This document shows positions 1 through 37,356 of a stretch of 37,356 nucleotides of DNA, piece by piece (the stretch's first letter is position 1; each line of letters starts with the position of its first letter). The position numbers and the translations under genes were made by a program. The notes under the pieces are model-generated. The model had not been told where the DNA came from, searched no databases, and saw only the letters and a program-made list of their open reading frames with translations. The DNA comes from Terriglobia bacterium (GTDB lineage Bacteria; Acidobacteriota; Terriglobia; Terriglobales; Acidobacteriaceae), in NCBI GenBank assembly GCA_020073105.1, contig JAIQFW010000010.1:1-37356 (forward strand). The letters run 5' to 3'.

Positions 1-140
1 GGTCCAACAAAATCAAAGCCAGCAAGACGATACCGGCAAATTTTAATAATCCGCAGACCACGCGCACGCCGCCATTCGCCGTGCCGCGCGCATCCGCCCA
101 CACCACCGCCGCCGACAAAACGACAACGGCAGCGGCCGGC
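1..140 (-). other. Possible N-terminal fragment of a membrane protein (end chimera)
   Basis: Read on the minus strand, roughly positions 140 to 1 are open and give a hydrophobic stretch, a short polar loop (ADARGTANGG) and a second strongly hydrophobic helix (FAGIVLLALILLD) that runs off the window edge. This pattern resembles the N-terminal helices of large membrane proteins such as VWA-type proteins. The plus strand here has no resemblance to the N-terminus of HutI. I infer a foreign segment joined to hutI near the GGCGGCGG run at about 138-145. The identity is a guess from hydrophobicity alone. Confidence 0.3.
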
Positions 141-1064
141 GGCGGAATACGCTCCAGTCTCGCGGGCGTACGCCGGGCAGGGAAGAGCCTGTTGGCCGAG
201 AAAGTCCTCGACGCGCTGCACGAGATGGCCGAACTGGGCACCACCACGGTCGAAGCCAAGTCCGGTTACGGGTTATCGGTCGAGTCCGAGTTGAAGTCGC
301 TGGAGGCGATCCGCACGGCGGCGGCACGCTGGCCGGGCACGGTGGTTTCTACTCTTCTGGGTGCTCACGTGGTCCCCGCAGAATTTCGCGGACGCTCACA
401 AAAGTACGTCGAGCTCGTCTGTAATGAGATGGTCCCGCAGGCCGCAAAGCGCAAGCTGGCGCAGTTCGTGGACGTCTTCACTGAGCGTAGCGCATTCAGC
501 GCGCAGAGCACGGAGAGAATTTTTCAGACTGCCAACGAACGCGGGCTTGCTGTTCGCGCCCACGTCTGTCAGTTGAGCCAAACGCCTTTGGCTCCACTGC
601 TGCGTTTTGATCCGGCATCGTTCGATCACATGGACCATGTCAGCGACGCCGACATTCGAGAACTGGCCAATCGAAGCACCGTAGCCACGCTGGTACCCGG
701 CGCAAATTACTTCCTTGGCCTGGAGAAGTATCCGCCGGCGCGAAGGTTGATCGACGCCGGCGTGCCCGTTGCTCTCGCCACCGACTATAATCCCGGCTCT
801 TCGCCCACGCCCAGCATGCCGTTCGTGTTGTCTCTGGCGTGCACCCACATGAAGATGTCGCCCGCTGAAGCAATCTCGGCGGCCACCATCAACGGCGCAT
901 GGGCCTTGCGCCTGCAGGATCGCAAGGGCTCGATCGAGCCCGGCAAAGACGCGGATCTGGCGGTCTTCGAGGCGGAGGACTATCGCGAGATTGCTTATTG
1001 GTTCGCTTCCAATCGGTGCGCCTTCACGGTTCTGAACGGCACTCTTGTGGCTATTGACTCTTAA
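81..1064 (+). CDS. hutI: Imidazolonepropionase, 5'-incomplete
   Basis: HutI opens the ring of 4-imidazolone-5-propionate to N-formimino-L-glutamate in histidine degradation, in the cytoplasm. Family similarity begins at the AAAGGGIRSSL segment (about position 129) and runs to the TAA at 1062-1064. Visible family motifs are VEAKSGYGL, LGAHVVP, the metal-ligand histidine in VRAHVCQLS, the catalytic histidine region FDHMDHVSD and the metal-ligand aspartate in ALATDYNPGSSPT. The family is usually about 400 residues. Here the N-terminal beta-sandwich and the first HxH zinc motif (usually in FIDSHTH) are missing, and the residues encoded between 81 and about 128 do not resemble HutI. A GTG at 81 opens the frame, but the frame is open from base 3 and this is probably not a real start. 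The truncation more likely reflects a contig-end chimera than a natural short protein. Confidence 0.85.
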   Translation: MPRASAHTTAADKTTTAAAGGGIRSSLAGVRRAGKSLLAEKVLDALHEMAELGTTTVEAKSGYGLSVESELKSLEAIRTAAARWPGTVVSTLLGAHVVPAEFRGRSQKYVELVCNEMVPQAAKRKLAQFVDVFTERSAFSAQSTERIFQTANERGLAVRAHVCQLSQTPLAPLLRFDPASFDHMDHVSDADIRELANRSTVATLVPGANYFLGLEKYPPARRLIDAGVPVALATDYNPGSSPTPSMPFVLSLACTHMKMSPAEAISAATINGAWALRLQDRKGSIEPGKDADLAVFEAEDYREIAYWFASNRCAFTVLNGTLVAIDS

Positions 1065-1086
1065 CTGCTGACTCCTCCTCCTCGCG

Positions 1087-1115
1087 TTGAGCGAATCCGC
1101 TTGGGTTGTTATAAT
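1087..1115 (+). promoter_or_regulatory. Sigma-70-like promoter for tRNA-Phe
   Basis: TTGAGC at 1087-1092 and a perfect TATAAT at 1110-1115 are separated by 17 bases. They lie about 110 bases upstream of the tRNA gene and downstream of the hutI stop. The spacing and -10 match the housekeeping consensus. Assignment to the tRNA is by position. Confidence 0.6.
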
Positions 1116-1228
1116 CAGGCTGTTCCAAACGCCCCCAGCGTTTTGACTGTCCGGGATTCTGTCCAGTCTTGGCCAACCCACGACTCGCACGGATCAGAGC
1201 TTGGCGGGCAAGTTGTCGCCCAAAGCGT

Positions 1229-1304
1229 GGCCAGGTAGCTCAGGTGGTAGAGCGCAGCCCTGAAAAGGCTGGCGTCGGCGGTTCAACTCCGTCCCTGGCC
1301 ACCA
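1229..1304 (+). tRNA. tRNA-Phe (GAA)
   Basis: This is a complete 76-base cloverleaf. The 7-bp acceptor stem GGCCAGG/CCTGGCC is perfect. The D arm begins with AGCTCAGGTGGTAGAGC. The anticodon stem CAGCC/GGCTG closes the loop CTGAAAA, giving anticodon GAA. The T loop is GTTCAACTCC. Discriminator A is followed by an encoded CCA. It is the only full-length copy in the window. Its 3' part is duplicated at 10,963 and 14,556, so it served as the integration target for mobile elements. Confidence 0.97.
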
Positions 1305-1322
1305 TCATTCCAAAGAACTTAG
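1260..1322 (+). repeat. Attachment-site repeat, copy A (within intact tRNA-Phe)
   Basis: The last 45 bases of tRNA-Phe plus 18 bases downstream (ending TTCCAAAGAACTTAG) are repeated exactly at 14,556-14,618. The first 46 bases of the repeat also occur at 10,963-11,008. A duplicated tRNA 3' end is the classic trace of site-specific integration by a tyrosine recombinase. Recombinase remnants next to copies A and C support this. Confidence 0.85.
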
Positions 1323-1376
1323 CGGAAATCTGGCGACAGGAAACTGGCAAAATCACCCACGGTCGATCACCCACGC

Positions 1377-1509
1377 CTACATGAGGTGACGGACCGTTTG
1401 CTCGTTGAGGCCCATGGCTTCGATCATCTTCGCCTGAGCCTCCATCCGTTTGTCCATACGGCTGTGAGCATACGTCCGTAGCAGGATCGAGGGATCCGCC
1501 CACCGCAGG
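1377..1509 (-). pseudogene. Tyrosine recombinase (integrase) C-terminal remnant 1
   Basis: About 43 codons ending at a TAG (1377-1379) give the tail of a phage-type integrase. LRWADPSILLRTYAHS contains the nucleophile tyrosine context (TYAHS) and is followed by an amphipathic tail (RMDKRMEAQAKMIEAMGL). The upstream sequence in this frame is not integrase-like, so the catalytic core (box I and the RHK residues) is lost. It lies 70 bases from the intact tRNA, the expected place for an island integrase. Non-functional by truncation. Confidence 0.65.
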
Positions 1510-1583
1510 CATGTGCCGCCTGCACCGACCGGACTGCTTTCGTGAAACCTGCCTCGATCCCCACTTCTCGTGTCGATAAACCA

Positions 1584-1610
1584 TGTCACAAGACAATCCA
1601 CTGCCCGGTC
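1584..1610 (+). promoter_or_regulatory. ECF41-like promoter motif (orphan)
   Basis: TGTCACA at 1584-1590, sixteen bases, then GGTC at 1607-1610. Spacing and sequence match three other copies in this island. It points toward the MBL-fold remnant that starts about 30 bases downstream, so it may have served a gene now deleted. It could also be chance. Confidence 0.35.
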
Positions 1611-1639
1611 TTTGCCGGCAGACATTCGGATCGACCACG

Positions 1640-1893
1640 CAAAGGAGACCTGGCCAAGTTGACTGGCAAGACCGTCATCATTCCGGGTCACGGGCCCGTC
1701 AGCGGAAAACCTGAGCTTACAATATTCCGCGATGTGCTGGCCGAAATGAGCGATAAAATAGCGGCTCTCAAGAAACAGGGCAGATCTTTGCAGGATTGTC
1801 GCCGCTAAACTCGGCGCTCGCTACGACGCACAATGGGAGCAGGGTTTCGTCAGTCTCGACCCGTTTGTCGGATAGGTGTATCGGGGCGTTTGA
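1640..1893 (+). pseudogene. MBL-fold metallo-hydrolase C-terminal remnant
   Basis: The frame through about 1800 gives LAKLTGKTVIIPGHGPVSGK followed by a helical segment typical of the C-terminus of MBL-fold hydrolases (the PGHGPV motif carries a metal-ligand histidine). At about 1797 the frame breaks. The continuation IVAAKLGARYDAQWEQGFVS is read one frame over, meets an in-frame TAG, and ends at TGA 1891-1893. The N-terminal half, with the HxHxDH motif, is absent. This is clear decay: truncation, frameshift and nonsense codon. It lies directly beside the integrase remnant, consistent with island-edge erosion. Confidence 0.65.
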
Positions 1894-1914
1894 AACCAGA
1901 ATCGGAGCGACGGA

Positions 1915-2577
1915 CTAGGCGGCTGCCGGTCGAAGGAGACCTTCCAGAGCGGCCATGTCTCCCTTCTGCGCGGCCGCGACAAAGGCCTCTAGAAGGCGCC
2001 GCTGCTCGCCTGAGCGGACAGGTGTGCGCCGGTCATCGGCTATATGCTTACGGGCACGGGAGACGAGTTGGCGGGTGTTTGCTTCCTCCATCTGCAGGAT
2101 GTCCGCGATCTGGCGGTAGGCGTAATCGAACGCTTCGCGCAGAATATATGCGGCGCGCTCGGTGGGCGAGAGTTTTTCAAGCAGTACAAGCACCGCAAGC
2201 CTCAATGCTTCGCCGCGCTCTACACCTAATCCGGGATCTACGCTGGTGTCCACTGGTTCGGAAAGCCAAGTCCCGATATAGGTTTCGCGGCGCGAGTGGG
2301 CGCACTGGGCGAGATTGATACACAGCCGTGTGGTTATCGTCGCCAGGAACGCGGGCGGGTTCTCAACCACGCTCCGATTGGTAGACTGCCACAGCAACCA
2401 AACGTCTTGCACGATATCCTCGGCTTCCGCCGCACTTCCGAGCATGCGGTAGGCGATACCGAACAGACGCGGACTCACGATGGAAAAAGCCGCAAGGCCG
2501 TCGTTATGTTCACTGCTTTGCATGTCAAAGCAAAGGGACGAAGCGGCTTGCGGTAGAGGTTCTCCTGCACTTGCCAT
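1915..2577 (-). CDS. ECF41/SigJ-type RNA polymerase sigma factor, C-terminally truncated
   Basis: The 220-residue protein has sigma region 2 (PRLFGIAYRMLGSAAEAEDIV, then PPAFLATITTRLC) and region 4 (LSPTERAAYILREAFDYAY, NTRQLVSRARKH). These are hallmarks of ECF41/SigJ-type factors. Members normally continue into a SnoaL/NTF2-like domain to about 290 residues. That domain acts in place of an anti-sigma factor and modulates activity. Here the linker FVAAAQKGDMAALEGLL is present, but the protein stops after RPAAA, so essentially the whole SnoaL domain is missing. The start is well supported: AAGGAGGTG lies 5 bases upstream of the ATG. Four matching promoter motifs occur nearby. The truncation ends close to the MBL remnant, so it may come from the same rearrangement. 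ECF membership is secure; the exact group is likely. Confidence 0.88.
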   Translation of the reverse strand: MASAGEPLPQAASSLCFDMQSSEHNDGLAAFSIVSPRLFGIAYRMLGSAAEAEDIVQDVWLLWQSTNRSVVENPPAFLATITTRLCINLAQCAHSRRETYIGTWLSEPVDTSVDPGLGVERGEALRLAVLVLLEKLSPTERAAYILREAFDYAYRQIADILQMEEANTRQLVSRARKHIADDRRTPVRSGEQRRLLEAFVAAAQKGDMAALEGLLRPAAA

Positions 2578-2645
2578 GATACACCTCCTTTTCTGAATTC
2601 ATCCGTCTGTGTGTCCGGCGTTTCCCGGTTTGATCCGTTAGATGT

Positions 2646-3131
2646 TCAAAGACCGTTCACGATTTCGTATAAAAACCAGGTTCTACGTTCCGTCTGGTCA
2701 ATCCAGCCCTCAATCAGGCCCGCAGTAGCGACATCATCGTGGCGATCGCAAACTTCATGCGTGGCCCGGAGGAATCGCATGAGTTGCAGGTTGTCCGCGC
2801 GTAATTCCTGCAGCATCTCCTTGGGCGCGATACCTTCATCGTTGTTGTCTTCAAGGCGTTGGTGCCGCGCGATATCGCTGATGGACCGGAGGCTTGAGCC
2901 TCCGGTTTTGCGCGCGCGTTCCGCAATAGCGTCCGTCATCGCAAAAATCTGCTCGGCATGCTCATCCAGCAGAAGGTGGTAGTCACGGAAATGGTTGCCT
3001 GTCACATGCCAATGGAAGCTTTTGGTCTTCACGTAGAGGACGAAAACATCGGCAAGTAACAGCCGTAAGGTGCCGCAAATCTCGACCGCGCCGCTGCGGG
3101 ATAGATCGGTTTGGGAATCAGTGGAATTCAT
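2646..3131 (-). CDS. dps: Dps family DNA-protection/ferritin-like protein
   Basis: The product is 161 residues from the chosen ATG, which has GAGGTAG upstream. An in-frame extension to 3233 would add 34 residues not typical of the family. Dps proteins form dodecamers that bind DNA, oxidise Fe(II) with peroxide and store iron. The intersubunit ferroxidase pattern is visible: KTKSFHWHVTG with the two histidines, then the LLLDEHAEQIFAMTDAIAER segment with the conserved Asp and Glu and the following RARKTGG. The length matches the 150-180 residue family norm. It is upstream of the sigma gene on the same strand, with about 70 bases between them. It fits the iron/redox theme of this island. Confidence 0.9.
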   Translation of the reverse strand: MNSTDSQTDLSRSGAVEICGTLRLLLADVFVLYVKTKSFHWHVTGNHFRDYHLLLDEHAEQIFAMTDAIAERARKTGGSSLRSISDIARHQRLEDNNDEGIAPKEMLQELRADNLQLMRFLRATHEVCDRHDDVATAGLIEGWIDQTERRTWFLYEIVNGL

Positions 3132-3315
3132 GTTCACTACCTCTGCGGTTTCTGCTGATCTTTTTCTCATGAACGTCCAACGAGCAATTCGCATACCGAT
3201 CTCACCCGGCTTCAAGCCGTTGAACTTAGGCACGTAACGATCCGTAACACCACGAGTTCAGTGCCGCGCAACGACGAACCGTTGTTGGGGACCGTAAACG
3301 GGTATAGCCTAGGGC

Positions 3316-4884
3316 ATGGACTTGGAGCTCCTGCAGACGATCTCCCTGGCCGTGAGCCAGGCGCGGACTGTTGATTCTGTTTTGAAGATGATTGTCGACG
3401 GGCTTGTCGAGAAGGCTGGCATTGCTCTGGCTCGTATCTGGCTGATGGGGCCCGGCGACATTTGCGCGACCTGCCCGATGGGTGGGGAATGCCCCTCGCG
3501 GGTTGGCTGTTTACACCTCGCCGCCAGTGCTGGCCGCTCGCGCGTGGATGGGACGGAATGGACCGGGACCGAGGGCGCGTTCCGTCGGATCCCACTGGGT
3601 GTGCGAAAGATAGGCCAAGTCGGTTCCACCGGAAAGTCATTTCTGATCGAAGACGCTGTTCTGCGTCCGGAATTAACCGCGCATCCGAAATGGATACGTG
3701 ACGAGGGGATCCACGGCTTTGCCGGCCATCCCTTGACGTTTCGGGAAGAAATCCTCGGCGTTCTCGGGGCATTCGGGCGCGAGCCATTTCTTGAGGAACA
3801 CTTCCGATGGCTTCGGTTATTCGCCGATCAGGCCGCTGTATCCATCGCCAATGCCCGGGCCTTCGAGAAGATCCATGCGCTGCACCGACAGCTGAAACAG
3901 GAAAATGACTACCTTAGGGCTGAGGTAAATGAAAATGTCGGGGGCTTGCTAGGCCACAGTCCTGCTTTGAAGACGATTCTGTCGCAGATCGAGCTCGTCG
4001 CTTCGACTGAGGCCAGCGTGCTTATCCTCGGCGAATCAGGCACCGGAAAGGAGTTGATCGCAAGGGCTCTCCACGATCGCAGCGGCCGTGCCCGCCGAGC
4101 CCTGGTCAAGGTCAACTGCGCATCCATCCCACGCGACCTGTTCGAAAGTGAATTCTTCGGACATGCGAAAGGTTCCTTCACAGGCGCGGTCCGGGACCGC
4201 GTTGGCCGGTTTCAGCTAGCAGACGGAGGCACGCTATTTCTGGATGAGGTCGCCGAAATTCCCCTCGAATTACAGTCCAAACTGCTCCGCGTGTTGCAGG
4301 AAGGGGAATTTGAACGGGTCGGAGAAGACCATACGCGCCAGGTTAGCGTCAGGGTGATTGCCGCAACCAACCGCAACCTGGAGCAAGAAGTGGACGCGGG
4401 CCGGTTTCGGCGTGACCTCTATTTTCGTCTGGGCGTCTTCCCGCTTAAGGTTCCGCCGCTTCGGGATCGCCTAGAAGACATTCCAATTCTCGCTGCCAGT
4501 TTCCTCGCGCAAGCTGCAAAACGGATCCACTGTCCCGTCCCTCTGCTGACGCCGAACAACGTGGAGGATCTCAAGCGCTACGACTGGCCGGGCAATATCC
4601 GTGAGCTGCAAAATGTCATCGAGAGGGCTGTGATCCTGGCACGAAGCGGCCCCCTTCACTTCACTCTCCAAGAATCAACCGATACAGTAGCTGCCGGGCC
4701 TAAGCCGACGACCCCCGTTTCAACGCGTGCGCAACTCCTTGAACTCGAACGCACGAGCATCGTGAAAGCGCTCGAAAGGAGCGGCGGCAAGATTTACGGT
4801 CCCGGCGGCGCCGCCGAGATCCTGGACATGCGTCCGACAACTCTAACCTCAAAAATCGCCGCGCTGCGGATCAAGCGTCGCTAG
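3316..4884 (+). CDS. Sigma-54-dependent activator with cysteine-rich GAF domain
   Basis: The 522-residue protein has three parts. Residues about 1-185 form a GAF sensor with an unusual cysteine cluster, C50-x2-C53-x5-C59-x5-C65 ([10 protein letters not shown]...CLHLAASAG). Residues about 210-450 form the AAA+ domain: Walker A GESGTGKE near 240, the sigma-54 contact loop as GSFTGA near 285 instead of GAFTGA, Walker B LFLDEV, and the R-finger region. The last 60 residues are a Fis-type HTH ([18 protein letters not shown]). It should drive open-complex formation at -24/-12 promoters. The four cysteines suggest a metal or Fe-S site, hence redox or NO sensing, but this is inference. It has only a weak ribosome-binding site. 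It overlaps the 3' end of the convergent small gene by 14 bases. Confidence 0.92.
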
Positions 4885-5218
4885 AATGACCGAGGCCCCG
4901 AGCATTCAAAGCCATTCTCAGCATCTCTACGACCGCATCTTCGCTCAGGGGAGGGTCATCCGAATCGCCGGTGATCAGTTCTTCGGCGGCGTGGTTTAGT
5001 TGTTCATCGAGACCCGCAGCTATGCGAGGATCGTTGTTTGCGTCGCACATCGCTTTCTCTACCTCTCTTGGTGATGGAGATGGGTCGTCGAAGATTAATA
5101 TCGCGCGTAGTTCTTCTTCTGTCTCCTCTAGATATATCTCCTCCTGACTAGCAACTGTCTCGTAACAAGCCTCTGCATCAGTCGGAATGTTCTTGTCGTT
5201 ACTTATGTTGATCGACAT
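4871..5218 (-). CDS. Small acidic hypothetical protein
   Basis: I do not recognise this 115-residue protein. It is strongly acidic, with Glu/Asp-rich stretches (EEIYLEETEEEL; GDSDDPPLSEDAVVEMLRMAL), no obvious signal peptide, no membrane segment and three cysteines or fewer. A GAGGGG sequence lies about 8 bases upstream of the ATG, supporting translation. It runs convergent to the sigma-54 activator and overlaps its end. It lies 50 bases downstream of the ferritin-like gene on the same strand, so the two may be cotranscribed. Its function is unknown. Confidence 0.6.
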   Translation of the reverse strand: MSINISNDKNIPTDAEACYETVASQEEIYLEETEEELRAILIFDDPSPSPREVEKAMCDANNDPRIAAGLDEQLNHAAEELITGDSDDPPLSEDAVVEMLRMALNARGLGHSSDA

Positions 5219-5269
5219 TGTTATTTCCCCTCTCGATAGTTCGTTTACCCGGCGCGCCTCCCCAGTGGA

Positions 5270-6397
5270 TTACGGCCTGCTCACGCGACACTCGGGGGCA
5301 ACATATTCGAAAGTCGGGCCCGCAGTCGCGAGTCCGTCTTCGGTTGGCATTTGCATTAGTGCTTGAGCCTGAGCCTTCAAGGAGTACATTGCTCCGATCG
5401 CGGCTCCGAGCATCTGTGGGGCGCCGTTAAACGCCTCCTCGAGACGTTGCAAAAGCGCGCAATAAGAATGGTTGAACTCTTCTTGGGCAAGGCGAATCGG
5501 GCTGCCCACAACATGGTCAGCGGTTCGCGGGTTGGTACGCATGGGCCGGACAGCATCCCAGTCACTCGAGATCGGATCACCGGTGGGCCCGGTTCGTGGC
5601 GTATCTCCGCGGCGATAACGTCGCCCAAGCTTGAGTTCCTGGAAGCGATAATAGTGGGCGACCTGGTCACGCTCGGGATGAAACACGTCGCTGTCTCCAT
5701 CCCAAACCTGGGCGTGGCCCGCACCCTCCCCTTGTTCCACGATTTCCTCCAGCGCATGGAGTGCAGTGGCAAGGTTGCCGACCGCGATGATGCGCCCGCC
5801 GCCGCTGTAGAAGTGCTGGTCGGTGACCTGTCGGGTCGGGTTGCCGCAGAAGACATTCGGTTCGCCGAGGGTCGCGGAAAGCTCGCGAAATCCTTGCTCG
5901 ATCGCCTGATAAAACTGGCCAATTGTCTCGTAGTTGTTGTCCTCCGGTGGACCGCTCGTTCGCGATGGCTGCTCGATCTTTAGGAAGGCCTCGATCGCCT
6001 CAGGGCTGAAACGGAACAAGGAGATCTCGAAGGAGCGGTCGCTATGGGGGAGCGGGCGGGGATAACCTGGCAGCATTTGTGGGATGTCTAGTCTTGGCCG
6101 TCCACCCACAGCATTCAGGAGATTAGCCGCAAGCGTTAGATGCAGCATCTCCTCAACAAGAACGCTGCTTATCACTTCGACGGCTTCCAAATTGCGGCCT
6201 GGATCAATCGAGTACAGTGCACAGAGATACGGAGGGATGGTCGAGTGCTCCAACTCAATCGCCCATTGCAGATGCTGCCGCAGGCTCTCCAGGGAAGTGA
6301 TAATTCCAGCCGGCGAAGCACCCGTTTGCACGCCGGCCTGAGAAGTCTTGGATTCGGTCTCCATGGCGATGAGCGATGTCGCATCGAAGTTATTCAT
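5270..6397 (-). CDS. VioB-type ferritin-like protein
   Basis: The 375-residue protein contains the ferritin-like domain found in VioB/RebD-type iminophenyl-pyruvate dimer synthases and in many uncharacterised proteins. LQWAIELEHSTIPPYLCALYSI and VLVEEMLHLTLAANLLNAVGG carry the Glu and Glu-x2-His iron ligands. A second helix pair with EEFNHSYCALLQRLEEAF closes the bundle. The frame extends upstream to a GTG at 6496. I choose the ATG at 6397 because the longer version would run through a promoter-like motif (6429-6455) and adds residues unlike the family. The neighbouring divergent Rieske and CDGSH genes suggest a redox or iron role. Pigment biosynthesis is unlikely because no VioA/RebO partner is present. 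Confidence 0.8.
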   Translation of the reverse strand: MNNFDATSLIAMETESKTSQAGVQTGASPAGIITSLESLRQHLQWAIELEHSTIPPYLCALYSIDPGRNLEAVEVISSVLVEEMLHLTLAANLLNAVGGRPRLDIPQMLPGYPRPLPHSDRSFEISLFRFSPEAIEAFLKIEQPSRTSGPPEDNNYETIGQFYQAIEQGFRELSATLGEPNVFCGNPTRQVTDQHFYSGGGRIIAVGNLATALHALEEIVEQGEGAGHAQVWDGDSDVFHPERDQVAHYYRFQELKLGRRYRRGDTPRTGPTGDPISSDWDAVRPMRTNPRTADHVVGSPIRLAQEEFNHSYCALLQRLEEAFNGAPQMLGAAIGAMYSLKAQAQALMQMPTEDGLATAGPTFEYVAPECRVSRP

Positions 6398-6428
6398 AGC
6401 AATGATCCATCGCAGCTGATGTATTAGA

Positions 6429-6455
6429 GACCAAGCACGGCCCCGATTTGTGACA
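6429..6455 (-). promoter_or_regulatory. ECF41-like promoter for the ferritin-like gene
   Basis: On the minus strand TGTCACA (6455-6449) is followed after 16 bases by GGTC (6432-6429). This resembles the ECF41 promoter (-35 TGTCACA, -10 CGTC). It sits about 30 bases upstream of the ATG at 6397, ideal for a short leader, and supports that start over the upstream GTG. Confidence 0.55.
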
Positions 6456-6490
6456 GTTGGCTGGTCGAATCTTTGTCGCATACCTCTCTT

Positions 6491-6517
6491 TGTCACATTT
6501 GGTGAGGTTGCCCTGTC
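6491..6517 (+). promoter_or_regulatory. ECF41-like promoter toward the Rieske/CDGSH operon
   Basis: TGTCACA (6491-6497), 16 bases, TGTC (6514-6517). It lies back-to-back with the minus-strand copy 36 bases away, pointing toward the Rieske gene. The leader would be about 145 bases. The TGTC overlaps an inverted repeat, TGTCAT-N5-ATGACA at 6514-6530, that could be a repressor site. Confidence 0.5.
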
Positions 6518-6625
6518 ATAAGCAATGACAAGTTGTGAGTCCGCTTTGTGTCATCGCCCGTTAACACGTGCCGCTAAGTCACATTACAAGATGGGATGAG
6601 TTGTCACCACCCTTTACAATACAAA

Positions 6626-6646
6626 TTGAGGTGTCGAACACCTCAA
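6626..6646 (+). promoter_or_regulatory. Perfect 9-bp hairpin in the leader of the Rieske gene
   Basis: TTGAGGTGT (6626-6634), loop CGA, ACACCTCAA (6638-6646). It lies 21 bases before the GTG start and just upstream of the GAAAGGA ribosome-binding site. It could act as an RNA stem affecting translation or as a DNA operator. No terminator U-tract follows. Confidence 0.4.
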
Positions 6647-6667
6647 CCAGGAACTGAAAGGACAATT

Positions 6668-7015
6668 GTGCAGACCAATACACAGGCAAACGTTGCAGAT
6701 TCTTCTACGAAATCCGGGGTCCTCCAAGACAACCAATTTCGTATCGACGCGGTGCCGCCAGGTTCGGCTCTATTAGTCGGCGACGCAGCCGTGTTTAATG
6801 TCGCGGGCAGTTTCTGTGCAACGCAGGCTAAATGCACTCATCGGGGAGGTCCATTGAGCGAAGGCAGACTCGACGGATCAACGCTGACGTGCCCATGGCA
6901 CGGTGCTCAATTCAACGTGTGCACAGGTGCGGTGCTGCGAGGCCCGGCGACAGAGCCGATCAAAACCTACCGCGTAATCGTGGAAGGCGAAATCGGACGG
7001 CTGGAGGGCCAATAG
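6668..7015 (+). CDS. Rieske [2Fe-2S] protein
   Basis: This 115-residue soluble ferredoxin-type Rieske protein has the cluster motifs CTHRGGPL (C-x-H) and CPWHGAQF (C-x2-H) about 17 residues apart, as in bacterial Rieske ferredoxins that pass electrons to oxygenases or reductases. The start is taken as GTG at 6668, which has GAAAGGA 7 bases upstream. An upstream in-frame ATG at 6596 would read through the leader hairpin. The next gene begins 4 bases after the stop, so these are likely one operon. No partner oxygenase is visible. The ferritin-like protein across the divergent promoter is a possible electron acceptor (inference). Confidence 0.88.
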   Translation: MQTNTQANVADSSTKSGVLQDNQFRIDAVPPGSALLVGDAAVFNVAGSFCATQAKCTHRGGPLSEGRLDGSTLTCPWHGAQFNVCTGAVLRGPATEPIKTYRVIVEGEIGRLEGQ

Positions 7016-7019
7016 CGCA

Positions 7020-7490
7020 ATGGAGACGAGCGACAAGATACGTCACTATGCCGATGATGACATCGACATTAGTTACGATGTGCGCCGCTGTATCCACGCG
7101 GCCGAGTGCATACGCGGGCTGCCGGCTGTGTTCGATAGCGGACGCCGCCCGTGGATCATGCCCTCCGCAGCCAGCGTTGCCGAAATCGCCAATGTGATCG
7201 CGAAGTGCCCGAGCGGGGCACTGCACTTTAAGCGGCGCGATGGTGGCCCATCTGAGGCTCCGGAGCTGCCCACCACCATCGTGCCGACTCCCGGAGGACC
7301 CTTGTATGTGCGCGGGCTCGTCCACCTGCGGTCGGCGGATGGCAGTTCGGCGTTTGAGGACGTGAGGATGGCGCTGTGCCGCTGCGGCCAATCGCGCAAT
7401 AAGCCGTTCTGCGATAACAGCCATTTCGCTGCCGGCTTTGACGATCCTGGCGCCGTTCCGGAATCTGGCGGGCCGGCTGAAAACAAATGA
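7020..7490 (+). CDS. Divergent 4Fe-4S (Fer4_19) plus CDGSH iron-sulfur protein
   Basis: The 156-residue protein joins two cluster domains. The N-terminal half has the Fer4_19 pattern: RCIHAAEC, then LPAVF, RPWI and CPSGAL, so cysteines and one histidine ligate one cluster. The C-terminal half has the CDGSH-type motif CRCGQSRNKPFCDNSH (three Cys, one His), which binds a labile [2Fe-2S]. Such fusions are known in bacteria but their physiology is poorly defined; redox or iron-sulfur transfer is the usual guess. The gene starts 4 bases after the Rieske stop and its TGA overlaps the next ATG (ATGA). Confidence 0.88.
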   Translation: METSDKIRHYADDDIDISYDVRRCIHAAECIRGLPAVFDSGRRPWIMPSAASVAEIANVIAKCPSGALHFKRRDGGPSEAPELPTTIVPTPGGPLYVRGLVHLRSADGSSAFEDVRMALCRCGQSRNKPFCDNSHFAAGFDDPGAVPESGGPAENK

Positions 7491-8062
7491 CCACCGGCCG
7501 GTTGGAGGCGTTTAGCGACGGCGTGATCGCGATCATCATCACGATCATGGTGTTGGAGATGAAGGTGCCGCATGGAGACCGTCTGGCAGACTTGGTGCCG
7601 CTGGTGCCGACGTTTCTCAGCTACGTCTTGAGTTTCGTTTATGTCGGCATCTACTGGAACAACCACCATCACATGCTGCATACCTGCACCGCGGTGACAG
7701 GTGCAATGCTCTGGGCCAATCTGCATTTGTTGTTCTGGCTCTCGTTATTTCCCTTCACCACAGGGTGGATGGGGGAAAACCATTTCACCGCGGTGCCCAC
7801 CGCGCTCTACGGAGTGGTGCTGCTGATGGCGGCGATTGCATATTTGGTGCTCCAGCAGACGATCATCCGAGAGCAAGGTCAGGATTCGATCCTCAAGAAG
7901 GCTGTCGGGCGCGATTGGAAGGGCAAACTATCGCCGGTGCTGTATATCGTAGCGATCATTGCTACCCTTCGTTCCTCGTGGATCGCCCAGGCGATTTTCG
8001 TGATTGCGGCGCTGATCTGGCTGATTCCGGACCGGCGTATCGAAAAAAGTCTTGCCATGTAG
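7487..8062 (+). CDS. TMEM175/DUF1211-family potassium channel-like protein
   Basis: This 191-residue integral membrane protein has the family signature RLEAFSDGVIAIIITIMVLEM at the N-terminus (the FSDG motif starts the first helix) and about six predicted helices, including SYVLSFVYVGIYWNNHHH and ALYGVVLLMAAIAYLVL. Bacterial TMEM175 homologues are tetrameric potassium-permeable channels. The ATG overlaps the stop of the CDGSH gene by 4 bases, so the two are translationally coupled. This is an odd companion for iron-sulfur proteins. Confidence 0.85.
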   Translation: MTTGRLEAFSDGVIAIIITIMVLEMKVPHGDRLADLVPLVPTFLSYVLSFVYVGIYWNNHHHMLHTCTAVTGAMLWANLHLLFWLSLFPFTTGWMGENHFTAVPTALYGVVLLMAAIAYLVLQQTIIREQGQDSILKKAVGRDWKGKLSPVLYIVAIIATLRSSWIAQAIFVIAALIWLIPDRRIEKSLAM

Positions 8063-8186
8063 TTTGCCTTCGGTCAATACCGCAACCAGCCACTGGAACA
8101 TCCGGTTGCTCGACCTTCATCAGTCGGGGTTCGTGAAAATCGCTGAATGATCCGGCGCGCTTTCATCCAGAGCGAACGAGGCATGG

Positions 8187-8213
8187 TGTCACAAAAGTTC
8201 ACTCAGTTCTGTC
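8187..8213 (+). promoter_or_regulatory. ECF41-like promoter for the NmrA-like gene
   Basis: TGTCACA (8187-8193), 16 bases, TGTC (8210-8213), 63 bases before the ATG at 8277. The spacing is the same as in the three other copies. ECF41 factors in other genomes commonly sit beside oxidoreductase/epimerase genes like this one. Confidence 0.6.
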
Positions 8214-8276
8214 TTAGCAAGTACACGAGACCGATGGCTTCGAACAATGCCTGGGTCAAGAAGGAAGGAGACAATC

Positions 8277-9065
8277 ATGAACATTGTAGTGATCGGCGGT
8301 ACGGGACTCATTGGATCAAAGCTTGTCAACAAGCTGCGTGAGCAGGGACACGAGGTGGTAGCGGCATCACCTAATTCGGGCGTCAACACTCTGACGGGCG
8401 AGGGTCTGGCTGAAGTGCTGAAAGGTGCCTCGGTGGTCGTTGACGTATCAAACTCTCCCTCGTGGGAAGACGCGGCAGTCCTGAACTTCTTCGAGACATC
8501 GACTCGTAACCTCCTCACCTATGAAGCGGCCGCGGGCGTGGGACATCACGTCGCGTTGTCAGTCGTGGGAACTGACCAGCTGGCCGAAAGCGGTTACTTT
8601 CGCGCCAAGATTGCTCAGGAGAAGTTGATCAAAGCTTCATCGATCCCCTACTCGATCGTGCATGCGACGCAGTTCTTCGAGTTCCTCAAGGGCCTCGCCG
8701 ATATTTCCATGGTTGGCGACAAGGTGCATTTGCCTCCTGTGCTTTTCCAGCCGATGGCGGCCGACGATGTCGCGAGTGCCGTAGGCAGAGTCGCCGTAGG
8801 CCCCCCGGTAAATGGCACTGTCGAAATAGGGGGGCCGGAGCAGTTTCGCCTGGATGAACTCGTACGGCGGCGCCTGGCCACACTCAAAGATCCCCGCGAA
8901 GTCATCGCTGACCCAAAAGCGCTTTACTCTGGGGCGAACATCAGCGAGAGAACCCTGGTTCCAGGCAACAAGGCACGACTCGGCGAGACGCGTTTCAAAA
9001 CCTGGCTCACTCAGTCCGCAGCACAAATTCCGCCGCGTGCTCATGCTCGGACTGACGCCGCGTAA
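8277..9065 (+). CDS. NmrA-like SDR / NAD(P)H-binding oxidoreductase
   Basis: The 262-residue protein has an N-terminal Rossmann fold (MNIVVIGGTGLIGSKLVNKL, nucleotide motif GGTGLIG) and the atypical-SDR layout of the NmrA/quinone-reductase-like group (VVVDVSNSPSWED, ALSVVGTDQL, YFRAKIAQEKLIKAS with the YxxxK-like position). It may reduce quinones or act as an NAD(P) sensor; the substrate is unknown. The start has AAGGAGA 5-6 bases upstream. It lies 64 bases after a TGTCACA-N16-TGTC motif, and such genes are known ECF41 neighbours. The cupin and hydrolase genes follow on the same strand and may be cotranscribed. Confidence 0.87.
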   Translation: MNIVVIGGTGLIGSKLVNKLREQGHEVVAASPNSGVNTLTGEGLAEVLKGASVVVDVSNSPSWEDAAVLNFFETSTRNLLTYEAAAGVGHHVALSVVGTDQLAESGYFRAKIAQEKLIKASSIPYSIVHATQFFEFLKGLADISMVGDKVHLPPVLFQPMAADDVASAVGRVAVGPPVNGTVEIGGPEQFRLDELVRRRLATLKDPREVIADPKALYSGANISERTLVPGNKARLGETRFKTWLTQSAAQIPPRAHARTDAA

Positions 9066-9153
9066 CGCCACAGGGTCGCAGGAGTGGCGCCCGGTTAGCA
9101 AGACCAATACACACGACGCATTGAATGGCGTCGCTCAAACGAAAGGTTAATTT

Positions 9154-9543
9154 ATGACGTTCACAAAAGTAATTCTGGCGCTGGCATGTCTCATGTCTGG
9201 CACCCTGGTAGCACAGGAGGCTAAGGTAACGCCGCTTCTGTCGAAAGATTTGACAAACCTTCCTGGCAAAGAAGGTCTGATGGTCACCGTGGAATATCCG
9301 CCGGGCAGTTCGGACCCAATCCATCGCCACAATGCACATGGGTTTATTTATGTGCTCGAAGGCTCGATCGTGATGCAGGTGAGAGGCGGAAAAGAAACGA
9401 CCCTGACGCCCGGTCAGACCTTCTATGAAGGCCCGGATGATGTCCACGTCGTTGGGCGGAACGCAAGCCAAACCAAACCGGCAAAATTCGTTGTGTTCTT
9501 CGTGAAGGACAAAGGCGCTCCGGTGCTGGTACCCGCTAACTAA
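9154..9543 (+). CDS. Exported cupin-domain protein
   Basis: The 129-residue protein has a Sec signal peptide ([16 protein letters not shown], cleavage near residue 20) and then a single cupin_2 barrel. Cupin motif 1 is visible as [15 protein letters not shown] with the His-x-His and Glu-type metal ligands. Motif 2 is [14 protein letters not shown]. Family members are small metal-binding barrels of many functions. Periplasmic location is inferred from the signal. A GAAAGG ribosome site precedes the ATG. It lies 88 bases after the NmrA-like gene and 50 before the hydrolase. Confidence 0.85.
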
Positions 9544-9593
9544 ATCAACAACTGCAAGCATCTGTTGCACGACACTCAAGGAGAAGATTTTAT

Positions 9594-10442
9594 ATGAGCA
9601 CAATTACGGTGAAAGATGGCACGACAATCTACTACAAAGACTGGGGCAAAGGCCCGGTCATAACCTTTTCACACGGATGGCCGCTGAATTCCGACGCATG
9701 GGACGGCCAAATGCTTTTCCTCGCCCAGAATGGATTCCGCGTGGTCGCACACGACCGGCGTGGCCACGGCCGCTCGAGTCAAGCTTGGTCCGGGAACGAC
9801 ATGAATGGGTACGCTGACGATCTGGCAGCTCTCATCGAGGCGCTTGATCTCAAGGATGTCACTCTGGTGGGTCACTCCACGGGCGGAGGCGAAGTGACGC
9901 GCTACATCGGACGGCACGGCACAAAGCGGATTGCCGCAGCCGTTCTGATCGCTGCGGTGCCGCCGATCCTGGTGAAGTCCGATTCCAACCCGGAAGGCAT
10001 CCCGATCGAAGTATTCGACGGATTGCGGAGCAGCCTCGCAAAGGACCGTTCGCAGTTCTGGAAAGACTTCGCCGTCATGTTCTATGGCGCCAATCGGCCG
10101 GGTGCGAGCGTCTCGCAGGGGATGCTGGACCAGTTCTGGCTGTGGAGTATGCAGGGCGGACTCAAGAATGTCTATGACAGCATCAAGGCATTTTCGGAGA
10201 CCGACTTCCACGAGGACCTCAAGAAGTTCGACGTGCCCACGCTAATCATGCATGGTGAGGACGACCAAATCGTGCCGATCAATATTTCAGGAAAGAAATC
10301 GGCCACGCTCATCAAGGGAGCCAAGGCACTGTTCTATCCAGGCTTGCCGCACGGTCTCACCGCCACGCATGCAGATCAAGTCAACGCCGATTTGCTGAAA
10401 TTTGTGAGGTCGGTCCAACAGGCTCGCAAGGCAGCAGCCTAG
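9594..10442 (+). CDS. Alpha/beta hydrolase, non-heme chloroperoxidase/perhydrolase type
   Basis: The 282-residue protein matches the cofactor-free haloperoxidase (perhydrolase) group of alpha/beta hydrolases in length and motifs. The oxyanion region is [25 protein letters not shown] follows. The nucleophile elbow GHSTGGGE carries Ser95, [10 protein letters not shown] carries the acid (Asp223 or 224) and LPHGL carries His253. The usual activity is ester hydrolysis, or peracid formation from acetate and peroxide. AAGGAGA sits upstream of the ATG. It is the last gene before a strong hairpin and the second attachment repeat. Confidence 0.9.
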
Positions 10443-10449
10443 ATTCTTG

Positions 10450-10488
10450 CGCCCGGCAGATCGCATTCCTGCGCCGGTCTGCCGGGCG
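10450..10488 (+). terminator. Terminator-like hairpin after the hydrolase gene
   Basis: CGCCCGGCAGA (10450-10460) pairs perfectly with TCTGCCGGGCG (10478-10488) across a 17-base loop, starting 8 bases after the stop codon. The position suits transcription termination. There is no U-tract, so it may act with Rho or as an mRNA 3' stabiliser. Confidence 0.5.
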
Positions 10489-11227
10489 TGAAGAGATCCC
10501 GGTTGCCACAGGTGGAATCCTTTCGCGATCCCTAGGCTTCGGAATCGAGATGAAGCAGCAATGCGACGAAGTGCTAATCAGGACTGGAGCGCCGGGTGTA
10601 CTGCGGGAAAGCGGCTACGCTATGAGCGCCTTACACTAGTACAGAAGGGGCAACCACAGGCATTCTTGAAACTCGTTGTGATGCTCCGTTCACGCTATCC
10701 GCGTTATGAGAGAGCCGCTAACTTAGGCCCCGCGACAGTGGCGCTTGAGTTCACTCCTGCCATCCATTAGGCCATCCAGATCCCTTGTCGCGATCACCAC
10801 GGGCCGAATGGCGGTGCTGCGTCTGTTGGCCGCGAGCGGCATAGCACATATGGAATCACCCACCGCAATCACCCACGATCCATCCGTGTTCCCCGTATTT
10901 TCCAGTGTTTGGCAGTCCCACAGCAACCCTTGAAGTAGTTGTAAACACTGGAAATCCGAGTTCTGAAAAGGCTGGCGTCGGCGGTTCAACTCCGTCCCTG
11001 GCCACCATATCTTTCAGTGGTTTAGCAGACCAGCCCAAAATTTCACACCTGTGGTCTCTCACCGCCACTAACTTCCCAATTGCCGACGACTCGGGCATCA
11101 GGGCCAGAGGTGAGCTCTGCATTTTGCTCGCTGGTACACTGCCAATTTGGCCGATTGCGACGATTCGTCCCGGCCACGAGCCTGAGGTAGTCGCGGAGGA
11201 TACGGGAAGGCGATTGCTTTGAGGAAC
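10489..11227. other. Gene-poor island junction around attachment copy B
   Basis: About 740 bases contain no convincing gene. The stretch holds the 46-bp tRNA-derived repeat at 10,963-11,008. Just upstream of it is GTTGTAAACACT, which is similar to GTTGTAAATACT before copy C. I take these flanks to be related element ends. Short open frames here lack family resemblance and ribosome-binding sites. Confidence 0.55.
10963..11008 (+). repeat. Attachment-site repeat, copy B (tRNA-Phe 3' fragment)
   Basis: 46 bases identical to 1260-1305, from the anticodon loop to the base after CCA. The 5' half of the tRNA is absent, so this is not a functional tRNA. It marks the boundary between two tandem integrated segments. 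Confidence 0.85.
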
Positions 11228-13705
11228 ATGCCGCGAGAACTACGTATTCACGTCGATGTCGACTCTGCGGGACGCTACGAGTTCCGGATACGCTCTGGCA
11301 GGCGCGAGGTCATGACGAGCGTCAACCCAGACCTCGCGGCGAGCTTTTTTGAGGATCTACGGCTCTTGCGATGGAAGTCGATCGGGATCCACGACCCGGG
11401 AGACATCCTGCTCAGCGATGTCGGCGACCGACTCGCCGCGCTCGTGGCGGCGCCCGCGATCTGGGAAAGGTTAAGACTGCCCGATGATGCAAGGCAGGTG
11501 CGCGTGCAGTTCTCGCAGGCAGCGCACCGCCTCATGCAGTTCCCCTGGGAGCTTCTCCGCGTCAACAACCGTTTCCTCATCGGCGACCGCGGCAGTCACC
11601 TGAAGCGCGAGTTGCCCTCACCAGTCCCAAAGCGAAAGAGGCGCAATCCCGTCACCAACATCGTGCACGTCAGCTTTGGCACGGACAGCAATCTTCGGTT
11701 AGACGAGGAGCGCTGCATGCTCCTCGAGACGATCCCCGCTGAAATCCCCATCGAGTTTCTTTTCTATTCATCTGCGCGACGCTTGGAGGTGGAGATCGAC
11801 GCCTTCCGGCCGCATATCGTGATCGTCTCGGGACACGGACACTACGACGAACTTCAAGGAGAGCATTACCTTTCCCTGCGCGATGACGGATATATCCGGA
11901 CGGCTCAGATCGTCGCGCTGTGTGCTTCTTATGGCTGCGAACTCCTCGTGCTCTCTACATGTGAAAGCGCGCGACTCGGAGGACCGGTCGTCGACGACGG
12001 CACGGTACTGCCGGCAGACGTCATCGCTTTCTCGTTCCCCGTCATGACCACAACGGCAACACAGAGCATCGAGTGCTTGCTCCGCGGAGTCATCCGGGGC
12101 CAGACCGTCGACGAGGCAATGGCCGCGGTGCGCGCCATTGATAGCGACGACGAGTATGCCTTCTTCAACGCCGTCCATCTCCGTCGGAGTCGCGCAAGGT
12201 CACTGCACATCAGCAACGCCGCTCCGAGACAGCCCGGTGCGCCAGCAACCCGGTGCCCCGGAATGGAGTTCACCCTGGGCTGGCTAGATGGCTATGCACA
12301 CTGGGAGGAACCGGCCACGCTCCTCGCTGCCGCGGGAAGCGGCGGAGAGACGTTGATCCGTCACTGGGCCGAGCTCGTTCAGCGATCGCAAACACAAGCT
12401 ACCCGATGGCGCGTCCTCCTCGACGAAGTTCCGATTCTCGACGTACCCGGGGCGCAACTTGTGCGACTCGCATATCCTTACTCCTTCGGCCCCGTGCCCA
12501 CTGAAAACTTTGTGTACGGCGACGGGATGGATCCGAGATTCGCAAACACATTGCTCGCGGCCAGAGACCAGAACCTCGCAACGCAGGTAGCAGGGCACCC
12601 GCTCCTGGGCACGTTGGGCTTTGTGAACGACCTCATCGCCGGGCGCACGGAGCACGAGGCCACCGAGCGTTTCGAACAAGAGAACAGGATGGCGGAGCGC
12701 GCAGGCAGGCTGAACCGGGAAGGCTCGCTGTTCGCCAGTTGGTTGTTCACAAACAAGGGCGTCGCCGCGACCAGCTTCGAGAACCGCGCTGAGTTTGCAG
12801 AACGCATAAAGGAAATGGTCGACATGACCCCGGCAGTCATCGTGGCTGGCATCGAAAACGCGGTGGCGGCGACGGTTGTCCTTCCCCAACCGGATGTTCT
12901 CTACCTAGCACACGAGTTTATGCTCCTCGGAGAGCGATGGTTCCCTAACTGGCGCACCGATCACCGCGCAGGTTTTCGCCGCCTGTGCGGCGCCTTTTTC
13001 ACGCTCGCCGCTCACGGCACGGTGAAGGTAGAAATGGGTTCCCGGCTTCTGGATTGGGCGATCCGACTCGAAGATTGGTCCACGGCGATAATGATTTGCG
13101 TTGCCGTGTCCAGCTGGTACGGCGAGCAGGGCAGGCTCGAAGACATCGAGGTGACCATTGATCTCTTGCTGCCGCACGCGACAGGAATGCAGCGTATTAT
13201 CCTACGCGGGCACCTCGTCACAATCGCGACGAATCGCGGTGACTACCGCACGGGGCTGACAGAGAATCAGCAACTCGAGGCTGATCTGCAAGAGCTTGCC
13301 GGAGATGACGATTACTATCGAAACCTCCACTCCGCCATTACGCAGCAGATCGATTGCCTCGTCGAACTTGACCAACTCGACGAGGCTGAGCGGCGTTGGC
13401 GGGATGCCGACGCTCTCATTCCGCACCTGGACGAGCACAGGGGGGAAGCTCAGGCGCGACTGCTCGGACAGCTCGCAAACCTCCGACGTGAGCAAAACGC
13501 GATGGACGCGGCTCTCGACGCTGCTTCCCAAGCCGTTCACTTCGCCGTGGCGAACCACTGCCCGGAGGTTCTCATCGCGGAACTCCGAAATACGAAAGCA
13601 GACCTGCTCCGACTTGTCGGACGAGATCGGGAGGCGTTCGAAGAACTCAGGGCAACGTCGAGCATCGACATCCCCCAGCGCTCCGCTCGCGATTCCTTCA
13701 TCTAA
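11228..13705 (+). CDS. CHAT-domain caspase-like protease with C-terminal repeats, frameshifted
   Basis: The 825-residue open frame starts with a CHAT (caspase-like) protease domain of about 330 residues. FPWELL precedes it, then VIVSGHGHY carries catalytic His203 and VLSTCESARLGG carries Cys245. Residues about 335-570 are of unknown fold; an ATPase of the STAND type is often found here, but I see no intact Walker A lysine (closest is GSGGETLIRHW). From about 590 the sequence is helical and TPR-like (DEAERRWRDADALIPHL, AALDAASQAVHFA). A TTG at 11219 is an alternative start; I prefer ATG 11228 with GAGGA just upstream. The frame stops at 13703, but the TPR array continues in another frame, so the protein is probably broken or split. 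It sits alone between attachment repeats; a defence or regulated-death role is inference. Confidence 0.8.
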   Translation: MPRELRIHVDVDSAGRYEFRIRSGRREVMTSVNPDLAASFFEDLRLLRWKSIGIHDPGDILLSDVGDRLAALVAAPAIWERLRLPDDARQVRVQFSQAAHRLMQFPWELLRVNNRFLIGDRGSHLKRELPSPVPKRKRRNPVTNIVHVSFGTDSNLRLDEERCMLLETIPAEIPIEFLFYSSARRLEVEIDAFRPHIVIVSGHGHYDELQGEHYLSLRDDGYIRTAQIVALCASYGCELLVLSTCESARLGGPVVDDGTVLPADVIAFSFPVMTTTATQSIECLLRGVIRGQTVDEAMAAVRAIDSDDEYAFFNAVHLRRSRARSLHISNAAPRQPGAPATRCPGMEFTLGWLDGYAHWEEPATLLAAAGSGGETLIRHWAELVQRSQTQATRWRVLLDEVPILDVPGAQLVRLAYPYSFGPVPTENFVYGDGMDPRFANTLLAARDQNLATQVAGHPLLGTLGFVNDLIAGRTEHEATERFEQENRMAERAGRLNREGSLFASWLFTNKGVAATSFENRAEFAERIKEMVDMTPAVIVAGIENAVAATVVLPQPDVLYLAHEFMLLGERWFPNWRTDHRAGFRRLCGAFFTLAAHGTVKVEMGSRLLDWAIRLEDWSTAIMICVAVSSWYGEQGRLEDIEVTIDLLLPHATGMQRIILRGHLVTIATNRGDYRTGLTENQQLEADLQELAGDDDYYRNLHSAITQQIDCLVELDQLDEAERRWRDADALIPHLDEHRGEAQARLLGQLANLRREQNAMDAALDAASQAVHFAVANHCPEVLIAELRNTKADLLRLVGRDREAFEELRATSSIDIPQRSARDSFI

Positions 13706-14091
13706 AGGCACTCCTTCTGAAAGAGTATGGTGCACCACAGGCGCTCGAGCACCTCCTTGAGAGCTACCAGGAGGATCGATTACGCGGGGACGACGCTGGT
13801 GTGGCGATCTCCCTACTCGCGATTGCACGCATCTTCACTGAAGAGCACGAGTACGATCGTGCCCGCGCACGCATCAGGGAAGCGCTACCGTTGGCGGATG
13901 CCAGCGGGCTCGTGAATGTCGTCGCCGGAGTCGCTCTCTTGTGGGCCGAGATCGATCTGGCAGAGGGGAAAACCTCATCCGCCGCAAGCTGGCTTGCCAC
14001 GGCACGAGACAAATTCGCCCAAGACGAGGACGAGGGCGGCGTTGCGGACGCGACTCGTTTGCTCGACACGCTTCGGGCACCCGCAGAGTGA
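13690..14091 (+). pseudogene. Frameshifted TPR tail of the CHAT protein
   Basis: Immediately around the stop at 13703 a second frame continues the helical repeat pattern: LKALLLKEYGAPQALEHLLE, then SLLAIARIFTEEHEYDRARA, then WLATARDKFAQDEDEGG, ending at TGA 14089-14091. There is no ribosome site at the junction. A single-base change near 13,690-13,702 would restore a protein of about 955 residues. It could be real decay, a sequencing error or programmed frameshifting; no obvious slippery heptamer is present. Confidence 0.65.
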
Positions 14092-14259
14092 CAACTTCGA
14101 CATCCAAAGGTTGATTGAACGCTATGAGTAGCCGAATGCCCACTTCCGCGGCAAGTGCGGAATGCTGATGCCAAGTTCCGTCAGGTACTCCCGGTTGGCG
14201 GGCTATGCGGAAGTAATCTGGCGGTGATCAGTCACCAGTGATTTCACAACTGCGGCTTG
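14092..14259. other. Non-coding gap
   Basis: I see no gene, hairpin or repeat of note between the CHAT tail and the integrase remnant. With the remnant and attachment copy C it completes the 14.1-14.64 kb gene-free stretch. Confidence 0.5.
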
Positions 14260-14450
14260 TCAATTCACCGCGTTTGACGGCGTCATCATCGCCGCCAACA
14301 CTTCATCCTGGGCTGCGAGACGATCCTCGCTCATGCTGTGGGCGTAAATTCCGAGCGTAGTAGACACGTCGCTGTGGCGGAGCATCTTCTGCACCGTCTT
14401 CACGTCCGTCCCTTTCCGAACGAGGAAGCTCGCCAATGTCGGCGGTGACG
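14260..14450 (-). pseudogene. Tyrosine recombinase (integrase) C-terminal remnant 2
   Basis: Read on the minus strand, 59 codons give a textbook integrase C-terminus: LASFLVRKGTDVKTVQKMLR, then HSDVSTTLGIYAHS with the active-site histidine region and nucleophile tyrosine, then a short tail ending MMTPSNAVN at TGA 14260-14262. Immediately upstream, CGTCAC (Arg-His of the conserved R-H motif) is separated from the rest by five extra bases (14440-14444), a frame-breaking insertion. No earlier integrase homology is visible. It lies next to attachment copy C and is a decayed element integrase. Confidence 0.8.
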
Positions 14451-14555
14451 ACTATTTCCTAGCACGCGGTGGCGTTTCCGTTTTGCAGGACTTACGACGT
14501 ACCACGGCAGTCCTCGGCGGCTTGTAAAGCGTTGTAAATACTCAAAAGGGGCGTT

Positions 14556-14618
14556 CTGAAAAGGCTGGCGTCGGCGGTTCAACTCCGTCCCTGGCCACCA
14601 TCATTCCAAAGAACTTAG
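14556..14618 (+). repeat. Attachment-site repeat, copy C (tRNA-Phe 3' fragment)
   Basis: 63 bases identical to 1260-1322, including 18 bases beyond the tRNA CCA end. It marks the far edge of the accessory region; the operon with the HD-GYP gene begins 22 bases later. Confidence 0.87.
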
Positions 14619-14639
14619 TCGAATCCTGCTGTAGTCCGG

Positions 14640-15332
14640 TCAAATCACTGCAGCAGGGCTGCTATCGGTGGCCGCGAAAACGTCCGCGAACTCCCGCTCA
14701 GCAATCTTCACGAAGGCTTGGACCACAAGAGGATCGAATTGGATGCCGCTGCCTGCGATCAGCCGGCAAACCGCCTCCTCGTGCGGAAGCCCTTTGTGAT
14801 AGCAGCGATGTGAGATCATCGCGTCATAGGCGTCGATCACCGACACAATGCGCGAGCCCATGGGAATCTCTTCCGCTTTCAGCCCGCCGGGATATCCCCG
14901 TCCATCGTATCTCTCGTGGTGGTGAAGGGCATAGAGGCTGGCCTTGTCCAACCCCGGGAACAAGCGCAGGATCGACCAGCTGTATTCCGGGTGCTTGTTC
15001 ATCAAGGCGCGCTCTTCGTCAGTCAGCTTACCCTCTTTCTTGAGGATCGCGTCGGGGATCCCGATTTTCCCGATATCGTGCAGAAGGGCGGCAACCTCAA
15101 GCTGATAGAAGTCCTCTTCTCCAATCTCGAGACTTCTGGCAACTCGCACTGCCCATTCCGCCAGCCGGGTGCTGTGAATTCCGGTGTTGAGGTCGCGCAG
15201 GTCGAGTAGTTGATTGAAAGCGCAGATCACAGACTTGAGGAGCGTTCGCTGCTGCTCCTCAAGTTCTTTCACACGAAACACGGACGTGATATCCGACGAT
15301 CCCGCCCACCTCTCCTGCTCTGAACTCGCCAT
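14640..15332 (-). CDS. HD-GYP cyclic-di-GMP phosphodiesterase
   Basis: The 230-residue protein is essentially a stand-alone HD-GYP domain. The metal site motif is LLHDIGKIGIP, a second metal-binding stretch is HPEYSWSILRLF, and the signature loop HHERYDGRGYPGGL contains the GYP. The DAYDAM motif follows. Such enzymes hydrolyse c-di-GMP to pGpG or GMP. A short N-terminal helix (EELEEQQRTLLKS-type coiled coil) could be a dimerisation segment; no receiver or membrane domain is present. GAGGA precedes the ATG. The gene lies 16 bases downstream of the subtilisin gene and is the last gene of the long minus-strand operon. Confidence 0.93.
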   Translation of the reverse strand: MASSEQERWAGSSDITSVFRVKELEEQQRTLLKSVICAFNQLLDLRDLNTGIHSTRLAEWAVRVARSLEIGEEDFYQLEVAALLHDIGKIGIPDAILKKEGKLTDEERALMNKHPEYSWSILRLFPGLDKASLYALHHHERYDGRGYPGGLKAEEIPMGSRIVSVIDAYDAMISHRCYHKGLPHEEAVCRLIAGSGIQFDPLVVQAFVKIAEREFADVFAATDSSPAAVI

Positions 15333-15348
15333 AGCGTCCTCGCCTGGG

Positions 15349-16782
15349 CTACTGCAATCCTAGACTGGCGCGCCACGCTTGGGTCGCCAGGTAGGTGTCG
15401 AGGCGACCGTTTCCCATGTCAGGGTCCGGAATCTCATGGGCGTTCGCCAACGCATTTGCCGCCTGAGGTTCCAAGCTGGAGCTTGACAGGGAACCCAGAA
15501 GCGAGCCAAGCAATCCACTCGAGCAAGATTGGCTGTTGTATGCCGAGACCAGCAGGGCGGTCGTGCCGGAAACCAAGGGTGCGCTAAACGAGGTACCCCA
15601 GCCCGCTGCGTAGGTTCCAAAGGGATAGGTGGTCATTACACCTTCACCCGGGGCAGCCAGCCATACCGGCGGTGCTCCGTAGTTGGAGAAGGTCGAAGGA
15701 ATGTCGCTGTTGCTGGTAGAAGCCACGTCGATCACACCTTTGAGGGCCGCGGGATAAACGATGGCCTTCTCGCCGCTGTTTCCCGCCGCGGCTACGCAGA
15801 TCACGCCGTTTGCGGTGGCGTAATTCACGGCATTGGCGAGCTCCTGCGAGTAGCTGGTGTAGTTGAAGCTCATGTTGATGACCTTGGCGCCGTGCCCAAC
15901 CGCGTAGTAGATCGCGCGCAAGATGTCAGAGTTATAGCCACTTCCGTCCGCTTGGAAGGATTTGAGCGGCATGATTTTGGCTTGGGGAGCAACCAGGTGA
16001 ATGATGCCGGCGGTCATCGTGCCATGGCCGAAGGCCGCGTATTGAGGATTTCCGTCCAACACAGCAACGGTGGACTGGTCCAGGACCGCAACCGTCGATT
16101 GGCTGACTTGTGCGGTCGCGGTTCCGTCCAGTACCGCTACCGTGGACTGGCTCACATCCGACATTTCGGAGCCGCCATTCTGGTTACGAGTGAAATCGTA
16201 CCCGGCGAGCAGAGAGCTTTTCAGGACGGGGTGAGCCGGATCCACACCGGTATCGATGTCCGCGACGACCACTCCGGACCCGGCGGTGCTGAATGTGGAG
16301 TGGGTTGTGTTCGTCCGGATGAGCGTGTTGCCCGGCTGAAAAACGTAGCCGTGCCAAACTGTCGTTCCGTAATAAGTGAACGGCTTCCTGTCGGTCAGAT
16401 ATGCCGGGGCAGCTCCGGCGGTCGCACCTTCTGTTTGGACAATCTGGTCGATCTCAATCGTGACCAGACCCAGGACGGAAATATTCAGCAGCAACTGGGA
16501 GGTGACCGGGTCGAGCAGCGCCGGAGTCTCAATCATGAAGAGCTGCCCCTGAGGATCACCCAATCCTTCGACGGTGGAGCAGCCGAGCAGGGCGCAGAGG
16601 TTCAGAATGCCCGTCACGCCGAGGCTGTCTCTCACGACCAGCCGCGTTTGTCCGGCCGCAGTCGAGCTCTGTGCGATTACGCTGTGAGCCCCAAAACACA
16701 GGAGCAGCAGCAGAACGAAGCAGACGCGGAAGGTCCGGAAATGATGTACCGGATTGCCGGTCGCAGATCGATTGGTTTCCAT
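15349..16782 (-). CDS. Secreted S8 (subtilisin-like) serine peptidase with QSTVAVLD repeats
   Basis: The 477-residue preproprotein has a signal peptide (RVCFVLLLLLCFGAHSVIAQ) and a propeptide-like segment to about residue 150. The peptidase domain carries Asp177 (VADIDTGVD), His253 (FGHGTMTAGI) and Ser398 (GTSFSAPLVSG), all intact. Between Asp and His, three copies of QSTVAVLD are inserted, two of them in tandem; this is not part of the standard fold. The start at 16782 has GAGGGG 5 bases upstream; the frame extends further but the preceding residues are not signal-like. Exported location is inferred. It follows the anti-sigma-like gene by about 130 bases and precedes the HD-GYP gene. It may generate or process extracytoplasmic peptides that the upstream ABC transporter imports (hypothesis). 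Confidence 0.92.
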   Translation of the reverse strand: METNRSATGNPVHHFRTFRVCFVLLLLLCFGAHSVIAQSSTAAGQTRLVVRDSLGVTGILNLCALLGCSTVEGLGDPQGQLFMIETPALLDPVTSQLLLNISVLGLVTIEIDQIVQTEGATAGAAPAYLTDRKPFTYYGTTVWHGYVFQPGNTLIRTNTTHSTFSTAGSGVVVADIDTGVDPAHPVLKSSLLAGYDFTRNQNGGSEMSDVSQSTVAVLDGTATAQVSQSTVAVLDQSTVAVLDGNPQYAAFGHGTMTAGIIHLVAPQAKIMPLKSFQADGSGYNSDILRAIYYAVGHGAKVINMSFNYTSYSQELANAVNYATANGVICVAAAGNSGEKAIVYPAALKGVIDVASTSNSDIPSTFSNYGAPPVWLAAPGEGVMTTYPFGTYAAGWGTSFSAPLVSGTTALLVSAYNSQSCSSGLLGSLLGSLSSSSLEPQAANALANAHEIPDPDMGNGRLDTYLATQAWRASLGLQ

Positions 16783-16915
16783 TGGTTCCCCTCTAACCCG
16801 GCCGTGCAGGTGTGTCTTTGCTTCGGTCGAGTCTACGAAAAAGTTGAGATTCGCAACACTTACACCGGTAATTCGCATGCGATTACCTTCAGGGCACTGG
16901 CCAAGAAGCGGTCGC

Positions 16916-17542
16916 CTAGTCCAAGTCTTTGCGTATCAACGGCTTAGCCTGAACACCATAGAGGGGGAGGACAACTTCGTTGACTTCATCGCGGCTGATC
17001 GAAAGGCAAAGGCCGCCGGCAGCCTCAAACTCGAACTGAAACTCACCGAACTCGTTCGTGGAAGTCTGGGCCACAGGCAGCCTTCCCTCCTGTAAGCGAA
17101 CTGCTACTCCTTGTGCCACGCGGTCGGTCCCTGCCCGGTTCAGGACCTGCCCAACCAGGTGGGCACGAGTTGGCTCGGCCCGCGGTTCGAGGCGAAGATC
17201 GATGTAATAGTCATTGGTTTCAAACAGGAACTGTCGGGCCGTGACCGAACCCCGGATTCCCGCCGTTACTGGCTGAAGCATGGAATCAAAGACCAGGCGG
17301 ACGCCCCGGCTGACTATCGGGCCAATGGCGGCAAACTGGCTCCTGACGACGTGAACTGCGTCGTCGGGCGGCGCGAAAGTAGCTTCAGCGTCCGCGATGG
17401 AAAGCACCCCCTGCCAGGTCCGCAGCGTGTCTGAGCATTTCCTGCAACCACTATCGATGTGTTGTTGCATTGCCATTCGTGTTCTCGGTAACTTCGGGGT
17501 TCGCACAAAATCTATCCACTGCATGTCGCTGAAATGCTTCAC
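16916..17542 (-). CDS. Zinc-finger anti-sigma-like protein with carboxypeptidase-regulatory-like domain
   Basis: This 208-residue cytoplasmic-looking protein starts at GTG 17542. The homologue at 30,258 begins at the same point (EHFSIQDWIDFAR against KHFSDMQWIDFVR), fixing the start. Residues about 28-36 form H-x4-C-x2-C (HIDSGCRKC), like the zinc motif of many anti-sigma factors. The C-terminal 80 residues resemble an Ig-like carboxypeptidase-regulatory fold (LVGQVLNRAG, then NEFGEFQFEFE). No clear membrane helix is present. It follows TPR-CHAT by 123 bases. Because both copies lie next to a sigma gene of the same subfamily, an anti-sigma role is likely. That the CHAT protease cleaves it is my hypothesis. 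Confidence 0.7.
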   Translation of the reverse strand: MKHFSDMQWIDFVRTPKLPRTRMAMQQHIDSGCRKCSDTLRTWQGVLSIADAEATFAPPDDAVHVVRSQFAAIGPIVSRGVRLVFDSMLQPVTAGIRGSVTARQFLFETNDYYIDLRLEPRAEPTRAHLVGQVLNRAGTDRVAQGVAVRLQEGRLPVAQTSTNEFGEFQFEFEAAGGLCLSISRDEVNEVVLPLYGVQAKPLIRKDLD

Positions 17543-17665
17543 AGTTACCCCGCCTGGGAGCGAACCAGAACCTGACAGCGGTCACTCCAGCATTTTCTAA
17601 TCCTCGTGGAATAAGGGCAGGAACCCCGGCGAAAAATATAGGGCAGAGAGGAAAAATTTCGAGGC

Positions 17666-20530
17666 TTAGATCTTCCCCACGAGGACGAATGGAGCCCACT
17701 GATAACAATGGGGATAACGGGATCGCAGCTCTATCATGGCTTGCTTCAGTGCGATAGCATTGGTTTTCCCCTCTTGCAGCAGCCTGTAGAAAACAGCCAT
17801 GAACTCAGCCGTGCTTTTGTCGTGTACATCCCAGAGACTGAGTACCAAGGATTGCGCCCCGGCATGAAGCAGTCCGCGCGCAAGGCCAATTAGCTCATCG
17901 CCTGCCGCCACCACATTGAGACCGGTGGAGCATCCGCTCAAGGTGATTAACTCGACCGGCAGTTTGAGTTGGTAGAGATCAAACAGACTGAGGAAAGAAT
18001 CTCCGAGCCGAATGGCCGAGAACATCGGATTGTCCTGGCGAAAGCGGCCGTGCGTGGCGATGTGAATGACACGGCTGGTTGGCCCTTTGCTGCGCAAGAT
18101 TTGTTCACTGGCATCCGGACCGACGAACAACTCCGACCGGTCGAGAACATTGTTGAGCGCCTGGACCTCATCCAGAATTGCCGGGGCCTGGGGGTCCGGG
18201 ATGCCAAGGATCAGCGAGGTTCCGGTGGAATTCGTGGTTCTCGTCTGGCAAAGCGCAAAGATGCTGGCGCTGGGTGAATAAGAGAGCGTATAGCGGTCAA
18301 TCAAGTGTTGGGAACCGTCGTAGAGCGCATGGAACGGAACATAATGAAGCAAGCCGTGGGGCACGAAAACTAAATGACTGGCCTTCAGCTGGGGGGCAAC
18401 GGGCGCAATGAGTTCGCTATAGAGTTCCCTCAGGTGTGCCTGTGCCGCCTGGGCCAGAGAATCGTGGAAGGTCTCGAGGTATTGCGGATTCAGATGAAAC
18501 TTAGAAAGCTGAAACTGCAGCAGACGCAGTACATTGGCCACTCTGGTTTCCAGCGTGACGGGAAGAATCTCCAGGGTTTGTGGTCCGAGCAGGCAGACCA
18601 GGATGCGGTCGCGGACGCGGAAGTACTCTACCAGCAGAGTGTCCGCGGGAATCGTGGCGCGGATGCTGGCCATGGGAAGGTGGCTGGGCATCTGCAATCC
18701 GGCCTGGGTCGCGTCGGTAGGGGTCGCCTCCTGCAGGACGCGGACCAGCTCTTTTTCGCGCTGCCGCGCTTGTTTTTGAAGAGTTGCGATCCGTCCCTGA
18801 GAGTGCCGCTCCGGTTGAAGCTGTTCCCGTTCGATCAGGTTGTAGTACCAGTTCAGTTCCTCCCGCAAGTTCCGGATTGAACTCACCAGTTCGCTCTGGC
18901 CGGGAACATTTTCGGCGAGCGCCGGTGCTGGGCTGACGAACAGGTCCATCAAGCTGCGAGACTTGGCCTGCTCAATGTAGGTGAATGCCTCCTCGGATGC
19001 GGCCCGATCCTCCGGGCGAGCGAGACAGAGTTCAACCAGGTTCTCGTACACTTCCAGGCGGTTCTTGATGAAGGCAATTTTCAGCTCTTCTCCCCGCAGG
19101 TTGCCGCGAAGCTTCTCCAGGGCGTCACGCGCATTCTGATACGAGGCGTAGGATTGCTCGCGATCTCCTCTTACCGAGTAGACATTCCCCAGCAGCAGGT
19201 GCGCCTGATAAGTCAAGACGGGGGAGTCGAGTTCCGGAACTGCCAGGAGCGCGGCGTTGACGTGTTCGAAGGCCTGGTCGGCGTTATCCGTCCGCAGGGC
19301 GATTCGTGTCAGCAAGAGCTGGGCCAGCACAGCCTTGCTCGCCAGGTTCAGAGCGCAAAACGACTCCAGTGCCTCGCTGCAGTGGCGCCGTGCCTCGAAT
19401 AGCCGGCCCTCATTGAAAAATACCAAGGCCCGGTACAGATCGATGAGAGACGGCCAGACCTGGTTTTTCTCCTTAAGGAACATTTCCCGGGCCTGCGAAA
19501 AGAGCTTGAGCCCTTCAAAGCCGTGCCCCTGCTGGCTTGCCGCCATCGCCGAAAAGGCGAGGCACTTGGCGCTTTCATATCCCATGCCCAGCTTACGAAA
19601 GCCTTCATGGCCCTGTTGGGCAAGTTCCCCCGCCTCCGAGCTGAGGTTCAACTCCAGATAGAGCTCAGCCAGATCCAGGTTGCACAGGGCGTAGTGGTAG
19701 GCATCGCCCGTCCTCTTGGCATTCAGGCGCGTAGCTCGAAGCATTTCAATGGCCCGGCTATACTCACCTCGCTGGTAGTGAAGATAAGCAATGTTGTAGT
19801 CTGCCTGCGTGACCAGTGTGGTCATTCCATGCTCTGCACAGAACTGGCGGGCTTTCTGGTAGGAGTCCAGGGCCATCGAAAATCTATGCAGGCTGATGTA
19901 GCAGGTGGCGATGTTGCTGAGGACTGCCGCAATTCCTTCTGGATCCTGCTGCGCAGGCAGCCCCTGATACGCGCGCTCGTAGCAAGCCAGGGCGTCCCCA
20001 AAGCGGTCTTGCCGGTAGTAAATGTTGCCGATGTTGATGTCCAGGCGAGCCAGCCGCCATGTGTTTCCTTCATCCGCGAAGATCTTCCGCGCACGTTCCC
20101 CTGCGGCGAAAGCACGGTTGTACTCACCCATGAGGAGCATCGGCTGGATCGATCCACTCAGCGTACGCGCCGCTTCATGGGTGTCCCCGGCAGCGTCGAA
20201 GAGAGCGACAGCCTGCTCATGAAGATCCACTGCGGAGGCGTGCTCCCCCTTTGCGTAAAGAGCATTTGCCTTGGCGCGCATGGCCCGCGCCAGGGCTGGC
20301 TTATCGTCGAGTTTGTGGGCAATGCTCAGGGCGGCGTCGGCCATGCGGAGCGCCTGCTGAACGTCCACCCGGACTTGCTCTCGGACCCGGTCGGTGAGTT
20401 CGGTGACGACCGCGGAGCGAAGCAGGGAACGATTGCGCGACAGGAACGCTGCTCGCCGGGCCTCGTCATCGAGAGCCAAGAGCTTTTCTAGAGCCAGTGG
20501 CTTGTCGGGTGGACGACGCGGCGCGCTCAC
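17666..20530 (-). CDS. TPR-CHAT caspase-like protease
   Basis: The 954-residue protein has a long array of about ten tetratricopeptide-type helical pairs (residues about 40-480; for example NIGNIYYRQDRFGDALACYE and NIAYLHYQRGEYSRAIEML), a coiled-coil linker (about 560-620) and a C-terminal CHAT domain. The dyad is intact: His827 in HIATHGRF and Cys867 in LSGCSTGL. I choose GTG 20530, which overlaps the sigma stop as GTGA and has GAAAGG upstream; an ATG at 20575 would give a 49-base overlap. TPR-CHAT proteases are activated by partner binding, as in Craspase, where the partner is gRAMP and the target is Csx30, an inhibitor of a sigma factor. Here it is coupled to a sigma gene and followed by a zinc-finger regulator, with no CRISPR genes. 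Activation by peptide or protein binding to the TPRs is inference. Confidence 0.93.
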   Translation of the reverse strand: MSAPRRPPDKPLALEKLLALDDEARRAAFLSRNRSLLRSAVVTELTDRVREQVRVDVQQALRMADAALSIAHKLDDKPALARAMRAKANALYAKGEHASAVDLHEQAVALFDAAGDTHEAARTLSGSIQPMLLMGEYNRAFAAGERARKIFADEGNTWRLARLDINIGNIYYRQDRFGDALACYERAYQGLPAQQDPEGIAAVLSNIATCYISLHRFSMALDSYQKARQFCAEHGMTTLVTQADYNIAYLHYQRGEYSRAIEMLRATRLNAKRTGDAYHYALCNLDLAELYLELNLSSEAGELAQQGHEGFRKLGMGYESAKCLAFSAMAASQQGHGFEGLKLFSQAREMFLKEKNQVWPSLIDLYRALVFFNEGRLFEARRHCSEALESFCALNLASKAVLAQLLLTRIALRTDNADQAFEHVNAALLAVPELDSPVLTYQAHLLLGNVYSVRGDREQSYASYQNARDALEKLRGNLRGEELKIAFIKNRLEVYENLVELCLARPEDRAASEEAFTYIEQAKSRSLMDLFVSPAPALAENVPGQSELVSSIRNLREELNWYYNLIEREQLQPERHSQGRIATLQKQARQREKELVRVLQEATPTDATQAGLQMPSHLPMASIRATIPADTLLVEYFRVRDRILVCLLGPQTLEILPVTLETRVANVLRLLQFQLSKFHLNPQYLETFHDSLAQAAQAHLRELYSELIAPVAPQLKASHLVFVPHGLLHYVPFHALYDGSQHLIDRYTLSYSPSASIFALCQTRTTNSTGTSLILGIPDPQAPAILDEVQALNNVLDRSELFVGPDASEQILRSKGPTSRVIHIATHGRFRQDNPMFSAIRLGDSFLSLFDLYQLKLPVELITLSGCSTGLNVVAAGDELIGLARGLLHAGAQSLVLSLWDVHDKSTAEFMAVFYRLLQEGKTNAIALKQAMIELRSRYPHCYQWAPFVLVGKI

Positions 20531-21111
20531 TTGAAGCCTTTCTCTTCCAGCAACTGGCGTAGTTTCTTCAGGCATCTTCCCCGGATAAAGCCGACAGAAC
20601 CGGTGGCCAGCTGAAGTTCCTTCGCCACCTCCTCATAGGGACGGGGCGGATCCTCAAAAAACAGCATAGTGACCATCTGGTTGCATCGCGGCGGAAGGGC
20701 AGAAATCGCTTCCCGCACACCCTGTTCGCGCTGGATCTGATAGAACACCTTCTCCGGCAATTCTTCAGGACTGCCTTCCAGTCTCTCCTCCATATCCTGG
20801 GCATCGCCGAGAAGATCCAAACGATCTTTTTTCCAGCGCAGGCATTGGTGATAGCTGGTCTGCATCAGCCATTTGGGCAGAGCTTTCGGCTCACGCAGCT
20901 TGGGCAATCCTGCGAGCAATTCGACGCACACTGCCTGGAAAATATCGGCGGCTTCGTCACGGGTCAGACCAAACTTGATGGGAATGGAGAAGATGAGATT
21001 TTTGTATTTCTCAATTAAAGCAAACCAAGCATCTTGATTGCCCTTGCAGCACTCGCGAATCAGCCGCTCGTCCGGCCAAGCCAATCGCCGGACGGCGCTT
21101 CCCAGACTCAC
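20527..21111 (-). CDS. ECF-like sigma-70 family factor coupled to TPR-CHAT
   Basis: The 194-residue protein has region 2 (RLIRECCKGNQDAWFALIEK, ADIFQAVCVELLAGLPKLRE, KWLMQTSYHQCLRWK) and region 4 (ISALPPRCNQMVTMLFF, EEVAKELQLATGSVGFIRGR). The DNA-binding helix ends in RCLKKLRQLLEE. It is closely similar along its length to the sigma at 29,499. Its GTG start overlaps the stop of the peptide-binding protein as GTGA, and its own TGA overlaps the CHAT GTG. Double coupling predicts matched synthesis of transporter, sigma and protease. I cannot assign an ECF group. Confidence 0.9.
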   Translation of the reverse strand: MSLGSAVRRLAWPDERLIRECCKGNQDAWFALIEKYKNLIFSIPIKFGLTRDEAADIFQAVCVELLAGLPKLREPKALPKWLMQTSYHQCLRWKKDRLDLLGDAQDMEERLEGSPEELPEKVFYQIQREQGVREAISALPPRCNQMVTMLFFEDPPRPYEEVAKELQLATGSVGFIRGRCLKKLRQLLEEKGFK

Positions 21112-22883
21112 GGTTTTTCACCGGGGCGAGCTCCGTTCCCGGGGATGAAATAGAGCTGCTCAACATTCCACAAGGTATTTGGGTCCAGGATCGCCGGTTT
21201 GAAATTGCCCAGATTCTTCCTGGCGCCTACCAGAATGTTGGGCGTAGCCAGAAAGACGAACGGAACATTGGCCGCGATGATCTCCTGCGCCTGGTCATAG
21301 AGGTGTTTGCGCTCTTTATACTTGAGCTGTACCATCTGCTTCTGCATGAGCTGATCGATCAGCGCCTCCCAGTCGGTCGCAGGTCTGGCTTCGCCCAGGC
21401 GCCAGAGATGCGTGCCTCCATTGGACAGCCATACATTCATCTCCGGGTTTGGATCAGCATCGCCGCCGCCCAGCGCCATAATGCTGGCCTCGTAATCATA
21501 GGTCTGAAAGACCCGGTCAAGGAGCGCCCGGAACTCCAACGGAACCACGTGCACGTTCATCCCAAGTTTGCCCAGGTCGTCCTGAATCAGGGTCGCCATC
21601 TTCATGCGCTGAGCATTCGACGTGCTGGTGATGACTGAAAACTCCACAGCGACGCCCTGCCGATCGATCAGCTGTCCGTCACTGCGCCAGGAAAACCCTT
21701 CAGATTTAAGCAGTTCGCGGGCCCGGTCAAGAGAGTACGGAGTGTGGGGCAGCATTTGGTCAGTCCACAACTTGTTTGACGGACTCACATTGCCCCAGAG
21801 CGCGGCTCCATGTCCGGTGTAGACCAGCTTCACGATGGAGTCGCGGTCAATGGCGGAGGATACTGCCTGACGAAATTTCACAGCCTGAAACCACGCCTGT
21901 TTGGCTGCGATGCTGTCGAGGTTCTTCGACCTGAGATCGTTGAGATTGAATACTAGGAAGTCGTACTCGAGGCTTGGCCCCAGGTCAAAGAAGTCCGTCC
22001 CACGAGTCGCCACATCTTTGGAAAGCAGCGCGTAGTTTTCAGCGCTGAGGCGGCTGATGATGTCGGTCTCACCAGCCTGGAAACGAATGGCCTGCGCATC
22101 TTCGTTCCCCACAAACAGAAACACCAACTCGTCGAGGTAGGGAAGGCGATTCTTGCTCCGGTCAGCCTTCCAGTAGAAGGGGTTCCGCTCCAGGACGATT
22201 CTCTGGCCGGGAATGTACTGCTTTACCCGGAAGGGTCCCATGCCTGCAATCTCGGCGGGCGGGGTGTTCAAGGTCAACGCCTGAGCAAACTGGCCTGCTT
22301 TGTAGGGCCTTTCCAGGAGGTGCCGCGGCATCATGGCCAAGCTGTCGAAGATTCGCTCGGCGGCCGCATACGGTTGCGCCAGCGTGAAACGCACGCTGTA
22401 TTGATCAATCTTCTGCACCTTGATCGGCTTTCCGCCCACAACCAGCAAGTCGCGCTGCGGGGAATGGACGTTCTCGTCGAGGTAAACCTGAAAGGAGAAG
22501 ACCACATCGTCGGCGTCAAAAGGTTGACCATCTGAGAATCGCAGACCATGACGCAGCTTGACGGTGAATACACGGCCATCGTTGGACACACTCCAAGCTT
22601 TGGCCAATGCCGGCTCCGTATTCTGAGTCCACCGGTTGATGTGAATCAGATCCGCTGTCAGCCGGCCGATGACTTCACGCGAAGGCGCATCCGCTGCTGT
22701 GACCGGATTCAGCGTCTTGGGCTCACTCCGTTGTGCCAACACCAGCGTGCCACCATAACGACCGATCTGGTTGTCCGTCACTAGCAGATCTTCGCCATGT
22801 TGGGGCGGCTGGGGAGCAGAGGAAGCGAAACAAGCATGGCCGCAGGCCAGCAGAAGGGTGGCAAAACAACCCCAACGATGCAT
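21108..22883 (-). CDS. Peptide ABC transporter substrate-binding protein (SBP_bac_5)
   Basis: The 591-residue protein belongs to the oligopeptide/dipeptide-binding family. It has an N-terminal export signal (TLLLAC at residues 9-14 may be a lipobox, otherwise Sec cleavage after ASSA). Family features include GGTLVLAQRSEPKTLNPVTA, LRHGLRFSDGQPFDADDVVFS, GMGPFRVKQYIPGQRIVLERN, FRQAVSSAIDRDSIV and a C-terminal receptor lobe. It should capture peptides in the periplasm and deliver them to the two permeases. It lies 23 bases after the permease gene. Its TGA overlaps the sigma GTG, a rare direct link of a nutrient transporter to a sigma factor. Confidence 0.92.
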   Translation of the reverse strand: MHRWGCFATLLLACGHACFASSAPQPPQHGEDLLVTDNQIGRYGGTLVLAQRSEPKTLNPVTAADAPSREVIGRLTADLIHINRWTQNTEPALAKAWSVSNDGRVFTVKLRHGLRFSDGQPFDADDVVFSFQVYLDENVHSPQRDLLVVGGKPIKVQKIDQYSVRFTLAQPYAAAERIFDSLAMMPRHLLERPYKAGQFAQALTLNTPPAEIAGMGPFRVKQYIPGQRIVLERNPFYWKADRSKNRLPYLDELVFLFVGNEDAQAIRFQAGETDIISRLSAENYALLSKDVATRGTDFFDLGPSLEYDFLVFNLNDLRSKNLDSIAAKQAWFQAVKFRQAVSSAIDRDSIVKLVYTGHGAALWGNVSPSNKLWTDQMLPHTPYSLDRARELLKSEGFSWRSDGQLIDRQGVAVEFSVITSTSNAQRMKMATLIQDDLGKLGMNVHVVPLEFRALLDRVFQTYDYEASIMALGGGDADPNPEMNVWLSNGGTHLWRLGEARPATDWEALIDQLMQKQMVQLKYKERKHLYDQAQEIIAANVPFVFLATPNILVGARKNLGNFKPAILDPNTLWNVEQLYFIPGNGARPGEKP

Positions 22884-22906
22884 AGAGATACCCGGCGGCT
22901 CAACTT

Positions 22907-23938
22907 TCAGATTGAGTCAGATTGTAACCGTTCATGAATCGCATTCGCTACCTTGAGGTAACCAAGAGAGATAATTACCAGCGCCAAGGCCGGTGCAAAC
23001 ATCCACCAGTAGGAAGCCAGCACGTTATATTGCTGCAGGTTCGCCAGCAAGTTCCCCCAGCTGGACACGGGCTCGCTTACTCCCAACCCAAGAAATGACA
23101 GCGTGACCTCCGCCACTATGTATTGGGGCACAAGCAGTGCGGCCTGGGTGAGCAGGACGCCGTATGTGTGGGGTAGAACGTGGCGGCGGAGAATGTAAGA
23201 GTCTGTTGCCCCGAAGCCCCGGCTGGCAGTTACATATTTTCGACCCTTCGCACTGAGGACAATGCCTCGAACCAGCCGCGCAGGGCGCGCCCAGCCGATC
23301 GTTCCAATCACCGCCACCAACAGAAAGAACGTCTGCGTCGGGCTGATGTGCAACGGCAAGAATGAGCGCACAGCCAGCAGCAGATAGAGCCACGGCAAAA
23401 CCAGGAACAGTTCCACCAGGCGCATAGCAGATTCGTCAATCCAGCTTCCATAGAATCCCGAGATGCAACCGACCAGCAACCCCAGGAACAACGAGATTCC
23501 AGTGGCTAGGAGACCTGCAGCGAGGGAGATTTGTCCGCCATACATGATTCTCGAGAACTGGTCGCGTCCGAAGCCGTCACTGCCCGCCAAGAAAATCCGC
23601 GCGGGACCCTCCACTCCAAAGAGATGAACATCGGATCGCACCAGGCCTGCAATGGTGTATTCGGGGCCACGAACAAAAAATTGCACAGGGTACTCTCTGC
23701 CGCGAGCTTCCTCGTATTCATTGAAGCCCTCGGGGCGAACTGTCCATTGGTAGATGAAAGGACGAAGGTGGAAATGTCCGCGCGCATCCGCAAAATGAAA
23801 TCGGGTGGGAGGGACGAACGGGAAATCCCGGTTCTGAGTCGCCGGGTTATAAGGTGCAATAAAGCCCGCCAGGAGTATCGCCAGGTGCAACGCCACCAGG
23901 AGCATCAGCGCGGCAACGATCTTCTGTTTCTTCCTCAT
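22907..23938 (-). CDS. Peptide ABC transporter permease (DppC/OppC type)
   Basis: The 343-residue membrane protein has an N-terminal helix (IVAALMLLVALHLAILLAGF), a periplasmic loop of about 100 residues that is longer than usual, and five further helices. The EAA-type coupling loop is ASRGFGATDSYILRRHVLPH followed by the conserved LTQAALLVPQYIVAEVTLSFLG segment and GLGVSEPVSSWG, typical of OppC. The ATG overlaps the preceding permease stop by 4 bases (ATGA). Confidence 0.92.
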   Translation of the reverse strand: MRKKQKIVAALMLLVALHLAILLAGFIAPYNPATQNRDFPFVPPTRFHFADARGHFHLRPFIYQWTVRPEGFNEYEEARGREYPVQFFVRGPEYTIAGLVRSDVHLFGVEGPARIFLAGSDGFGRDQFSRIMYGGQISLAAGLLATGISLFLGLLVGCISGFYGSWIDESAMRLVELFLVLPWLYLLLAVRSFLPLHISPTQTFFLLVAVIGTIGWARPARLVRGIVLSAKGRKYVTASRGFGATDSYILRRHVLPHTYGVLLTQAALLVPQYIVAEVTLSFLGLGVSEPVSSWGNLLANLQQYNVLASYWWMFAPALALVIISLGYLKVANAIHERLQSDSI

Positions 23939-24903
23939 ACCTTACCGAGCCTGACCCGCGGGTCCACGGCCACTAGCAAAATGTCCGCGAGGATACCCCC
24001 AAAAATCATGAAAAGTGTGGACGCCATGACCGCCCCGACCACAACATAGATGTCGCGGGCCAGGGCAGCATCGAGCAAGAGCGGTCCCAAGCCGGGCCAG
24101 CCTGTAATCACCTCTACCAGCAGCGAGCCACTCAGAAGCGCACCAACCGATAACCCCAACAAAGAACTCAAGGGGTTTGCGGCGGCCGGCAGCGCATAGC
24201 GGAATAGGAGCCTCGCGCCTCCGATGCCATGTGCACGTGCTGCCTGAACAAACGGGGCCTGCAATACTTCAATCATGCTGGCACGGATGTGCCTCACCAA
24301 AAGCGGCAGGCTGGCAAGCACAAGGGTCGTGACTGGAACAACCAGATGCAGGGCCAAGTCGAACAATTTCGCTTGTACTCCAAGGCCGCCGAAGTCCACG
24401 GAGGCCATGCCTCCCACCGGCAGGGTATGGATGCGGACCGCCCAGTAAAGAAGGACCAGGGCAATGACGAGTTCCGGCACGGAAAGAAGCAGAGACGTAC
24501 TTGCCATGCTAAGGCGGTCGTCCCATCGGCCGCGCCGGTTGGCGGTCCAAACTCCGAGTGGGACAGCGATCAGCCATGCCAACAAAGTGGCCAGCCCAGT
24601 CAAGATCAGAGTGTTGCGCGCGCGCACCAGGAGCAGACTCCTCACTGGGCAGTTGTACGCGAACGAATAACCCCATTCTCCGCGGAGAACCGACTCGACC
24701 CAGTGGCCATATCGCCACACCAGGGGCTGGTCAAATCCGTAACGGGCACGCAACCCGGCAACCGTACTCGGGGAAATCTGCGGATTGAGCTTCATTTCGT
24801 CGAAGAAGTTGCCCGGAGCCGCGGCACTCAAGGCAAAGCAGAGAATGGACACCCCGATCAGCAGCAGCAGCCCGTGAATGACGCGCCTTTCCAGGTATTT
24901 CAC
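23935..24903 (-). CDS. Peptide ABC transporter permease (DppB/OppB type)
   Basis: The 322-residue protein has six predicted helices, the OppB N-terminus (RVIHGLLLLIGVSILCFALS), LRARYGFDQPLVWRYGHW and a coupling loop QAARAHGIGGARLLFRYALP. The GTG start shares its first G with the TAG stop of the ATPase gene upstream and has GGAGG 6 bases before it. It forms the membrane channel with the next permease. Confidence 0.92.
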   Translation of the reverse strand: MKYLERRVIHGLLLLIGVSILCFALSAAAPGNFFDEMKLNPQISPSTVAGLRARYGFDQPLVWRYGHWVESVLRGEWGYSFAYNCPVRSLLLVRARNTLILTGLATLLAWLIAVPLGVWTANRRGRWDDRLSMASTSLLLSVPELVIALVLLYWAVRIHTLPVGGMASVDFGGLGVQAKLFDLALHLVVPVTTLVLASLPLLVRHIRASMIEVLQAPFVQAARAHGIGGARLLFRYALPAAANPLSSLLGLSVGALLSGSLLVEVITGWPGLGPLLLDAALARDIYVVVGAVMASTLFMIFGGILADILLVAVDPRVRLGKV

Positions 24904-25754
24904 TACCGGCCTCCCGCCTGTGCGGTGCGGAAATTGGACCGCAACAGACGAACCGAAGCCAGCAACTCACGAGTGTGATGATGCCGGGGATTGGCAAAAA
25001 CCTCCCGCCGCGGCCCCTGCTCGACGATTTTGCCTTGTTGCATCACCGCAACAAAATCAGCGATCTGCCCAACCAGGCCGAGATCATGCGAAATCAGCAG
25101 GTATGTCAGGGAGTGGGCCTTCTGAAGGTCCAGAAGAAGGTTCAATATTTGGGCTTGCGTCGAGAGGTCCAACCCCGAGACAGATTCATCCAGAATCAAG
25201 AAAGCTGGTTTCAGCGCAATCGCACGGGCGATCGCCAGCCGCTGCCGCTGTCCGCCACTGAATTCCAACGGACGACGGTCTGCCCAGTTCGGAGACAGCC
25301 CGACCTCTTCCATCAATTCGCAAGCCCGCGAATGCAGCCTCGCACCGCTTTCTCGCCGCTGAACTTCTAGCGGTTCCGCAATAATCTGCGCTGCCGTAAA
25401 CCCGGGATTCAAAGCTCCTGCGGAATCCTGGAAGACCATTTGGATTTTGGGCCGCAAGGCCTTCAGCTCTCGGTCGCTCGAGCGCGATACCTCCTTCCCC
25501 TCAAACCAGATCTCGCCGCGATCTGCCTTCTCCAGCATTGCCAAACAACGGGCCAGCGTCGACTTTCCAGAGCCCGACTCGCCGACCAGAGCAGTCAGAC
25601 TGGCCGGGGCAATGTCGAACTCGACATCAACCAGCGCATCTATCACGAAGCTCTTATAGGAGAACGGTGCACGTTGCACGTACCTCTTGCTCAACCCGGC
25701 CGCTTTAGCAAGTGCTGGCTTGAGTGCATGCCGGGCTGTTTCTTCAATTCTCAT
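24903..25754 (-). CDS. Peptide ABC transporter ATP-binding protein (OppF type)
   Basis: The 283-residue ATPase has Walker A GESGSGKST, Q-loop QMVFQDSAGALNP, signature FSGGQRQR, Walker B AFLILDESVSGLD and the H-loop ISHDLG. The start at 25754 overlaps the upstream stop by 11 bases. An in-frame ATG at 25811 would overlap by 68 bases and is less likely. It pairs with the second ATPase to power peptide import. Confidence 0.92.
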   Translation of the reverse strand: MRIEETARHALKPALAKAAGLSKRYVQRAPFSYKSFVIDALVDVEFDIAPASLTALVGESGSGKSTLARCLAMLEKADRGEIWFEGKEVSRSSDRELKALRPKIQMVFQDSAGALNPGFTAAQIIAEPLEVQRRESGARLHSRACELMEEVGLSPNWADRRPLEFSGGQRQRLAIARAIALKPAFLILDESVSGLDLSTQAQILNLLLDLQKAHSLTYLLISHDLGLVGQIADFVAVMQQGKIVEQGPRREVFANPRHHHTRELLASVRLLRSNFRTAQAGGR

Positions 25755-26748
25755 AGTTGAAGCAACTGACACGACGACCCTCTTCCGGTACAACCTCACG
25801 TGGAGATTCACTCTGGCAAAGTTCTGTTCTTGCGAAGCAGCGCGATTCGAAAATGCAGCCTCGAGTGGAGCGATCGGAGTGGGACAAGCTGCCAGGAAGC
25901 GCGGGCAGATGTTGTCCGCGAGTTCGGTCCGGATCCTGCAGGGACGCCGGTACTAACTGCAGGAGCCCCTTGGTGTATGGGTGTAGCGGCTGGCGGAAAA
26001 CTTGTGGGACGGGGCCTTCCTCAACAATGCGGCCTGCGTACATCACGATGACACGATCCGCAAAGCCAGCCAGGAGTGCCGGATTATGTGTAATAAAGAT
26101 GATCGCGCAACCGAATTTCCGGTTGACTTCCCGCAATACGTCCAAAATTTCCGCTTGCCGCGTCGCATCCAGGGACTGAGTGGGTTCGTCCGCAATCACC
26201 ACATCCGGCCGGCAGGACAGGGCTTGCGCGATTGCCACCCGATGCAGCTCTCCCCCGCTCAATTGGTGCGGATACGCCCCATAGATCCGATCTCCTTGGG
26301 AGAGCCCGACATCTCGCAGAATTGCCTCCACTTGTTGCTTGCGAACTTTCCTTGGTCCTGGTCGGTGTGCCCGAAGGACTTCTGCGATTTGGTCGCCCAC
26401 GCGCATCACTGGGCTCAACGAGAGTCCAGGGTCTTGAAAGATCATTGCTATCCGAGTGCCGCGAACGGTTCCCCACGCTGACTCGTCGAACTGCAACAAG
26501 TCTTTGTTCTCGAAGAGCATTGAACCTGTGATGTTTGTCGATACTGGCAGCAACCCGAGGATTGAAAGAGCGAGCGTGCTCTTCCCAGATCCTGATTCCC
26601 CCAATATCCCAACGGTCTCTCCACGTCTGATGTCAAACTCAACCCCCACTAAAGCAGGGCTGGATTGCTCCTGTGAGGCGGCATACCTTACGGTCAGCCC
26701 ATGGATGCGCAGCAGCGCCGAAGCACACGAAGAATGGGCACACGTCAT
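25744..26748 (-). CDS. Peptide ABC transporter ATP-binding protein (OppD type)
   Basis: The 334-residue ATPase has Walker A GESGSGKST, MIFQDPGLSLSP, signature LSGGELHR, Walker B VVIADEPTQSLD and a C-terminal oligopeptide-transporter extension with cysteines (GCIFESRCFARTELCQ) typical of OppD/DppD, where they can bind an Fe-S cluster. ATG 26748 is used; a TTG one codon upstream is also possible. No strong ribosome-binding site is seen. It is the first gene of the minus-strand operon. The 267 bases upstream should hold the operon promoter, which I could not identify. Confidence 0.9.
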   Translation of the reverse strand: MTCAHSSCASALLRIHGLTVRYAASQEQSSPALVGVEFDIRRGETVGILGESGSGKSTLALSILGLLPVSTNITGSMLFENKDLLQFDESAWGTVRGTRIAMIFQDPGLSLSPVMRVGDQIAEVLRAHRPGPRKVRKQQVEAILRDVGLSQGDRIYGAYPHQLSGGELHRVAIAQALSCRPDVVIADEPTQSLDATRQAEILDVLREVNRKFGCAIIFITHNPALLAGFADRVIVMYAGRIVEEGPVPQVFRQPLHPYTKGLLQLVPASLQDPDRTRGQHLPALPGSLSHSDRSTRGCIFESRCFARTELCQSESPREVVPEEGRRVSCFNYEN

Positions 26749-26880
26749 CAATGCTTTTGAGGACCCCTCACTAGTACGTATTCAGCAGATTGTGACGGAC
26801 ATTCTTTGAGACGATAAGTTACCGAGGTAATGACGAAGCGAGCGGTCTGGCCGGATTAGGAGGGTCAATGCCCACAGCTG

Positions 26881-26894
26881 TCCCCTGTAGGGGA
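26881..26894 (-). terminator. Small hairpin downstream of the PilZ gene
   Basis: TCCCCT and AGGGGA form a 6-bp stem around two bases, between the PilZ gene and the transporter operon. A tight two-base loop and the absence of a U-tract make termination uncertain. Confidence 0.2.
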
Positions 26895-27015
26895 TTCTGC
26901 GGGTGCGACGGGTTACCTGCTTGCCATCCGACGATTCTGGGTGGGTTAGCGATGACGACCACCAGCAAACACCGCTAAGCGACCGAAACGCTTGTTGTGC
27001 GCCATGTCAACGCGG

Positions 27016-27867
27016 TCAAGAGATCGCGCCAGAAAGGAATGGAGGCGGAGGTACGGCTACGGGTCCGGAGCGGAACCGATCGTTCGCCTCCCGGAATCTC
27101 CACGCAATCGACTCCGGCAAGCTCTCTTCCAGCCTTTCTGCCAGCCACTCCTGCAGATCACATCGTTGTTCGAGAGGTAGAAGAAGAAATCTCAGACCGG
27201 CGCGACCTCGTTCGCCCCGCCAGCAGGTCTCACACACGGCCCTGAAGTTCTCCGTCCGGCCCGGCAACATGAATTCCACGAGTATCCGCATTTTAGGGAC
27301 GAGTTTGGCTGGTACGTACGCGATCTCCATCCCCCCTTCGCTGATGTTTACGGTGTGGGATTGTGCCTGGCGCATATCGACCCTCCGCATCACGATGCGG
27401 GTCCGGACCCGGCAACGGAAGTAGCGCCGGCGTTCGCGTACCACCCATCCATAGCCGGCGGTTAGCGTACGGCTCAATGAATCCGCCGATAATGGTCTCT
27501 CGAGCGTAAAGTTGCTACCCGCACAGTATGCCAACGCGAGGTCGCTCTTACTGCGAGTAATTGCGATGGCTGGAGCAGTCCGGTTTGACGGGGAAATGCG
27601 CATCTCTCCCAGGATACCGGGGGCCTGTTCGCTCAAGCCAAAGTCCACCGTAACCGCGTCGAACTTCTTGGTATGGAGCACATGCCGGGCACTGGCAACG
27701 TCAACACAAACCTCGGTGGCAATGGCGAGTCTCGCCATGGCATCGGTGATTTGCTCAATGGTTGCCGGGTCCCGGGACACGAGCAGCGAATGGGCGAAGG
27801 AGGGTGCTGTCGGTAAGCTCATCACTCTCACACCTAGACTTCTCCGTAACAGAGGCGTCGATACCAT
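27016..27867 (-). CDS. Degenerate receiver plus PilZ domain protein
   Basis: The 283-residue protein has an N-terminal receiver-like fold (SLLVSRDPATIEQITDAM, FDAVTVDFGLSEQAPG) in which the acidic pocket is poorly kept. A C-terminal PilZ domain follows with the c-di-GMP motifs RRRYFRCRVRTR (RxxxR region) and NISEGGMEI (N/DxSxxG), then GRAGLRFLLLPLEQRCDLQEWL. It probably binds c-di-GMP and relays the signal through protein contacts. GAGGAA precedes the ATG at 27867. With the HD-GYP and EAL proteins of this window it forms part of a c-di-GMP circuit (inference). Confidence 0.85.
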   Translation of the reverse strand: MVSTPLLRRSLGVRVMSLPTAPSFAHSLLVSRDPATIEQITDAMARLAIATEVCVDVASARHVLHTKKFDAVTVDFGLSEQAPGILGEMRISPSNRTAPAIAITRSKSDLALAYCAGSNFTLERPLSADSLSRTLTAGYGWVVRERRRYFRCRVRTRIVMRRVDMRQAQSHTVNISEGGMEIAYVPAKLVPKMRILVEFMLPGRTENFRAVCETCWRGERGRAGLRFLLLPLEQRCDLQEWLAERLEESLPESIAWRFREANDRFRSGPVAVPPPPFLSGAIS

Positions 27868-27933
27868 TTGGTTCCTCGATTCTTTGGGTGTCTCGGCGTG
27901 CCGAGAGGCAAGTCGGTTGTCGCACGGAATGGT

Positions 27934-28338
27934 TCAGTGCCAGCCTATTTCCCTCAGTTGATTCGTCTTGGCTAAGACAACTTCGATTGTCTTGACCACC
28001 CCCTCTGAATTGTTCTCCAGAAGGCCGTCCGTCTTCTCGACAAACTCAACCGCCCCCTCATCCATCAGCTTCGCCGCATTCGTCTGGGAGATGCCGCTCA
28101 AAACCACCACGGGAATGTGCTTCGTCCGGGGATCCCGCTTAAGTGTCCGCAGGACATCCTGACCCGCGATTTTTGGCAGCATCATATCCAGGACGATGAG
28201 ATCGGGATTTTCCTGGCGAGCGATCCGCAAACCTTCTTCGCCGTCTCTGCCGCTGGTGACCTCGTATCCAGCCTTGATGAATGCTCTTTCGTGAATGAGC
28301 CGGAGCACCCTGCTGTCTTCGATCAAGAGTATCTTCAT
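27934..28338 (-). CDS. Single-domain response regulator
   Basis: This 134-residue CheY-like receiver has the acidic pair in LLIEDSRV, the phospho-acceptor Asp in LIVLDMMLPKIAG, VVVLSGIS with the conserved Ser/Thr and the lysine in FVEKTDG. There is no output domain. It lies about 65 bases upstream of the PilZ gene on the same strand; the kinase is unknown. Confidence 0.92.
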   Translation of the reverse strand: MKILLIEDSRVLRLIHERAFIKAGYEVTSGRDGEEGLRIARQENPDLIVLDMMLPKIAGQDVLRTLKRDPRTKHIPVVVLSGISQTNAAKLMDEGAVEFVEKTDGLLENNSEGVVKTIEVVLAKTNQLREIGWH

Positions 28339-28506
28339 CTCGTCCGTTTCCCGACCCCCACTACGGCAACTCGTGTTGAGTGGCGAATCACAAGTTATCT
28401 AGACATAGAGGTCACTCGTTTCAACCTCACCCCTCATCAAGCGGTTCGTTTTCGCCGCTGAAGTAGCGGAGGGAACGAACTTGCGGGGAGAAGTATTGCC
28501 CAAGTC

Positions 28507-28746
28507 TCACGTGCTCTGGAGAAAGTCCCCATAACGAGCTATCTTGCCGGATGCCATATGGGGAACCGGCAGAGTTACGCTGCCGTGGACGTGTATGGTA
28601 CTCGACCGGCTCAACGTCCTCGCCACGTTCAGCAAGGCAGCGGAACCACAAGCAATGCATCTCCCGTGAGCGGGCGTGATCATCTCGCAGTCAAGGCAAA
28701 GGCTTGCGAGTTGCAAGGGCACCAAGCTGAGCTTCGACGAATTCAT
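28507..28746 (-). CDS. Zinc-ribbon miniprotein (CLDC/CIACGS)
   Basis: The 79-residue protein has two CxxC knuckles, CLDC and CIAC, 14 residues apart, followed by GSAALLNVARTLS. I recall similar small zinc-ribbon proteins in Acidobacteriota, without a defined function. GGAGGAAC lies 4 bases upstream of the ATG at 28746, giving strong start support; an upstream in-frame ATG (28770) lacks this. The C-terminal half looks poorly conserved. It may act in regulation or RNA/protein binding, which is unproven. Confidence 0.65.
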   Translation of the reverse strand: MNSSKLSLVPLQLASLCLDCEMITPAHGRCIACGSAALLNVARTLSRSSTIHVHGSVTLPVPHMASGKIARYGDFLQST

Positions 28747-29319
28747 ACCCGTTCCTCCGGGCCCTTGCAACGAAGGTAGTGGCCAGGGGAGCCAGCGGCC
28801 TCACTTGCTAGGCTGCTGGCGCCCCGCGGATCGACGATTCCGAATCCAACCAATCTGGGATTGAAGCGTCTCAACAATTCACCCGCCTGCGTGGGTGTGT
28901 TGGTGGCACATTCGACACGGTTGGGGGAGGGGGCCAGTGCCCGAGACTTGGAACTGCGTTCGCTGTGCCGAGAACCAAACAAGTTCAACATGCCAGCTTT
29001 TCAAGCAATTCCGGCGCCAGGTTTCACGGCGCGTGAATCCCCCCGTGCTTGCAATGACTTGAGCGAGGCTTCGCGATACGGATGTCCGGATCGAGATGAT
29101 TGAAATTTGGAAATCAAACATCCGGATGCTTCTTGCCCGCTCCCGCCACGTCACGTTCCGGCATGCGGAGAAGTTCTGTTCCGAATTCGTAACATACAGA
29201 ACACTACCTTTTGACTTGGTTCAAGTGTCGTGTAAAGCTGTCAAGCAGAAACGACTCTCGGGTTCCGCTGGAAAGTGTCTCGGGTCCTATCCGAAGCTGA
29301 GACACGAGGAGACCAGGAG
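28747..29319. other. Long intergenic region upstream of the second sigma gene
   Basis: About 570 bases show no convincing coding frame. Open frames on both strands lack family resemblance. The stretch around 29,085-29,130 is locally AT-rich with repeated CCGGA/CATCCGG words in both orientations and could hold regulatory sites or the promoter of the downstream sigma gene. I could not define a promoter. Confidence 0.4.
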
Positions 29320-29502
29320 ATGACCGTGGCAGAATGCCGGGCGCACGGCTCACCCGAGGCGATTCCTTCCTCTACCTGTAACGCCACCGGAAATTGTTCA
29401 GGCAAGAGTCTTTCCTCGGCGAACATGCGATCTGCGCTCGTTTTGGGAAAGGCACCTGACGCGCCCCGCCTCGCCAGATCTGGGTCGGCGGTGCGGGCAT
29501 GA
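29320..29502 (+). CDS. Possible small leader ORF coupled to sigma
   Basis: A 60-codon frame starts at ATG 29320 with GAGGAGA 7 bases upstream. It ends in a TGA that overlaps the ATG of the sigma gene (ATGA at 29499-29502). The peptide (two CxxxxxC-like spacings, SSTCNATGNCSG, then basic residues) has no recognisable family. The ribosome site and the 4-base overlap suggest a translated leader; codon content alone does not prove it. Confidence 0.3.
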   Translation: MTVAECRAHGSPEAIPSSTCNATGNCSGKSLSSANMRSALVLGKAPDAPRLARSGSAVRA

Positions 29503-30086
29503 ACGTGGGGCAGAAAAGGGCAAAAGAAACTCGGGAGGAGCAATGGTCCGATTCCCGACTGATACAGGAATGCCTTAGGGGTAATGAGTCAGCCTGGTCG
29601 GCTTTGATTGACAAGTACAAGAATCTGATTTTTTCTATCCCTCTTAAGTATGGTTTTTCTCAAGAGGATTCGGCGGACGTCTTCCAATCAGTTTGCATGG
29701 ACTTGTTAGCGGAGCTGCCGCGCATTCGTGAACCCAACGCCCTGGGAGGCTGGCTCATCCAGGTTACTCGAAACAGGTGCTTTCATCGAAAGCAGGAACA
29801 ACTACACCACCCTACGGAAGAGATTGACGAGCAAAAGCTGTCCGAAGATAGCGAGCGAGCCGATGCCCTCATCTCCCAAGTGCAGGAGGAGCAACATTTG
29901 CGCCAGGCGCTGCTGGATCTCTCCCCCCGCTGCCGACAGCTTGTGCAGTTCCTCTTCTTCGAAGTGCCGGCCCGCCCTTACCAGGAAATCGCGAGGGAAC
30001 TGGGCCTGGCGACCGGCTCAATCGGTCTGACACGCAGACGATGCCTCGAAAAGTTGCGGCAACGCCTGGAAAAGGGGGCGCCATAA
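29499..30086 (+). CDS. ECF-like sigma factor, second copy
   Basis: This 195-residue protein is a clear homologue of the sigma at 20,527. Region 2 contains DSRLIQECLRGNESAWSALI, DKYKNLIFSIPLKYGFSQED and ADVFQSVCMDLLAELPRIRE. Region 4 contains LSPRCRQLVQFLFFE and LGLATGSIGLTRRRCLEKLR. It lies upstream of its own anti-sigma-like partner but, unlike the first copy, has no CHAT protease beside it. The ribosome site is weak, consistent with coupling to the short frame upstream. Confidence 0.9.
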   Translation: MNVGQKRAKETREEQWSDSRLIQECLRGNESAWSALIDKYKNLIFSIPLKYGFSQEDSADVFQSVCMDLLAELPRIREPNALGGWLIQVTRNRCFHRKQEQLHHPTEEIDEQKLSEDSERADALISQVQEEQHLRQALLDLSPRCRQLVQFLFFEVPARPYQEIARELGLATGSIGLTRRRCLEKLRQRLEKGAP

Positions 30087-30257
30087 GGGCGCTTGTCTAC
30101 AGGCAGGCATTCCCGGCCGCGGGTTGGCGGTGGTTACCACCAGGTGACCTGAGGAGACGTATTTTTGCCCTGGCAGTATTTTTGGGACGGATCCCCACCC
30201 TTATTCCCCAGACTAGTATGTTTGATGCCAACTCCCCTGTTCGCCGGTAGGAATGCC

Positions 30258-30878
30258 ATGGAACATTTTTCGATACAGGATTGGATTGATTTTGCTCGCC
30301 AGACTGAAATGCCTGAACGAGCGAAGGCCATGCAAAAACACCTCGACGAAGGGTGCGTCCGGTGCTCGAAGAATGTCGGAGTCTGGAGGCAAATTGTGGA
30401 GTTTGCAAAGCAAGAACCGAATCAGCAGCCGCCGGAAAGCTCAGTTCATGTCGTGAAGGCAAGCTTTGCGCTGCGAAAAATCAGGTCACTTGAAACCGGG
30501 AGGGTTGAACTGGCGAAGCTGGTGTTTGACAGCGCCCTCGCGGCCGCAGCCAGCGGTTTTCGCGGCAGTGCTGCCAGCGCGAGACAGCTGCTTTATAAAT
30601 CGGGTAGTGTCTGTATCGATATGTACATTCAACCCAAACCAGGATCGGAGTCGATGGTCTTGACCGGTCAACTGATGGACTCGATGATGCCAACTCACGG
30701 AATCAGCGGCGTCCCGGTGAGCCTCCTGTGCGACGGAAATACCTTATCGCGCAAGCAAACCAATGACTTCGGCGAGTTTGATTTCGGATTTGAAGCGCCC
30801 CACGATGTGCAGCTCGCATTTGGGTTGGACAACAACTGCAGAACGTTGGTCGTCCCGGTTCCTGACACCGCCGCGTAG
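30258..30878 (+). CDS. Zinc-finger anti-sigma-like protein, second copy
   Basis: The 206-residue protein is homologous along its length to the one at 16,916: EHFSIQDWIDFARQ, then H-x4-C-x2-C (HLDEGCVRC), SSVHVVKASFAL, LVFDSALAAAASGFRGS and ARQLLYKSGSVCIDMYI, with a C-terminal carboxypeptidase-regulatory-like fold (NDFGEFDFGFEAP). No membrane helix is evident. TAGGAA lies 6 bases before ATG 30258. The gap of 171 bases from sigma is longer than in a coupled pair, yet the pairing is repeated in both loci, supporting a functional link. An anti-sigma role is inference. Confidence 0.7.
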   Translation: MEHFSIQDWIDFARQTEMPERAKAMQKHLDEGCVRCSKNVGVWRQIVEFAKQEPNQQPPESSVHVVKASFALRKIRSLETGRVELAKLVFDSALAAAASGFRGSAASARQLLYKSGSVCIDMYIQPKPGSESMVLTGQLMDSMMPTHGISGVPVSLLCDGNTLSRKQTNDFGEFDFGFEAPHDVQLAFGLDNNCRTLVVPVPDTAA

Positions 30879-31169
30879 GTCGAAGCTGCCCTGTCACGGT
30901 GCGGCGTTTACTACGGGTAGTTGGCCGTCGGAGGATCCCTGAGGGCTGTAGCTTGCCTCTTCCCGGAGGATCGGGGTCCGTGGTTGGGGCCCCTTCCGTG
31001 GCTTTGTCGAATACCCTCTTCCCCTGTTACCAAGGTGATCTGTCAGGCCCTCAAGGAGAAGTTAGACTGTCAGGAACAGTGACCGTGGGTTCGGACTCTG
31101 TGAGTTCGTTCAGGGGCATCCGGTGTGGCTCCTGGCCGGCTTCGCCTGAGTCGGGGGATTAACAGTTGT

Positions 31170-32582
31170 ATGTCGAAGAAGACGATCGTCATCGGCGAAG
31201 ACGACCCCGCCATCCGCTGCGCGCTCTCCGAGTTCCTGCAATCCCTCGGCTACGGAGTCGTCGAAGCCGGCAATTGCGAGAGTATCAAGCGGGTGTTTAG
31301 GACATCCTGCCCCGATGCAGCGGTGTTGGACTACTCCCTTCCGGATGGAACGGCGCTGGATCTCTTGCCTCACCTGAAGCAGACCTACCCCTCGGTGCCG
31401 TTGATTGTCCTCACCGGCAATGGGACGATTCCACTGGCGGTGGAAGCCATCAAAGAAGGGGCGGAGCAGTTCTTAACCAAGCCAGTCGAGATGTCCGCCA
31501 TTGCCGTAGTCCTAGAGCGCGCTTTGAAGAACCAGCGCAACTATCAAAAACAACTTGCCGGACAGGTGCGTCAAGAACGAGAGAACGTCAATCCCTTCCT
31601 GGGAGAGAGTGACGCCATCCGCCAGCTCGCTGAGCAGGCGGAACGCGTGTGCGCCAGTGACTACCCCGTGTTGATCGCGGGTGAAACCGGGTCCGGCAAG
31701 GGGGTCTTGGCAAGGTGGTTGCATGACCATAGTCCGCGAGCCGAAGAACCTTTTGTCGACCTGAACTGCGCGGGCTTCGGGCGGGAGTTGTTGGAAACCG
31801 AGCTTTTCGGACACGAAGTGGGGGCCTTCACCGGTGCGGTGCAACGCAAGATAGGTCTCCTGGAAGTGGCCCAGCGCGGCACCGCGTTCCTGGATGAAAT
31901 CGGAGATATGGATCTGCAGGTGCAACCCAGGCTCCTGAAGATTCTGGAAGAGAAGCGCTTTCGCCGGTTAGGGGATGTTCAGGAACGGCAGCTGGACGTA
32001 AGGCTGATCGCAGCCAGCCATGAGGATCTAGCCCAGCTCGCGCGGGCGAAGAAGTTCCGCAGCGACTTGTATTTTCGTGTCAGCACAGTGGTTTTGCGGG
32101 TGCCGCCCCTGCGTGAAAGGCTGGAGGATATTCCGGTCCTGGCGCAACAATTCTTCGAGCGCATTGCGGTGGACCTCGGCCGCCTGCATCTGACTCTGTC
32201 CGATCGCGCGGTAAAGACCCTCACCGCCTATGCTTGGCCGGGGAACGTCCGGGAGCTGAAGAACGCGATGGAAAGAGCAGTCTTGCTTGCCAAGGAAGAC
32301 ACCATTCAACCCCGGGACCTGCAACTGGAGTTCAAGCCTGAGGAGGTTTTCGAAGATGGGTCAGCGCTTACCTTCAAGGAAGCTCAAAGCCTGCACATCC
32401 AGAAAGCCTTGCGTGCAGAAGGCGGCAACATTGCCCGAGCATCCATCCGCCTGGGAATGACCAGAAGTTCGCTGTATAACAAGCTGAAGGCATTCGGCTT
32501 AAGCGCCGCAAATTACCATAACGATCAGAAGCCTGTGGAACAACTCCCGGACCCACTGCCCGTGCGGGAAACCGGGAGATAA
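31170..32582 (+). CDS. NtrC-family sigma-54-dependent response regulator
   Basis: The 470-residue protein has a receiver (IVIGEDDPAIRCAL, phospho-Asp in AVLDYSLPDG, VLTGNG, lysine in FLTKPVE), an AAA+ domain with Walker A GETGSGKGVL, sigma-54 loop GAFTGAV, Walker B TAFLDEIGD and FRSDLYFRVST, and a C-terminal Fis-type HTH (GNIARASIRLGMTRSSLYNKL). The start is set at ATG 31170 because the receiver begins there. The cognate kinase is not adjacent. It ends within a strong hairpin and is convergent with the EAL gene. Confidence 0.94.
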   Translation: MSKKTIVIGEDDPAIRCALSEFLQSLGYGVVEAGNCESIKRVFRTSCPDAAVLDYSLPDGTALDLLPHLKQTYPSVPLIVLTGNGTIPLAVEAIKEGAEQFLTKPVEMSAIAVVLERALKNQRNYQKQLAGQVRQERENVNPFLGESDAIRQLAEQAERVCASDYPVLIAGETGSGKGVLARWLHDHSPRAEEPFVDLNCAGFGRELLETELFGHEVGAFTGAVQRKIGLLEVAQRGTAFLDEIGDMDLQVQPRLLKILEEKRFRRLGDVQERQLDVRLIAASHEDLAQLARAKKFRSDLYFRVSTVVLRVPPLRERLEDIPVLAQQFFERIAVDLGRLHLTLSDRAVKTLTAYAWPGNVRELKNAMERAVLLAKEDTIQPRDLQLEFKPEEVFEDGSALTFKEAQSLHIQKALRAEGGNIARASIRLGMTRSSLYNKLKAFGLSAANYHNDQKPVEQLPDPLPVRETGR

Positions 32583-32603
32583 CCGGTACGGTTGATCTCC
32601 CGG
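32572..32603. terminator. Hairpin between convergent NtrC and EAL genes
   Basis: CCGGGAGAT (32572-32580) pairs with ATCTCCCGG (32595-32603). Inside it AACCG pairs with CGGTT around GTA, leaving one bulged G. The stem overlaps the NtrC stop codon. The position suits a bidirectional terminator, though no U-tract follows. Confidence 0.45.
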
Positions 32604-32680
32604 CTAACGGAGCGGGGGATTCCGATCTCGGGCGTGGTCGCCCGGCACGATCGGTACGGGGAGAGTCCGGGAATGCGTTC

Positions 32681-33544
32681 TCATTGGCAGAGCGGTTGTT
32701 TGGCCGCAGGCTCCAAGAGCTTTTGCCGCGCTCGCTCGAAGGCTTGCACATTCTCGGCAACCCTTGTCGCCGGCGTCGAACCCATCTTGAGTCCCACGAA
32801 GCCCTTAGCGGCTAAATCATGCACCTGCATCGCGGGACAGAGAAGGTCTGCCTGAAACAGTTCCACACCCATTTGCCCCAGTGTTGCCAAGTCTTCGCTG
32901 GATTGTACCCCTTCCGCCACTACCGACCCCTTCATCTCTTCGGCCAGGCACATCACCGACCTCACTACCGCCCGCCGATCGGCGTCGTGAGTCACTCCCT
33001 TGGCGAAGTACGCGTCGAGCTTGAAGTAGTCAGGATGGCAATCGAGGATCATCCGGTAGTTCGAGTTTCCCAGACCAACATCGTCGAGAGCGATGCGCAC
33101 CCCGAGGTCCCGCAAAGCACGGATGCTACAGGTCAAGCTGGGGATGTTGTAGGTCGGGGCGTGCTCCACGATCTCCAGGGTGAACCGGTCCAGTGACAGG
33201 GAGAGGTTGCGGGCCTGGCGTCGAAAGAAATCCGCGAATCCAGGATTATGCCCCAGGGTCGAAGCATGAACATTCACGTTAATGCGTAACTCGGGCGGCA
33301 ATTCCAACACGGCTTTGCAGATGGCGACGATGCAACTACGGTCGACCGCAGCCTCCGCGTGTTTGCGACGCACATAGTCGAAAAGAATGTCAGCTCTTTC
33401 GAAATTCGTGGCTCGGGGACCCCGGATCAGGCCCTCGACGCTGTCGACTTGGCTCACGCCGGCGCGGAGCCGGAATATCGGTTGAAAGCGTACGGACAGG
33501 GCGTCCGGGTCGTCCAAAATCTTTTCCAAAAGGGACGTCGTCAT
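32681..33544 (-). CDS. EAL-domain protein (c-di-GMP phosphodiesterase-like)
   Basis: The 287-residue protein is an EAL domain alone. The signature appears as EGL (VEGLIRG). Further catalytic positions are kept: Asn in INVNVHAS, Glu in LEIVEH, Asp-Asp in ALDDVG (canonical DDFG), Lys in YFKLD, Glu in VVAEGVQ and Gln in ELFQADLL. Activity is plausible, but the substitutions (EGL, DDVG) leave open a binding-only role. The ATG overlaps the stop of the receiver gene (ATGA), so the two are coupled. Confidence 0.88.
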   Translation of the reverse strand: MTTSLLEKILDDPDALSVRFQPIFRLRAGVSQVDSVEGLIRGPRATNFERADILFDYVRRKHAEAAVDRSCIVAICKAVLELPPELRINVNVHASTLGHNPGFADFFRRQARNLSLSLDRFTLEIVEHAPTYNIPSLTCSIRALRDLGVRIALDDVGLGNSNYRMILDCHPDYFKLDAYFAKGVTHDADRRAVVRSVMCLAEEMKGSVVAEGVQSSEDLATLGQMGVELFQADLLCPAMQVHDLAAKGFVGLKMGSTPATRVAENVQAFERARQKLLEPAAKQPLCQ

Positions 33545-33921
33545 GCTTTAACTCCCACTAATGCTCCGACAGTTGCTGCCAGTTCCTTAAGTTGCGTGGG
33601 CTTTCGGAGAAATGCATCTACCCGTTGTGCTGTGGCCTCCGCCCTCAGTTCGGGCCAGCCATAGCCGGTGAACACAATAATGCGGGTTTTCAGGGCCAAT
33701 TCTCGAATGTGCTTGATCAGATCCAGGCCCCCGAAACCCAGCTTGGTCAGGCGCAGATCAGTAATGACAACCGAGTAGGAAAAGTGCGCCAGTAGGGCTT
33801 GCGCCTCTTCCAGCTCCCGGGCACAGTCTACCTGGTGACCGCAGTCAGAGAGGTATTCCTTATATGCATTCGCCAACTGGTCGTCGTCGTCGATGATAAG
33901 AATTCGTTCGGCCATGCTCAT
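33541..33921 (-). CDS. Single-domain response regulator coupled to EAL gene
   Basis: This 126-residue receiver has an extended acidic cluster ILIIDDDDQ, phospho-Asp in VVITDLRLTKLG, VFTGYG and the lysine in FLRKPTQL. The start is taken at ATG 33921 at the natural beginning of the fold; residues upstream to 33969 are unlike receivers. Its TGA overlaps the EAL start, implying that phosphorylation of this receiver may regulate the EAL protein in trans. Confidence 0.88.
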   Translation of the reverse strand: MSMAERILIIDDDDQLANAYKEYLSDCGHQVDCARELEEAQALLAHFSYSVVITDLRLTKLGFGGLDLIKHIRELALKTRIIVFTGYGWPELRAEATAQRVDAFLRKPTQLKELAATVGALVGVKA

Positions 33922-34194
33922 GAGGGGGCACGCAAGCTGCCAAATTCCAGTCACCTCGAAGTCGTACATAGCAATGGTTTATCCCAGAACGAAGAGCGCC
34001 TTACTGTCCAAGAGACAAGCAGTTCCTTTTGGAAAACGAACAGTGGGACGCGAGGCCGCCTGAGCGGTCCGACAACAGTCCCCGAGCTTCCCTGCAGGGA
34101 GTACCGAATCAGCAGGGTTACCTCAGTAAGTTGTGTCACCTTTTGGAGAAACGTATCGTTACAAAGCTAGCAAAGCAAATGCAGGGAGATGTGC

Positions 34195-35367
34195 ATGGCG
34201 GACGTTCCAGCCGAAGCGGCAGCCCGCAATCGAGAGCTGCACCCGGATCTCCGGACTCAACTACTCGCCCAGAAGACTGACCTTATCGGCGAGCTTGCCG
34301 GGGCAATCTCCAATGAATTCAACAACCTCATGATGGCTGTTACCAGCTATGCTGAGTTAGAGTTGAAGAAGGCCCCCCCTGCGGAAAGACGTAGCCTGGA
34401 GCAGGTGCTGAGCAACTCCGCGCGGGCGGCATCATTGATTCAGAAACTGCTGGCCTTCAGCCGTACGCGTGTTTCTTCCCAGGACCCTCTGCATCTGAAC
34501 TGTGTAGTTACCGAAACCACCGAATTGCTGCGACAGTTGGTTGGCGAGCAGATCGAAATTGTTCTGAGTCTTGAACCACAACTCCAAAGAATCAAGGCCG
34601 ACCGGGCAGAACTCGAAGAACTCATGATGCTCATGGCCATTCATGGGCGCGATGCAATGGCAGGATGCGGGAAACTGTCGATAACCACGCAATCGGTCGA
34701 CCTTGACCAAGCAACTATTGGCGCAAATGAGGCGGTAACTCCGGGAAAGTATGTAATGCTCTCGGTTCGTGACTCAGGAACGAGTCCGGCAGGCCCCCGG
34801 CGCGGTTCGAACCCCGGCGCAAAGGGTCAAGACTTCCGAATCAGCCTAGCGTTAGCCGCGATCAACCGCGTCGTCCAGGAAGCGCGGGGACTGATGCGCA
34901 TTTCCAGCGAACCCGACGAGGGCACACAGTTCATCATGTATTTCCCGGCTCTCGCGGGAGGGGCTCGAGAAACAGAAGGGGCCTTCGCCCACAAGAGCTC
35001 AATAGCGTCCAGGACAATCCTCGTGGTGGAGGACGACGACGCCGTGCGTGTCCCAGCCGTCGAGTTTCTCAAGATGGAAGGCTTCAAAGTCCTGCAGGCC
35101 AAGACAGGACCTGAAGCCATTAACATTGCGGTGCACAAGCGTTCCCCGCTGGACCTGTTGATCACCGACATCGTTATGCCCGCCATGAGCGGCCGAGAGG
35201 TCGCGAAGGAACTCTTGGAAATGCATCCCGGCCTCAGGGTGCTCTACATGTCAGGAGACGCCGGGGAGGCCGCTGTGGCGGACTCGCAGTCGCAGGATGA
35301 CGTGCTGCAGAAACCCTTCCGCCTCGACAAACTGAATGAAAAAATTCGGACTCTGCTCGGGGAGTAA
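34195..35367 (+). CDS. Degenerate hybrid histidine kinase with C-terminal receiver
   Basis: The 390-residue protein resembles the kinase class with the H-box GGIAHDFNNLL, but here it reads GAISNEFNNLM, so the phospho-acceptor histidine is replaced by Asn. The N-box equivalent is IHGRDAM instead of VNARDAM. The G1 position is RDSGTSP instead of D-x-G-x-G, so ATP binding is doubtful. The C-terminal receiver is intact (VVEDDDAVR, phospho-Asp in LLITDIVMPAMSG, LYMSGDAG, LQKPFRL). AGGGAG lies upstream of ATG 34195, better placed than ATG 34189. It is likely a pseudokinase scaffold or phosphate sink. Confidence 0.85.
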   Translation: MADVPAEAAARNRELHPDLRTQLLAQKTDLIGELAGAISNEFNNLMMAVTSYAELELKKAPPAERRSLEQVLSNSARAASLIQKLLAFSRTRVSSQDPLHLNCVVTETTELLRQLVGEQIEIVLSLEPQLQRIKADRAELEELMMLMAIHGRDAMAGCGKLSITTQSVDLDQATIGANEAVTPGKYVMLSVRDSGTSPAGPRRGSNPGAKGQDFRISLALAAINRVVQEARGLMRISSEPDEGTQFIMYFPALAGGARETEGAFAHKSSIASRTILVVEDDDAVRVPAVEFLKMEGFKVLQAKTGPEAINIAVHKRSPLDLLITDIVMPAMSGREVAKELLEMHPGLRVLYMSGDAGEAAVADSQSQDDVLQKPFRLDKLNEKIRTLLGE

Positions 35368-35447
35368 TCGACGAGGAGCGGACCGGTTCTGACCATGAGG
35401 TTGTTGGCGTCAGCCTCGTCTCGAAGGGGTTGTTTCTCTTTCTACCC

Positions 35448-37356
35448 ATGACACGCGGCGCAGATCCAGGCAACACCCGAGGGTTCAAGCAGGCACTGGC
35501 GAACAGCGAGGCTCTTCGGCAGGCAATGCTGGATTCGTCGCTGGATTGCATCATTTGCGCGGACGAACAAGCCAAAATCACAGAATTCAACGCTGCGTCT
35601 GAACGGGTCTTTCGGATCAGCCGATCGGCGGCTCTGGGCCGGGACCTGCCTGATCTGGTTTTTCCGGCTGCGGTGCAGGAGCGTCATCGCAAAGAGCTTT
35701 TTGGCACAGGTCGAGAGACTACGGTCGAGCTTGTCAGCAGCCGGATTGAAACCACCGCGATCCGATTCGACGGCAGCAAGTTCCCAGCGGAATTCACTGT
35801 GGCCCGCGTTGTCATCCACCAGGAACCGACATTTGTGGTGCATGTGCGCGATATTACCGCCCGCAAGCGGGCGGAGGAAGCGACGGTCTGGCTGGCTGCG
35901 ATCGTTGAGTCATCCCAGGACGCGATCATTGGCAAGGATCTGGATGGTCTTATCACGAGCTGGAACAAAGGGGCGGAGACAATGTATGGGTACACTTCCG
36001 ATGACGTCATCGGCCGGCATATCTCAGTTCTTGCCCCTCCCGAACGGGCTGACGAGATTCCGCAGATCATGGAGGAACTCAATAAAGGCCACCGCATCAA
36101 GAGCTTCGAAACTGTGCGGATGGCTAAGAACGGAAAGGTGCTCAATGTGTCTCTCACGATTTCTCTTGTTCAGGACTCGGACGGAACCGTCATGGGCGCC
36201 TCAGTCGTCGCCCGGGACATCACCGCGGAGAAGGTTGCAGAGGAAGCTCTGCGAAAAGCCAATGAGACCAGCATCTACTCATCTCCGGTTCCCATTGCCG
36301 CCCTGGACGTCAAGGGCCATGTGACGATGTGGAACCCGGCCGCAGAGGCGGTCTTTGGCTGGAGTGAAAAGGAGGTCATCGGCAAGGCTGTTCCCATCAT
36401 TCCTCCGGAAGAAGCGGCACGAGCCGCATTGCTACACGAGAGACTGCTCTCTGGCGAGACTCTGACTGGCATAGAGGTCTGCCGGCAAAGCCGAGATGGA
36501 TCACCCATCACCGTCAGTGTCTCCGCCAGTCCGCTGTGGGACGAAAATCACAAGGTCAAGGGGACCATCGGATTTCTTACAGACATCAGCGAGCAGAAAC
36601 GCGCAGAAGTCGCCTTGCGCAGAGCAGAGGAGAAGTACCGCAGCATCTTTGAGAACGCGGTGGAAGGTATTTATCAGGCTACGCCTGACGGCAAATATAT
36701 CTCATCAAACCCCGCCCTGGCCCGCATGTTGGGGTTTGATTCCCCGGAAGAACTCATTGCGATGCGCAATGACATCACTCACCAGGAATACATCGACCCT
36801 GAGTTACGCGCGGTATTCATCCGGTCCATCGAAGAACTTGGCGTGGTCCAGAATTTTGAGTATCAAGCCCGTCGCAAAGATGGAAAGCCGATCTGGCTTT
36901 CCGCCAGTGCTCACGCGGTCCGCGGTACAGACTTGAAGAGCGAACACCGGCTGGAATCGCTGATCTCGCGCGAGTCCAGCTTCCTGTTCAACAACCTTAT
37001 TCTTCTAGTCGCCTGCTTCACCGTGCTTTGGGGAACGCTGTTCCCGATCCTCAGCGAGTGGGTGCAGGGACACAAGATCACGGTCGGCCCGCCGTTCTTC
37101 AACCGCGTCAATATTCCGGTTGCGCTCTTGTTGTTGCTGCTGACCGCCCTCGGACCGCTGCTCGCCTGGCGCAAAACATCCGTGGAAAGCCTGAAGCGCA
37201 ACTTCCTGGTTCCCACCATCATCGCCGTCGCCGCGGCGGTGCTGGTGATGGTCGCACCGGCATCCTGGGGCGGACCTTTCGGCATGCGCACCTGGCAGGA
37301 CGCGTCGTACTTCTACTCGCTCATGACCATCACCCTGTCGGTGCTGGTCGCCGCCA
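35448..37356 (+). CDS. Multi-PAS sensor protein, frame runs into CcmF-like sequence and off the end
   Basis: A single open frame starts at ATG 35448 and never stops before the window edge (636 codons). Residues about 1-494 contain four PAS/PAC units: ANSEALRQAMLDSSLDCIIC, then WLAAIVESSQDAIIGKDLDG, then IYSSPVPIAALDVKG, then KYRSIFENAVEGIYQATPDG. PAC tails such as VHVRDITARKRAEE and GFLTDISEQKRAEV close three of them. No kinase domain is reached. After HAVRGTD (about 36,930) the sequence becomes CcmF-like. The PAS part is a genuine sensor N-terminus; its output domain is missing. GAAGGGG is 17 bases upstream of ATG; a TTG at 35430 is less likely. Confidence 0.8.
   Translation, partial: MTRGADPGNTRGFKQALANSEALRQAMLDSSLDCIICADEQAKITEFNAASERVFRISRSAALGRDLPDLVFPAAVQERHRKELFGTGRETTVELVSSRIETTAIRFDGSKFPAEFTVARVVIHQEPTFVVHVRDITARKRAEEATVWLAAIVESSQDAIIGKDLDGLITSWNKGAETMYGYTSDDVIGRHISVLAPPERADEIPQIMEELNKGHRIKSFETVRMAKNGKVLNVSLTISLVQDSDGTVMGASVVARDITAEKVAEEALRKANETSIYSSPVPIAALDVKGHVTMWNPAAEAVFGWSEKEVIGKAVPIIPPEEAARAALLHERLLSGETLTGIEVCRQSRDGSPITVSVSASPLWDENHKVKGTIGFLTDISEQKRAEVALRRAEEKYRSIFENAVEGIYQATPDGKYISSNPALARMLGFDSPEELIAMRNDITHQEYIDPELRAVFIRSIEELGVVQNFEYQARRKDGKPIWLSASAHAVRGTDLKSEHRLESLISRESSFLFNNLILLVACFTVLWGTLFPILSEWVQGHKITVGPPFFNRVNIPVALLLLLLTALGPLLAWRKTSVESLKRNFLVPTIIAVAAAVLVMVAPASWGGPFGMRTWQDASYFYSLMTITLSVLVAA
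36931..37356 (+). other. CcmF-like cytochrome c biogenesis fragment (probable chimeric join)
   Basis: Residues LKSEHRLESLISRESSFLFN followed by VLWGTLFPILSEWVQG and ITVGPPFFNRVN are characteristic of CcmF/heme-lyase family proteins, with several hydrophobic helices after them. They follow directly, in frame, on the incomplete fourth PAS domain. A PAS domain would normally continue with a GxxxYYEG-type PAC strand. I infer an assembly junction near 36,926-36,933, not a biological fusion. The fragment is truncated by the window end. Confidence 0.8.

Follow-up and report, generated by a model that had tools for sequence, protein, structure and literature searches.

The stretch of DNA analysed here, referred to below as the window, comprises 37,356 nucleotides from the genome of a soil bacterium of the Acidobacteriota (5.14 Mb in 308 contigs, 97.6% complete). 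Our main subject is a pair of genes on its forward strand. The first, sig2 (29499-30086), encodes an ECF-type sigma factor of 195 aa, counted from its ATG and recognized by TIGR02937. The second, reg2 (30258-30878), encodes a protein of 206 aa that we predict, from a family profile, an AlphaFold2 model and its ligand residues, to be a soluble zinc-type anti-sigma factor, with helices up to about residue 73 and an Ig-like domain from about residue 83. Its start is best placed at the ATG at 30258; the mechanically called reading frame opens at a TTG at 30165. The 171 bp between the two genes hold a promoter-like element, TATTTTT-N14-CCCTTATT (30177-30205, forward strand), found by motif search. 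The gene that follows reg2 encodes an NtrC-type regulator (31125-32582, forward strand), identified by Pfam and in relatives, which serves below as a marker of a shared locus. A sequence-only reading had described this pair as lacking a CHAT protease gene, and indeed none flanks it.

On the reverse strand the window also contains a complete module, which we call type 1. In the direction of transcription it consists of an ABC importer with two permeases and two ATPases (22907-26751, including an oppD-like reading frame with ABC_tran and oligo_HPY domains), a peptide-type solute-binding protein (21108-22883; SBP_bac_5, 278.5 bits) directly upstream of the sigma factor gene sig1 (20527-21111; TIGR02937, 64.2 bits), a TPR-CHAT protease (17666-20575; CHAT, 209.6 bits) that has both the histidine motif HIATHG and the cysteine motif SGCST, a second copy of the promoter-like element (17610-17638, motif search), reg1 (16916-17542), predicted to encode the anti-sigma factor of the module from its likeness to reg2, the family profile and its ligands, and, directly after reg1, an S8 subtilase (15349-16878; Peptidase_S8, 132 bits) with a signal-like hydrophobic stretch at its N-terminus, as judged by eye. 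An RR-PilZ protein and a single-domain response regulator, both assigned by Pfam (27016-28338, reverse strand), separate this module from sig2. Two further observations concern this region. Firstly, a SQSTVAVLD-like peptide is repeated between the catalytic regions of the subtilase, and also occurs in the subtilases of the relative loci L115, L143, L127, L119, L128 and L042; it is possibly a source of a signal peptide. Secondly, the 3' end of a tRNA-Phe gene (1229-1304) is repeated twice downstream, with 46 identical nucleotides (1229-1332, 10963-11035 and 14556-14628), which suggests that one or two elements integrated at the tRNA gene and end just before the type-1 module.

The homology between the two pairs that had been noticed from the sequence holds: sig2 and sig1 are 50% identical over 183 aa (E 8e-68 in a single comparison), reg2 and reg1 35% identical over 201 aa (E 3e-39), and both regulators carry the H-x4-C-x2-C motif, as HLDEGCVRC and HIDSGCRKC. 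Both sigma factors belong to the ECF-type sigma-70 family, sig2 scoring 81.3 bits and sig1 64.2 bits with TIGR02937 (cut-off 42.9); Sigma70_r2 is above its cut-off in both, while Sigma70_r4 scores 24.4 in sig1 and 23.9 in sig2 against a cut-off of 24.1. A whole-genome search found no third regulator at E <= 0.01 and no third sigma factor of this subfamily, sig1 and sig2 scoring 388 bits each and the next protein 53 bits. The genome has three CHAT genes, and that of the window is the only one of the module kind: compared with the full-length window protein, which scores 2152 bits with itself, the other two reach 69 and 114 bits, and no such sigma factor or regulator gene was found in the stretches fetched around them.

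What kind of protein is the regulator? Pfam and NCBIfam see almost nothing in reg1 and reg2, the Pfam matches being weak (CarboxypepD_reg for reg1, E 0.0083 and under the cut-off; SdrD_B for reg2, E 0.18). Among relatives, zf-HC2 reaches E <= 0.1 in 7 of the 58 close ones and in 11 of the 42 that make up the broader set, and CarboxypepD_reg does so in 19 of the 58. As a single query against the PDB, reg2 returned no anti-sigma factor and nothing else of relevance, and the profile of the close family reached RsiW only at E 0.037; the profile of the broader family found RsiW at E 3.2e-6, DdvA at 8.4e-5 and RslA at 0.0016. In the AlphaFold2 model of reg2 (mean pLDDT 88.9) four helices are followed by a beta-sandwich, and the latter aligns with 4zjg (Z 9.2, 77 residues, 1.9 A); the Ig-like C-terminus proposed earlier is supported by model and fold match, Pfam by itself giving weak matches. 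Because the fold search with the whole model probed the Ig-like part only, residues 1-82 were also modelled alone (pLDDT 88.3). Of the 18 Foldseek rows that these residues gave at E <= 10, 15 were anti-sigma domains, the best with a weak E of 0.37; VIA aligned them with ChrR (Z 9.4, 71 residues, with a large rmsd of 10.4 A), RslA (Z 7.3, 55 residues, 3.4) and RsiW (Z 5.5, 70 residues, 4.0). By fold, the predicted zinc domain matches anti-sigma domains weakly but consistently. It shows the three-helix bundle and fourth helix of the anti-sigma fold, the fold E-values being weak and the profile E-values strong for the broad profile only.

The ligand pattern reads H-x24-H-x4-C-x2-C in this family, and each of H3, H28, C33 and C36 is present in 57 of the 58 close relatives. 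The sole exception for all four is L159, a locus with a complete module in an assembly of Steroidobacteraceae (Pseudomonadota). In the broader set of 42 rows, position 3 is Cys or His in 37, and the signature is missing in four. The published ZAS signature is H/C-x24/25-H-x3-C-x2-C in the part of the source consulted (PMC6432622). The family resembles the zinc-type class I factors ChrR, RsrA, RslA and RsiW in its helical anti-sigma domain; its ligand pattern comes near theirs but differs from the published form in spacing, which is x4 in 46 of the 58 relatives, x3 in eight and x5 in three; both window regulators keep the four ligands and the x24 interval, with x4 in place of x3. It also differs from ChrR in having an Ig-like rather than a cupin-like C-terminal domain. 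According to the consulted part of another source, class I anti-sigma domains with and without zinc are mixed within known groups, and helix 1 of the domain contacts region 4 of the sigma factor (PMC7406223). No membrane anchor was seen by eye in the regulator, and no reading frame was matched by both the sigma and the regulator profile, as a fused protein would be. The reading that suits the regulator best is that of a soluble anti-sigma factor of the zinc type, in which a four-helix anti-sigma domain precedes an Ig-like domain. As a separate observation, residues 1-48 of PDB 8rot chain B, a 'CHAT domain-containing protein', match the regulator profile at E 0.002; this chain may combine an anti-sigma domain and a CHAT protease in one protein.

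Loci of relatives were fetched in two ways: by the regulator, which was present in 33 of the 396 genomes sampled from the phylum, and by the sigma factor, for which the best 80 of 178 confirmed relatives were kept. Among the latter 80, a TPR-CHAT gene directly follows the sigma gene in 72 of the 74 loci with at least 300 nt downstream (6 dropped), and the two loci without it, L094 and L095, are the closest relatives of sig2. For the same best 80 of 178, the 54 loci with at least 6 kb downstream (26 dropped) have the regulator in 51 and an S8 subtilase in 45, and the solute-binding protein of a peptide-type ABC importer adjoins the sigma gene in 56 of the 66 loci with at least 2.5 kb upstream (14 dropped). 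With the regulator as bait, 36 of 51 loci remained after 15 shorter than 19 kb were dropped: the sigma factor is present in 35, a CHAT domain in 35, the subtilase in 31 and all three in 30. In L041, which was scored as lacking CHAT, a CHAT-like gene runs off the fetched stretch. The gene order in the lineage of the window is importer, sigma, CHAT, regulator and subtilase, and the importer genes keep the order of the window in relatives; elsewhere in the phylum the order sigma, regulator, CHAT and subtilase is frequent. The earlier proposal that the sigma factor and the zinc-finger protein belong together is upheld by the mutual recovery of the two baits, by agreeing trees and by the anti-sigma profile and weak fold matches. 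Searches of plasmids gave no match to reg2. A reading as a defence system was tried and rejected: PADLOC hit only the subtilase and CHAT protein of the type-1 module and the NtrC-type protein, its best matches being CARF_AAA_HTH models through the AAA part, and neither a sigma factor nor a regulator was matched. The regulator gene occurs five times in G844, a genome of the same class, and three of these genes lie together in about 6.6 kb of contig 122.

Phylogenies of both families, which the sequence-only reading had put forward as a check, were built from 123 sigma rows and from 66 of 107 regulator rows, 41 being left out. The two trees agree and place both window pairs alike, in different clades. 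Pair 1 groups with L143, L115, L110, L127 and L119, all full modules, and with L149, which is cut off after the start of CHAT. Pair 2 groups, with support 100/99, with the CHAT-less loci L094 and L095 and with L097, a full module; in the sigma tree this clade also includes L096, where a type-2 sigma gene and CHAT are followed by the contig end. Trees in which the window proteins were forced together were rejected (AU p 4.9e-8 for sigma and 3.8e-6 for the regulator), so a local duplication of pair 1 does not account for pair 2, and the description of pair 2 as a second copy fails in that sense. That the pairs are not sister copies had gone unseen in the first reading, as had the peptide ABC importer and subtilase of the full module.

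The surroundings of these relatives indicate what pair 2 once belonged to. In L097 an importer, a type-2 sigma factor, TPR-CHAT, the regulator and a subtilase lie beside counterparts of the window's NtrC-type gene (72% identical) and EAL gene (60%), and L096 has the same layout up to CHAT beside the same two genes. L094 and L095 have the NtrC (76%) and EAL genes, and of the module only sigma and regulator remain. In the window, pair 2 has two response-regulator genes on one side, with the type-1 module beyond them, and the NtrC-type gene on the other. This NtrC-type protein is 72-76% identical to its counterparts in L094-L097 and 66% identical in L119. The shared locus rests mainly on the NtrC and EAL genes, because the RR-PilZ counterparts in L094-L097 are only 25-27% identical. 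L119 has an intact type-1 module; all that lies beside its NtrC gene is a fragment of a regulator without the zinc domain, and no sigma gene was found at this type-2 locus. The full type-2 module of L097, and that of L096 as far as it extends, adjoins the NtrC and EAL genes of this locus, from which we conclude that the absence of CHAT arose by reduction. Pair 2 is thus the reduced form of a separate module lineage; in the window, L094 and L095 nothing but sigma and regulator is left of that module. One loss of CHAT and two losses are both possible: a single loss, with AU p 0.059 for sigma and 0.126 for the regulator, is neither rejected nor favoured. No remnants of CHAT were seen by eye in three-frame translations of the gap between sigma and regulator in the window, L094 and L095. 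The pair is still under selection: between L094 and L095, dN/dS is 0.12 in the sigma gene and 0.24 in the regulator gene, where it is 0.10 over the anti-sigma domain and 0.35 over the Ig-like part. In a sample of 380 genomes from which G621 and G668 were absent, the type-2 regulator profile found type-2 regulators in this genome and G582 only, plus a fragment in G441. G621, G582, G668 and G695 were equated with the genomes of L094, L095, L097 and L096, respectively, by identical match coordinates, and G432 with that of L143 by identical neighbourhood hits.

The two pairs have the promoter-like element in common. Alignment of the DNA upstream of the regulators gave TATTTTY-N14-CCCYTATT with fixed spacing (a first pattern with extra fixed bases had given no match), and both window regulators are preceded by the form TATTTTT-N14-CCCTTATT. 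When one mismatch is allowed, the whole 5.14 Mb genome contains the element twice, before reg1 and before reg2. Both sites went into defining the pattern, and what carries information is therefore the absence of a third; the reversed control pattern is absent from the whole genome. When 12 upstream regions of the window were compared with shuffles, a better match was seen for reg1 and reg2 only, and no element was found before sig1, sig2, CHAT or the importer. At up to two mismatches the element stands before the regulator in both of the two window rows, in 40 of 58 rows from GTDB, in 29 of 47 from the family and in 1 of 52 from the phylum; the GTDB and family rows overlap, and 0 of 159 shuffled sequences matched with up to three. 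The single phylum row, against the high share of GTDB and family rows, shows that the element in this form belongs to the wider lineage of the window rather than to the phylum. Within the fetched loci, 3.14 Mb in all, a script assigned 73 of 91 matches to the regulator, 2 to the subtilase and 16 elsewhere, with some overlap since several loci are the same contigs; when read individually, the matches in L270 and L121 also precede a regulator, and those in L106 and L167 precede the importer ATPase gene. Of 396 family genomes, 15 contain the strict form, not always at the regulator, and 13 of these 15 belong to the 54 that bear the sigma factor; its reversed control occurs in 4 of the 396. With the four discovery genomes excluded, the strict element is present in 9 of 50 sigma-bearing genomes versus 2 of 342 others (p 2e-7). 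Its geometry, TATTTT, 17 nt and CTTATT, with purines favoured 5-6 nt downstream, fits a promoter read by a sigma factor, and we infer that sig1 and sig2 use it.

Taken without any step that involves CHAT, the reading of sig2 and reg2 as a sigma and anti-sigma factor, reduced from a second module and sharing an element with the first, is in our view probably correct. That second module would once have had a peptide importer, sigma factor, TPR-CHAT, anti-sigma factor and subtilase, inherited separately from the type-1 module. In the resting state the N-terminal zinc domain of reg2 would keep sig2 bound, as the predicted fold and the known binding mode of the family suggest, and removal of the anti-sigma factor would allow the sigma factor to start transcription at TATTTTT-N14-CCCTTATT. 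Since the element occurs only before reg1, with the subtilase gene behind it, and before reg2, both pairs, if these sigma factors do use the observed element, would feed one very small shared regulon with negative feedback. The removing step would most likely be cleavage by TPR-CHAT, and in the case of pair 2 the cleaving protease would have to be the type-1 CHAT acting in trans. The signal may be peptides, as the importer and subtilase hint.

Action of the type-1 CHAT (17666-20575) in trans on pair 2 is a tentative proposal, which we hold to be almost as likely as its opposite. Both the shared element and the distribution among genomes fit one CHAT for both pairs. Sigma genes without CHAT occur at 12 places in 11 of the 54 sigma-bearing family genomes, as tallied by eye from fetched stretches of which some are short, and all 11 genomes also hold a CHAT-bearing sigma gene; in the 42 genomes with a single sigma gene, CHAT adjoins it in 40 and lies about 7 kb away in G509, and the remaining one, G533, is cut off. 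The type-2 CHAT is kept in L096, L097 and their sister L099, whose genomes show one sigma gene, and is lost where a type-1 module is present, namely in the window, L094, L095 and, in decayed form, L119 (Fisher p 0.1 with five and 0.03 with seven, the genomes taken as having no type-1 module being only 76-86% complete). Two findings count against action in trans: the type-1 and type-2 CHAT proteins are only 45% identical, and eight of the 12 CHAT-less places are lone sigma genes of one genus without a regulator. In the fetched stretches of these eight (L220, L237, L243, L248, L249, L256, L259 and L263) there is no regulator or CHAT, and their genomes have a full module; L248 and L259 have the element close by on the opposite strand. 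A fuller scheme, in which peptides made by the subtilase and imported would activate TPR-CHAT, and one CHAT would cleave the zinc/Ig-type anti-sigma factors of two long-diverged pairs that share a private promoter, is speculative and rather doubtful. The same doubt attaches to what it would represent, a CRISPR-free, caspase-like transcription switch in Acidobacteriota with a crossed two-sigma circuit.

It is possible, though in our judgement unlikely, that pair 2 is self-sufficient in the manner of ChrR, reg2 itself sensing a signal, either at the zinc site or by a ligand of the Ig-like domain, without any CHAT. ChrR has the same plan of an anti-sigma domain and a beta-rich C-terminal domain, the type-2 Ig-like domain is well kept in the CHAT-less members (53-56% identity), and three genomes have the pair without an adjoining CHAT. 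However, such independence sits poorly with the CHAT gene that adjoins this sigma gene in 72 of 74 loci among the best 80 of 178, and with the CHAT-bearing module found in every genome that has a CHAT-less member.

Many ECF systems are self-activating. The element is placed differently, before the regulator genes and neither sigma gene of the window, as would suit a site for a different factor, or an RNA feature, rather than a promoter of these sigma factors; we think this improbable, given the two boxes at fixed spacing, the purines 5-6 nt downstream and the way its presence tracks the sigma factor across genomes. A takeover of pair 2 by the phosphorelay encoded around it (RR-PilZ, response regulator and NtrC) is quite improbable: such genes flank the pair here and lie near it in L094 and L095, but these neighbours also accompany the full type-2 module of L096 and L097, which means that they predate the loss of CHAT, and the RR-PilZ likeness is low (25-27%). 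That pair 2 is a decaying relic without function, as the remains at the same locus in L119 might suggest, is the least probable of these alternatives, since in the window the frames are open and the zinc ligands and the element intact, and dN/dS between L094 and L095 is far below 1.

Our preferred reading, a sigma factor and its anti-sigma factor derived from a CHAT-containing module, can be set beside two known systems. The first is ECF54, a group with a model member from the actinobacterium Geodermatophilus. According to the part of the review consulted (PMC8999054), its sigma genes lie near genes for CHAT, subtilase and carboxypeptidase proteins, and the proposed mode of control is proteolysis with no anti-sigma factor involved. 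The likeness of sigma factors with CHAT, subtilase and carboxypeptidase-type neighbours is drawn from gene neighbourhood and not from the sequence model of the group; such a neighbourhood is found for pair 1 and the family, and pair 2 has only the regulator. Whereas the consulted part of the review lists no anti-sigma factor, the carboxypeptidase-regulatory-like neighbour looks like one here, and our results suggest that it is the anti-sigma factor of these sigma factors. Relative to that part of the review and to the literature searched, what is new here is the reading as an anti-sigma factor, together with the element and the reduced lineage. The second is the type III-E CRISPR system of Csx29, Csx30 and CASP-sigma, in which a TPR-CHAT protease cleaves an inhibitor of a sigma factor, as described in the consulted part of the source (PMC10028731). 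Here too a TPR-CHAT protease, a predicted sigma inhibitor and an ECF-type sigma factor are encoded together, and by analogy the module may work like it in outline. However, the window CHAT scores 53.5 bits with NF041237 (cut-off 300) and thus falls outside the Csx29 family, and there are no regularly spaced repeats of a CRISPR array in the window, for which reasons we do not file the module as a type III-E CASP member; no Cas7-11 was found among the 20 window proteins scanned with Pfam. The inhibitor and signal are not alike either, and cleavage in the present module is a proposal.

With just two sites, the element could serve as a very specific reporter, and the lineage without CHAT provides a natural test of action in trans by the protease. 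If our reading is true, a group of sigma factors reviewed as having no anti-sigma factors would have one, and the logic of TPR-CHAT, inhibitor and sigma factor seen in a rare CRISPR subtype would be present in many Acidobacteriota as well, there as a CRISPR-free switch.
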